Below the pieces are notes generated by a model. That model saw only the letters and a program-made list of their open reading frames with translations. It did no database searches and was not told where the DNA came from. Below, piece by piece: positions 1 to 64,000 of a stretch of DNA of 64,000 nucleotides (position 1 is the stretch's first letter; every line of letters begins with the position of its first letter). The translations under genes and the position numbers were made by a program. Origin of the DNA: Flammulina velutipes (taxonomy: Eukaryota; Basidiomycota; Agaricomycetes; Agaricales; Physalacriaceae); the NCBI GenBank assembly GCA_011800155.1, contig CM022370.1, forward strand, positions 124,001-188,000, given 5' to 3'.

Positions 1-1179
1 AGGATAGTCAGGAACATCGTGGGGAACCCTCTGGAAACCTTACCCGTACTACCCGTGCGCCCGCCACACTTCGAGCCACGGGGACGATACACTCTGGAAA
101 GGAAAAAGATCATCGACGACTTGCATCCCGAGGGATTTCTCTGGCCAGAAGAGAGGAAGTTGATGCATCACTTTATGGCGCTACACGAAAAAGGATTCGC
201 TTGGGACGAAACGGAAAAGGGACACTTTCGGGAAGACTTCTTCCCGCCGGTAAACATGGGAATAACAGAACATATTCCTTGGGTCAATAGGAACATGCCG
301 ATACCACCTGGGATATACGACGAAGTCATTCGCATCGTTAGGGAGAAGGTCGCGTCCGGAGCGTACGAGCCATCAAGCTCTTCCTACCGATCGCGCTGGT
401 TCACGGTACTCAAGAAGGACGGGAAATCCTTGCGGATTGTACACGACCTACAGCCTCTGAACGCGGTCACTATACGCGATAGTGGGATGTTACCGTTCGT
501 CGAAACGCTGGCGGAGTCATTTGCTGGGCGCGCATGTTATGGAGTTCTGGATCTCTTTGTGGCGTTCGATCAAAGAGGACTTGCGCAGCCGTCTAGGGAT
601 TATACGACTTTCCAGACACCGTTAGGCACCTTTCGACTCACGAAGCTACCAATGGGATGGACGAATAGTGTACCCATTTTACATGGGGACGTCACCTACG
701 CATTGCAGGACGAAATACCGGAATTCACAATACCTTTTATGGATGACGCAGGTATTCGAGGACCACCTACAAGATACGAGACCAAGGACGGAGGGTACGA
801 GACGATTGAAGGAAACGAGGGGATACGGAGATTCGTTTGGGAGCATTTTCAGGCGCTCGGACGGATCGTCCAGAGGATTTGGTACATTGGATGTACTTGG
901 AGCGGGAAAAAGGCTTTCCTTTGCGTTCCAGAAGCCATGCTTGTTGGACACAAGTGTACCTACGCAGGGAGGGAACCCGACGAAACGAAGATGGAGAAGG
1001 TGAGGAACTGGGGACCATGCAGGGACCTCACGGATGTACGAGCATTCATGGGGACCGTGGGCCTCATGAGGGTGTTCATATGGAACTTCGCGGGTTTATC
1101 TAGGCCTCTAGTGGACTTGACGAAGAAGGATGCCGATTCTATTGGGGACCAGAACAACAGGAGGCGCAGGACGAGCTGA
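1..1179 (+). CDS. gypsy-1 pol, reverse transcriptase part (5' partial)
   Basis: The frame is open at the window edge, so the start is unknown. It encodes the reverse transcriptase of a Ty3/gypsy polyprotein, which copies element RNA into DNA inside virus-like particles. The first catalytic aspartate is seen in YGVLDL. The YxDD box reads PFMDDAG, with both aspartates kept but methionine in the x position and phenylalanine in place of tyrosine. The usual LPxG motif is LPMG. This variant box is followed by a GPPTRYE motif that I recognise from one Agaricomycete gypsy group (from memory). The frame runs into unrelated residues after LTKKDA and stops at 1179, because the RNase H/integrase part continues one frame back. 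Confidence 0.85.
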   Translation, partial: RIVRNIVGNPLETLPVLPVRPPHFEPRGRYTLERKKIIDDLHPEGFLWPEERKLMHHFMALHEKGFAWDETEKGHFREDFFPPVNMGITEHIPWVNRNMPIPPGIYDEVIRIVREKVASGAYEPSSSSYRSRWFTVLKKDGKSLRIVHDLQPLNAVTIRDSGMLPFVETLAESFAGRACYGVLDLFVAFDQRGLAQPSRDYTTFQTPLGTFRLTKLPMGWTNSVPILHGDVTYALQDEIPEFTIPFMDDAGIRGPPTRYETKDGGYETIEGNEGIRRFVWEHFQALGRIVQRIWYIGCTWSGKKAFLCVPEAMLVGHKCTYAGREPDETKMEKVRNWGPCRDLTDVRAFMGTVGLMRVFIWNFAGLSRPLVDLTKKDADSIGDQNNRRRRTS

Positions 1180-3746
1180 AAGCCGCGATGCTAAATTCAC
1201 CTGCATTGCGCCCTTTGGACTACCACTCGGGCGCACCTATAATTCTATGCGTAGATTCAAGCGTTATCGCGATTGGCTACGCTCTCTTCCAGGAAGACGA
1301 AGAGGACGCACGCTTGCGGTACCCAAACCGTTTTGGATCTATGGCATTGAATCCCAGGGAAACCAACTACAGTCAGCCAAAACTGGAGTTATACGGACTC
1401 TACAGGGCTCTGAAAGCGGTATCCATGTACATCATCGGAGCTAGGAATCTGGTCGTAGAAGTGGACGCCACAGCTATTAAGGGAATGATCAACAATCCTG
1501 ATCTGAACCCGAACGCCACAATAAACCGATGGGTCGCAGGTGTCCTGCTATTTACCTTCAAGCTGGTACACGTTCCGGGGATTCGTCACGGGGTAGATGG
1601 TCTATCTCGTCGGCGACCGTTTCCTGGAGAGGAGTTGGAGGAGGACGACGAAGATTGGGTGGATAGGCATTACGGTTTCCTTCAGGTAATAGCGTCGGCG
1701 CACGTGGAACCTGAAGCAACCGTTTGTGAGGTACTGTTGAGGGAGCTGGTGGAAGTCCCGGACTACTCGTACGACGAGTTAAATCCGAACATCCAGCCAG
1801 ACGCCACACCGGAGATTCCCAGGTCGAAGAAACATATGGCGCAGGATGAGCGCCTTGTGCAAATCCTGCGTTTCTTGGATAAATTGGAAATACCGGAGAG
1901 GATGGGAGAGAAGGAGAGGAAGAGGTTCATCAAATACGCAACGGGTTTCTTTCGAAGGGAAAGTGACCTGTGGCGCAGGATGGAAAACGGGAAGCATCAA
2001 CTAGTGGTCAAGCCACCAGCTCGACTTGGGATTTTACGATCGGCGCATGACAGATTGGGACACAAAGGAACGTTCTCAGTCCGCCATACCGTACAGATTC
2101 GATTCTGGTGGCCGGGACTGTTGAACGACATCAAGTGGTATCTATCGACATGTCACGAGTGTCAGCTGCGACGCACGCAGCACTGGCATATTCCACCGGT
2201 CGTAGCGGAACCAGCACCTTTGTTTGCGAAAGCATATATCGACACCTTTTTCATGCCACCTTCAAACGGTTTCAAATACTTCGTACACGCGAGGTGTTCT
2301 CTAACGGCGTACCCCGAATTCCGGATGCTCAGGAAGGAGAACGAAAACACTCTAGCAGCTTTCATATTCGAGGAGCTCATATGTCGATGGGGATCGCTTA
2401 GGGAAGTCGTGACGGATAATGGGCAAGCGTTTATTGCTGCAATGGACCGACTATCTCGACAATACGGAGTGAAACACATCAGGATTTCTGGCTACAACTC
2501 TCAGGCAAACGGTATCATCGAAAACAGGCATTACGATGTTCGAGAGGGTCTATTCAAATTAGCCAAAGGAAACGAATCCAAGTGGTCGGAAGGGACATTC
2601 GCCATGATGTGGGCAGAGAGAGTTACTATCTCCCGTGTTATGCACATGAGCCCCTACCGAGCTGCGACAGGAGCGGAACCTCTGCTACCTCTGGACTTTG
2701 TGCAAGCAACCTGGTTAACTACGCCGTTCAGTGGTATAGTTTCCCACGGTGATGTCATCGTGCAAAGAGCCATGGATTTATGGAACAGGGAGAAAGAGAT
2801 GGAGAAGCTGAAAGAAGACGTTTGGAAGTCTAGAGTGGACGCCGCAAAGCGTTGGGAGAAGGAGCACCAAAACCGAGTTGTGGATTTCGATTTCAAACGT
2901 GGCGATCTCGTACTACTGGAAAATTCTAAAGGTCGAAAGGGACTTCAAGACAAGATGCAAGCCCGCTACTTTGGACCCCTTGTGGTACTATTCAGGACGA
3001 AAGGAGGCGCCTACCAGCTTTGCGAACTATCTGGCACAAGACTCGCTAACACGGTAGCGGCGCGACGTGTCATGAAATATCTGGCGCGGGAGCGGATATC
3101 ATTGCCTTGGTACTACACGGGAGCTTTGACTGATGAGGAGACGAGGCGCTTAATGGAGAGCGACGAGAAGGGGAGTAAAATTGGGAGTTTTTCAACAAGT
3201 TGGGGGGAGCGCCATTTCTGGCGCACGGATATGAAATCAGGAAAATCAAGATCAAGACAAAATTTTTGTTGGGGGAAGGACTATCGAATCTCGAATCGAT
3301 ATAATAACCCACATGTGTACCTACAATACAGTGGCACGTCATTCGTTAAACATCGGGACCGAATTACGACCAGGCGCCACTACCACCGAACAATCTACCT
3401 AACACAACCTACCTGCGAAAGACACCAACTGGCGATCGATCGAACCACCCATGAACGACATGGACCTACACCTATCACCATACGCGGAAAACACAAGATA
3501 TCTTTTGGAGATCGCGTGCGCCACCGAGGTAGCGCGGTAACAATTGCACCTATAGCAATTCTTGGAGCCACTGGATTAGCCACTCAGTGTGCCTGGAAGG
3601 GAAGATCGGAGGGACGCCAACGATCTCCTAGCTGGACTTGCTATGGTACCGGACCAGGAAGGGCAACACCGCCTAAACACGCCGGATGCAAAAGAAACCT
3701 GGACTTCAGCGTAATGGGAAACGCAAGGATTAACGGAAAATCCTAG
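1137..3746 (+). CDS. gypsy-1 pol, RNase H and integrase part (frame -1)
   Basis: From 1137 the polyprotein continues in the -1 frame (FYWGPEQQ...). RNase H acidic residues appear in CVDSS, QPKLELY and VEVDAT. The integrase zinc domain is HDRLGH...CHECQ. The integrase core has D in YIDTF, D in VTDNGQ and E in NGIIENRH, so the D-D-E triad is complete. After the core a basic linker and a C-terminal extension follow; no chromodomain was recognised. A 14-nt G-rich tract lies inside the extension at 3196-3209. The single-base shift at 1137 may be a mutation of this copy or a -1 frameshift; GATTCT is not an obvious slippery site, so mutation is more likely. Confidence 0.85.
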   Translation, partial: FYWGPEQQEAQDELKAAMLNSPALRPLDYHSGAPIILCVDSSVIAIGYALFQEDEEDARLRYPNRFGSMALNPRETNYSQPKLELYGLYRALKAVSMYIIGARNLVVEVDATAIKGMINNPDLNPNATINRWVAGVLLFTFKLVHVPGIRHGVDGLSRRRPFPGEELEEDDEDWVDRHYGFLQVIASAHVEPEATVCEVLLRELVEVPDYSYDELNPNIQPDATPEIPRSKKHMAQDERLVQILRFLDKLEIPERMGEKERKRFIKYATGFFRRESDLWRRMENGKHQLVVKPPARLGILRSAHDRLGHKGTFSVRHTVQIRFWWPGLLNDIKWYLSTCHECQLRRTQHWHIPPVVAEPAPLFAKAYIDTFFMPPSNGFKYFVHARCSLTAYPEFRMLRKENENTLAAFIFEELICRWGSLREVVTDNGQAFIAAMDRLSRQYGVKHIRISGYNSQANGIIENRHYDVREGLFKLAKGNESKWSEGTFAMMWAERVTISRVMHMSPYRAATGAEPLLPLDFVQATWLTTPFSGIVSHGDVIVQRAMDLWNREKEMEKLKEDVWKSRVDAAKRWEKEHQNRVVDFDFKRGDLVLLENSKGRKGLQDKMQARYFGPLVVLFRTKGGAYQLCELSGTRLANTVAARRVMKYLARERISLPWYYTGALTDEETRRLMESDEKGSKIGSFSTSWGERHFWRTDMKSGKSRSRQNFCWGKDYRISNRYNNPHVYLQYSGTSFVKHRDRITTRRHYHRTIYLTQPTCERHQLAIDRTTHERHGPTPITIRGKHKISFGDRVRHRGSAVTIAPIAILGATGLATQCAWKGRSEGRQRSPSWTCYGTGPGRATPPKHAGCKRNLDFSVMGNARINGKS
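3196..3209 (+). other. internal polypurine-like tract, identical to the 3' tract
   Basis: The 14-nt string CAAGTTGGGGGGAG occurs here and again at 6584-6597. The second copy sits just before the presumed 3' LTR, where a plus-strand primer is expected. The first lies shortly after the integrase module, so it could be an internal (central) polypurine tract or a relic of a former element end. Confidence 0.5.
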
Positions 3747-3879
3747 TCACACACAAATTGGAACAGCGGTATCGAATTATACGGGGAAAATACTACGAAA
3801 TAAGGAAAATCAAAATAATCTAAATACGACGCCACGATACCCAAATATGTCTACCGGACTCCCATCAAACGGCACGGAA

Positions 3880-4590
3880 CTACGGGGCCTCGGAGGGCCG
3901 GAACTGGAGGAGGTCGGAGAGGTGGAGGGAGGAAGAATGGGATTGAGCCTCGAGCTCGCGGAGGGATTGGGCAGTAGCCCGGAGATGCTGGGAGATGGCC
4001 TCGACGCGATCGGCGCGGTGGCGAAGGTCGACGACGTATTGGGACAGGACGTCGGCTCCCTCGTCGAACCATGAGTTTGGCGTATACGACAGGCTGCGAG
4101 TTAGGCGATGATGGGGGGAACCAGGGACTAATTGGACTATCAGGATGCAAGGAATAGAGAAGGAAGAAAGGAGAACGCACGGGGGTGAGAAGGCGGGGAG
4201 ACCGTTCGGGTCGGGGCCTGAAGGACATTTTCTACGACCCAGCAGGACCAACCGGTTGGGAGGGGCCAGGACCCAGCGGACGCGACGGTGGACGGAATGG
4301 GGGAAAAACAGAAGGGTTGTCGTAGGAGGTGAAATGGGAACCGGTTCATGGAGAACATAACGGTGGTGTCGTACGAATGGCTCGCAAGCTGCAGGGCAGC
4401 GCGAACCGAATCGAAGGCGGGATGGTGTATGACTTCGGCGATTTGGACATTGGACAAACCTTGGGTCATCGCCACCTACACGCGATGAACACGGCTCGAT
4501 GGACCTACCAAAAAGAAACGAAAAATTGGACGTACCCATTCGCCGTACAGAAGAGGAAAACGATTGGGAATCTCGGAGGACCCCTGCCAA
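3880..4590 (-). CDS. antisense ORF in gypsy-1, unknown (236 aa)
   Basis: This is an uninterrupted minus-strand ORF lying between pol and the 3' LTR of gypsy-1. Its last 70 residues are rich in Leu, Arg, Gln and Glu and look helical or coiled-coil (WFDEGADVLSQYVV... RATAQSLRELEAQ). No known domain was recognised. It may be a chance ORF in biased sequence; the neighbouring longer antisense ORF makes a real antisense gene somewhat more plausible. Confidence 0.3.
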   Translation of the reverse strand: MAGVLRDSQSFSSSVRRMGTSNFSFLFGRSIEPCSSRVGGDDPRFVQCPNRRSHTPSRLRFGSRCPAACEPFVRHHRYVLHEPVPISPPTTTLLFFPHSVHRRVRWVLAPPNRLVLLGRRKCPSGPDPNGLPAFSPPCVLLSSFSIPCILIVQLVPGSPHHRLTRSLSYTPNSWFDEGADVLSQYVVDLRHRADRVEAISQHLRATAQSLRELEAQSHSSSLHLSDLLQFRPSEAP

Positions 4591-5214
4591 ACCAACTCCA
4601 GACTATTCTCTACTAGTCGTTGCGCACGCTCGCCGTCTAACGGAAACGAAAAGGATACATTGAAGCTGGTCGACGACATTGTACTATGACTTTACAGGAC
4701 GAAGTTACGCGTGGCGGATTTAAGTGGAACATTGGACCAGGGTTCAAACGCGTCCAACGAATCGGAAAATGCCGACGAACTCTATCAAGGGAAATCTGCC
4801 AAAGAAGAGGATCGGACACCAAAGCTTACTGGAATCGAAGCACGGAGAACTCCCGACATTGGAAGCCAAGTACCCGAAACTGGACAAGAACATACCACCG
4901 CGTACTCTGGACACGGGACGATCATTGCGTTGCACAGCCTGCACTGATGAAGGGTAGTGATGACGCACTTGCCTTTCTGGGACGCACGGCCAGGGAAAGG
5001 AATTGGTCGTCGCGCGAACTATACCAAACTGGGACAAGATTGATGGATGGGATCGGCAACTCACGCTTATAATCACGAACACGAGGAGGAAGGACGCGAA
5101 GGGAACGGAGCCGAGGCGCGTACACTGGAAAAACTTCGGAAAAATGGGATACATCAACTGCATTCGCTTTCAAACTACGGGCGCGAACCTACACGACAAC
5201 AAACAGGAAAACCA

Positions 5215-6519
5215 CTACTCTAAGTCGACGTCAAACTCCTTTTTGACATAATCGGCATGGTCCCTGTATTCCGCCCCCTCGTCATCACTTTCGCTCATGG
5301 ATTCGCGAGTGGAATCGCTAGTTTGGACGTCCACGAGGGGCGGAATGGCGTTGTCGTCCGCGACCACTCCCGGAACGGGACTCCAAGGGGGAGGACTGGT
5401 AGGATGGTACGCGAGTGGGGACAGGAGTCGGGAAGAACCCCCTGTAGTCGAAGGCGCCACAAGTGCATTGGCCCCGGTGGCCCGGGAGGTTGGAAGAGTA
5501 GTTGGAGGCGAGACGTGTCGAGCCGGAAGGCGCGCTCCTAGGTCTCTCCGGGACCCCCGACGTGCGCGCTGGTCGCCCCCATGGCTCTGGCGCCGTCGAC
5601 CCAAGTACTGGATCTCGGGGTCCTCGACCCTCCCTGACCTGGTTATGCGCTGGGTAAACGCGACTCTGGGAGTAGGACTGTAGCGGGGGAGTGGGGGCGG
5701 AGATTGGAGGGGACGAGATGGAAGATGCGACGGCCTGACCGACGGCCTGACTGAGGATCGCCAATTGTCGACGGCTGAGGAAGAGACCGCTCGATTCTGG
5801 ACAACGGAGGTCATGAAGGCTGCGACTGGCTCGAAGGACGACGTACCCGACGCCGGGTGGGATAACGGGCGGTTCCTAAGCGAAGGAGGACGTTCCTGCA
5901 CGTCGGGAATGCACCCCCATCCACGGAGACAGCGGAGACGCGTGCTATCCTGCGCACGCTGCGACAGCGCCTCTGCATCCAAATCCCACCTGGGATTGTT
6001 TACGATCAAAAGGAAGATACGGTGGCTCCACATGAAGTTCACGATTTGGGTGAGCTGGCGCTGAGCGAGGACGTCGAGAGCGGTGCAATCCAAGTGGGGA
6101 TGACCAGCAGCAACGAGGGCTGCGTTCAGCTCGCGAACGTCCGCCTGGGAAATGGTTAGGAAGGAGGAGAAGATGAGTCGAGAGAAGGGACTTGCATATT
6201 GGCTGCGGAAGATGGAGAGGTAGTCCTCAAGCTGCCTAGGGGACAGCTCCAAGCCAAAATGTTCGTGCGCCTTGACAGTGCTAAGGGCGCATTTGACGAG
6301 ACGGTCAAGCTCATCGTAGCGCTGCTGAACAACTGGGTTCTCGATTGGGGAAGAAGCGGCGTTGGGAGTGTTGGACATGGTGGAAATTTTTTTCAGGCTT
6401 TGGGGCTTGAGATGGTAGCGTTGGCTGGGAAATTTTCCTATCCGCGCGGCCCTCTTTATAGTGCCACCCCTCGCCACAGGAATTACCGAATGGAAGACGG
6501 AGCCAAATCCTTGCGACAT
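5215..6519 (-). CDS. long antisense ORF in gypsy-1, unknown (434 aa, or 387 aa from an inner Met)
   Basis: A long minus-strand ORF opposite to pol. The likely start is the ATG at 6378 (MSNTPNAAS), giving 387 aa. Residues after that start are helical with hydrophobic spacing (QQRYDELDRLVKCALS, LEDYLSIFRSQY). The C-terminal half is low-complexity, rich in Ser, Pro and Arg, and the tail is acidic (ESMSESDDEGAEY, KKEFDVDLE). No catalytic motif was seen. Antisense ORFs between pol and the 3' LTR are known in some plant LTR retrotransposons; whether this one is made is unknown. Confidence 0.45.
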   Translation of the reverse strand: MSQGFGSVFHSVIPVARGGTIKRAARIGKFPSQRYHLKPQSLKKISTMSNTPNAASSPIENPVVQQRYDELDRLVKCALSTVKAHEHFGLELSPRQLEDYLSIFRSQYASPFSRLIFSSFLTISQADVRELNAALVAAGHPHLDCTALDVLAQRQLTQIVNFMWSHRIFLLIVNNPRWDLDAEALSQRAQDSTRLRCLRGWGCIPDVQERPPSLRNRPLSHPASGTSSFEPVAAFMTSVVQNRAVSSSAVDNWRSSVRPSVRPSHLPSRPLQSPPPLPRYSPTPRVAFTQRITRSGRVEDPEIQYLGRRRQSHGGDQRARRGSRRDLGARLPARHVSPPTTLPTSRATGANALVAPSTTGGSSRLLSPLAYHPTSPPPWSPVPGVVADDNAIPPLVDVQTSDSTRESMSESDDEGAEYRDHADYVKKEFDVDLE

Positions 6520-6583
6520 TTATGGCGCGGACACACGGGTTAGGACAAATTCGCCGATTTCACACCATGGAGGAGTTCACATT

Positions 6584-6597
6584 CAAGTTGGGGGGAG
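6584..6597 (+). other. polypurine tract of gypsy-1
   Basis: CAAGTTGGGGGGAG lies two bases before TGTACAG, the presumed start of the 3' LTR. This is the expected place of the plus-strand primer. The same 14 nt are found at 3196-3209. Confidence 0.65.
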
Positions 6598-6598
6598 A

Positions 6599-7399
6599 TG
6601 TACAGCCTGCACTTGGGCTGAGTGCAGAACTGATACTAAACATGGGTGTGGCGCACGACGGCGCCAGCGCCATATAGGTCGGAACGTGTGAACGCGCCAT
6701 CCACGGCGCGTCCGCATTAGGAACATATGGCGCAGCACTTCACACGGCACAAGCATGGACGTTTCAGAACACGGAAGCTACCGAACTAATCGATGGATTG
6801 CAACGATCGATAACGAGAAGATCCAGATCGATGGGAAGAGATTACACCAAGGCTGTGCGCCATGCATGGCGCCCAGGCACCTTCGGGAATCTGGATGCCA
6901 AAGCCGACAGGAACGGAGAGAATTACCACCCTCGAAGAGTCATATCGCGAGGTGGTCTGACTCGACGCGACGGAACGCCAATCACATCACGGACTCAAAC
7001 CCCGGATCGTCGCACGATCGCTTGATCAGGGTACATGACGCAGGCATCGAGAGGCCTAAGCGTAGAACTAGACGGAAGAGAAAGCCGACAGCGTACAGTA
7101 TAAATACTGTAGCATGTCGTAGAAACACATATATATAATTTATCACCCCACAATATCAACACAGAAGCCCCTTGCAACTGTCGAGAGACTTTTGGAACCT
7201 ATACTTTCGCGCACGCGTTAGTACATCGACGAACGCGTACTTGGAAGCGCCACCGTCATCTGCGACAGCTCGCTGCCCGACTTCTTCACCTACCAAGGTC
7301 TGCGACCTCGGTGCGCCAGAACAAGAGCAGGAATCCACCGGGTAGTCCCCTCAACATCACAACGAACTCAGACTCGTTAAGAGATCTATAGTATCATCA
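6599..7399 (+). repeat. presumed 3' LTR of gypsy-1
   Basis: The LTR is inferred to start with TG directly after the polypurine tract and to end with CA at 7396 or 7399, where the sequence turns into gypsy-2 integrase code. Internal GGCGC-rich inverted motifs (6650-6680) and a TATA-like site (7099-7106) fit a U3 promoter. The matching 5' LTR is outside the window, so the ends are unproven. Confidence 0.5.
7099..7106 (+). promoter_or_regulatory. TATA-like box in the gypsy-1 LTR
   Basis: TATAAATA is found in a small palindrome (ACAGTATAAATACTGT). It lies about 500 bp into the presumed LTR and could drive transcription of the element or of sequence downstream. Confidence 0.4.
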
Positions 7400-8264
7400 C
7401 CGTTGTTTCTCTTCATCAATTCAGCGGCAGTGGTTAGACTGGCCTGAACCTCCTCGCGCAGGAGCTGCAGGTTCGTAAGGCGGTCTTCAACCGACGGGAT
7501 CTTCGAAGTCGGGTTGAGTGAGGGGTAGAAGTGGGGTTGGAAACCATGGAGGAGTTCGAAGGGTGACTTGCCCGTCGCGGCGTGGACACGGATGTTGTGG
7601 GAGAACTCCGCGTATGGGAGGTACTTCACCCAATCGTCTTGTCGGTAGTTGCAGAAGACGCGTAAGAACTGTTCAAGCTCTTGGTTGAAGCGTTCGGTCT
7701 TGCCATCTGTCTGGGGGTGATACGCGGTACTAAGGGCAGAGGTGATACCTAACTTAGCGTGAATAGCCTGCATGACTTTGCTGGCGAACTGGGGTCCCGG
7801 TCGGAGATCATCTTGTCCCAGAGACCGTAGCGTCTGAACGTGTTGTCAATGAGAATGTCGACGGTCCCATCCGAGTCAATAGTTTTCTTGCACGGAGTGA
7901 CAATGACGGTCTTGGTGAGTCGATCAACGACACAGTGAATGGAGTCGTAGCCGTCAACTTCTGGGAGGTCGGTGATGAAATCGGTAGTAATCGTGCCAAA
8001 AGGACGGTCAGGGATTTCATTGGGGACAAGAGGGACATGGGCGGGGTGATTATTCGGTTTTGTCAGCTGGCAAGTGGCGCAGCCATCGACATAGTCACGG
8101 ACGAAGACCGACATGCCCGGCCACCAGAATTCGCGACTCAGTAGTTCATAGGTTTTGAATCGTTCGGGATGGCCTGGCCCTACAAGATCATGGTGCATCT
8201 TGACGATGTCTCGACGGAGTTCGAGGTCAGCGGGGACATACACCTTGCCACGGAAGAGAACGAT
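7400..8264 (-). pseudogene. gypsy-2 integrase remnant (C-terminal half of the split pol)
   Basis: On the minus strand this encodes the continuation of gypsy-2 pol: LFRGKVYVP, the zinc domain (HHDLVGPGH...CATCQL), integrase core D in TTDFITDLP and D in ISDRDP, and E in the TDGKTERFNQ motif. A single missing base near 7795 breaks the frame between the second D and HPQTDG. The remnant stops abruptly after AELMKR near 7,405, where gypsy-1 sequence begins. The first codons join exactly to the end of pol at 23,729 if the 15.5-kb transposon and one AACGAT are removed. Confidence 0.9.
8259..8264 (+). repeat. target site duplication AACGAT, left copy
   Basis: AACGAT directly precedes the left terminal inverted repeat and is found again at 23729-23734 after the right one. 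One copy is enough to restore the gypsy-2 reading frame (DGIVLFRGK), so this is a duplication made at insertion. A 4-bp reading (TCGT on the element-sense strand, with the repeat one base longer) cannot be excluded. Confidence 0.9.
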
Positions 8265-8290
8265 TATGGTTGACCTAAACGACATGCTCA
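8265..8290 (+). repeat. left terminal inverted repeat of the giant transposon
   Basis: It starts TATGGTTGACC and ends ACATGCTCA; its reverse complement is found without mismatch at 23703-23728. The two ends lose similarity right after these 26 bp. Confidence 0.95.
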
Positions 8291-8728
8291 AAGCCGATGA
8301 TGGCCGAACAGGGTAATCAGCGACTCCTGGCACCACAGGGACGATAGACATAGACACCCTCCCTAGCTTAGCTACTTACGCCTCCCAATCACATCCACCA
8401 TGCCTATCATGATTAGTGATAATGGCGAGGAGAACTTTCAATTCTTGCCGTAAGTCATTTCTTAGCTCGTGTTACGCCAAGTTGAGAAAGGTCTAGGAGG
8501 AGCAACAATGTCATTCGATATCCTGGTACACGACACAATGTACAGGTCGAGATCATGTGGCGTAGCTTGACCAGGTAAGAACTGTCTGATTCTTGACCGC
8601 ATTACTAACTCGTCTAAAGATATCCACACGGACTATGGAATCCTTTTCATATGACTATTATTTCAATCGTCGCAGATCTAGAATAGTAGTAATTCCACGA
8701 ATAGATAACTGCATGTACAACTAACAAG
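8291..8728. other. left subterminal non-coding stretch
   Basis: This stretch lies between the left terminal repeat and the stop codon of the dioxygenase gene. I see no ORF or clear repeat here. It presumably holds the gene's 3' end and possible subterminal transposase binding sites, none of which I could identify. Confidence 0.5.
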
Positions 8729-11700
8729 CTATTCACTCAAGAAATGTTCCCATCTCATTCGTACTATCTCCTCATCCTCTGCGCTAAGCTGCTCCCTCAG
8801 TGCGACAAGATCCTTAAACATCAAAGTGTCCAAACGATCGACCTTGCACAGAATATGCTCCACGGTTAGAATGTTGAAGTTCATTCGTTCCCGAAGATGT
8901 AAAGGCAGAATTTGAACCAGAAAGTCGTGTACGTCTGTTATCGCATTAGCGACGGCTGCCACACTGTCGACCTGGTAGCCCAAAAGAATTAATCCCTTCA
9001 GTGCTCCTTTGTCCTCAAGTTTACTGCATAGACGTGTGGCAAGCTCTTCAGGCGAGGGCATTAATGCAGCGCCAGCAATAGCGTAATCGCCTGCCAGGAC
9101 TAGTGCACCGAGAGGACCTAATCCATTGAATGCCTTGACCGAACGTTTGTTGACCCTCGTCTTGACCTTTAACAAGTGGTTATAGAGCCAAGAGAAATTT
9201 GGGCGTTGTGCGTGTACGAGCCAGTCGGTGACCAATGGATCCTGAACACTATGTGCGTAGGAAGCCACCACATCTAAACTCCTTCTGGTCCAGCTGCCAT
9301 AGGCATTGGAGTTGCAGAAATACTCCTCTTCTATCTGGTTCCCGTCCTCATCCTCAACGTCATCTATTGCTGCCAACCATTCGTCAAGATCGTGAAAGAC
9401 AGTGTGTCGCTGTTCTAGCAGGAAACGACTATTGTGGGTGACAGCTCGATAGATGACAGCGCTGAAAAGGCCATAGGCCGTATGAAGATGTGGTGGGCTG
9501 AATGGCCCATTGTCGAGGACAACAGCACGCGACTGCGCTAGGTCACGCCATGGGTTTTGCTTGTCGCTATAGTCCTTGATATGCTCCACAAATGCTTGAT
9601 ACTTGATGTCAAACGCTGCCACAGCGTACGATGATTCCGGATTACTGGGAGGAGGAATAAAGTTGTCGACAGCAGCCAGAGGATATAATGGTTCGAGAAG
9701 TGTGCGCAGACGATCCAGACCTACGGAGGATGAAGACCAGGAAAATGGTGGTGGTACATGCATAGAGGGGGACCATGGACAGCCAATGGTGTCTTTGAGT
9801 TTTTGAGGAAGATATCGTTGGGCGTCTGAACGCCAGATATCCACGATAGTATCAATGTCATCCACAACGCCACACTCCTCTTTTGATCCAAGCCTGATAT
9901 GCCTGTTACACCACTGTCGTACGCGCGCTAGCGTTGGAGCAGAGTCTCCCAGACCATTGAAAAGATCTCTCTTCAAATGGGTGCATCCCAGAAGGACACG
10001 TCGAACTAGCAGAATGCCTGGTCCATATGAAGCAACCAGACGGAAGACTAGCTCTGCCTGGGGACGTCCAGCAGTGAAGGTACTCTTGAAGTCCAGCCAT
10101 GAAGCTACTGTTTTCAGAACACGGTCCTTGACCAGGTCAGATGGGGGATTGTAGCGAGGGTTCTGGGGAAATGTCATCGTTACGATGGCCCGACTGCGAG
10201 GAATATTGAGGGTGGGAATATAAATGGATGCATCCCAGACTTTGATAGGTTGCGTTCGAGCTAACTGAGGAGACTCAAAGGCCATTTGGATATCCTGGCA
10301 AAGACGCGTCAACCAGTTCTTCTTCGACGCTAATGCCTCATCAACCTCTGCCTCTAACCATTTCCACATTGCCATGCTATGCAGCAGAAAGCACTGCTCG
10401 TGAATCCGCGCCGTCATATCACTAGCATCACTCTGTGCCTTCAACCACCGGATATGATCTGCAGCAGCTGACACGCGGCCTACAGCATCCTCTTTGGCGA
10501 CAACAGCATCGCAAAACGATGACCAGCTCTCCCAATCCTCACCAATAACTTCCATGGTACAGGCTTTGAGCTCGTGTCTTGTCATTTCGAGTTCACTTAG
10601 AGTGAGCGCTTCCATGAGGGGAGGTTCAACGATGGTGTCATTGGTGTCCAACGTAGTGTCCGGTGTCAATGAAAAGTTCACTGATGAATAAACGTTGGTA
10701 CGATACATCCATAGAACACTATCTTGCGTTACCTGATGCACTGCTATTAGGCTTCTGCTTTCCCTTCCCTTTCCTCTTTGGTGCAGCTTCCTCCAGAGAA
10801 GTGACAATCTTTCGACACTTGCGAACTGGTCGTTTATCCGTGGCATCGTGCTCTGACTCCTCATCAGAGGACACAACATCCTTGCGGGCTTGCTTGCGCT
10901 TGCGTGGAACTACTGTGGAGTCCATAGGATCTAACGCGCCTGCTCGAGCGTCCTTGAAGATCGCTAGAATTTCAAGTCAGATTTCAACAGACTCGTGCAA
11001 GAAGATATCTTACATTTGCGTAATGCAGGAGTGCCTCCGGGTGGCCCTTTGGGGCGCTGAGCTAGAGCACAGATTGGAATGCCCTGAGCGTGTTGATTTG
11101 CCAAGGCGTCAAAGTTCTCTCCAATGGATCCATCAAGCAATGGGTTTCCAAAGGCAAATTTCTGGCGAGTGGGATCGTCAGAGGCTTGTAGTCGTCGTGA
11201 TGTTTCGGCATTCTGAGGGTAGGGAGGAGATAAGGGGACCAGACTGGTCGATGGCACACTAGTAGATGGTCCGGGTTGGCAGTCACTGGAGAGCCATCCT
11301 GGTCCAAGCGGCCACGGTTGAGCTTCAATACGTTGACCGTTGCTAAGCATTGAAAAACAGGACAAGAATTTGTCTCTGTCAAAGCGAACCGAGAGCTCCG
11401 CGGGGGCCTGTAATAACGCAAACGCTACCTTCTGGCAGAATCCCCGGCTCACAAAGTTCAGATACGACTGGTCTTCCATCATGTTTATCCCGTCTGCAAT
11501 CAGATTGCACTTGTTTGATGTCACCCGTGGTGCGAAGAAGTGAGATGGGCTGCTAAGGAGTTAGATGAGAGCATGAAAACTATGAAGAGACGTACATCGT
11601 CAATGCCTGCATTTCTATAAGAATGTGTTCTAAGTCCTTGTTCGTCGAACCTCCGCTGAACGCCCAAGAGGACTTGCCATCATAAAAGGGAGTGGGACAA

Positions 11701-13144
11701 TATGAGACTGCCGTGATCCGTGTATACGGTGTGTCGTCCTGATCTTCATTGCCAGGGATTGACTGTGGTAGGCATCCCGTATGCATGTAGAGGCCAGAGA
11801 ATGCCACGGATGTGTCCTCACAAACTATCCATGCAATGCCCAGCTCCAGGATGAAGAATAATTGCTCTCGAATGCGAGGATCATCTCGAGATAGCATGTG
11901 CATCACTGTGAACAGCGCCACAAAGTCCGCCTTGTCTAGATGAACGCCACCAAAGCGACCTAGTTGGGTAATCGGCCCTGCGGTCTTGAGAATCGTGTTC
12001 ACTCGTTCTTGCAAAGTATCCGCCGGGTCGCTATTATTTTCTCTCTCTGGAGACACATGAGTATACCAACAGTCGATAGCATTGAACACTGCATACCTGT
12101 ACCCGCCAAATTCAGTTGAAACACTGATGAGCAAAAGTTGTCCTCAACACCAATGTGCGGCATATTGATAGTCTCTATCTGGTCAACAATTGTCTGAATT
12201 TCTTCGGGTGCCATGCCCATGCGCATGACCTTTTGAGCGCACTGTGCAGAAATCTAAATGGTAGGAGTGGTTAACTTGAACCGACGTTCTCCAAATATCC
12301 AACACACCGATATCAATTGTTTGCGTCCTTGAAAATGACCGTCATCGGGGTCATTCTCTGTGGCTCTCATACTTGCAGTTGGACCCGATAGTTTTGGAGG
12401 ACGTTGATAACTCATCGTGAGTGTGTACGCCCGCGTATTCTTCTTGACGGGCATTGCCCTGACAGAGCGCTCGAATTGGGTACCTCCTTCGAAAGAGCCG
12501 TCCTTGTGTTTGATGGGTGCAGTTGCCGACAAGTCCTCTGGTTTACCCAGGATCCAGTCACGGGCAGCATGACGCTGCGCAAGTTCATCTGCCGTGAACG
12601 ATTGGCTAGATTATCTCAGTAACGTTCAAATAAAACTTTAAACTGGAATACGCACCGACCCAGCGCCCAGCTCTTGAGTTGATCAGCTTCTCCAGGCGTA
12701 CCATACTTGTTCCGGCTGTAAACGACTGGTTGAAGGTGTGGGTTCAATTTGAGGATACCTGGGGAATGTAACACCTAAGCATAGCACACAACAAATGGCT
12801 TGAGTGCACGTACCACCAAGTGTAAATGGGTCTTGGTCTCCTATATTCTTGAGGAGCTCTGCATGGCCCGCTTCGGTAAAATCCCCATAGAGAACGTATA
12901 TATCACCCGCATAGCCTTCAGAACGCTGTGGATGGTGCGAGCATTTGTAGACGTGGGGTAGAAGAGGATGGCGACCTGCGATGTGAATTCGTTCGGCGGA
13001 AGGAGGAGGCTGGTTCGTCGTTGGTCGGTGATCCTTCAAGGAAGCTGTCTGGAGTGGGGCATGAACAAAAGCACCTGGCGCAGACGCTGAAGACGCCGCT
13101 GCCGCTGCCGCACGCTGAGCGCGAGTCTGTATAAAGGAGGCCAT
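8729..13144 (-). CDS. TET/JBP-like 2OG-Fe(II) dioxygenase with a long C-terminal extension (1,351 aa)
   Basis: Eight exons (13144-12814, 12758-12656, 12605-12308, 12253-12103, 12046-11596, 11552-11014, 10963-10733, 10680-8729) join in frame into 1,352 codons; every intron is 43-56 nt with GT-AG ends. The catalytic core carries the iron ligands H330-x-D332 (in GGVHLDKAD) and H383 (in FSGLYMHTG). R404 (TRITAVSY) is a candidate 2-oxoglutarate arginine. This pattern resembles the fungal TET/JBP-like dioxygenases, some of which oxidise 5-methyl bases in DNA; the substrate here is unknown. Residues 640-700 are very basic (PRKRKQARK, KRKGKGKQK), which suggests nuclear import. The last 650 residues are unknown. 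It lies next to the left end of the giant transposon and points outward. Confidence 0.75.
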
Positions 13145-13174
13145 GAGGGAGACACGAGACTCCTAGCACTCCCA

Positions 13175-13880
13175 CATACCCACCACCCGATCAACAATGA
13201 CGGAATGTCGCCTCTGTGTCTATGATCGAAGAGGTCGCATTGCGTCACAGGACAAGTGCACTTTGAAACGAAATTCAAGGGAGACGATACTGGAGGTCTA
13301 TGTACAAATGTCCCAGATGTCCCTGAGGTGTAGAGCCGCTTCTCCCCCTCCCCCACTACGTGAACACTCTAACGAGACCGTATCCGTATGCAGCCATCAT
13401 TGGAAGGAAGTGCCCGCTTCCGAAGGCACAAACCGTCTCGTCGACAGATGGGGCCAGTCTTGCCATGGTGCGGGGGAGTCAGTTGTCAGCGCACGAGATT
13501 GGATGATGTTGCGAGGGCTCGACACTGCGATGACACAATGAAGCCTCTTCCTCTATGATCGGAGAGGTGGCTTTGCGTCACTGACTCGACGGTCGACTGG
13601 TAGGGCACATCACCGTCGTCTCCGTGGAAAATGGACTGTGTGGTGTGGTCAGAAACGTTGGAAGACAAGGTCAACATAGAGATACATACCAAATAAAAGT
13701 GCACCGTCCGTAGTGGGTTGGTCGATGTGATAAGACCCTCGTCCTTAGCATTTTCCAGCATCCTGTGGGCCTTCGTTTATGTGGGACGTCCTTCTGCTCA
13801 TCAAAGTTAGCATAGGTGTTTGAGGTAGTTCGATATCAGCTGACAGTACCAGTTTCCGGACTGATCGTGTCCTCGTCACT
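13175..13880. other. degenerate non-coding stretch with short repeats
   Basis: No convincing gene. The string TCTATGATCG(A/G)AGAGGT with similar flanks occurs near 13,217 and again near 13,551, so this looks like decayed duplicated sequence. It lies upstream of the dioxygenase start. Confidence 0.4.
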
Positions 13881-13899
13881 TGAAGCGTCCTTCTGAATC

Positions 13900-15720
13900 A
13901 CGCGCGCTAGAGTCTCGACTTCCGCAGGTAATCCTTGAGCACGTCTTCCTGTGGGACGCCTGGCTTGTCTCCGTCTTTCTCTTCCGCATCTGGAATGATT
14001 CTCTCGGTGTTCGGTTGGAGGGTATAAGCATGCCCAGGCTTGGGAGGAGGAGATGTCGAAGCGCGGCTAACGCGTCCTGTTGAATATCCTGGGAGTTGGT
14101 TGGTCAAACGAGTTCTCTAGAGTACTAAGATATACATACGGTTGGCGTATTCGTCATGATGGTGGGAAAGCTATGCGTGAGATCGCAGGACAGTGAGAGC
14201 GAGACCGGTGCCAGCTGAGTCTCCGGCGAAGACTATCTTTGAAGGTGGGATAAGTTTGTGAAGTGCGCTTGGAGGCGGATCGATGAAGCAGAAATCTGTT
14301 GATTGTGATATGAACAACATAAGAGCGTGGACACGCCTTCAGCACTCACAAGCAGCAAGGACATCTTGTATTGCGCACGGCCATGGGTACTGAGGTGCTT
14401 TCCTGGACGAACGTTGAGAGCTAAACCTAACTTGACTTTGGAAGGACATGGACCTGTAACTTACAGCAAATGCGCTTACGAGCTACATGGATGGTCAGAT
14501 TGGGCGGGTGAACGCATTCTCCAAGCACCGTAGCGGATCGTCCGCACCAACGGGACGTGAACTCTGGCCGTCGTTTTAAAGAGACTCGCTGGACCGGTCG
14601 CCCTAACATTCATGTTCGACGAGCCATTGAGCGGGACCCTGGCCTTTTTTTCATTCTAGAGCATAGCAGACGTCAGTCAACATACAAATAAAGTAACATT
14701 TACTCACCATTTCGTGAACGGGCATGGATTATATCGGTGTCGGGCCATCCAAATACATGGAGAGCGGGGACTGAAGCGGGGTTCCCAGGTGGCGTTGGAG
14801 AGAATAAAAGCTGGTCGCTGACGAGAACCCCCGAACCCAGATGATCTAAGCGCACAATATGACAAACATTGTACTGAAGGGTGCATGCCACTGATTCGGA
14901 CAGAGGCGATAAACAAGCAGGTAGCAACGACGTTGAAAAAATCTCTGGGTATGCACGGCCAACGAATGCATGTCTCGTATCCTCTGTGAGAGGTTATCAT
15001 TATAATGGATGAGATAGAAGCATACATGAACTCACCATGGCTTCGGAGAATAGTATTACAACCTTCCAGGATGTATCTCTTGACGCCGGGACCCAGGTGC
15101 GTCCAAGCATTGGACGCATGTTGATCAAACATAATTGTCAGCCAGCTCGACGGAGGGCAGCGAGCTTGTCATTTCGCGGATCCAAGGTACATAGTTGGTT
15201 CATTCGTTCGTTGGCAGGGTCTACTAGAATAATGCCAACGCTACTGAAAGATTAGCTGGTGTCGGGTCAATAGGGAACAAACCGACCTTTCCAGTTCATT
15301 CTTCAAACATGTTGGTTCGTCGGTTCGTTCGTTGACGGAGTCTAAGCAAATGGTAGGCAGATGTCGGGGCATTGTCGAGTTGGAGGCACTCACCGATCGC
15401 GCCACTACCGATCGCGACTGGAGCTTCCGTATTCTGGGAGAGCGCCTATCACACCAGTTGCACCAAGATTCCTGTTCGACGAGCCATTGAGCGGGAGGGA
15501 TAGGAACAGGGCTAATTTTTTTTGATTCTGTAACAGATAGGACGTCAGGCAATAACCCACAGACTGTAACATTAACTCACCATATCGTGAACGGTCACGG
15601 AAAGCATGGGTGTTGGAACATCGTAACGTGTGGAGAACGGGGACCCAAGAGGCAGATGGAGGAAGCTGGAGTTGGTCCTTGCTCTGCGACAACGCAAATC
15701 AGCAAGCGTCGGTCGGAATG
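13900..15720 (-). pseudogene. alpha/beta-hydrolase-like pseudogene with a duplicated segment
   Basis: On the minus strand near 14,209-14,227 the code reads VFAGDSAGTGLAL. This GDSAG motif is the nucleophile elbow of hormone-sensitive-lipase-type esterases. The frame stops a few residues later (LRSHA, stop), and the surrounding fragments lie in different frames. A segment starting TGTTCGACGAGCCATTGAGC occurs twice, at about 14,613-14,830 and 15,473-15,690, in the same orientation but clearly diverged. So a cargo hydrolase gene seems to have been partly duplicated and then decayed. It may once have been useful cargo of the giant element. Confidence 0.5.
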
Positions 15721-16332
15721 CAGCTAAACGTACACTTGGCGCTGGGCTAGAAACAGATGCAACCGCACGAGTGACGACGGAGTAAACAACCTCTTGCACA
15801 CCGTCTTGCAATCCTGAATGGGTCGTCCACAAACCGCAAACACGAAAGGCCTGTCCGTGCCAACAGGAAGATAGCACTCCCCTAATGGCGCCCCAAGCGC
15901 GTCAAGATATAACTCGATGGCCAGGTGTTGCAGGAAAGCGATTGCGTCGAGGTAAAACTCGGCACAATGCAACGAGAATGATGGCGGGAGGACATAGGTG
16001 CTTTTTAGGTAAGCCTGTTTGGATTGGGCTAAGCGCGCGCGTACTACACCTCAACTTTGTCGCTTAGTGTTAAGAATCACATGATTCGTTTGGCTGGACT
16101 CTATCCCTGCCTTCACCATCTATCGCCGTGAGTGGCCAGTGTTCGAGTTTTATCTTGAACGTGTTCGTCCTGCGTTCCGATTTTTACATTGGAACGTATA
16201 TGACATTCGTCTTCTACGACGTTTGTATCCTTTCCAGAGCCGCCCTAGATATTTTTGGAAAGTATCAGCATTGAATACTCTGCCAGTGCGTAGGATGTTC
16301 GTTCTCAGTGTATACTGCTTACCTATATATCA

Positions 16333-18507
16333 GTGCTCAAATCCTACGAAGGCAAGGTCGGGAGACGCTTCCCCGAGAACAATGCATTCCTCACTTCGCC
16401 CAATATGGACACCATCCCCAACCCTCTTTTCGGTGAACGGACAATCTGCATGCTACGCGACTACCACTTCGGCGCAGATGATCCTCTATTCCATCCGCAA
16501 CCTTTTGACATACGTACCCCACATCTCGCCCTCATTCGCCATCCTTTCAACATCTCCAGTGCTGAGAGCATGTTATGGTTCATCCCCCTCAACGAAAAGG
16601 GCCATTTCGATCCCGTCGCCGTTGATGGCCCATCCAGCGGCCTTGGGATGATCCATCTTCCTTTCCTTCAAGTTCTCAAAGGCATATATCAGGATGTTGT
16701 CAAGCGCTATCGACAGGAAGCACAACAAACCCCTTCCTACCAGGCGAGCATCACGGATGATGCATCCACCAAGGACTACCTAGCGCGTCTGAAGTTTCTT
16801 TTCGTTCGCCTTGGAATGCCAGCCTCCTACGACGAGAGTGTTGTCGTCTGGTGCCTCACGCAACGTGTCCTTCTCGAATTGGAGGCTCGGCTGACATGGC
16901 TTATCGATACACGCAAAACCTATTACACCCTCACTGCTAAGAGGTCTGGCGTGCGCAACGTTGTGGGGGCTTTAACGGATAATCTTGAAGTGGCCGAAAA
17001 TTTGTTCCGTGTATGTACTACGTTTCAATCTATGCTACTCATGGAATGACCTGTCCATGGATCACAGTGTGGTGTGCCTGTTTGGCTGTCGCGCCTCCTT
17101 GCTGCCTCCGTGGGTAATTTGGTAGAGCGTTGGCTGGATGATATCCCAACCGACCAGCTCCCTCCCCGGAAAATGGATATCTCTATTTCTTACAAGGCGG
17201 CCTCTCCTCCCCATCGGGTGATCTATCGAGGCCAGGCGGGTCGCTTGGAACGCTATCGTGCCATGGCCGTCTTCTTGCGACATCTTGCCTCTCCCAGTGT
17301 GCTTTATGGTGGAGCGGGGGCCATTGTTCCTGCTTCCTCTTTACCTCTGTCATCTTCGCGTCCGTCCACTGCATCGTCGTCGCTTCCGTCCACTGCTTTG
17401 TTGTCGCGTCAATCAACCTCATCGTCATTACGCCCAACACCTTGTATGTGTGATCTTTAATTCGATTGGGGGGGGAGGGTTCTGACATAACGTTTACCAG
17501 ATACTAGGGCAACACCTGCCCCCAAGGCCGAACGGGACAAGTTTGCAGAGCCGTCCTCGCCTATGATGCCTTCTTCAATCGGCGGGTGGACTGATGCATT
17601 GAGGGCGGTAGGGGAGACTTTCGATGCTACGGTTCCCGCTCCCACAGGTGTTTCGCGAGGATATGCGATTCCCGATCCCGGTCTTATTGCTTGCACTGAA
17701 AAAGATACCACACGGGCATTCATGCTCACAGCGTACCTCAAGCTGCGCCTGGTCATCCTCTATCGTCTAGGATCCACCTTCTTCGAGCCTCTGGGTACGC
17801 CAGTGTGGCGCAAAGTCCTCACTTTGGAGTTAGTTACCTTGTCGAAAGAGGGTACCAAGACAACGAAGATTCGGGACGACGCCAAGCACAATCTAGTCCG
17901 TTGCATGGTAGAAGGTGGCCTCCAAGGTTCGGTCGACTTCAACAATCTCCTGTCAACGCCGACTGTCTGGTATTCCCAATCTCTTCCCCCAAATGTCCTC
18001 CCCTCCACGTTGATTGTTCGGCAAATACTTTGGGAACTGTATGAGGTCAATTTTCGATACGAGTTAACCACTATCGACCGTGAATACTACGAGCTCAAGG
18101 ACATTGGATTTGACGATCCTCACCCCGACGATGAGCCTGGTCAAATCATGGAGTATGACGAGCTCGATGCATCAGACTATGGAGACCGGAGGTTTAAAGT
18201 CCTGACAGCGATTCCCCATTTCAATGGCAGCCTAGTACCTCAAGGTCTGAGTGACGGGACTGCGGGCTTTGCCTCAAATACTGTTGAGGGACGGCGAGAA
18301 GCACTATGGGGGCTTTACCGGGTCATGCGGGGATGGACAAAGACAGTCGGGATGTCAGATACGACACACCAATTAGTGCGTGGTCTAGAGGCTGGGACAC
18401 TATCAGGTGATGATTTGGATCAGGTAGAGTATCGTTTGGCCTGGTTCTATATCCAGGCATATGTAGCGCACTTTAAACGTGCCCCGCTTACTCCTCATCG
18501 TCTCTAA
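16333..18507 (+). CDS. unknown cargo protein of the giant transposon (at least 685 aa)
   Basis: Three exons (to 17010, 17068-17443, 17501-18507) join in frame over GT-AG introns of 57 nt each. The 5' end is uncertain: a 44-nt intron ending at 16333 would link to an upstream exon within 16139-16290, which has no clear ATG. The protein has an N-terminal part with aromatic and charged residues (MLRDYHFGADDPLFHP), a Ser-rich linker (residues about 310-350) and a C-terminal half with an acidic patch (DDPHPDDEPGQIMEYDELDASDYGD). No known domain or catalytic motif was recognised. It lies between the hydrolase remnants and the alpha-kinase, towards which it converges. Confidence 0.75.
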
Positions 18508-18680
18508 TCTTTTGGACTCAGAATACCATAGATATGCTGTTGGTTGAGGATGTTCACATTACTTGTTGGTCTACTGGTAGTCGATATTTCCATCTTGTAA
18601 TCTGTGTATGATATATAACCATGGTGAAAAGATGGTTTAGATGCCTGACTCCGGAGCTCACTCTCCTTCTAACTTGCGCG

Positions 18681-18697
18681 ATCATCATCATCATCAT
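18681..18697 (+). repeat. ATC trinucleotide microsatellite
   Basis: Five and a half ATC units in the short space between two convergent genes. Confidence 0.8.
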
Positions 18698-18726
18698 ATT
18701 CAATGAGACGTGCATAGTTATTGTAG

Positions 18727-21511
18727 CTATTCCATGACCACTGCGTTCTCCTTCATATCAAATGGCACCATTTTCATCCAAAGACACCAGCTATTGCACT
18801 GATGACGATGAGGAAATTCGTTGAATGCACTAGGTACATTCCCATCGCCAAAGAGTCCTTTCTCTGCCACGTTAAGCTCACTGAAGGAGATTAATGAAGA
18901 AGACAAAGACCGTAATTGAACGTACGGAGAGGTCATGACTTGGGCGTCAGATAACTGAAACCCAAATCCCTGAAAGTCGGACACATAGGCCAGAGCTTTG
19001 GTTTTGACATATTGCACATGTTGGGCCGCACTCAAGAACTCTGCCTTTGGATATTCAAGACTATGAACATCCATGGAGTCGATGGGATTGGGTGAGCCAT
19101 TATGAATCCATTTAATGAAGTCCTGGCCTTCGGGAAAAATAATGCGATCCTCTACGAGAAAGGTGCGCTGTGGTGCGACACCGTTGATCGTCTTGCCATC
19201 GTCAGGTTTATATATGACACAGACGCCAGCCTGAACATATTGAAAGCGAGGAATAGACAGTGTTGGAGGCGCATGATCTTGATCGTTATCAGTACGATGA
19301 AGGATTTCATTTTAAAAAGTTCAAACCTTCTTGCGATAAGAGAGAATCGATCCAGTCGTAAACCAGCTGCATTAGAAGTGACGCCCAATAGTGTGTATTG
19401 GCCTCTGTCATGATCATTTGGAATTCGATAGTTCCATCATAACGGTTGAATGCATGACTTTTGGAGGGACTTTAAGAATCAATGTGAGTGATAATAGACG
19501 TAGAATAGATGAGACATACTTTTTCTTGTAGGGTACTAGACCCTTGTAAACCTGCTTGAGACAGATGTCCTCTCCTTTGTTGAGAGCGGCTAGACCAGGA
19601 TAACGCTTCAAGGTATCGGGATGTGGCATCAATTGCACTTGTGCAAGGTGACAAGTCTTGAAAGTGCCAGCGCCAAGTATTGCGTCTCGACGGAAGTCAA
19701 CCTCCAAGTAACAGGCACTAGATATTTTGTGAGTTTCCAAGCTCCATTTAACCTTGTCGGGATCGTTCAAAGCCTCTTGAAGAGTTACAATAGGAATGAT
19801 GGCCAGAGATACATTGGTGAATGAGGTACGAGTCACTGGTAAAAAGAGTTAGTGGCAATATACGAAGGAGGGATATGAACTTGCATCGAGTTTCAGCTAA
19901 ATTTCCGCCACCAGCAATGAGACCATTTCGGAAAAAGGTACTGGGTGGCGATGACCAAGGAATGGATTTCTTGCTGTTCGGTGGCGTTGTTGAGATGGCC
20001 AGAGATTCCTGACGAGAATGTTTAGAATGTGAGGAGATTTTGATGAGAAAAAACAAACACTGCACTCGCGTTTAGAGGGCTTGGGGGATACTACCACGGG
20101 AGTATCATGCTCGAATGGTGTCAGAGTATGATTATACTGTAATGGCGCCAGAGGTTCTTCAAAGTCAGAGGGATAGACAACCTCACGGGATTTTTGTCGT
20201 TTCTCTCGCTGACAAAAATGAGATAAAGGAAATGAGATCGCGTCAATAATTATACCTCTTGTTGAGCCTACAAAAGATGTCAGATCAAGAGTATAACCAA
20301 ATAGGGACGTAAATACCAGCCAAGTTTCCTCTCCCTGCTGGAACTCTGACCACTGATCACTGTCCACAACAATCCGAAGGCGAACAAATTTGGTGGGACG
20401 TTTGAAGATGAAATGCTCTGGATTCTTTTTGTCCCGAACGAGCGCATACTGACGCAGATATCCTCTCTGACCATCGCGCACAGTCGGCCCTTCTAAATCT
20501 ATCCCATTGCCGGTCCTGCTCATCGTAAGACCGAAATCATGAACTGAAAACTGTGAAGGTCGCCATGTGAAAGGAATATCACCCTGATACTTCTTCAGAG
20601 CAATGAGAGCGTATTTGACAGCGTCATGGACTACCTCCTTCAGTGGAGTATTGCAATCATAGTCGCGGTTGCTGTTCTCGAGTCTCTGAATAGCAAATGA
20701 GATAATGATGAAATGAGATAAATGAATACGGACGTTTAATTCAATGACTTTGTCTGACCCAAGATCACGATAGCCAATAGCATAAGTAACCCCGATTATC
20801 TCTCCACTAGGAGCATAGGCATTCCCTTGTTGGCGACTACGCTCTTCTGCATAAATATCATGAGCTGCTGTATATCCAGTAGCACGTAGACGAGTATGGC
20901 CGTGAGAATGTCCTGAGGTATTATGCCCTCCATAGATATTGACGACTGGTCCAGATCCCATAGCTGTGACTTGTTCTTGACCGTGAATTGGATCTATAAT
21001 ATAAGTGATCAGTCAACTGTTCCAAAATAATTTTAGACATACTTTTGCGTTGAGCTTGATTGACTGAGTGAGCGATGGCTGCAGGATTAGGGCGTAGGAG
21101 ACCTGGATTAGGACGAGGTGCATGAGGAAGTGGTAGGGGGGGAGGTGGCATGCGAGTATTGGCCCATGCTGGATCAGGGTATGGGTAACTCGATGACTGA
21201 GGTGCGCTAGTCTGGACAGGACGTCGTTGACTCTGTTCTGCACGTCGCGCAGCTACAAGCACAGTATAAATAATAATTAAATTATAATTGAATAGGAACA
21301 TACTATTAGTTGCTCGAGGAGCATAATCCAGCTCATGACAGCTGGTACAGACGATTCGTTGGCCTCCTTGACCATTGCTGTAGATGTAATATTCATCACC
21401 AGCAGGAATAGCTGTGGTTTTGCCGCGACATTTACCAGGTCGACGACCACAAGTGATGACAGTGGTAGCAACTTGCGAAAAGCCAACACCAATAATACCT
21501 AGAGTGTCCAT
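18727..21511 (-). CDS. alpha-type protein kinase with N-terminal zinc-binding motif (giant element 1)
   Basis: This multi-exon gene encodes an atypical (alpha) serine/threonine kinase. The N terminus has four cysteines (C21, C28, C55, C58; GKCRG...VCTSC) that probably bind zinc, then a Pro-rich linker. The kinase domain shows the nucleotide-binding start GAGTFKTCHLA, a lysine in ICLKQVY, the catalytic region VSDFQGFGFQLSDAQVMT, the Gly-rich loop GLFGDGNV and the zinc-binding end HRHQCNSWC. Most introns are about 45-63 nt. One near 19,843-19,886 appears to be a GC-AG intron beginning GCAAGT. The gene is divergent from the integrase, with 197 bp between start codons. A paralogue with the same layout lies at 59745-62641. 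Targets are unknown. Confidence 0.85.
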
Positions 21512-21708
21512 GAGAGTAGCAAGAAAAAGGAGACGTACACAAGTCTGGTTTTGCCTATGCGTGAACCCGGAACAATCTTAAAATGCCCATATGGGTGATG
21601 AATGATTATTGGTGGAAAAAACCTTATTTAATCAGTAGATAAGGGCGGACATGACCGAATGTCCGGTTGTCTGTTACGCAAGCTCTTCGACGTCGAGCTT
21701 GTAGAGAA
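21512..21708. promoter_or_regulatory. shared divergent promoter of alpha-kinase and integrase
   Basis: Only 197 bp separate the two start codons, so the promoters must overlap or be shared. This suggests that kinase and integrase are expressed together. No clear TATA box was identified. Confidence 0.55.
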
Positions 21709-23512
21709 ATGCCAAACCAACATCTCCCTAATCGTAAGTGTATTTATTGACATTGACATGTACTGAATAGTAGATAGCTCCACTTGAGGATATAGCCCCA
21801 ACCATTGTTCGACTATGGGATAGACAGCTATCTGATACTGTTATTCTTGAACGCCTGAAGAAGAGACACTTTGATACTACAAAGTATGGGCTAGGGTATG
21901 TTCCTTCTGGCTACGTATAGTGATGATTCTCTGATACTGTTTGACAGGATCGTCAAGTTTCGTCAGATACGCGAGAGTCTAGGTTTGTTAACGGCAAGAA
22001 AGACAAGTGCGTAGTCTGCGACAAGTACCTGATCTAGAATCTGACGTAGATTCACAGAAATGGCAGTAGAGGAATTATCCCCAACAATGATGACTCTCCG
22101 AACAATGTATCCCAAGGCTGGGAGAGGAGAACTTGGTCGGTTGCTTCGTGAAGAATACAAACTACGCATTCCAAGGTACTTGATTCAATCTGATCCATGC
22201 TATCAACTCTGATAATGTCTGAGGCGTATTATTATGCAATGGTGCCATACTTATGAGCCTGACCTGGTGCGTGGACGTCGACGAGGAAAAATGAGGCGCA
22301 GTAGATTTTGGTCGGCTGGTATCAACGATGTCTGGTGTGTCGACCAGCATGACAAGTGGAAGAAATACGGCCTCGCACTTCATACCTGTATTGACCCCTT
22401 CAGCGGACATATCAAATGGCTGAAGATATGGTGGACCAACAATAATCCACGACTTATCTTTAGCTATTATCTTGAGCGCATACGACTTGACGGATGTAAG
22501 TACTTCATTGAGATCTTGTATCTATACTGATTCATTAGCTAGATACCTGTATGGTGACACAAAGTGATCCTGGCTCAGAGAACTTCTGCCTGGCAAAAGG
22601 ACACTCCTTTATCCGTCAATCATTGGACTCTTCATTACTTGGCACTCTGCAACATCGTTGGAAGCACGACAAAAAGAATATCCCTCCAGAGATCTTGTGG
22701 TCGAACTTGCGCCGACGATTTACTCCAGGATTTGAGAATATCTTGATGTTTCCTTCACTCGATGAGGGCCTTGTACGCTATGACCCTAAGGTCCCTCTGC
22801 AATAGTACGTCTATTGAAGTTCATCTCAGATGTCTACTAATAGAACTTTCAGTAATGTTTTCAAGTGGCTCGTCATACCATGGATACAGGCAGAGCTAGA
22901 TGCGTACACAGCGAGTGTCAATCGTACAAAAAAACGTCATCAGCCACATAAGGTGACACCACAGGGAGCGCCAGACGATATTATCGAGTATCCTGAGGAG
23001 TATGGGTGCACAGATTTTCGAGTACGTGCAGCGTACTTTTGAGGAGAGGAATCAGTCATTGACCTAGCCTTTAGATCCTTGTCGACCGTAACGATGAATG
23101 CTTGCAGGAGGCTGAGAGACTTTACGCACCTCCCGACCATCACGTCTTCCAGCTGGTATCACCTGACTTTGCGCAGTGGGCAGAGATGTATTACGCTGAC
23201 TTGGGCCGACCAGAGATTACACGGGACTGTATCTGGAATGTCTACATGGCTATGCTTCGACGGTTTGAGGGTGATCAACGGGTTTTGGACTCTCTTACGA
23301 TGGAGGGGTTTTATGACGAACAGATAGATCCTTTACAGCAGCAAGTGGAAGCCGAGATTGACGCAGAGGTTGAATTATTGGATGGGGATGGTCAGGACTA
23401 CTATATGGGAGGCGTCAATGGAGGACTTGGACCAGAGGATGATGATGATACTGATGCTATAAGGGATGCAGATGCAGTAGCAGGCTACGTAGATTTCTCA
23501 GACGACGAGTAG
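21709..23512 (+). CDS. DDE integrase, probable transposase of the giant element (486 aa)
   Basis: Eight exons (21709-21733, 21778-21895, 21948-22006, 22058-22175, 22224-22495, 22543-22804, 22853-23021, 23075-23512) give exactly 487 codons including the stop. The N-terminal third looks like a helix-turn-helix DNA-binding region (KKRHFDTTKYGLG, KFRQIRESLGLL). The core has D147 (WCVDQHDKW), D206 (TQSDPGSENF) and E247 (PEILWSNLRRRF), a complete retroviral-type D-D-E triad. The C terminus is acidic. From memory it matches the integrase-core family common in Agaricomycete genomes, mostly annotated only as hypothetical or integrase. It ends 191 bp before the right terminal repeat. It probably cuts and joins the element ends in the nucleus. 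Confidence 0.9.
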
Positions 23513-23702
23513 TACTGGACAATGCTATGATGTCATACATCCTCTAATCTCTCTTGGTGCGAAGGTGCCATGATGTCATCACTCCACGTTCATTTAAATT
23601 GTTATTATTATCGTTGAGGAATTATAATTGGTGCAAAAACGCAGTGTTCGAGGTCTTCTACCTACTTTGGGACAAAGGCAATCAGCCGAACGTGATGGGA
23701 AC

Positions 23703-23728
23703 TGAGCATGTCGTTTAGGTCAACCATA
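23703..23728 (-). repeat. right terminal inverted repeat of the giant transposon
   Basis: It reads TGAGCATGTCG to AGGTCAACCATA on the plus strand, the exact reverse complement of 8265-8290. Confidence 0.95.
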
Positions 23729-23734
23729 AACGAT
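23729..23734 (+). repeat. target site duplication AACGAT, right copy
   Basis: Second copy of the 6-bp duplication; see 8259-8264. It lies inside the coding sequence of gypsy-2 pol. Confidence 0.9.
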
Positions 23735-26362
23735 TCCATCTTCGTAATTCCATTCCTGTAGGTTTTTGACCAGCGAACGCGGACCGTTGCGAAGGATAAC
23801 ATCTAACGCACCGACAACCTCAGCGTCCTTCTTTGGACATTCTCGAATACAACGTCTCAACTCAGCATCACCGATTGCCACCACCTCTCCTGGTCTAGTT
23901 GCTCGAATTCGGAAGAACTTGGGGTCTAGGAGTACACGATCGGTGTTGTCATCCTCGACCCCCTCTTTATGGTCCGCGCGGCGGGATAGTGGGTCACTAC
24001 GGTTCGAAGTACCAGGTTTGTGTGTCAACGTAAAGTCAAATCGGGTGAGGAAAAGGGCCCATCGGGCTTGTCGGCAACTCAGCTTTTGCGCATTGGTAAA
24101 GTACTCGAGGTTCTTGTGGTCGGTAATGATATCGACCGAGTGCGTGGCTCCTTCCAAGTAGTGCCGCCAAGCTTCGAGTGCACGGATAATTGCCAATAGC
24201 TCCTTGTCATGGATGTCGTAGTTGCGCTCGGGTTCCGACAAGGACTTGGACAAAAAGGCGACTGGATGCCACTGTCCGTCCTCGCTGACTTGAGACAGAA
24301 TGCCTCCGGTGGCGTAGTCTGAGGCGTCTACTTCAACACGATATGGCTTTTCAGCATCGGGCATGATAAGGACAGGAGACGAGGTGAACGCATCTTTGAG
24401 GGCCTCGAAGGCCGTTTGACATTCCGGAGACCATACCCAAGGTTGATCCTTCTTGGTGAGATCAAACAGTGGTCGTGCCAACTTGGAGAATCCTTTGATG
24501 AACCGTCGATAGAAGTTGCCAAAACCCAAAAAGGACTGCACGTCCTTCACGTGCCGTGGGGTTGGCCACTGAACTACGCCGGCGACTTTGACTGGGTCCA
24601 TGCGGAGAGCGTTGTGAGAGATGATGAGACCCAGGAATTCGATGGACTCAGCTTCGAATACACATTTCTCCGGCTTAGCATAAAGATCGTGGTCTCGAAG
24701 TCGTTTGAGGACCTGACGTACGAGCTCGCGGTGTTCTTCCAGAGTTTCGGTGAAGATCAGGATATCGTCCATGTAGACGACAACTTTTCCGGAGTCGATA
24801 AGATCCTTGAGAATGGTATTCATCATTGCTTGAAACGTGGCGGGGGAATTCATAAGACCAAAGAACATCACCAGGGGTTCAAACAGGCCACAGTTTGTTT
24901 TGAACGCGCCTTTCCACTCGTCTCCCTCCTTTATCCGAACATTATTGTAGCCCCAACGTAGGTCGATCTTGGAGAAGACTTTGGCGCCTTTCAGCTTGTC
25001 GATAAGCTCAGGAATGAGCGGCAGCGGGTACTCGTTCTTGACGGTGCCTTTGTTCAGGTCGCGATAATCCTGTACAGGGCGTAGCTTTCCATCCTTTTTC
25101 TTAACAAAGAAGAATGGACTTGCCATTGGGGACTTAGATGGGCGAATATAGCCCTTGGCCAGGTTTTCGTCGAGAAAGGCGTCGAGTTCCTTTTGTTCTG
25201 CAGGCGACAATGGATACGTCTTGCAGGGTTTTGGTTCGAAACCTGGTTTCAGGTCTATGGCGTGGTCCCAAGGACTGCGAGCGGGGAGGCGTTCTGAAGT
25301 GGTTTTGTCGAACACCGTGAGATAGGCATGATAAGGGGAGGGAATGCGTTCAGCGAGTGGTCGAGTGTCGGCTGGCTTTTGGCTAGCCTCAGCAAGCTCT
25401 TGGGCTCTGGTGAAACCAGCGCGAACGTGAACGAAAGGACCGTCTGAAGAATGTGGATCGTGCACCGGGCGGGGATAATCATCCCGGAATAGCTCTTCAA
25501 ATACCTCCTCCTCCCACTCTCTAGGGACTTCTTCTTCATCGTCATCGTTCTCTGTGAAGAGGACGACAGGAATTTGGACTCGGGTAAATGCGCGGACTGC
25601 ACGTCGGCGTCCCGCGACTCGGTGAACAGGTACAGGTTTGAGATTACCCTCTCGATCCTTCCACTGGACCTGGTAGTCTCGGTGGTGAGCGCGAGGGTCA
25701 TGTCGGGTTCGGGTCTGGTTAACGAGTGCAGGAGTGCGTTTAGCGTGAGCACGTACATCGGTCACCGGTGGGTTTTTAAGGGTGCAGGTATCGGGGCATC
25801 GAGTGAAGTCGACACGAGTGCCGGCCCAGTCGATCTCGGGGTTGTGTTCGTCAAGCCAATCTGTGCCTAAGATGACATCGTGGTCACCAATATCGGTGAC
25901 GTAGAGCTCGATGAGTTCCTCGTGGTAGGATTGGCCATCACGAGAGTAGATGCGCACAAGTTGAACGGTATAGTGGCGCACCCAACCCATGACGTTCTCA
26001 GAGCCATCAACGTTGCGGACGGGAAATGGTGATGAAAGGGGAATGAGGGTAAAGTGGTGCGCGTTTGCGTACCGGGCGTTAATAATGATGCCTTCAGCAC
26101 CACTATCAACGAGAGCTTGTGCAACGATTCTTTTGCCAGTAAGTTTGCCAATAAATTCAAGTTCCAGCGTGATTGAGGGTGTCTGTCGGTTGCGGGTGAC
26201 TGCCGACATTCGAAGCTCAAAGGGATGAACACGCTCACGAGGATGGGGTGATAATACAGCGAATCGATTGGGTGAACATATGGCAAAATTTCGTACGGCT
26301 CCGCCTAACGTTGCAGTAGGGGAGCACTTTAAAAATCCAATCCAGCAACATCTCTCAAACAC
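23729..26362 (-). CDS. gypsy-2 pol: protease, reverse transcriptase, RNase H (split)
   Basis: Domains in order: aspartic protease (ALVDSGAEG), reverse transcriptase with the first D in FSKIDLRWGY and a canonical VYMDDILI box, then RNase H (VEVDASDYATGG, HDKELLAI, DHKNLEYF). The protein ends at DGIV, where the giant transposon begins; a stop arises 10 bases inside it. Pol lies in the -1 frame relative to gag, overlaps it by 34 nt and has no ATG at its beginning, which fits expression by -1 frameshifting. The product copies the element's RNA. Confidence 0.92.
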
Positions 26363-28076
26363 GCAACTGCCTGCTCCTTATCCTCTCCCTGCAGTCCACG
26401 AAGAAGGTTAGCCACCGCGCTGATCTGGGCGATGGCGTTGGTAGAGTCGGTGATGGGGGCAGTGGTATCAGTGGACGGAGATGTCATGGCCACATCGGTA
26501 GCGCGAATGTTGCGAGTGGGTTGAGGGGTTCCAGGAGTGGTGCGCGTGGGGCAGTTGCGGGAGATATGCCCAGGGCGGCGACACTTGAAGCAGGCGCCCT
26601 GTTGACGAAGAATCTCGCGGTCCATGGGAGTTAGTCTCGGAACATGAGGAAGGTTCGAGGATGCACCTGGGCGTCTAGACGTGTCAACGTCCATGGGAAC
26701 TCCCATATCTGGAGCTGGGGCTCTAGGAGCAGCAGGAGCGCGGGGAGTAGGAACGTAACCGGGACCTCTCCAATTATTCTTCTCGGCCTTCCGGTTTTCC
26801 CATGCATGCTGCATCTCGACTGCACGGGCCTTGTAGTCGTCGAGAGTGGCGGGAGGGGGATAAGACAGAGCGATGCGATCAACGAGGGAGCTATTGAGGC
26901 CCTTCTTGAGGAAATAGAGGAGCGAGCTTTCGTCGAACTCAGAGTCATCAGCGTACGAATTGAACTCGGTGAGGAACTTATCAATATCTGAAAACTCCTT
27001 CTCTTGACGAAGGGTCTCAATGGCCGTGCGTGCCACAGTGATGGGGTCGATGGCGGCGAAGTCAGCCTTGAACTTGGCAATAACGCTGGCCAGGGTAGTC
27101 CACCTCTTGTTGGCAGCGAGAATAGTAGTGTCGTCCTGGTCGGCGTCAAATTCCTTCATGCGGCGCTCAGCCCATTTACCACCGAGGTTTCCCCTGAAGC
27201 AGGAGAAGAACAGGGCAACCCGTTCAGAGTCGGTGGGGTATCGGGTGTCGTTGAGGCGCAAGTGATTCCGGAATTGAGCCAGCCATCTAGAGGCAGAGTT
27301 ACGATCACCGTGGAACTCTTCGAGTTTAGCACCACGTTCGCTTGGGATAGGGGCAGGTGCGTTGGACATGATGGGGATAGCAGGAATAACAGGAGAAGGT
27401 GGACCAGAAGAGGAAGAAGACGAGGAAGAGGATGAAGATGAGGAGCTGGGAGGTTCTTCGGCCGGCGAAGAGGTTGGTAGCGGTTCCGGGAGACTGGGTT
27501 CTGGGGGAAGCTGGGGTTCGTCCGAGTGATGAGACGATACGGGGGATGCAGGAGCTGGTTCTTGAGTCTGAATGGACTCGGGTTCTTGGGGTTCTGGTGA
27601 GGGTACGACTGGTTCTGGATCTAATGATGACTCAGCTCTTTGCCGTTCTTCAGCGCGTTGACGATCGTGGTATCGATCAAGGCGTCTTTGAGCTTCTGTG
27701 AAGTCGAGGGAAGTGGGATAGATAGGGACGTTGTTATTGTCTCGGATGAACCAGCGATCGTCGTCGTCAAAGAAGAGTTCTTGCCACTCGCCACTGGGGT
27801 CGAGGATCCAAGCTGCGCTTTGATAAACTTCGGCGCCGGGAGGTAACGGAGGGGAGTCTGCGTCGGCTGAGAAGCGCGCGATGGTGCCGGCTTATCAGTG
27901 CGTGGGCGAAGCTCACGCGGGTAACGGCGACGACGGATTTTGAGATCGGGAGGCAGTAAGCTGAAGTTGACTTCGTCAACTGTTAACGTACGAGGGGAAC
28001 TGGTTTTCTTGAGTCTCAGGCGCGTGGCCCGAGGAGTAAGATCTGGCTTGGTTGTAGAGGTACGGTCGGCGGGCAT
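26329..28076 (-). CDS. gypsy-2 gag (N-terminal part frameshifted)
   Basis: The C-terminal 346 aa (27369-26329) form the capsid core with a CCHC zinc knuckle (CFKCRRPGHISRNC) for RNA packaging. Upstream the same frame stays open through a Ser run and Pro/Glu-rich sequence back to about 27,880 (WILDPSGEWQELFF). The likely start, ATG at 28076 (MPADRTS), lies in another frame. One base change near 27,870-27,890 therefore separates the first 70 residues. The structural protein forms virus-like particles. Confidence 0.8.
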
Positions 28077-28113
28077 GCGCCAAGCGAGGTGGGTGTAGAA
28101 GAGTTTGTCCTAG

Positions 28114-28607
28114 TGTCATGGACGGAGTCCGGCGTGAACCAAACAACCACCCAAGTCGCGATCGGACGGAGAGCGATAAGATGAAAGCAGAGAATGGAAC
28201 GTAGATTGAGATATGAGAGAGCCTAGCTCGATACAGTGCTGGGATATCCAAACAGTGTAGAGACGAAGAGGACAAACTAAGGAAATATCTAGAAAGGCCG
28301 TGGATATATAAGTAGAGTGTTCGTGGAAACGATGAGCACCAATGGTGCAATAATAAGCAATGCGGTTATGGACGGAGTATGTACGGGCTCTGACTATACT
28401 GACCCGGACCGGAACGTCTGACTTGTAGTAGTGGAAGTTTGTAGTGCACCCGACGGGTGAGGAACCCATTTGTCATATGTGATTTATCAGACGCGTTGCG
28501 ATAAGGGCTTATCGCGACGCGTCTGACCAATCGTGATGTGTCATCACGAAGATAAGCGCCACCCGACGGCCGGGGTGGGGGAAGCAAAATCGATGCGCTT
28601 CGTGACA
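28114..28607 (-). repeat. candidate 5' LTR of gypsy-2 (494 bp)
   Basis: The ends form a 5-bp inverted pair, TGTCA at one edge and TGACA at the other. A TATATA site at 28305-28310 lies inside, on the minus strand reading towards gag. The right edge coincides with the start of MULE-like coding sequence at 28,608, which supports it as an element end. The second LTR is not in the window, and no tRNA primer site was recognised next to it. Confidence 0.5.
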
Positions 28608-30389
28608 ATCGCTTCAATGTGGTGTTCCGTGAAGGACGCTCTCACGAGCTCTCACCCTTTCAGAAGGCGCTGAAGGTGGAGTGGAAGACACTTCAGGCAT
28701 TACCTGTTAGTGGAATCACTTATACCCTCAACTTCGACAACCTCCATCAGTAAACCTACATTTTGATTGCCGGCTTTTCCGGCTTTTTGGCTTGTTTGCA
28801 CCATTTCCTGTCGAATCGTAGCTAGCCATAGCGTGTCCTGTGGCTCGGAAATAATGAAAACTGTATCATATATTCATTTCTAACACATAGTAAAAATTTC
28901 CGATAGCTCTAGTCCCTCATTCAGTCAGCAGCGCATCAGGAAAAAACTCAACTTGGGTGAAATCAGACCTAGCTGGAAGCTTGTGGCTTGTGCACTTGTT
29001 TGATCAAATTTGGCGGGGAACAAGTCCAAACAAGTCGGATGCGGAAATACTGATGTCACCTGCACTTGTGGACGCCAAAAGTACAACACCTTCTGCTTGT
29101 GCAAACATCTCGTGCAGGCCCTAGAGCACCCACCGATGCATTTTTTTCAGCAGGTCGTACGTCGCCGTGTTCTCCCCATCTATCATCATTCCAGTTTGAA
29201 GAAGAAGGGAGAGTCTGGCGCGACTATTCTATCTGATCGTGATGACGGAACGATTACAGATGGAAATGACGCACCTGGGGGACGGTTTGAGAAGCATCTG
29301 GGAAAGCGAAAGAGACCACTTCCAAGTCCAGAGCCTGCTCCCCGGGATCTTGCTAATCCTGGAACGTCTCGTGCGCCACACGTGGGTAGGTCTGGAGGAA
29401 TGGAAGATGATCCCATAGAGATCTCTGGAAGCTCATCTCCTATGATACTTAGTGATGGCGAAGACGAAGCCGTAAGAGATTTCTCCCCCCCTTGACTCTC
29501 TATACTCAACATGTTCACCAGTATGAGGACAGAAAGAAACAACTTCTCCAACGTGCCAATGACTTTGAGAGGGCAGCACTTATGATACGTCAGCAAGTAG
29601 CACTCGGGTCAAAGATTTGGGTCAACAATGTTGCACGCAACAACATTGGCTACGACACGAGCCTCTTAGTTCAAGATGTCCGGAAATTTACAAATGGTAC
29701 GCGGCGCCGGACTACGTGGGCAAAGAAAGGCGATACAGTAGAGCACCCCATATGGAATACGGTCGGGACCCCCACAACTGTATTCCATATGACGATTATT
29801 CCAGTCGAGATATGTGGCGCAATTAATTCTCGGACTTCATTTATTTTACATCACTGAGTCGTTTGTATATTAAATATGTATTAGAAGACTAGATGAAATC
29901 ATCCATTGAAACTTGCACATTTGCTTCCTCTATCTTCAGACTTCTGCTAGTGGTATGCACCAAGTGGCAGTGCAAACTCCAGGTCCCTCTTTTGAAGTGG
30001 GCCATGGTAGAGTTGTGGAGTACGTGGTTGGGTTGTACCTTATATAGGCTTCAGAACATGCTGAACAATGCAGAAATTGATTTTATTGTACTCCGGAGCC
30101 AACAAACAATGACTTGCCAGTTATATAGTACTGCCCCCGTATGGAATATTGGTCTAAAACTGTATTCCATATGCCAAACTACGGAATATGGAATATGCCC
30201 GCCTCCCGACGTGGGAGACACAGAATCCTATTCCATATGGGGAATATTCCACACCCCGTTATTCCATATGGGGTGTTCGACTGTAAGCAATCAGCCAGAT
30301 TCACCTCAAACACGATGGGATATCAGATTCCGTTGGATGAGGACCGAGCCTTGTCCTCAGAAGGAGTGGAAGGGTACAGTAGCATGTAA
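28608..30389 (+). pseudogene. 3' part of a MULE-type gene with SWIM zinc finger, interrupted
   Basis: The first codons after the gypsy-2 LTR read NRFNVVFREGRSHELSPFQ. Further on a SWIM zinc finger is seen (CTCGRQKYNTFCLCKHL), then HFFQQVVRRRVLPIY, as in the C termini of Agaricomycete MULE-like transposase relatives (from memory). The region between has lost its frame. A downstream exon with EDRKKQLLQRANDF and TTWAKKGD is cut at 29,735 by a MITE. Beyond the MITE the same frame continues (KQSARFTSNTMGYQ) to a stop at 30,389. SWIM domains bind DNA or protein. The catalytic half is not present here. Confidence 0.7.
29736..30283 (+). mobile_element. 548-bp pogo/Fot1-like MITE in the SWIM gene
   Basis: Terminal inverted repeats of about 24 bp start CAGTAGAGCACCCC at the left and CAGTCGAACACCCC (reverse complement) at the right. 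Both are flanked by a TA dinucleotide. The interior has many copies of TATTCCATATGG and its complement. There is no coding capacity. The CAGTCGAA terminus is shared with the pogo transposon at 47573-50252, so a pogo-type transposase probably moved it. Confidence 0.85.
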
Positions 30390-31093
30390 TTCAATTCCCT
30401 CTCGTGTTGTAGGTAATGCCACACTTGGATGAGGAGACAAAGTTATTATATATTATCATATATACATATGAAAATTGTTTTTAAGCTGCCCCAAGCAATC
30501 GGGGAGGCGGGGACATCGACGACAAAGTGGCGCACGCGTGGACTTGTGCGAATTTGGCAGCGGCGGCACTTGCCGATCAATGACATCATCGAACAGATGG
30601 TGGGTCAATAACGTTTAGTCCCATTCTACCACCAGGATGCGCTCTTAGATATAAAACTTCAATGTTTCATGCAGGTTGCTTGTGATACGGTATGTGGCCT
30701 TCTTACCTCCTACCTATCATTTACTCTCTCCTAGATATTCATCGTGTCGCACGCTTTTGTCATCAACATCGAGCGCGGAAATGGCTCCTACTCGTCATGG
30801 ATCATCTAGATTTTCCGCCAGTGCCCGAACGACAAGATGGGCACAACAATTCGTTAGCGACTTGCCGAGGACAGCAACCAGCAGAACTCGCGTCCAGCGA
30901 GTGTTGCCTCCATGTAACATCACCGCCGGCGTAAGGAAAATTTGTCCACATTTTGCAGTCCAATCTAACTCTGACCCATAGTAGTACGCAGTCGACAACT
31001 TGAGGCGATAAGCGGTGGGAGAAGAACTGTTGTAGTTGCTAGCTGTCTTGTCTAGCTGTTATATTACAGTCTGAATATACATGATTTATCCTC
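30390..31093. other. stretch without a recognised gene
   Basis: Several short ORFs occur (for example 30676-30981) but none has a recognised domain or a convincing exon structure. Confidence 0.5.
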
Positions 31094-31302
31094 GTCTAAA
31101 ACGGTCTAATAATGTATAAAACCACGCCTCTCGAACATGTCTAACCGGTGAATATGACGGGTCTGACGATGGTATATGATGGTCTAATCACGCTATAATT
31201 TTAGACCAGCGAAGTGTAAAATTATCGGGGTCTAGTGTAAGATTAGACGGGGGAAAATGGTCTAAAATGGTCTAAATGGTATAATATTAGACCGTTTTAG
31301 AC
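31094..31302 (+). mobile_element. 209-bp MITE-like inverted-repeat element
   Basis: GTCTAAAACGGTCTAATA at the left is matched in reverse complement at the right end (TATTAGACCGTTTTAGAC). Several more GGTCTAAAATGG units and complements lie inside, so the strand can fold on itself. There is no ORF. I could not define a target duplication. Confidence 0.6.
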
Positions 31303-31801
31303 CGTTTAGACATTTGTTAACTTGCTGATGGTGAACGAGCCATGGTGGCGATTACTTGCATATAGAGACTAGAACGAGATAATATATTCCGCGAAACGTA
31401 CTTCTATTCAGCGATCCACGATGAACGTCGACAGCATGAAGAAGCGAGGGTGATAGCTAGAAAGTCTGCATATCGAGGATCACGACATAAAGGTTGGGAG
31501 AAGCATTTATTCCATCACTAAAGCGTGGAAAAGATGTTCGTGCATATCCGGAGTTGCAACCCGGATAATGATGGGTCAAAGGGTTGGCAGAGATTATAAT
31601 TTCGAGTAATACACTGACTGTCATTATCAAGAGTTGTAGCGCACGTATAGTATTATTAGGCTAATGTAGTCATTGAGAATCAAGGGAGATATATTACTGC
31701 ACATTGACATCATTCATAGGTGCTTCATATAGAGAAGAATTACAGTACTAAGTCCAGGTGTACATATATTCAAAGCTCTTCCATTGGCAATCAAGTAGCT
31801 A
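31303..31801. other. AT-rich stretch without a recognised gene
   Basis: No ORF of note. It lies downstream of the Plavaka transposase gene and may contain its 3' end and an element terminus, which I could not identify. Confidence 0.5.
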
Positions 31802-34800
31802 TCATAGATCATCATAACCATCATCCTCTACATCACTGGGTCCATCATCAAGCTCGTCGTCATCTAAGTCAACATCACTAGTATCTTCATCCGAATCCTC
31901 GTCACTCTCCGAGTCGTTGTCCTTGTCCTGCTCCATTTCTTCATCCGCATCTTCATCCATCGGTTCGTCGATTGGCTCATCCTCGTCTGGTTGCACCCGT
32001 AGAGTGTTGACGTGGCCAATGCCTCCTCCAAAGTGGCGCATTACCATATCTCGATCAACGAAGCTGAAGAAAGTGTCATTGATAGTGCACGTAATTGCCG
32101 AGATAAGAACTCACATATTGACATAGTAGTTAGTCCAATCATCTGTATCCATGGAGTTAGGACGTGCCAATGTAGTGTCTTTGGTTGAGAGGAGATTCTC
32201 CGTGCGACCATTGACGAAGGAAGGGATGAGATGGGTTCCCCGGATAACAAGACTCGGGTCCAAGAACCCAAATGCATACGGGTCTTCCTCCGGAACGTAG
32301 CCAATTTTCGGGAGACGAGCATAACGCCGACCAGATTTCCAGCCAACCTCCCAACCAAGCCAACGCACATAGAGAAAGTGCATCTTGTGAGGACGAGGCC
32401 CCATAGACTCCGGCCCACGGTGCTGAACATTGGCGTGATAGAGCCCGATAACTTGTGCGTACCAGTACGGATGGGCGCCAGGTTCATCGTCAGGCGATTT
32501 GAGCATAACGAAGCATTGCGAGTTGGGGTTGATAGTGTCATAGTCGCGCAGGATGTCGTAGGTGGTATAGTTCACCCTCATAAGCTGGTGCTGGAATATT
32601 TTGTTGTTGACGAGTTGAACTGTGTTACGGTCAGCATCCGTAAACTGGGTCTCGTCGCCGTCGAAATCATGGCCTCGGAATCGCCCCAGGAGATGGTCTT
32701 TGAGTTTCGGGATGAAGCGCTAGTATGTATATGTGAGCCGCTGAAAAAACTAGAACAAATATTGACCCACCTTTTTTGCAGGATCCGTCGACTCAAGAAC
32801 AAAGTTGAAAACATCGATCGGCTTGTTGATGTTGTCGGAAATGAAATGGTGGTCAGAGATAGACGCCGCAGCTGCAGCGATCTGTTCAGCTGATACTGGC
32901 GCCGTGGTAACGTCAGCAGTCATCTGCTTGAGAGCGCGAGAGCGCGAGTATTTCTTGGCAATTTGCATCATGGCTCCGTCCTTCTTGTTGGTAAGACCGT
33001 AGAAGGCTTTGACAGTTCGATGTGCAAGCTCGCCCTGTACAATTCATGAGATCACAAGAAAGAAAGAAGGGAGCATGACACACCATCTGAGTAGAGAATG
33101 AATCCATAGTGCCAAATAGACGTACATGGGACACATAGTCTCCCATTGAATGGAACTTGTATGTTACAAGGTTGAAAACCTTTCGCCGTGTACCAGATTT
33201 CGCCGTTGCAGCATCAGACACTGATGTCGCTCCACCTTGCGCGTCATGACGTTGTTGCGCCGCTCTTCCTCGTGCTGCGGCTTCTCGAGGTAGCTCGAAA
33301 GTTTCAAACTCTGGGCAGAACTTGTCTCGAAAGTCACGCAAAAGTGCGCCAATGATGGTGGTGGACTTTTCGAACCAGGAGAGTGTTGTATCAGTATGCA
33401 TGCGCAGTTTCCCCAGGGCATGCCATTCAGCAAACCGGTATAGCAGTGTCATCAGCTTAGTGTTATACGGCTTAGGAAGGAGTCCTTCAAACGCTGGGAT
33501 TGCGCACTGAAGCACAATAAGTGTTTATTTGATGATCAAATTTCACAAGGACGTACCTGTAGCAAGTCCTCAAAGTCGCGAGCTGCCAGCTTCTTCATCT
33601 CTGAAGAGTTGGCAGAGAATTTCCGAATGGTCCCGCGTCCAAAAGACTTGATCAATCGGTAGCTGAACGAAGTAGTTAGAAATCAATTTAAGAGAACAGA
33701 ATGTTCCAACCGTTTATCAAGTTCACTAACGACGTCTTCTTTTGACTTCTTGAAATGCGCGTGTAGTATTCGCACACAATGTACGAATAGACTTTTCCAG
33801 ACTCCGAGTTCGATTTCGTGAAGTTGATCGACGACAAGCATCTTGAACGGATTGAAGGATGTACCCAGCCGTTTGATAAAGGCGTTCTGGAATGATATTG
33901 TGGTCAATCTGCTGGAATTTACACTGTTTTAGTGACATACCATTGTCGGGACTTGGGATGATTCCTTCAGCAGAGCTTCGACGGCTGTTCCAGTAATTGC
34001 ACGTCCAAGGCGATAGATAGCATCGCGCGCAATCTTGACCTTCTCGACAAGGTACTCGCGAGCTTGCTTGATTCTATTCGCGCCGTCCCGCTTTTGGCCC
34101 ATGAGGTCGACTTTGTTCTTTGGAACCATGCAACGAGGGCACGGGCAAGATCCTTTGTCTCGGATAGTGGCGAGGAGAACTCTGGGGAAATGTCAGAAGG
34201 TAACGTAGCATGGTTGGTCAAGACTGACTTCTCGGGATAATCAGCTGAATAAGTAAAGATCCGAGGGTATACACGGCGCTTCACGCCATCCTGGCACTCA
34301 ATAACGATGCCATATGTGTACGCATGGACAAAATCATCATCGAGTAGGAGCTCCCACACAGCGTGCATGAGTTCGCGTCGGCAGAAGGTCTTAAGCTCTT
34401 TGGCCGCCGACTTAGACTTTCCCCAGCGAGGGAAACGTTCAGCTACCCAATCTTGGAAAGAATCCGGAAGCTAACATTGGTTATGTTAGAACAAATAACT
34501 TTCAGTCACTGTAAGACGTACCGAGGGTACATATGCCAAATGGAACATGGAATCTGAAGTCGGTTTTGCGCGCACATATTTCGAAAGATTGGCAAGAGCC
34601 AAGTAGATTGGCCATGCCTTCGCGTTCCCAAAACTAGCCAGATGAGTTGCGTCCGAGAACAGCATGACTGCTGCTATGATCTTTTCCAATGTACAGCCCT
34701 CCTCGCCAAATAGGAGCTTGCCGCGAAGTCGGACATCGTCGTCGGCCTCTAGAAAGACATCTGAGGTGTACATCTCCCCGTAAACACGAATATCCTCAGT

Positions 34801-35987
34801 CGCGCCGGGTGAACGATGGAAAACACGGTGAGGGGATAGATGCATGTGAAACGCGAGAGGTTCTTGGAATGCTGCTGTAATGAGGTCGGTCAGCTTTCGG
34901 TAAAGTAGGCCAGATACCGGGAACTGTTGAGAGTCGACACCAGCTTCACCAGAGGGCACATCGATATGAACCGTGGCCTCCTTGAACGACTGGAACAGTG
35001 GATTGTCAGACGTTTCGGCCGCCCGGTCTAGATGTGCGTTCTCCGTCTCGCACCGAAACCCTTGGAGATCCTCGACATTAAAGTCTGGGTGGAGGAGAAC
35101 ATTGTGGACAAGACGGTCTATGTCCGAGGCAGACTTGGAAACATTTCCATTATTCATCCATCCCATCAAAAGCCACTTCGACCAGTTTGAGAGCGGCCAT
35201 GGAGCTTGAGTCTGAGCCAATGGGGGTGCAGGCGCCGAATTAGGAAGGGGAGTATTTGAAGGTGGTGCACTGGGTAGCGGTGCGCTGGGGATAGGAATGT
35301 GGGAAGGAGCGTCGGATGGTGAAAGGCGGCGTGGGAGTACGACTAGGTCTTCTGGAGAAAGGAATGCGTCGGGATCGTATGAGGGTCGATGCATGTAGAG
35401 CCTACGTATGCCGAATACATTATAGTTTGTTGAAATGGTGTCCCGCACGATCAATCGGATACGTGTGGCTGTGGACTGTGTCGAGAAAGGAGATACTGTC
35501 GGTTGGGTAGTCTGAGGGAGCACATCCTCAAAGCGCAAAGGTAGGCGATGCCGGCGAGTGGGAAGTCTGCTTTCCATTGCAGTTGGTGCGTCCATAGGGT
35601 CATCGAGTTCATCAAGATCGAGTTGCGGGGGCATAGAATCATCTACAATTGAGGGCTCCTCAACTGGTATTGTGGAAGCTTGTGTAATGACTGGGTCTGC
35701 GAGCTGGGAGGCATCTGTTTGGCCTGGCATGTGTCCACTCTTGGAGCCCTGGAGTCAAGAATGAGACGAGACAATCAATACATATAGATAACACAAAGAC
35801 GTATCATTAGACGAGCGCGTCTTTGAGCCTTCGTCTCTGAAGCACCCGAAACCTCCGAAGCATTGTTGGCTGCATTAGCCTGAATTCTTGAACGTGTTCC
35901 AGAAATGCTCCTCTGGTAAGCTGCACAGGTCTTCCGGTGGGCACCAATGTGACTAAATTCACGGTTGCATCCAGTACAAGTTGTCAT
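31802..35987 (-). CDS. Plavaka-type transposase
   Basis: This multi-exon gene starts with a C2H2-like zinc finger (CTGCNREFSHIGAHRKTC), followed by a Pro/Ser-rich linker. The Plavaka core includes EMYTSDVFLEA, SDATHLASFGNAKAWPIY, VPKNKVDLMGQK, GTAVEALL and LVVDQLHEIELGVWK. A WYAQVIGLYHANV domain follows and the tail is very acidic. Plavaka elements are CACTA/EnSpm-like cut-and-paste DNA transposons of basidiomycetes. The exons I followed read open, so the copy may be intact. The exact donor of the first intron is uncertain, and I could not find the terminal repeats. Confidence 0.85.
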
Positions 35988-36082
35988 TCCTCTTGCAAAC
36001 GGGGAAGAAAGGAGAATCGTCGGGCGAGATAGATATGAAAGCAATAAATTCCTCAACGTGACATGAAGGTGTGCGACAGCCA

Positions 36083-36644
36083 ATGAACCCGATAGAATTC
36101 CCACGATGGGATCAAACAGCGACTTGGTTACCTTCTACCATGACTGGCGATAGTCCTCCGTCTTCTCAGTGCATACTCTCTGCAACACCTACCGTCATGA
36201 AAGATAAAAGCAATACACCACGCGAACAGAAAATGAAGCGGAAACCTGGTCATCTTTTGTCGAAGAAAGGTCTTCCACCTATTAAGAACAGGTATAATAT
36301 TTTACAATCTTGGTGCACTAGTAACTTACAGTATTACTAGTCTTCCAAAAGCCCCCCTCCGTGCCTGTGCTTTACCGCACATCATGCGGCACAACGAACG
36401 GCGACTTTTTGTGGCGCAAGGAAAAATCTTCGAGAAGCTCAAATCCTATCGCGCCATCGGGTTTGGAGAGGCCAAGAGAAGTTTGGCAGATATGAGAAGA
36501 GCAGTGGCTGATGTACGCTCTGAGCTCCGAGTCCTCGATATGTCGTTGGACTGGGTCGACAGCGCAAACTGGAATGAAATATGGGAGATGTCGGTGGAGC
36601 ATACGGAGTACATCGCTTCACATCACTATGCCTCTTCGTCATAA
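36083..36644 (+). CDS. small unknown gene divergent from Plavaka (170 aa)
   Basis: Two exons (36083-36291, 36341-36644) separated by a 49-nt GT-AG intron join to 171 codons including the stop. The second half is helical and charged (GKIFEKLKSYRAIGFGEAKRS, then MRRAVADVRSELRVLD), so it may form a coiled coil. No domain was recognised. It starts only 95 bp from the Plavaka start codon on the other strand, so it could be an accessory gene of that element. Confidence 0.6.
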
Positions 36645-36865
36645 TTGAGCCTCATTCCATAATCTCCATTTTCCAAACCCCAAATGTTGCCTGGTGTGCG
36701 TGCGCGCGCACACATTTGAAGGGTATTTTCTATCCGCAAATTAGTGGTTGCAGTCTTTGCATGCCCTAGATCAGGTATGTTGCCATAGCACTGCGAAATA
36801 GATACTTAACAGTGGCTGATAAACTTTACTTTCTTAGGTTTCTGCTGTCCCCCCCATTTTCTTCC

Positions 36866-38503
36866 ATGTCGACCAGCACCAGCCCTTCCGAGCCACCTGC
36901 TGCTACTGGGCCTCCAACAAATGCTTCAGATACCGCAGCACGTATATGCCGTCTACAGCGCGAGAACGCGCGCTTGAAGAAGCTGACTCAGGCTACTCCG
37001 AAAAAGCGAAAAAGGTTCTTGCATTTTACCCCCGCCGCGTTGCCTGCTGACTTGACTTTGGCAGTAAATCCAGTACACCTGGCAGGGCAATTCGTCGCTG
37101 TATCACGTTGTTTGACACTGTGGATTCCGTGGTCAAGGAGTTTGACGAGCAGGATGAAGAACATGACTGGAGCCCGTCAGATGCGCTTGCGTATGTTCAA
37201 TCCCAGATTTGTCTCTTTCCCTTCACATCTGACGAGTTTTTGTATAGCGCGCAGCGTAAGATTGCAGCATATGAGCTACTCACTGAGCATGTTGAAGGTT
37301 TCAAAGAGACACTCACCGACGAAGCATTCGACGATGTCGACTTGGCAGAATATTATGCTACTGTGAGTGGTTGTCATGTTGTCCTGATACCCCACCAATG
37401 AAGTCCTTTAGCTCGAGTTTAGTGCAAATCGTGCTCGAAACGATGATAACAGCCGGATTAAGCAGCTTCTTCCACGCTGGCTCGCCCAACTTTATCCGGC
37501 AATGCCTTACATGGACTCTTCCAGTCGAGTAGGCCGTGGATTACAGCACGATATTCTTGGCGGTCTCCTAGCATCTGTCTCGCAAGACTGGGACGACGAT
37601 GAGTGTGTATGTCCTCCTCCTTCGTCTTTCTTCTTATTTATTCATCTAGCGTGCGCGCTGCCATACGTGACGGTGAAGTCAGTATTGGTGTCGACTACTT
37701 CTCAAATTGCCTTTACAAGGATTGTATGGGAAGTATCGATGATCTAGATTCAGGCTACTTGAGCAGCACCCTGCTTGTTCTGGTGCGTATTTCTTCCGTC
37801 GTTCGCAGGCATCACTCTCATTTTCATCAGACCTGGTGTGCAATCTTCACTTCGCCTACCTCTGCTAACGGAAGGGCTATCGACCCACTGGGAGACAAGC
37901 AGAACGTTGAAGATCCGGCGCTAAACAATCCGAAGCCAGCCAAGAAGAAGACAAAGCTCAACAACGGTGCAGCAAAGTCCAGATCCAATGTTGCCAACCT
38001 CATTGGATTGAAGAGCGCAACTCCACGGTCCATCGCCTATGCAAGTGTCCTGGTGAGCAGCTTCGCTGATATTGAATACCGCATATGAACTGTTTTCCTT
38101 ACAGCTCCACCTCAATCTCTCTGATGCCAGTTCTTGGACATCTGCGTATGCTGGCTATAGCTATTCGGGCCTCTATAACTTTATAGTTGACTACTTCGAG
38201 GCGCCTCTGGACGACGAGCATGCTGAACATGCCAAGCAACTACTCAAATGGTGGAATAAGTGAGTCACAACATCGTTCCAGTTCCATTGCTAACACATCG
38301 TCAGGCAAGTCCTTCCTGCATGCTCAAGTACTCCAGATGCAGCGGCATCTTTGGATACGTCCATGGCAGCGCTTGTCGCCTCCCGCGAAGCTCGTCAGGC
38401 AGCGGCAGCGGCAGCACTAGTGGCGGCGGCGGCAGCAGCAGTGGCGGCAGCAGCTGCAGCAGCTGCGGAACCGGAGGCAGTCGCAGGAGAATCAGCAACA
38501 TAA
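36866..38503 (+). CDS. DUF6698-family protein
   Basis: The multi-exon gene (introns about 45-60 nt) starts at an ATG after a pyrimidine-rich leader. An N-terminal coiled coil and basic stretch (RLQRENARLKKL, PKKRKSK) is followed by a helical region. The family signature then appears: LPRWLAQLYPAMPY, GRGLQHDILGGLL, IFTSPTSANG, VANLIGLKSATPRSIAYA and GLYNFIVDYFE. I recognise this as DUF6698, an uncharacterised Agaricomycete family often found near transposons. The C terminus is nearly all Ala, encoded by GCN repeats at about 38,390-38,470. Function is unknown. Confidence 0.75.
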
Positions 38504-39069
38504 TTTAGCATCTATACATATATACTATCAGCATTTTAATTCGATCTAATTTTCAACGTTTTATCATTCTCGTGGGCTGTGGCGCAAAAATGATCCCGAT
38601 AAGCAGCTTTAGCCGGTATCCTATCTGACCAATCCAATGCTACCCGGTCGCACAGGATACAATGCTTTGAATTAGCCTATTCCTGCGACGGTAGGCGACA
38701 GCATCATGCATGTGTCGCCGACTGGGACAGTAAGCTATAGCACAGTGCATGTTCCGTTGGCAATGGTACAAAGCCACAAGCTTGTATCATTGATGTCGGA
38801 CATGGTTACTGACTAACATCCCTCAAAATGAAGGCGAGAATTAGAGGTTGGCCGAAAGATTATGAGAGGTTGTCAGATATTATCAAAAAGTACCAAAGGT
38901 TATAACACGATTGCAGGTCATTATGACAAACCGCCGGCAATGTTGGCCCACCACCGTCTCTTCCGGCGGATTACAAGCCCACAACATTTTTTCCGACCTG
39001 CAGTGATGTCATGTAGTTTAAGGTCGATGCTGAGAGTTGCCGTTAATCAATATCAACCATCGGCCCGAC
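38504..39069. other. intergenic stretch with one hairpin
   Basis: No gene recognised. A short inverted repeat (GGCGACA ... TGTCGCC, near 38,693-38,720) could form a 7-bp stem. Confidence 0.4.
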
Positions 39070-39239
39070 TGCCGTGATTCGTCTTCACTACAGGCCATCA
39101 TGTTCATTCGACGGAACTGTACACAATCTTGTCGGTCATTGCAGCCCCGCGGATCGTCTATGGACAAGCAAGGAATAAGCGCAATCAGACGCGTTAATGT
39201 CCGCTGAGGGATCTCTGGCAGACTCATAAAGTAATGCGG

Positions 39240-40170
39240 GGTACACAAAGGTGCGTTTCTATGTCCCCGATTTCGCGAGCTTCTGACTCAACGGCAGGAT
39301 AGTTGGAGGGAAAGACTCAACTATGCGAGGAAGGTGGAGAACTGCGCACGTTGTTGACGATATGGCCCTCTTCCCCTCCTCCCCCCACATCTACGCCCGC
39401 TGCGCTGTCTTGGGAAGGAAATAGATCCCGGACGATGTGAGACCTGTCACTGGTCGGTAAGGAGTCGTCGTTTACCGACCTGTACGACAGAGTCTAATCG
39501 CTTTGCGAAGGGCGTATCAGGCCTAAGGGGACGTCTGCCCTGGAAGCTGGTCATACAAGCGCGCACAAGCTCGGGGCTCTGCTCTTTCGAGTCCTTGCAG
39601 TGCCGTCCTGCCTTCGCGCCCGTCTTACGTCCAGACTGCAAAGGAACGATCCATACTCTCCTCCATGCACCCGACGGCCAAGTGTATCATTGCCACCCTC
39701 ACCGGACACCAAACCGCTCTCTTGGTCGTAATCGCAACATTCCTCCCCGCCTTCAAAACGAGCACGACATCCCACTCCCCACGGAGTGCTGAATCCATGT
39801 GCTAGTAGTGTCCCCCAGCTCATTACTCCTGCCAGCAATGAGTCGGGTTCACTGATCAGAGGTACGCCTGTATATTTGACATCGCCGAACACGATGCTCA
39901 TTGCGTGTCAGGCGAACCACATCGAACAACAACCCACCTACCAATGACGCTACGAATTCACATTCCAGGGTATTCTCCGTACGATTTCCCCATCAATGCC
40001 AACGAACATTGAAAGGATCGTTGGGCGCTCAGACATCCTTGTGGCGATAACGACTACATCATGTAAGGTACGTGGTATTCTCATTCATCAAGATATGTGA
40101 TAGCTAATTCTCCTGAAGTTGAATCCTGCTACTAAAACAGCTGTTTGTCTACTTCAGACTTTGCATAGCG
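39240..40170 (+). pseudogene. degenerate 5' gene segment of arm A, unknown family
   Basis: Short coding-like blocks match those of arm B: DCKGT with a following YxxxxGQVYHC-like stretch near 39,640, and NIERIVGRSDILVAITTTS near 40,030. I could not join them into one frame. The counterpart on arm B lies at 50400-51410. The family was not recognised. Confidence 0.35.
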
Positions 40171-40691
40171 TAAGCCTGCATGTTCCTTCACCCAGAGATC
40201 ATGCTAACATACAGATAGGATGCGTGCACATAGATAGGTTCCCACCGTCTGGCGTTGTCATTCGCAAAGGCAGCAAAGCAGTCGTGTTCCCTCTTCTCGA
40301 GACCTTGCAGACGTGGACGCGGGATATAGAGAGGTGTGTGCGACGATACACCCCACTGTCGCACACACCCCACTGTGGCTGCCCTTTCCTCGACACCATT
40401 CTGGGTGTGGGCGATATTCCTGCTGCTGGGTCTCGACGATGCCAACGTCAGGATGTTTGTCACGTCTACTAGGACTTTCGTTGCGGTACATTCGTCGAAG
40501 GAAGAAGTTTGTTCGGACAGGCGCAATCCAAATCTCCGAGCAATGTTCTAACCCTATCGCATACAATAAAGCATAATCCGTTTTGTCTCTTTCCGTCATG
40601 GGTGATCACAATCTGCACAATGCGCTATCTCCATTGTAGACGCGACTATATAAGACGTCGACGACGAGGCTATGTCACTTGCATTCTAACC

Positions 40692-41880
40692 ATGTACTCT
40701 TCTAACTCGCAGGACTACACCTACAACCTTGACGCTTATCAGCATCAAGCAGCACGACCGAATGAAGTGCCGCACTCATCGCAAATGAACTACGCACACA
40801 CTCAATTTGTGGGACCGACACACGCGGGGCATCTCCAGATGCCATATTCGAACGAAATTTATGGGATGGCTCCCCCCTTGATACAAGACACTGCAGAGTC
40901 TATTCAACGCGACTTTGACCAATTCATGCGGGACACTGCGGGGTCTAGGGCTCCATTTCCCTCCGCCACGCCTCATCCTCACAGGCAACATCCTTATGCT
41001 ACGGCCCATCCGTAAGTGATTTTGGCTTGTATCGCGTATGATTGACGAATTATATGAACAGAATCTACGGTGATGGTCATGCGCACTCCCGCGGCGGGCA
41101 ACAAACCATTCTACCTGCCAGTGCTCGAGGAACAGAGGTAGGTAGAAGGTAGAGTCTCCAACATATTACCCTCGCAGCTAACACCTTCGTAGTCTTCGAC
41201 ATCCAGTGCCACACAATCACGTCACCCATTGGCGGGCAAGCCATATGCCGAATTTTGCCTCGCGATGCAGGCCACGGGAGTTCGGAATGACCAGATCATC
41301 AACAAAGATGCCCCTGTCTTCCCCGCTCAGCTGGCTGCAGTAATGGAGCCCGGTCCTCTTGCACCGACAGGCTACGTCGTTGTGCCACAAGGAGTTTTCT
41401 GTTGCGGTCCGACGACGTACCAGCCCATCGAATTTATGCCATTGGGATGGAAAATCTTGGGAAACAAGGCCATCAAGCAATTCGTAGGGCGCCACCGTGT
41501 TGAACAGCCACGGGACGACGTTCTGAGTGGTCTCCGAGAGATCATGATTAAGATTCAGGTTAGCTTTACATGTATCGTCTTATGTTGGCATTGGGAGCTT
41601 ATGTCGTCCTATCCAGTGGCCTGGATACTCTCATTTTCCTTTCGAGATACGTATTGGGATCAAAGAGGGGAGGGTCACCCGTGGCGAGCTGGTCGAGCTG
41701 GTCTGTGACGCGGTGGTTGAATTCGCTGAGCAGTTGAAGGATAATCACACTAAGGTGAATAAGGATCGTGAAGAGTGGATGATTGGCAACCGCGGCTGTC
41801 GGTTGAATAAGTTCTTTGTTCCTCGGTTGATTCACAGGGGAGAAAATTATTTTCAGCCTGAGATTTGGGTACCGGAGTGA
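40692..41880 (+). CDS. unknown protein, arm A copy (paralogue of 45647-46868)
   Basis: Four exons starting MYSSNSQDYTY join in frame over GT-AG introns. The N-terminal part is Gln/His/Pro-rich and probably disordered. The C-terminal domain holds PTGYVVVPQGVFCCGP, FMPLGWKILGNKAIK, WPGYSHFPFEIRIG, TRGELVELVCDAV and a terminal FQPEIWVP. I have seen similar WPGY...TRGELA proteins in mushroom genomes but know no function. Much of the sequence is shared with the arm B copy although flanking DNA has diverged, which suggests selection or a conserved domain. Confidence 0.65.
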
Positions 41881-42060
41881 GAACAGGTTAAAGTTGGATA
41901 GTTTTCATGTGTATGAATAGTAGTAGGAATACAAGTTTTATGGTGTTCGTTCGTTGGTACGAGGATTCAGATCATACCGTTGACTGCGTTGATAGAGCGA
42001 AGTACGCGTTACCTTCATTCATGTAGCGTAGTCACTTACGGCGATCACGACGATGGACGT

Positions 42061-42639
42061 CAACGACGATCAATTGATCTGGTATCGATCCAAGTATTGC
42101 GGAATGGGTACATTTGGTGTCAAGTATAGCTTATCGACCTCTGAAAGTATTTGAGACGGCAGCGCTAGCGTATATGCATAGTTTCATTTCTTTATCAGTT
42201 TACTTCTCTTAGCATGCCCCGACCTACGTCTAACTTGCGCGCGTTCTGGCAGCAATCATGACGATCCCTATATACAGACAACTACCAGTGTGAGTGGGGA
42301 AATATATATCCCACACAAATCTGCTCAATTATTATTTCCCAACGTACATGTACGCAGATCAATAGAATTGAGCACTGGATGGAATCCATTCACACAGCCA
42401 TTGGGGCCGAATTTACAGTATTCAAATGCTTGTGCATAGCAACTAACTCACACGGTAGGCTATGCGATCTATCTTCGTAAATTCTATAAAAAGGATCGCC
42501 CTGCAATTGGATTTCTCAACCAAATACTTACATATACACGCTGGTGCGTCCCGGAGATTTTCTGCCAGAGAGAGAGAAACCTGCTAACTATATAGATAAC
42601 GCAGGCCGTGTGACCTAGCTCTACCCCTCGCATCCATAC
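42061..42639. other. spacer, left part, no recognised gene
   Basis: Start of the spacer between the inverted arms. It presumably contains the promoter of the secreted-protein gene that follows. No repeat was recognised. Confidence 0.4.
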
Positions 42640-43199
42640 ATGTATATTTTCCGGTCTTTTATCTGTGCAGTGGCGCTACCCGGCGCGCTTCTCGCCAACG
42701 CTTCGTACGTCTTCCATAATCTAGTTGGCAGTAACTAATACCCACTCAGGACCACACGTAGATCACGCATGACGAAGCTACTCACGCTGCACGGAACGAA
42801 CGACGGAGATCTAGGCGCCAATGATTCCAACGCACAAACATATCGCGAAGCGACGCTCCATCGGAGAGCGGAAGAATCGAATGAATGGAAAGTCATTGGG
42901 GGCTGGTATCCTTATGATTTTGCGATAGCTAGGCAGTTGGATGACCGCCAGACTTGGGTTCAAGAGGTTGAGAATGATAATGAGGTATGTTTCAGTGCGG
43001 GGACTCCGACTCGGAGGCTGAAAGGTACTAATTTTCTGTAGGCTGGGACGCTGATTGCGGCTGGATTTGACGACGAGACACCTCCGGGATGGTGGGTTAT
43101 CATCGGTGAGGGTGTGGATGCGGACCGATGGTCTGATTGACGAAATCCATTATTATGAATGGTGCATATGTACTACTACACTCAAACCTAGTGGCGTAG
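42640..43199 (+). CDS. putative small secreted protein (123 aa)
   Basis: Four exons (42640-42704, 42750-42984, 43042-43105, 43192-43199) join to 124 codons. The first 22 residues form a signal peptide (MYIFRSFICAVALPGALLANA). The mature protein is polar and has no cysteine, so it is not a cysteine-rich effector. It has two Trp-containing blocks (WKVIGGWYPYDFAIARQLDD, PPGWWVII). The last exon carries only 8 coding bases. It lies alone in the spacer of the inverted duplication. Fungal secreted proteins of this size often act outside the cell; nothing more specific can be said. Confidence 0.6.
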
Positions 43200-43979
43200 A
43201 TGTCCTTCAATACAGTCATTCAAAAATCGACTCGTGATCTCCAAGGAAATGGGTTATCTCATTGGGACGAACATTGAGACAATAAATACTCTGAAAAAAC
43301 TACAACTCGAAGCGCCGTAATGCTTCCCAGTTCTCAGCGTGCAAGTAAGCTCAGTTGTGGCGTGAGAATTAGTGTTCTACGACTATGATGCCGGCAGCAA
43401 GTGCCGTGCGAGCCTTCCTACTACCACCACCATCTCGCTCGCTTGTTACTGAGCCTTACTCACGATGGCGACACGCTTACATTCTCTTTGCATATAACCT
43501 TCCAACAATATCTTTGCCACTCGTATATGCCGACGCTAGGCTTTTGATCGTGGCTCTCATTTTGGCCGACGATCTCACGGAAGGAAGCCTCCACCGAACA
43601 GCATATCTGACCGGCAATCCCGCAGGTATCTGTATATACGGGCAATAAGTAGCCATAAGCTGCAAAAAACACATTTCCGTATACTGGTAACAATGTCTAG
43701 ATCGCACATGGTGATCACATATAGCGGTGCTTTAGCTGTTGTAAATTTCCTACCAGTGTCGGGAAGGTTACTTCCCCACGCAACGCCGATGGCGACATCA
43801 CATCATCGTAGCATTTTGAGCTCGAGGCTTACGGAGCACGTGGGTACATTGCGAGAATCACTAACTTAGCAGAATGGGCGATGTATGTCACTCATCCTGC
43901 TAGTATAGTAGAACCGATGGCCATGGCGTTCGGTCTCCAGCCCCAATTTGCCAGACGTATCAGACATCTGGAAAGGCCT

Positions 43980-45390
43980 TATTATCTTATGTTAACTCAA
44001 GTTACACTCATCTAAAACCTATAACTTAAGGCAGATAAGTTATCTTGAGACAGATATGTTGCTCTAAGACACTCATATTCTAGAACATATCTTGAGATGC
44101 TTTTCAGTCAGAAAAAGTTGACTAAAGTTGGGTAAAGTTGCTACAAGTTAGATATCATATACTTGTTATCTGAAGTTACTATATAGTTAACTAAAGATAA
44201 TTGCACAGAACCTCGTATCTATAAGAAACTCAAGTTGTCCAAAGTTGGAGCTGATATTACAATCAACTTTAGGTATCTAAAACTCAACCTGGATATTCCT
44301 GAGTTGTCTAATAACTATCTACAAGCTTGGTGTGGGCATACTATAAGCAAGAGAAACTAGAGAAATCCGAGTAAAATCTTGTATTTTGCCTATAACTTGT
44401 GGTGCGTCCCAGCGATTCCAATGATTATGTAAGCGTCTTGTAGCCCAATTTGTACGCTTTCTGACAGTATATAACACTTGTACCTTCTAGTCAAGTATAG
44501 TAGTGCTATTGCTTGAACACAAGAAACAGAGAATTGATTGAATGGCTTATGGCCGGAGCTGCACCCCTTATTTTCCCACGGTTATGGGCTCGTCATGTAG
44601 CCCTAATCAAACGCTTTCCAACCATATATAGGTCTGCTACCTTCCATGCAAGTCCCACAGAGTTATTGAGTGAACAGTTATAAATCAAGAATCAAGAAAT
44701 GATCAACTCCAACAGGCAGGCAATTTAGGTCCGGACCTCCGGACCCAAACCCTATGCCCTGGTCATGTGACTTCATGTTGGTATTTAAACCAGAGCTGAG
44801 CTCTGATCCCATCATTCCTCTCTTGACCTTCTTCCTCCATGTTCTCTCTTTAAATCTTCAAGTCTTGAATGTTCTCTTGGTATGTGGACTTGCTTCTTCT
44901 TTTCTTATGCTTGCTAATCATTGTCTCTTGTTCAAGAGTGCTCTCTTTTGACTGTGTTCACTGTTCTGGTATGTGTCTTGCTCTTTTGACTTATATCTTT
45001 GATTAATCTGCTCTTTCTTTAGTATTTCTTTTGAACTATTGTATGTTAGCTATTCATTAGAGTATATTATATCTGTTTATTGATAGTTGCAATGATAATT
45101 AATTGTTTTCTATCTAAATTGTGTGATGTTTATCTTTATTGGCTTTTAATCAAGGTTATTATATTAATGGAATTAGACAGCTTTAAGTCAGACTCAAGTA
45201 GACTTTTAGACATCTCAGACTATGGTTAAACAGAGGTCTTGGTTTATCTCAACTTGAGTGTAACTTACAAGCAACTTGAGTCAACTTACTTCAACTTAAG
45301 GTGAATTGCAGATCTAACCATTGCCTAAGTTAGCTTTCATAACTTTCATAACTTGACAAACTTAGAAGCTTTAAGTTGTGATAAGTTAGC
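43980..45390. repeat. AT-rich region flanked by AAGTT-type imperfect repeats
   Basis: At about 43,980-44,300 and 45,160-45,390 many imperfect copies of AAGTT, ACTTAAG and TTGAG lie close together, and AAGTTACACTCA occurs on opposite strands in the two blocks. The middle part (44,400-45,160) is AT-rich, with pyrimidine runs. This could be an old LTR or a foldback element. No gene was seen. Confidence 0.4.
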
Positions 45391-45646
45391 ATAAGAGGAA
45401 TAGCCCTTTCCAGATGGAGGCAAGTCTTTAACTTGGAGTTTTCCTTCCATTCGTCGAGCCGGACGAAATGATCGTCATGGAGCATAATTACGCTACCCAA
45501 ATAAAGGCATCGTATACTTCGCCCTATCAACTCAGTCAACGGTACCATCTGCCAACTCGAACACTCGTAATAACCAAAGGAATCTATAACACTTGAGCCC
45601 ATACTACTACTTCTACACATGAAAATCATCCGACTTGAACCTGCTC

Positions 45647-46868
45647 TCACTCCGGTACCCAAATCTCAGGTTGGAAATAATTTCCTCCCCGATGAATCAA
45701 GCGAGGAACAAAGAACTTATTCAACCGACAGCTGCGGTTGCCAATCATCCACTCTTCACGATCCTTATTCACCTTAGTGTGATTATCCTTCAACTGCTCG
45801 ACAAATTCAACGACCGCATCACAGACCAGCTCGACCAGCTCGCCACGGGTGACCCTCCCCTCTTTGATCCCAATGCGGAACTCGAAAGGAAAATGAGAGT
45901 ATCCAGGCCACTGAATACGACAACATAAGCTCCCAACGACAACATAAGATAAGACGATATGTAAAACCAACCTGAATCTTAATCATGATCTCTAGGAAAC
46001 CACTCAAAACTTCGTCCCGTGGCTGTTCGACACGGTGGCGCCCTACGAATTTCTTGATGGCCTTGTTTCCCAAGATTTTCCATCCCAACGGCATAAATTC
46101 AATAGGCTGGTACATCGTCGGACCACAGCAGAAAATTCCCTGTGGCACAACGACGTAGCCTGTCGGCTCAAGAGGACCAGGCCCCATCACTGCAACCAGT
46201 TGGACGGGGAAGGTGCGTGTATCTTTGTTGACATGCTTTTCCTTCTGGCGTGTCCGAGATACCGTGGGTGACGTCGCGGGGACAACTTTGGCATATGGTT
46301 TGCTCGCAGATGAGTGATGATGTCGCATGACACTGGAAGTCGAAGGCTACAAAGTATGAGAGTCGAAAAGATCGATGTTCCAGGATCCACCGACCTCTTT
46401 CCCCCCACTAGGGAGAATGGCTTTCTGCCCCCGAGTGTGTACATCTTTATCGACAATGTGGAGATCTTTACTATAATTCAACCACCACAGTTAGAAACTA
46501 ATCGACGCGATATGAGCCCAAACCACTCACGGATTGACCGTGGTAGGAAGATGTTGCGGAGCAACATTCGCCGAGTTATGCGTAGCGGAGGGAAAAGGAG
46601 CTCTAGACCCCGCAGTGTCCCGCATGAATTGGTCAAAGTCGCGTTGAATAGACTCTGCAGTGTCTTGAATCAAGGGAGGAGCCATCCCATAAATTTCGTT
46701 CGAGTATGACATCTGGAGATGCCCCGTGCCATTGGGATGTATCGATCCCACGAATTGAGTGTGCCCGTGGTTCATTTGTGATGAATGCGGCACTTCATTC
46801 CGCCGTGCTGGTTGGTGCATGTACGCGTCAGGGATATAGGTGTAGTCCTGCGAGCTGGAAGAGTACAT
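45647..46868 (-). CDS. unknown protein, arm B copy (paralogue of 40692-41880)
   Basis: It starts MYSSSSQDYTY and ends FQPEIWVP, like the arm A copy, with the same central blocks (FCCGPTMYQPIEFMPLGW, WPGYSHFPFEFRIG). Around 46,200-46,490 it differs more: an insertion of Arg/Lys/Thr-rich sequence lies in the middle exon. The frame reads open over the proposed introns. Function is unknown. Confidence 0.6.
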
Positions 46869-47572
46869 GGTTGGGAAGCAAGTGACATGTTATCGTCGTC
46901 GATAGGTTTATATGCTTGCGTCTACAATGGAAATAGCGCGTTGTGCAGATTGCGATCACCCGTGGAAGACAAAAGGATTACGCTTCATTGTCGCGAGAAG
47001 ATTTGAACAACGGTCGGTATCTTTGCATTACGCCTATCCGAAGGAACTATTCCTTAAAGGGGTGTACCAGAACGGAAGTCCTAGTAGATACGACGAACAT
47101 CCTAGCCTTGGCCTCGCCGTGAGGAATATTGCGCGCACGTTGACCACATCCAGAGTAGTATCCAGGAAAGGACTGTCACAGTGCGGTCTACAGTCCCAGA
47201 CGCCTTTCGATATCCCGTATCCGCGTCCACAAGGTCTCAAGAAGCGGAATTTCGACTTGCTGCCTTTGCGAAAAAAGAACGATGATGTAGACCATCGCAA
47301 TTTCGGGCGACATTTTGGCGATAGCTCTCCCCGGTCGACCCATTCATTACCACGAGATCGCACGAAGAACTGGAAGTCGTTGGCGCCACCGTCTCACAGG
47401 CGTACGGCAAGGACATAGTCGCTGAATCGATGATGAGGATCGCGAAGAACGGATCAGAGCCACAACATACCTTGCCTTTGAACGACTCTGATACCGGCGA
47501 TACCACAAATTTTCCATCGACACATCGAACGACGAACAAATTTCTTGCTCGTGAATGCTTGGACGAGAGGTA

Positions 47573-50252
47573 CAGTCGAAGTCCTAATAATCCATACCCC
47601 TCCGTGGACGCCCAGAGGTATGGGTTATCAGGGGATATGGCCTGCGGGGAAGGTCGGTTTTCCGGGCCGAACTAGAGTGTGGCGTACTATGTATTAGAAA
47701 ACAAGAAGTATACTACCGTGTATTGCCTACTTTAGGAAAGTAATCAGTAAGTTCAGTTACCCGCATTGCCTTCATATCATCAAGGCGGGTCTGACGTCCA
47801 AAGCCTGCCAACAGGGCCTCAAACTGGCGTGCAAATGGATCATCGCGATCTGAGAGGTATCTGCGAAGTGTTGATGACGCCTCCAAAGCCTCTCGTCGTG
47901 ATGGCTTGGCCCTTTCGTCACAGTAATCATTGTCGTCCCCGCCTTGAATCTCTAGCAACTCTTCTCGGGCTCGTTTTTCCTTCACGGCATCACAGATTTC
48001 TTCATCCGACACTTCTTCGGCCATCACCTGCTCTTCTGGAGCCTCAAGAAGTTCCTCGATGTTCATCCGGTTTGCGAAACGAAGAACTCCAACAGACTGT
48101 AACTGATTCAGCGCTGTCTCCAGGTCATGCTCCGCTTGGGCGACATCATCAATGGTGTGATCACCGGCTGGTGGCGTAGTTGTGCTTAACGCGGCGGAAT
48201 CACCGAGAGAGCTGGCGGAGGAGCAGGTTGTGAGGGTAGACAGTGAGGATAAGCGAGATCGGGAAGGGTGCTCTGAAGATGACGGTGCAAGTGTGGATTC
48301 AGGTAAGATTCCAGTCTTCTTCCAGCAGTTGAAGATGGTCTGCTGGGAGACTTCGCGCCAGGAAAGATCAGCGAGCCGCATGGCCTCGAGTTGATCAATC
48401 TCATAAATGTTCGCCGCAGGGATGTTCTCTTCGTAACGGTCAAGTGCCCGTTGCATAGAGAGGCGTCGATAATGGGCCTTGAAGCATCGGATGATGCCAG
48501 CGTCCGCGGGTTGAATGTGGGAGGTGAGGTTTGGGGCAAAGTTTTTGACACGGATGTTGGTGAGGCCACGCGGAGGCTCATGGCCGCTGAAGTTGTCCTG
48601 TAAGAGAAGGATGTGGCGGTCCTGAAAGCGAAGCTTCTTGTCCCAATCTCGCAACCACTCCTGGTACAGCTTGGTGGTCATCCAAGCCTTCGCGTTGTTC
48701 CGGTAATAAAACCCAAGTTGTGCGCCTGTTCTCTTCTTGAATGCACGAGGTCTGTTGGCCTTGCCGATGATAAAAGGCGCTAAGGCCTCGCTTCCATCTG
48801 CGTTTATCGTGAGAGCATAAGTCAGCCGCTTCTTGCTGCCCTTCACCCCAGCCATTTGAGTGTCCATGAGACCACGGTCAGGTGGCATGCTAAAGAATTT
48901 GCACGTCAGAAGAGTGCACACAGAGGATTCAAACGGGATATTCTTACGCCCAGAAAAGCCCAGTCTCATCCATATTGAAGATGTCCTTCAAAGCATATCC
49001 ATACTTTGCGATGAGTCGACGAATGCGCTCGCGCTCAGCTTCAACGTCGGCTGGATTGACAGATCCCGCTTCACCATGGCGCTTGAACTCCTTCAGGCCA
49101 CAACGTTTCTTAAATGAACGGAGCCAACCATCACTAAGCGCTAAGCGCTCATCCTCCGGGACGTTGTTGAGATCAGCAAAGCGCTTCCATTTCTGGCGAA
49201 GAATCTCGCCGTTGAGATGGATTTTATCGCGCATAGCCTTTGCGACCCACAACTCCAGCATCTCATCAACTTCCGGATGCTCCACCTGCTTCACCCTCTT
49301 CGCCATCGTTGCCGCTCCTCCCCTCGCCTTTGCCTCAGCATACTGTGACCGCCACTTTGCTTCATTCTTGACCCAATCGGAGATGAGAGGTTGTTTGATA
49401 CAGAGATTTGGATAGAGGGGATTGAAATGCTTTGCCGTCTTCGTTTGGTTACTGCCGTTCGCATGGTGCCAGTCCAGAATTTCGATACGCTGCTCGAGTG
49501 TGGCGGTTTCCTTCTTCGTGAAGACCGGTAATTTCTTTGTCTTCTCTTTCGAGGGCTTCTCAATAGGTTGAGCAGGTCCTAAGAGACATAGGTACATGTA
49601 ATTGGTAGAAGAAAATGGATGACGCACTCTTTTTTTTATTGCCCGGCATGCCTATAATTTCCTTCCCGGCCTCCTTCACGTCACCTCCCAGCTCTTTTAG
49701 TTTCTCCACGATGGTCTTCTTCTGCGAGTCCAGACGCGATAGAGCACGGTCAATATCTGATGCTGCTTCAAGCTCATCCAGGATCTGCTGTTCGTCAACT
49801 TCGTTCCCGGCGTTGTCAAGCCAGTGCTCATCCGCGGCTGAGATCTTCTCTTTGTTTGTCAGTCTGGCAATGAGGATGTCCTTTCTCTTCTTCGTATTGA
49901 GCTTGAGAGTAGAGAGTCCCTTTCTGAGAATTGCAAGGGTGCCATTCGCCATGGTAAAGACGTGGAGGAGAGTCGCGACAGGTTGCGAACGCGTCGAACA
50001 CGACCAATTAGCATAGCAAAGGTTAAATTTGATGTGGATATTCTAGAATCCTACTCGATATGGATACAAAACCGAGCCTGCCGGCACCCATATGGCCCTA
50101 CTATGGGTTTTGCTACCTCCTCCGAGCTATGGATTATGGGGTATGGGGTGGCTATGAGATTTCCCCGCGAACAAGGTCGGTGGACACCCCAAAAGTATGG
50201 TTTAGAGGGAATTATGGGGTACCAGGACTATGGGTTATTTGGACTTCGACTG
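47573..50252 (-). mobile_element. pogo/Fot1-type DNA transposon, apparently complete (2,680 bp)
   Basis: The ends start CAGTCGAAGTCC on both strands, with similarity for about 24 bp (two mismatches), and are flanked by TA on each side, the target of Tc1/mariner elements. It encodes one transposase with an open frame. It sits inside arm B of the inverted duplication. Confidence 0.93.
47713..49952 (-). CDS. pogo/Fot1-type transposase (710 aa)
   Basis: Three exons (49952-49628, 49578-48948, 48889-47713) join to 711 codons. The N-terminal region is charged and helical. A psq-type helix-turn-helix (TLEQRIEILDWHH...QTKTAKHF) and a CENP-B-like DNA-binding domain (LNGEILRQKWKRFADL) follow. The DDE_1 catalytic triad is D312 (NMDETG), D417 (LLQDNFSGH) and D448 (IQPADAGIIRCFK). 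The tail is acidic. It would bind the terminal repeats and move the element by cut and paste into TA. No defect was seen, so it may be active. Confidence 0.92.
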
Positions 50253-50399
50253 TAACACTGGACGATGTTTGCGTTTGCAAACAAACTTCCGTGGCTCGCG
50301 CTTGGATACCTATCCGTGCGCACGCACCCTATCTGTACGTTAGTGTGACCTCCGAGTGAGCGAGCACTCCAGGCTTACGCTATGCATAGTCCAGAGTAG

Positions 50400-51410
50400 A
50401 CAAACAGTCGTCTTGGTAGCAGGATTTGACTTCAGGAGAATTAGTTATCGCATTGTCGATAAATGATAATACCACATACCTTGGATGACGCCGTCGTTAT
50501 CGCCACAGGGATGTCTAGGCGCCTGACAATCCTTCCAGTGTTGATTGGCGTTGTTGTTGGTGATCGTACCGGGAATGGCCTTGAGTGAGAGGATACAGAC
50601 ATTGAATTGGTAGCGTCATTGACGGGTTCTTCGATGGGCGATGCCCGACTACTCGGTTCGCCTGACACGCAATAAGACTCATGTTCGGCGGTGCCAAATA
50701 ATTCGCGCACCTCTGATCAGCGAACCCGACACATTGCCGTCTGGTGGTCGAAGGTCATTATTGAATTATCCTTTGCCGCACTGCAGGGGTTCATGAGAGA
50801 GTTGATGACAAAAAACACGGGAAAAGTACAATGTAAAGGTCTCCTTCCTAACCGTCTTCGAATATCTCGTCTTTTGCGTCAGTGGCGGGGAGACGTGAGG
50901 CTTGATTTTTGTCGTAGTTGCTGTATTCGAGCAGGTGTACTGAATCGTGCGCGTCAACGTGGTTCTCTAGCATCCGGGAAAGGAATTTTGCGGGTTGGAC
51001 TCCCCCATGGGTTGGGAGGTAGAGGGAAAGCTGTTCGAGTCGCGCGCCTGGTATATGATGTGGTCCGAAAAGCCAACGTCCTGGGGGAGAGTTAAAGACG
51101 CGTACAGATCGGAGATGAGAGCAACGCATACATTGGGCTCGTAGGACGTATGCATGACCTGGGGTGCAGAAGTGCATGGAGTCAACATCCCCGTCGGAGC
51201 GGGATGAGAAAGGCATAAGGTGTCCGGTGCTGGTGAGGTTGGAATACGGTAAACAGTAATGGTACATTTGGCCGTCGGGTATATGTAGGAGGTACTCGTT
51301 CCTTTGCAGTCTATACGTGCGACGGTTGGAACCGGGCTAGAGAACGATGCCCCGAACTCGTGCCCGAAAGAGGCGTCAACAACACACACAATCCTCCAGC
51401 CTCCTCGCAT
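50400..51410 (-). pseudogene. degenerate 5' gene segment of arm B, unknown family
   Basis: Minus-strand ORFs such as 51410-50967 (MRGGWRIVCVVDAS...RIDCKGTSTSYIY) and blocks around 50,500 (RLDIPVAITTASS) match arm A at 39,240-40,170. A single open frame could not be built. The pogo element separates this segment from the rest of arm B. Confidence 0.35.
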
Positions 51411-51675
51411 ACTCGAGTTCGCCCCTTCAATTATCCTGCCGTCGAGTCAGAAGCTAGCGAAACCTGGGTCATGGAAACACACTTTTGTGTACTACCCCGC
51501 GATAGGTTCTGTACTCCTCTGAATCTCCTTCAACCGACTCGAAGGCACCTGAAGTCGCGCGGTCTTTGTAACATACTACACTATGCTGTGGTATCCGACG
51601 AGGGTGTACTCTGGAGATTGATGGTGACATGAAGAGTCAAGACGAAAAAAGCACGTGCTCCTTCTGGCGATCATC

Positions 51676-51702
51676 TTATGGAATACGGGACTGTCATGCT
51701 CT
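51676..51702 (+). repeat. candidate left terminal repeat of the second giant element
   Basis: TTATGG, then 13 bases, then CATGCTC: the same two blocks with the same spacing occur at the ends of giant element 1. About 17 of 27 positions agree. The place is right, between arm B and the stop codon of the dioxygenase gene. The preceding 6 bases, TCATCT, would be the target duplication. Confidence 0.5.
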
Positions 51703-51868
51703 GCACGGATCACCGGCATCAGAATTTGTAAGCAGGACCTCCAATACCGCGCTGGCTTAAGTACACGAGGCAGTTCCTAAGTACACGAGGCTTCTGCCTT
51801 ACCTAAGGGCTAAGGTCTTAAGTCAAATGCGCCACATCAAATATGATTGTACTGAATCAATTGTTGGA

Positions 51869-54800
51869 TTAGTCTAAGTTGGCTCTATCTCTCCAAAGTA
51901 GATGAAGATCTGGCCTCAAATGAACTGCACGGTCGTAGCGCTGGGCGGCAGAGACATTCTTTTCTGGATCGGTTTGATGATAGCCGCTGCTGGCACGCTT
52001 AGCCACGGGCACGGGGATCCTATTGGAGGCAGGTTGCCGGACTTGAGTAGGAAGTAGACTGCTGTTAGAGGGAATATGCTGATCGATGCTGTCCAAAGGG
52101 TCACCATCCAGGGTAGATGGTGTCTCAGAAGAAGGAAGCATAGTGCCATGTAAGTGGCGCGAGTCAAATGTCCTATAGAATATCTTAGTAGGGGGAATAG
52201 CTGCGAAAGAAAACGTACCAGAACAAGTTGCTTTCTGTAGCTATATAATATCCCCACTCAGGTTGGCAGAAAGCAAACTCATCCAGTGCGCGTATACCCC
52301 GCCAACGAATGGTGCAGCAGAATCCACGCGACGCATCCTTATCCCTATGTAGAGGAGCTACATAGTCACTGCAGCGGAAAACGTTAAGACCAGACATGCC
52401 TATATGGTCCGTCATTTTTACGGTATCGCGAATCTTTTTCCAAAGGCCGCGAAAGGCAAAAGCTGCCACACATTCTAAGAAGAAGGCATCCTTTTTGGAA
52501 GTGGTTAATCATCGTTGAGTGCTGTAAAAAAACGCACCTCTGCTATATCCATCAACGCATGAATGCCTTTGATGCTTTGTGCCTCCATGCGCGCGTAGTA
52601 AGAATAACCATCTCCAAGGGCACCACCTTTGCCTTGCCGGCCTGCACCTCCTCCATACATATCACCCTCAGAGTAATTGGCAAACTTTGCTCCTCGTCTC
52701 AGAGGAGACATGTCTTTTGTGTATATATTAGTAATTTGGTACGCAAATCAGTTAGCAAGGAGACGTACAGCGCATATTTCTTTCATGATGTCTTTGTTTC
52801 TCTAAGACACGTTGACTGAAGGGTTGGAAGAAGATTCCATCCATCTGCGCTAGATCAGGAAAAAAAGAGAAAAAAGATACAAGATCAACAGACTCACAAC
52901 ATATTCATGCTTCCAGCTAACGAGCTTGCCTGTGTTATCTAAAACGGGAACATCGACAAAGTCTGGTGCAGTTTGCTCTGAGTATACTGGGATGTTTTCG
53001 CGGTTGGTATCCACAATATAGAATATCTGACGGTTGCAGCGTGCAATGATGTCGGGGTCTGAGCGGATTGCTCTGAGCTTGAGCTCGTCCGGGTTATACA
53101 CCTTTGAAGTTCCCTACAATATGATTAGACAAAGTAATCTTGAATTGAGAGCACTTACAACAGGATTTTCTCGTCGTTTAGGGCAGTGACTGATTCCGCA
53201 CCCAGTCATGTGGTCAATATTTAATCGACGAGTGACATAGACGACCTGTGTACACTGCTGCTCTGGCACTCGGTTACAGCAGTAACGACAGCTCCGAACC
53301 TATTGGAATAGATGAGACAGAGCTTAAAGTGAGTCTAACTTACCTGCTGATATAAAACTTCCCCTTTCTTCTCTCTCTCTAACAGTTCACCCTATTTAGA
53401 ACACTTAGTTACTTTTATTGAAAATGAGGAGGTGACTGACTTTGGTAATAATATTGCGCCGCAAAAAAGTGGCGTACTCCTTCTCCATGTCTTTGGCCTC
53501 TATAAGTCGTGCAAAAATAACCTCCAAGGTGTTGGTGTGGTCGTAGTGACCTTTACGATACTTTTCTCCTGTGTCCTTGAGTAAATACTGCATCATGAGA
53601 GCGTAAAAATGTCCCCGGGTCTTGGCATCATCACCAATGGTGTCCAAGTCGTAGCCACCTGCTTCGAGAGCTGGTCCGATCCACATGTCGTAAATGCGAA
53701 GAAAGTTCTCTAAAGAGTGAAGGAAGAAGACCGTCTCCGGAATAGCTGCACGGGGTAGAAGCCACGGAGTATCAGTCAGAGCCTTTCTGAACTGGGACGG
53801 TTTGGAGATTCGGCGTTTTGCATCATGCTAACAGAGAGTCAATCTGGAGTCCAAAAGGATACAAGAACAACTAAACTTACCACGGTTTTATCGAAGCGAA
53901 CAGCCTTGAAAAGCAGGGTATGAGGTGTCCACGACAAACTGAGAGAACTTGGCGTCCATTTCAGGAGTAGTACAGTTAAGCTGTCTTGAAGACGCTGATG
54001 TCGAAAGACATCTACTATATCATTCTCATTGTCGAGGCCTTTTGCTAGACCAACGACGTAGTTAGGATCCCCGACGCACATCATTACGGCGGCCAATCCA
54101 GAATCCTAACAAGACGTTCAAACATATCGCAAAGAAGAGAGCTATCAACTCACAAATACAGCGTGACGCCATTCACGGGTATCATAACGTTGGGCTTTGA
54201 TAGATTTCATCCCTTTAAGAAGCCAACCGGTGGCGCGACGCTTAGCTTGATGTAGATTTTTGGGCTTAGAGTATTTGAGCCCTTCAGCTAGATAGGTCCG
54301 TCGTAATGCCTGGCAGAGTGACACATAGTCGAGCGTCAAAACCTTGTCAAACATCAGTATAGAACGGCAGCAAGTCAAGGTTCATGTACCTTAGTCTTCA
54401 TATACTGCTGTGCTACATGATGCAAACCCGGCAAGACTCTGCAGAAAGCTGTGGCCCATCGCACACAGAGATCGTGGTCTGTAGCCTCACGTGGAGTTCT
54501 AAAGTCCGACACGAGCTCTTCGGGCTGTGAGTCCACTCGACGACGTTTAGAAGGAGGAGAAGAACGTTCAACGGGTTCCACAGGATCGGGCTCTTCGACG
54601 AATTCTTCGTCGGAGTCGAAGTAATCGTTTTCAATCTCCCATTCCGTGTCGCTATGGTCGGTGTCATCGGTGTCATCTGCATCCTCCATCTCTTCAGCCA
54701 ATACACCCAATGCATGCATGGGTTGGCGCTGAATGTGGCTTTGGCGTGCGCGTGATTCTTGCTGAGAGCAGGATAAATGGCTAAAAACAGATGTAAAGAC

Positions 54801-55201
54801 GTCAAACTCACTGATAAATGGCTACGGTTTCGGTATTTCTCCAATATGGTTTGAATGTCTTCTCTGGGAGTACTGAGGGCGGTTCGGCACAGAAAAACAT
54901 CGGTGAAAAGATCAACGGCGTCACGGAAGTATACACCGGTCATGTCATAAGGAAGCCCCAGTGTTTTGTAGTACCAGAAGAGGGCGCAGTATTGGTGGTC
55001 CAAAGATTGACTCCAGTGGTTGGAGAGACTCCGACGCAGACCGTCGACCGTAGCTCGAGTGGGGGAGACGGAAGACGACTGAATGAATTTGGCACAATCA
55101 GAGGGGAGAATGGCGAAGAGGGCGGGTGGGACTTCTTCAGGAATTTCAAAAGCGAAGAACATAGACTCCCCGTCGAGGGGATTGTGCAACGAGACGGTCA
55201 T
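51869..55201 (-). CDS. 2OG-Fe(II) dioxygenase-like protein of the second giant element (931 aa)
   Basis: Twelve exons join to 932 codons: 55201-54812, 54761-54390, 54342-54154, 54105-53881, 53827-53441, 53391-53344, 53299-53159, 53113-52898, 52844-52769, 52713-52538, 52490-52219, 52172-51869. An acidic stretch and a basic signal (PSKRRRVD) lie near residues 150-200. Residues 541-576 form a Cys/His cluster (CRYCC...C...H...CGISHC), likely zinc-binding. The C-terminal catalytic part has H788-x-D790 (APLHRDKDAS) and H837/H839 (DSRHLHGTM). This is a double-stranded beta-helix dioxygenase of the broad TET/JBP-like fungal type, but a different subfamily from that at 8729-13144. DNA or protein could be the substrate. 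Confidence 0.65.
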
Positions 55202-58200
55202 GATGGCAGGAGGATAAGAAGGGATCAGTTAGATTGGATCAATCCTACTATTGATGCCGTTTGTCGGAAATGAAGTACTAGTAACAGGTGTGTCGGTATA
55301 GTAGTACAGCTAGGGAAGGGAAGAGCGTGAATTGTAGACGATACTGGGCCAGCAGACAAGAGCTAGCCAGATTGCGGATCGACGGCGAGAGGGATTATTC
55401 TATGTTTGAGCGCCAAGTTAGTATTCGGGCAATATGAGCAAAGGGGGCACTTACCCATGTAAGTCGTGCGGTATATCTTATGGATTGAGAGGATACGATC
55501 GTATCGAATACGGTTCCGGGATTCGCCATCGACTGTGTAATATCGTTAGCAGTATGCAAGGCCAAACGTCGTCCCAACTCACCAGTCCGACTGACCACTC
55601 CTCCCACATCCACCCACATCTCGTGCAAGCGACAAAGTGGACGTCCCGGTGCTGCGTTCTCATGCGCCCGTGCATGACACATCCTCCGCCACCCATTTGC
55701 CAATTGACTCTCAGACACTCCGGACACGTCTGCAGCTACAATCCACCCCCTCTCACGCGCACGCAAGCAGACGCACCTCTTACACCGCCCCCAAGGATCC
55801 AGTCGCCGTCTTTCGTTGCGCATGTCTGTCGTCTCCTCCCTACGCTGTGAGAAAGGCTTTCTGAAGAGGTAACGAGGGAACGAGAGAGAGAGCGCGGGGA
55901 GTCATACATGTACCAGCCTATATCTATCGCTTTTTCCTTCGTTAGCACCTTATTACTCTCAAGATAGAGCATTCACATACCTTGGCATGAAGTGTACGAC
56001 AATTGACCCTACCCCTCCTCCACCCTCCTCCAAACAACCACCTCCTCCGCAGTAGACGGAGCAGTCGTCCAGATCGCCCACCCTTCGCAACATCACCACT
56101 CTCAACTTTGTCCGCCGACGATCTTGGACGATGGCGCCCAAAGGACCGTCTTAGGTTTGCCATAGTCTGCCATAGGTCGCTAAATCAACGGCGCAAATCA
56201 ATGCGACAAGCCAGCCAAACGAAGACAGAAACTTGGGAACGTTACAGAGCGCCTGCCGTTTCGTAAGTCGACCACCTGGGTATACGATACAAATAGAAAC
56301 TAACCGCGGATGCGTAGGGATTGGTCTTACTTGCCCTGTACATTGGTCCATGTCAGGAACGCCAACAAGCCAAAGACGGGGGTTGACCGGGGATAGAGTG
56401 CTGAGAATACGGTGAAGCCGTCGTATGGGTGTCGTGGTAGGGGGAAGGTGTAGATGGAAATGCCTTTATCGTCCGGTAAAGTGTGCAAGAACGGAGGCCC
56501 AAGACGTCCTTGTTACCAAGTACATTGCGAACGAGCTCGCGCGTCTGTTTCTTGAGGACCAGGCAGTGCTTTAAGCTCATTCAAGAGCGATATAGAGAAC
56601 CCCAGTGGCAGTGCTGGTGATGGTAAGAGAACGACCTTTAACTTGTCTTCCTACCACCATCATGGCCGACACTCCACAGTCTGTACCGCCCAGCACGAGC
56701 TCGATGACGACGACAGCGACACCGTCTGAACTCTCTCCAGAGCTGCTCAAACGCTCGCATTGCTCTCGGTTCTCGGCTTGCACACGCACAGGCCGCCCCT
56801 TCCATCCCTCCTCGCAGTGCGGCGCGACCCCTCAGGCAAGTCCCCTCCTCCATCCCCTTCTGCTGACGCACGGCAGATTCCCAATCACGACACCCGTTCG
56901 CGGCGGCCCCCTCCTATGCTGCGCCCTCCATCGATCGTCTGGCGCCGGAACGCGCGCACATCGAGTCGTCTTTACATACCTTACGCTACGTCGCAATATC
57001 ATGTCTTTTCCAAACCAAACAACATGAACGAGCAACGCGTCGACCAAGACTGCAATACATCTACCAACTATCGCCTGCCTAGCCCTACAAAGTCGAAAGC
57101 CTCAACGTTATCCTGCGATATGACCATCTAGATGGCAAACAAATACACTAGATCCTTGAGCTCAAAGCCGCCCGTCGACGAGCAAGCGGCCTGGTATCAT
57201 ACTTCAAGCTCCAAGTTGGCGTACAAACCGTCAAGACCCCAAACACACAATCCATACGATGAAGCTCAAAAAGCATTCAAAATCGATTCTCGAGTTACAT
57301 ACAAGCTACGTATCCGATATCCATCTCCTCCCAACCAAGTTCCCAACTCGCATCCGCGTACACGCTGTCGAAACAGGATGGACTGACCCCTTTGACCTTG
57401 CAAGTTACTACGCGACGAGTATGACCCACAGCGACTAATGCGGTCGCAAGATCTACTATACGTAGCTACAGCAATCGTCGACCACCGTCAGACAGGCATT
57501 CCCCGTCGTCCGAAATTTCAACTAAAACGACAATTAGCAACGCCATGATTTCCAACATCACAAGCATCACATACCTTCTTCCCCACTCGTGTCCTCAAGG
57601 TTCCTCCCCTAGACTCCCGGACGAAGGGTACGGTCGTCCACCGTCATCCTCCCCCGCCGCAAAAGACGTCCCTCCTCATCGCACCCCGTATCCTATTATA
57701 GCATGCGCTCGGGACGTCCATCTGCTGCGAGACACGTCCCTCCCGGCGGCAACTTCACATCCCTTTGGAAGGGAGACGAGAAAGCGCATAGGTGAATCGC
57801 ATATCGTCCGTGGGGAGTCAAACACGGACGGGCGCTCTCGCGGCTGGAGGGATATATAGGCTTGAGAGCGAGCCGCCTTGTCATCCCCGTGTTCGCAGTC
57901 CGCGTCGTGGACTGACTCGCTCTCCCCGTTCTCGCCGACGAGCACGAATGCAAGCTTGTAGGTCCCCGTCCGACGTGCTGGTGGATATAGGCAGAGAAAC
58001 ATCACCGACGCACGACGACGACGAAGTCGACTACAGGAGAAGAGACGAGGCAGAGGTGCGTCGTCGCCGTGCGTCGTCAGAGGTGCGTCGTTGTCGTCGT
58101 CAGAGGGACCTTGGCGCTTCTGGTTCAGACGGCATGGAGTACTTAGCGGCACAGTAGGTGAATAGGATGAACATCCATCCCCCGAACGACGCTTTAATCG

Positions 58201-58713
58201 GTGTCGCCAGAGGGAGGCAGCGAACGATGGCAATGGAGCAGGAAGGGGTGGAGTGAGGTGACAAAGTCCACGGTGGAGCGCTTTTTGCAACTGAAAGGCA
58301 GGGGCGGCGAAGGAATGGAAGTGTCCGCTATTGGGAGTAGGAGGTCCGGCGTCGTTGAGATGCACCAACAGAGGAGCAGGTGGGTGTTAGGAAAGGGAAG
58401 GCGGTGCAAGTGACGGTGTGGGTGGTAGATGTAGTGCGGTTCGACGGTAGAGACAGATTGAAGGTCCGGGGCTAGGGAACATGAGAGAGAGAGAGTGTTG
58501 GAGAAAGGTGGGGATAGGAAGGAACCGCTGGACAGGCTAGGTAGCGCCTACCACTCGCCCCACGCATTGGGGACGTTGGCTCGAGTGAGCAGAACCAGAG
58601 AAGAGGGTTTTAAAGGAGAGGAGGTAAACGATCGACGATCAGGGATCTGCCGACACGTGTAGTCATGTGATCAATCTGAACCGAGTGACGCAAGGCAAGG
58701 CCGCGCGCTCAAC
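55202..58713. other. 3.5 kb without a recognised gene
   Basis: Many ORFs of 60-230 codons occur on both strands (the longest at 57676-58368, minus) but they are Arg/Ser/Pro-rich, overlap each other and show no domain. The region lies upstream of the dioxygenase and may hold decayed cargo, as 13.2-16.1 kb does in the first element. Confidence 0.45.
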
Positions 58714-59614
58714 ATGAGGCCACCAGCTCTCTCAACCTACTTCCACTACACCCTACGGTCTCTACAAGAAATGCCCCCTATTCGAAGTGAAAAAGCGGCT
58801 TCAACACGCTTTCTCCCTTTCAAATCCTGGCCATGGCGAAACTTTGACAGAAAGGCTAACGACAAAGACATCGGGCGTCATACTTTTCCGGCACTGGGAG
58901 CCGACTTCAAAAACAAAAATCTGCACTATGATTGGGGTAAGAATACTTTTTAGCTCAATCTTTCTAACTTAATCCTTACCTGTAGAGGCTCCCGTTGCTA
59001 TTACCGGAGACGGAGGACGTTCCCGGAGAAGCAAAGATGTTGCAGACGACGGTGAGGAACAAGACCGTCTGAGTGGTAACATATGGGTCAAGTGGCACGA
59101 ATACTGTGCCTGCTTCAATTGGTGAGTCTTGATTATTTCGTTTAACCAGTGATCTAACATGCACATAGCAAGCTCATTGCTGAGGACGTGACGCCGGAGG
59201 ACGCCCGTCGGATCAATGCCCACCTCAAGGTGCTGGGATTCAAGAGCTCACACGATCTGCCCAAGGGAAAGGTTGTCTACTTCGAGGACACGTTTGTGGG
59301 TAAGATCTACCAACTTCGGGATAGAGATTATTATTTACCTTTTCCAGATACTTGGCGCCGTCGTTTCTTCCGTGAGCATCCAGAGCTGTCGATGTGGAAA
59401 TCCTGCCGCATCCGGCGAGACGTTGGCAGTCGCCAGTGCGCCTGTCCCCCTGCAGTGAGTTTTTTGTGGCTTTCAGAGATTTTTTTCTGACGTCTTGTAG
59501 GTGCGCAACCATCCTGAGCTTCCTCCTTTCAAGACAAGTGGAGGGGAGGCTATTCGTCACCCCAAGCCAGAGTTCAACTATGGGAAGTTCTACTGGAAGG
59601 ATCCTAAGCCTTAG
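58714..59614 (+). CDS. unknown cargo gene of the second giant element (236 aa)
   Basis: Five exons (58714-58936, 58986-59121, 59169-59299, 59348-59454, 59501-59614) join to 237 codons; an inner ATG at 58771 would give 217 aa. Features are WPWRNFDRKANDK, IWVKWHEYCACFN, a helical KLIAEDVTPEDARRI segment and KSCRIRRDVGSRQCACP with clustered Cys. No domain was recognised. It converges with the alpha-kinase. No counterpart was found in the first giant element. Confidence 0.75.
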
Positions 59615-59744
59615 TCGTAAGGCAAGTAAGGCAACACTTACTTAGTATTTATTAAGGAATACGGTCTTTACAGAGAATAGCTTTAGTATAGTATATCGCC
59701 AATAATAGTTCAGAATTACTCTTCTATTCTTAACTCTTTATCTT

Positions 59745-62641
59745 CTACTTGGGCTGACAGTTAGGTGTGCGCAGTACAGAGTCGCGGAGTGTCCCGTCGT
59801 TGCCGTAAGTGAATGGACCAAGACCTAACCAATGACACCAGCGGTTGCAAACATGCCTCTCGGGAAAGGCGTCAAAGGCTTGTTCTACATTCCCTTCACC
59901 AAAGAGATGCGCGTTCCCATCTTCACGTAGCTTTCTAGAAACAGTTAGATTAAGTGGATTTGACGGTGTACTGGAAGGACGCACAGCGATGTCATGATCT
60001 GAGCATCTGTAAGAAATCCTTTGTATCCTTGGAAATCGGACACATAGACTACGCGATAGAGCTTCTCAAACTGCAAGTGCTGGAGAGCTATTAAAAACTC
60101 AGCAGTAGGGTACTCTGGATGGTTCGGCTTGAGAAAGGGGATAGGAGTTGAGTTATGGATGTATTTGACAAAATCGTCCTCGTCTTGCATTGGGATACGC
60201 TCCTCTAGGATGAATGCCCGGTCAATAATAGACTTCTTGGGGCCTCGAGAGCTAGCAGCAGCTTCTCTAGTAGTTATCAGGACTGCGGCTTCCACAAAGC
60301 GAAGCTTAGGAATATCTGCCGGAGGAGTAGGCCATTCTGGAGGGACTTAGGTACATTTTCAAAAGGTCAATAAAACAAAGCTTACTAGGGTCTTTTTGGA
60401 CGTCATGAATGTAACGTTGACACATAAGAAGTAGCATTGAGGCCCAGTAGTGCGTATTCAGATCCTTTAAAACCTTTTGCAGCTCCACGGTACCACTATA
60501 GCGAATGCGCGTGAGCTGTCTAAAAGAAACTGTATTAGTAGATAAAAGAGAAATAAAAAGAGACATGCCCGTTGCGTGTCTTGTCCTCATAGAACTGTTT
60601 TACCACAATGGGAGAGTCCAGCAGACGATCGAGTCCAGGATAAGGGGCAGTATCCCTGATATAAAGGGAAAGGCTGCCAGAGTGCGCGGTCTTGAAAGCA
60701 CCTATCCCTAACTCTTGTCCTAACTTCATGTTGGCATGAACAGAAGCATTGGCAGGAATGTGATAGTGTTCCGGGTTATACGAGAGTAGTTCTTTCTCCC
60801 TAAGAACACGAAAGACATCCAATACAGGAACCATAGAGAGGCTTCCAGACAGTTGTGTTTGGGGTTCTAATAAGTAAAAGATAAGTAGAGAAAATAAATG
60901 GAGAATAGACATACTGACCGTAACTAGTCATCTCTACGACTCCCCCAAGAGATACAGCCTCTACTACAGCCTGTTGGTTTAGAGCATTCCAGGAGATGGG
61001 CGGGACAGGGGGTGCCGTTGCGGTAGAGGTGCGCTTGTGTTGACGTGGAGGAGAGGTCATAGAAGCCTGAGAAGAGAGTTGATAAGGAGTAATATACATT
61101 TCAAAGGGTAACGGACGTACGCTGCGCTCCCGCTTTCTCCGACTTTCTTCATCTTCATCGGCATGTGCAGGTGCTGAACCTCGGGCCTTGGGGGAATAGC
61201 GCTCCGAGGCTTCCGGATCATTATCGTATTCGGGATCGTCGTCGTACTCCGGAGCATCTTGGTCAAGGGAATCAGATTGATTGGTCGCGCTACGTTCTGA
61301 AGGAGGATTTCTACAGCGCTCTTGAAGAGCTTTCTAGAATGATTTTAATAGAGGGTTCTTAAAATAGAACAAAGACGTACCAAGGTATCCTCAATCCAAT
61401 CGAGGTAGTCATACCAGTCCTCTCCAGGAATCTCCATTCGCAGCACGATATTAGCCTTTGGAGCCTGCCAAACAGGTTCACCACCTTTGCCTTTCGTCTT
61501 GTACGTTCCATAGGAGAGAAGATATGGTCGTTTGTCATTATACTCCTCCACGGTAGGCCCACCCAGATCAATACCACTGCCAATCTTCTTCGATCCTTCA
61601 TTAGTAATATCTCTCAGAGTAAAGTGAGAGAAATCCCAATGGAACACCCCGTCTTCCTGAGATATTCCTGATTTGATAGTATGCTTCTGAAGGAGAACAC
61701 CTGCAACGTAGTCACATCGTTCGCGCACAGCAGAGAGGGAGGTCCGAGCATCAAAGTCCTTCCAGGACTCGGAAAGTGTCTAGACAAAGATAAGTATTAA
61801 GAGATGTAATCTATAAGTGGGAACGTACTGGAATTTCGGAGAGAGTGACCTTGCCGGGTTCCGTGTGACAGAACGTCAATTTAAGTTTGACTGTTTCACT
61901 GACCAGACGAGAGGTAGAGCTCTGATAGCGACGCGCTTCTGTCTCGTAAAATGCATGATTGGCTGAGTATCCCTCCTGTGTATAGCCATCGGCACGAGGT
62001 CTAGAGAGAGGATGTGCTTTATTGACAGGCTTAGAGGAAGAGGAGGGACGTCCAATGATAGGACCCATAGTAGACTTTACGGGAAGAGCCTTCACATTGG
62101 CCTTGTACTGTAAATGAGTGTCTACGAAAGTTGGCTCTTTAGTAAGGATATAGAGAATAACTCTACTACACACCTTTGTGAAACGAGCGCGAAGTTACCT
62201 CAGCGATCACTCTAGGATCTGGCTTACGTGTTGCAGCAGGCATAGAGGAACCTTTCCGAGGCGGTGGTGGAGGCATTGTAGAAGTATGAGATGACGATGC
62301 TGAGCGGCCTGAGCCTCTAGCCATGGCCTGAGGATGAGACTGAGTTGCTGATGGTCTAGTCATAGTCTCCTGTTGCTGGCGGCGAAGAGCTGTTTAGTTT
62401 CATTAGTTCAAATACAGATATTAAATAAGAAGAACTTACTAGTCATCACAATAGTCTTAGCTTGATAATGCTCTTTGCAGGGCAAGCAAACACGTTTGGC
62501 CTTGAACACGTTGCCCACAACGTCAAACGTCTCACCAGGCTGAATGATAGTAGTGCAGCCCCGACGTTCACATTGAAAGGCAACTTTCTCTGCCAAGTCA
62601 GAAGTAAAGTCGGCAGGAGTCTCAGGTTCAGAATTAGACAT
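59745..62641 (-). CDS. alpha-type protein kinase with N-terminal zinc-binding motif (giant element 2)
   Basis: Paralogue of 18727-21511. The N terminus carries C24, C29, C52 and C55 (QCERRGC...VCLPC), followed by a Pro/Ser-rich linker. The kinase domain shows ELGIGAFKTAHS, IVVKQFYED, VYVSDFQGYKGFLTDAQIMT, HLFGEGNVEQAF and the zinc end ERHVCNRWCHW. Exons are separated by short introns. It is divergent from the integrase, with 587 bp between start codons. Catalytic residues look kept. Alpha-kinases phosphorylate Ser/Thr, often in helices; the target is unknown. Confidence 0.83.
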
Positions 62642-63228
62642 AGTGAAAGCTAGAAGAGCGACGATTGGGGGACAGACAACTACGACCTCGGAGCTGTCCT
62701 CCTTTTAAACATGTGTTAGACTTCAAAAATTTAGGACATTGCTCTAGCGATTACTGGTGCGGAACAGTTCGGGTCTAAATTTTCTGACAAGACAAAACAT
62801 GAGGAGCCAAGATTTAATTTTGAAAGACTCGCCTCAGGTCTTTTCTTGAAGACAAGTCAGTCTAGCCTGTACATGTGGTATAAGCGTGTATGCTCAGTCA
62901 GCTGAATGAAATAGGCGGGATCCTCATACCTCATGCTAGGTACAAACACAAGTACGTGGCGCTTTCTATCACTGCCTCGAGTCGGATTCAAGATACGATG
63001 TTCGCCGAAGCTCTTGGTAGCCAATGAGATAGTATTGCCTAGCCCTTTTTTTTCCGACTAGCCACAACACGACTTACATTGGCATGACTCCTGCGGCTAT
63101 TCTTGTCAGGTCAATTACGCTACCTCTCTTGTCAATACTGGTATAAAAGAATGAGATACAAAAGTCAAAGATGTACCTTTGTCTATCCCTAGTGTCCTCT
63201 TCTTGCCCTCAGTTCACTTCTATCTTCA
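62642..63228. promoter_or_regulatory. divergent promoter region of alpha-kinase 2 and integrase 2
   Basis: The 587-bp space between the two start codons holds no ORF. It must contain both promoters. It is three times as long as the same space in giant element 1. Confidence 0.5.
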
Positions 63229-64000
63229 ATGGCAGGTGGCGCGTGGAAGCCTAATCGTAAGTGAATCTGCTACTACTTGCATGCACTTCACTGAATGAAG
63301 CTATGGTTAGCACCCTTAGCTCTTATTGAGGGTCCCCTAAGAGCTCTTTGGGCTCGAAAGCATCTAACTGAGGATGAGATATTGGAGCGCCTTCGCAAGG
63401 AGTTTGATACTACCAAGTATGGTCTTGGGTAAGATTGTCTTTCTTACTAGTATGTGACTATCCTTGACTGATCAATGTCTCTTCTCAATAGGAAAACTAA
63501 GTTCCGCAAAATACGAGCCGATCTTGGGTTGCTCGGAACGCGGCAACAAGGTTAGAGCTTTAGCTTTCTATTGTGAGCATTTATTGATGATAGATTTAGC
63601 TCATAACTTGAATACTATCCGCGATGACATGGTGACACTCCGGCAACAGTACCCAAATGCTGGTATGAGGGAAACGGTTTCTTTACTCTTTACGGAGTGC
63701 AACAAGAAAGTTGCCCGGTACGCTGAGCTAGCCTGTATATTCTCCTTTTCTAACAACAATCTTTAGTGATGTTGTGGCTGCCTACATGCATCGATATGAG
63801 GCAGACCTCTTGCGCCAGCGCAGAAGGGGGCGTCTACGCCGCAAACGCTTCTGGGCGGCAGGATGTAACGATATATGGACTTTGGATCAGCACGATAAAT
63901 GGAAGAGGTTTGGTCTGGGTCTTCATGTTGCACTGGACCCCTTTACAGGACAAGTCAAATGGCTAAAGATCTGGTGGGGTAACCGAGATCCCCGTTTGAT
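63229..64000 (+). CDS. DDE integrase of the second giant element (3' partial)
   Basis: Exons 63229-63256, 63311-63428, 63492-63550, 63594-63717 and 63767 to beyond the window read in frame. The second and third exons have the same lengths (118 and 59 nt) as in the first element's integrase, and the first four introns fall at corresponding places. The N-terminal part is EFDTTKYGLGKTKFRKIRAD, and the first catalytic D is in LDQHDKWKRFG. The second D and the E lie past the window edge. It is the candidate transposase of element 2. Confidence 0.88.

What the first reader, a model, noticed from the sequence alone, without database searches (positions are those of the whole stretch)
8259..23734. 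Complete 15.5-kb integrase transposon carrying an alpha-kinase and a TET/JBP-like dioxygenase
Seen: 26-bp perfect inverted ends, AACGAT on both sides, and a gypsy pol frame that is restored when the element and one AACGAT are removed. Inside are an intact-looking D-D-E integrase, an alpha-kinase, a 1,351-aa dioxygenase-like protein and an unknown protein. Known: fungal TET/JBP genes have been linked to KDZ transposons, and large cargo elements of ascomycetes (Starships) use tyrosine recombinases. I know of no described class with this integrase, these ends and this cargo. Inferred: the integrase is the transposase, and kinase and dioxygenase help the element act on chromatin or host regulation.
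Basis: partly seen in the sequence, partly recalled or inferred. Interest (0 to 1): 0.96.

Follow-up and report, generated by a model that had tools for sequence, protein, structure and literature searches.

The report
Mushroom jumping gene carrying epigenetic enzymes
This is a complete, recently inserted fungal jumping gene of a recently described kind (IS3EU) that carries, besides its own integrase and a kinase, an enzyme-like gene that may erase DNA-methylation silencing; the kind is known, but this form of it and its position in the element look new.

Summary
Positions 8265-23728 form a 15,464-bp transposon with perfect 26-bp inverted ends (TATGG..CCATA) and a 6-bp duplication (AACGAT) inside a gypsy pol gene. 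Four gypsy paralogs, sampled from 20 other matches, show the uninterrupted site with one AACGAT, so it is no assembly error. Five such elements were found in this genome, each with its own 6-bp duplication, an integrase and an alpha-kinase; one (51677-65300) lies partly in this window. The class is known: IS3EU (Kojima 2025, PMC12730594). What looks new is the cargo. A gene at the far end, not between kinase and transposase as in rust IS3EU, encodes a 2-oxoglutarate-dioxygenase-like protein in two very different versions. Neither matches Pfam's Tet_JBP, and a word-based search of 5.8 billion proteins found no relative. In the window's version the motif H-x-D..H..R-x5-Y follows TET. Integrase, kinase and dioxygenase-like gene evolve under strong constraint (dN/dS 0.05-0.19). 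The fourth, 'unknown' gene belongs to a family often found beside resident TET/JBP-like genes; it differs between two copies whose ends are about 97% identical. DNA demethylation is inferred, not shown.

The parts
8259..8264 (.). left target-site duplication AACGAT
   Evidence: single copy in 4 of 4 sampled empty gypsy paralogs
8265..8290 (+). left terminal inverted repeat, 26 bp, TATGGTTGACCTAAACGACATGCTCA
8729..13144 (-). 2OG-dioxygenase-like gene, ~1,334 aa, 9 exons in my model (12814-13144, 12656-12758, 12308-12605, 12097-12253, 11596-12046, 11453-11549, 11014-11407, 10742-10963, 8729-10680); motif H332-x-D334, H385, R406, Y412
   Evidence: dN/dS 0.10 against the C9 copy
16081..18507 (+). 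'unknown' cargo gene, ~710 aa (6 exons in my model; the 5' exons are uncertain); family also found beside resident Tet_JBP-like genes
   Evidence: replaced by a relative 48% identical in the searched exon in the C9 copy
18727..21511 (-). alpha-kinase gene, ~812 aa, 8 exons; catalytic domain at the C-terminal end
   Evidence: Pfam PF02816; motifs conserved in the four elements aligned; dN/dS 0.19
21709..23512 (+). IS3EU-type integrase/transposase, ~447-475 aa, 8 exons in the model (N-terminal exon joints uncertain); D-D-E = DQHDKW, SDPGSEN, PEILW
   Evidence: Pfam PF24764, above cut-off as spliced model, below it as single exon; 463 homologs E<=1e-3; D to D 59, D to E 41 residues; dN/dS 0.05
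23703..23728 (-). right terminal inverted repeat, 26 bp
23729..23734 (.). right target-site duplication AACGAT
51677..64000 (+). second IS3EU element (E3b), which continues to position 65300 beyond the window (G000:C3:175677-189300, 13,624 bp, TSD TCATCT): HxD protein 51869-55201 (-, three model pieces), small gene 58714-59614 (+), alpha-kinase 59745-62800 (-), integrase 63229-65169 (+)

Best explanation
The finding is a complete, probably autonomous IS3EU DNA transposon of a mushroom-type fungus (host name not given; inferred from the integrase's relatives). Shown: ends, 6-bp duplication, empty paralogous sites, five elements in the genome, gene content, purifying selection on integrase, kinase and dioxygenase-like gene. 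Inferred: the D-D-E integrase recognises the TATGG..CATGCTC ends and inserts the element with a 6-bp staggered cut. The alpha-kinase, always next to it and in the opposite direction, controls the transposase or a host factor by phosphorylation. The left-end protein, a TET/JBP-like Fe(II)/2-oxoglutarate dioxygenase, oxidises methylated bases on the element (perhaps with the TET-associated 'unknown' protein) and so relieves silencing. Left and middle slots hold interchangeable cargo; integrase and kinase are the constant core.
For: Ends plus perfect 6-bp TSD at 5 of 6 integrase matches. All 8 matches of the kinase exon lie in these five elements. Gene order and directions - + - + in 4 of 4 elements without nested inserts, after leaving out six short models (158-371 aa) without a same-strand counterpart elsewhere. 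Class features agree with IS3EU in print. dN/dS between window and C9 copies: dioxygenase 0.10 (65 synonymous, 23 non-synonymous differences, 1,334 codons), kinase 0.19, integrase 0.05, no new stop in aligned codons; E3b against E8 0.04-0.105 in 7 gene pieces (only columns in windows of at least 50% identity, which lowers the values). The motif H-x-D..(53-55)..H..R-x5-Y is in 4 of 4 proteins of this dioxygenase type and in 3 of 3 resident TET-like proteins given (of 5 modelled); among 48 element models only the window and C9 copies of this gene have it, and 0 of 120 integrases. The same positions in CcTet are H326, D328, H376, R385, F391, with Tyr in human TET2. Profile match of this type to resident TET-like proteins: 1 of 300 column shuffles as high; to the E8/E5 left protein, trimmed to the motif region: 0 of 300. 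The same dioxygenase type lies within 10 kb of rva_4 integrases at 4 of 8 further loci, three of them apparently copies of one another.
Against: No Pfam family recognises the dioxygenase. A PDB search with a relative and one with a three-sequence profile gave nothing. No homolog was found by searches of residues 100-600 and, for the E8 type, 300-880. hhalign E-values are weak: this type to TET 0.012-0.015; this type to the untrimmed E8/E5 protein 0.11, trimmed 0.0018; E8/E5 type to TET not aligned (193 of 300 shuffles as high). The motif pattern was written after seeing the alignment, and 30 of 5,000 shuffled sequences contain it. The dioxygenase position differs from rust IS3EU, whose TIRs are also longer than 30 bp against 26 bp here. 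Six-frame matches in the C5 integrase and in the C5 and C8 kinases contain a stop codon each, introns or damage. Placement of the transposase in an IS3EU tree was not possible. Gene models are computed without transcripts.
Confidence: 0.78

Rival explanations
1. A new, undescribed class of integrase transposon.
For: IS3EU elements with a dioxygenase-like gene are not among the Agaricomycotina carriers listed by Kojima 2025; Pfam calls the integrase only rva_4.
Against: Ends TAYGG..CCRTA, 6-bp TSD and transposase/alpha-kinase in opposite directions are published IS3EU features and are met here. IS3EU sequences are already annotated in mushroom genomes (Ganoderma; Phlebopus; passages).
Confidence: 0.05
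2. IS3EU element, but the left-end protein is some other 2OG oxygenase (AlkB-like, protein or RNA hydroxylase) or no oxygenase at all.
For: No Tet_JBP hit, weak profile scores, and the E8/E5 version does not align with resident TET-like proteins.
Against: R-x5-Y follows TET, whereas AlkB has R-x5-R (recalled); motif spacing is that of resident TET-like proteins; a homolog carries a sub-threshold chromodomain.
Confidence: 0.25
3. Kinase, dioxygenase and unknown gene are passively captured host genes without a role for the element.
For: The unknown gene has 42 matches in the genome, one elsewhere 78% identical, and differs between copies.
Against: Kinase beside the integrase in 5 of 5 elements; strong constraint on kinase and dioxygenase; conserved four-gene layout.
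Confidence: 0.1
4. Assembly chimera of two gypsy halves around unrelated genes.
For: None found.
Against: Perfect ends plus TSD, five loci, empty paralogs, second copy with the same ends.
Confidence: 0.01

Closest known systems
IS3EU superfamily, TET-positive families of rust fungi and Tuber (Kojima 2025, PMC12730594)
   Same: 6-bp TSD, TAYGG..CCRTA ends, D-D-E transposase, alpha-kinase in opposite direction, dioxygenase cargo
   Different: here the dioxygenase-like gene is at the far end beyond the kinase, of two types unlike the Tet_JBP model, with a further middle gene; TIR 26 bp in the window element against more than 30 bp; the paper's list of TET carriers in Agaricomycotina (Kyakuja, Zisupton, EnSpm, Plavaka, Helitron2) has no IS3EU
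Styx (Zymoseptoria), IS3EU-related (PMC10853768, passages)
   Same: D-D-E transposase linked to IS3EU, 6-bp TSD, four genes, moving in pedigrees
   Different: 7.9 kb, 36-bp TIR, other genes with GATA, CCHC and DUF3577 domains; the only 'kinase' in the text is a host gene
KDZ transposons (Kyakuja, Zisupton) with AG-type TET/JBP
   Same: carry TET/JBP genes in Agaricomycetes; this genome has 85 CxC2 matches
   Different: 7-8 bp TSDs, other transposase; none of the 85 matches lies inside the five elements, the nearest is 9.2 kb from the edge of E3b
Starships
   Same: large fungal element with cargo
   Different: tyrosine recombinase (recalled); here a D-D-E integrase

Membership tests
IS3EU | TA..TA termini, in fungi TAYGG..CCRTA | tested here: met
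   5 of 5 elements
IS3EU | 6-bp target-site duplication | tested here: met
   5 of 5, five different sequences
IS3EU, rust TET-positive families | TIR longer than 30 bp | tested here: inconclusive
   26 bp perfect in the window element; at least 45 bp identical in E3b; 29 of the first 30 in C5
IS3EU | D-D-E transposase of the rve type without upstream HHCC zinc domain | tested here: met
   rva_4 above cut-off for the window's spliced model, 20.2 bits below cut-off for E8, the other three not scanned as spliced models; no Integrase_H2C2 hit, while the gypsy pol in the window gave one
IS3EU | transposase falls in the IS3EU/GingerRoot clade | not testable with these tools
   no Repbase IS3EU proteins at hand
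IS3EU, TET-positive type of Kojima 2025 | alpha-kinase gene in opposite direction to transposase | tested here: met
   5 of 5 elements, one of them with the kinase broken by an insertion
IS3EU, TET-positive type of Kojima 2025 | TET/JBP gene between transposase and alpha-kinase | tested here: not met
   dioxygenase-like gene lies beyond the kinase at the other end
TET/JBP dioxygenases | match to Pfam Tet_JBP PF12851 | tested here: not met
   no Tet_JBP hit for either type, while a resident protein gave E 4.7e-7, itself below the curated cut-off, in the same call
TET/JBP dioxygenases | H-x-D..H..R iron and 2OG residues plus base-stacking aromatic at R+6 | tested here: met
   window type: 4 of 4 proteins; for the E8/E5 type only HxD and HG were found
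TET/JBP dioxygenases | double-stranded beta-helix fold | not tested
   structure tool switched off
TET/JBP dioxygenases | oxidation of methylated bases in DNA | not testable with these tools
   bench assay needed
KDZ transposons | KDZ transposase with CxC domains, 7-8 bp TSD | tested here: not met
   6-bp TSD; nearest CxC2 50.8 kb from the edge of the window element, 9.2 kb from E3b
Polinton/Maverick | 6-bp TSD with DNA polymerase B and integrase | tested here: not met
   6-bp TSD present, but no polymerase hit in 19 ORF pieces and 4 models of the element scanned
Starship | tyrosine-recombinase captain | tested here: not met
   D-D-E integrase instead; no tyrosine recombinase hit in the same pieces

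The most novel reading that the evidence does not exclude
[quoted passage not shown] Relatives of the window's type carry a chromodomain-like stretch. The elements exchange these modules, and TET-partner genes, with other transposon families: a modular arms race against DNA methylation that annotation has missed because neither class matches a known family.
Probability: 0.4. Interest if true: 0.75.

Novelty: new variant of a known kind. Interest (0 to 1): 0.52.

Why it matters
If the left-end proteins are DNA dioxygenases, transposon-borne DNA demethylases are more diverse than the three types in print, and IS3EU elements of mushrooms carry them too. The genome gives a test bed: five elements with intact ends, a constant integrase-kinase core and two versions of the putative enzyme. 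It would make it directly testable whether transposons carry their own erasers of silencing, and what an alpha-kinase does for a transposon. It may also bear on the reported alpha-kinase expansion in rust fungi (PMC4469406, passages), which could in part be IS3EU copies (inference).

Tried and rejected
Rejected: new class (ends, TSD, kinase fit IS3EU); assembly error (empty paralogs); KDZ, Starship, Polinton membership (see table). Tried without result: Pfam for the dioxygenase, the unknown protein and the small middle gene; PDB sequence searches: a relative and a profile of the window's dioxygenase type (none), the E8 protein and an E8/E5 profile (chance hits only); homolog searches with residues 100-600 of the window's protein and 300-880 of E8's (0 hits; the remaining parts were not searched); TIR search around the C3:521-540 kb relative of the dioxygenase (none found); TIR search around the sixth, weak integrase match C8:168517 (none convincing); association of the unknown gene with KDZ CxC2 (4 of the 41 places given, of 42 found, within 5 kb; the background figure failed in that script, so this was neither shown nor excluded). 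Association of the unknown gene with Tet_JBP was then found: 4 of 9 matches, all nine below the cut-off, have one within 5 kb; in that search the E. coli control genome also gave a match below the cut-off. hhalign of the E8/E5 protein with resident TET-like proteins failed, and with the window's type it was weak until the protein was trimmed to the motif region.
Full report
What is there. The window lies in a 38.1-Mb genome of 23 contigs (G000:C3:124001-188000). Positions 8265-23728 are bounded by perfect 26-bp inverted repeats and by AACGAT on both sides. The flanks are the two halves of a gypsy pol gene. Joined with one AACGAT they read through in one frame. The genome holds 20 other matches to the right flank, 19 of them 95-99% identical. 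Four of them, sampled as 300-base pieces, run straight through the site with a single AACGAT (4 of 4). The element therefore inserted into one copy of a repeat, recently as transposons go, and duplicated 6 bp.

It is a family. The 26-bp end, with up to 3 mismatches, occurs at four places only: the two ends here and two on contig C9, 41.3 kb apart. The C9 copy has the same ends and a different 6-bp duplication, GTAAAA. Its extra length is mainly two inverted 11.4-kb copies of a repeat with 0.79-kb direct terminal repeats, presumably an LTR retroelement; the middle of the transposon between them is turned round. The integrase exon finds six places. Five of them sit in elements with ends TATGG..CATGCTC and perfect 6-bp duplications: C3 (AACGAT), C9 (GTAAAA), C5:2866182-2878908 (ACATTT), C3:175677-189300 (TCATCT) and C8:1516965-1530425 (CTAAAG). 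The sixth, weak match gave none. The C3:175677 element begins at 51677 of this window and runs 1.3 kb past its end. Exon-wise searching gives lower bounds, so further elements may exist.

Genes. A small splice-aware gene finder gives the same layout in the four elements without nested inserts: left gene on -, middle gene on +, alpha-kinase on -, integrase on +. I left out six short models (158-371 aa) that had no same-strand counterpart in other elements; in E3b the left gene, in C8 the kinase and in the window element the left gene first came out as several pieces. The integrase carries Pfam rva_4 (hand-joined model) and a D-59-D-41-E triad. It has 463 homologs at E<=1e-3 among the 8,000 candidates scored; of the 120 listed all but one carry an organism name, all of them mushroom-type fungi by my knowledge of the genera, led by Marasmius relatives. 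The alpha-kinase passes the Pfam cut-off and keeps the glycine-rich, VSDFQG, DGN and HxCNxxC motifs (roles of these motifs recalled). Its exon finds 8 matches, all 8 in these five elements. The Pfam model finds 8 matches, four of them elsewhere: C7, C2, C4 and C8:29751. Matches at C5 and C8 contain single stop codons, so the intactness of those elements is open.

The left gene. In the window and C9 elements it encodes ~1,334 aa with no Pfam hit. Its middle exon and C-terminal part find relatives at 8 further loci. Aligned with three of them it shows H-x-D, then F-x-x-x-E-L-G, F-S-G-L, a second His 53-55 residues on, Arg, and Tyr at Arg+6. The pattern is in 4 of 4 proteins of this type and, with 53-residue spacing, in 3 of 3 resident TET-like proteins given (5 were modelled); 0 of 120 integrases and no other gene of 48 element models has it. 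In CcTet the corresponding residues are His326, Asp328, His376, Arg385 and Phe391, with Tyr1902 in human TET2 (PMC11040006, passages). The pattern was written after the alignment, and 30 of 5,000 shuffled versions contain it, so the motif alone is not proof. Profile comparison with five resident Tet_JBP-like proteins scored as high in 1 of 300 shuffles, with the motif in register. The left gene of the C5, C3b and C8 elements is a different ~900-aa protein. Untrimmed it matched the first type only weakly (E 0.11). Trimmed to its HxDKD..HG region it scored above 300 of 300 shuffles (E 0.0018), but it does not match resident TET-like proteins (193 of 300 shuffles as high). Neither type has a database homolog at E<=1e-3 in the parts searched, nor a PDB match above chance.

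Selection. Between the window and C9 copies dN/dS is 0.10 for the dioxygenase-like gene, 0.19 for the kinase and 0.05 for the integrase, with no new stop in the aligned C9 codons; the five aligned blocks are 92.4-97.8% identical. The C9 dioxygenase and kinase genes are nevertheless broken by nested inserts. Between C3b and C8 it is 0.04-0.105 over seven gene pieces (filtered for well-aligned columns; three comparisons with C5 were saturated). These genes were working proteins while the elements spread.

The middle gene. The main exon of the 710-aa unknown has 42 matches in the genome. Four of nine Tet_JBP matches, all nine below the cut-off, have a family member within 5 kb. In the two loci read it sits next to the TET-like gene on the same strand (E 3e-39 and 2e-32). 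It therefore looks like a partner of TET/JBP genes. In the C9 copy this slot holds a relative only 48% identical in that exon, although the outer parts of the element are about 97% identical. The slot has been exchanged, probably by recombination between relatives. In the other families the slot holds an unrelated ~290-aa gene.

What it is. Kojima 2025 (PMC12730594; abstract, methods, sections 3.2 and 3.4, part 1 of 2 of the discussion and the legends read, other passages by term search) describes IS3EU families of rusts and Tuber with 6-bp duplications, ends TAYGG..CCRTA, TIRs over 30 bp, and transposase and alpha-kinase in opposite orientation. It states that all TET-positive IS3EU families have TET/JBP between the two. 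PMC10045372 (passages) gives TA..TA ends and usually 6-bp duplications for IS3EU as a whole. The features that could be tested are met, except the position of the dioxygenase and, in the window element, the TIR length of the rust families. The paper's TET carriers in Agaricomycotina do not include IS3EU. Its search started from known TET proteins, which would probably miss both types seen here. IS3EU sequences as such are already annotated in mushrooms (Ganoderma, PMC8955403; Phlebopus, PMC12411881; passages only). The supplement of Kojima 2025 could not be read, and Repbase is not at hand, so I cannot exclude that this very family is deposited. Six literature searches (titles and abstract starts of the listed papers seen) gave no other description of alpha-kinase with transposase in mushrooms.

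How it works, most likely. The integrase cuts and joins the ends with a 6-bp stagger (strongly supported by anatomy). The kinase is part of the core machine (supported by linkage in 5 of 5 elements and constraint), and its substrate is unknown. The left protein oxidises methylated bases on the element and so counters silencing (inferred from motif, from TET genes in sister transposons, and from constraint; probability about 0.65). The unknown assists TET-type enzymes (weak inference).

Verdict. The new parts are the mushroom branch with a far-end dioxygenase-like slot, the two unrecognised protein types in it, the exchangeable middle gene, and the evidence of selection on the cargo.

Noticed in passing
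window 51677-64000 (to 65300 on the contig): A second IS3EU element of another family lies in the same window, 28 kb from the first and running past the window end.
   Followed up: yes
L013-L017 (G000:C9:1942985-1984262): The C9 copy was invaded by two ~11.4-kb repeats in opposite orientation, presumably LTR retroelements; the ~5-kb middle of the transposon between them is inverted. Two ~1.5-kb inserts interrupt its dioxygenase gene.
   Followed up: partly
window 1-7390: This stretch is 99% identical to part of the same 11.4-kb repeat that invaded the C9 copy.
   Followed up: no
G000:C1:2940553, C8:958790, C8:2612044, C9:955256 (L038, L039): Resident TET/JBP-like genes (below the Pfam cut-off) sit next to relatives of the window's unknown gene, suggesting a conserved two-gene TET module.
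   Followed up: partly
L034 (C3:527001-534000) and L040 (C4:382501-386500): Relatives of the window's dioxygenase: L034 carries a chromodomain-like stretch (PF00385, 23.4 bits against 25.1), L040 a similar-looking one by eye; both lie near rva_4 integrases. Loci on C5 and C12 look like copies of L034 (equal match lengths and frames, not aligned).
   Followed up: partly
E3b against E8 elements: Synonymous divergence differs strongly between genes of the same element pair (0.24 for the integrase, 0.58-1.5 for the others), which hints at mosaic elements.
   Followed up: no
G000, 30 matches at about 17 places: The genome holds about 17 further rva_4 integrase loci besides the five elements; apart from one (C3:536 kb, no ends found) their ends and cargo were not examined.
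   Followed up: partly
G000:C7:425529, C2:74353, C4:913158, C8:29751: Four alpha-kinase matches outside the five elements.
   Followed up: no
G000, 85 places: The genome is rich in KDZ-type CxC2 matches.
   Followed up: no
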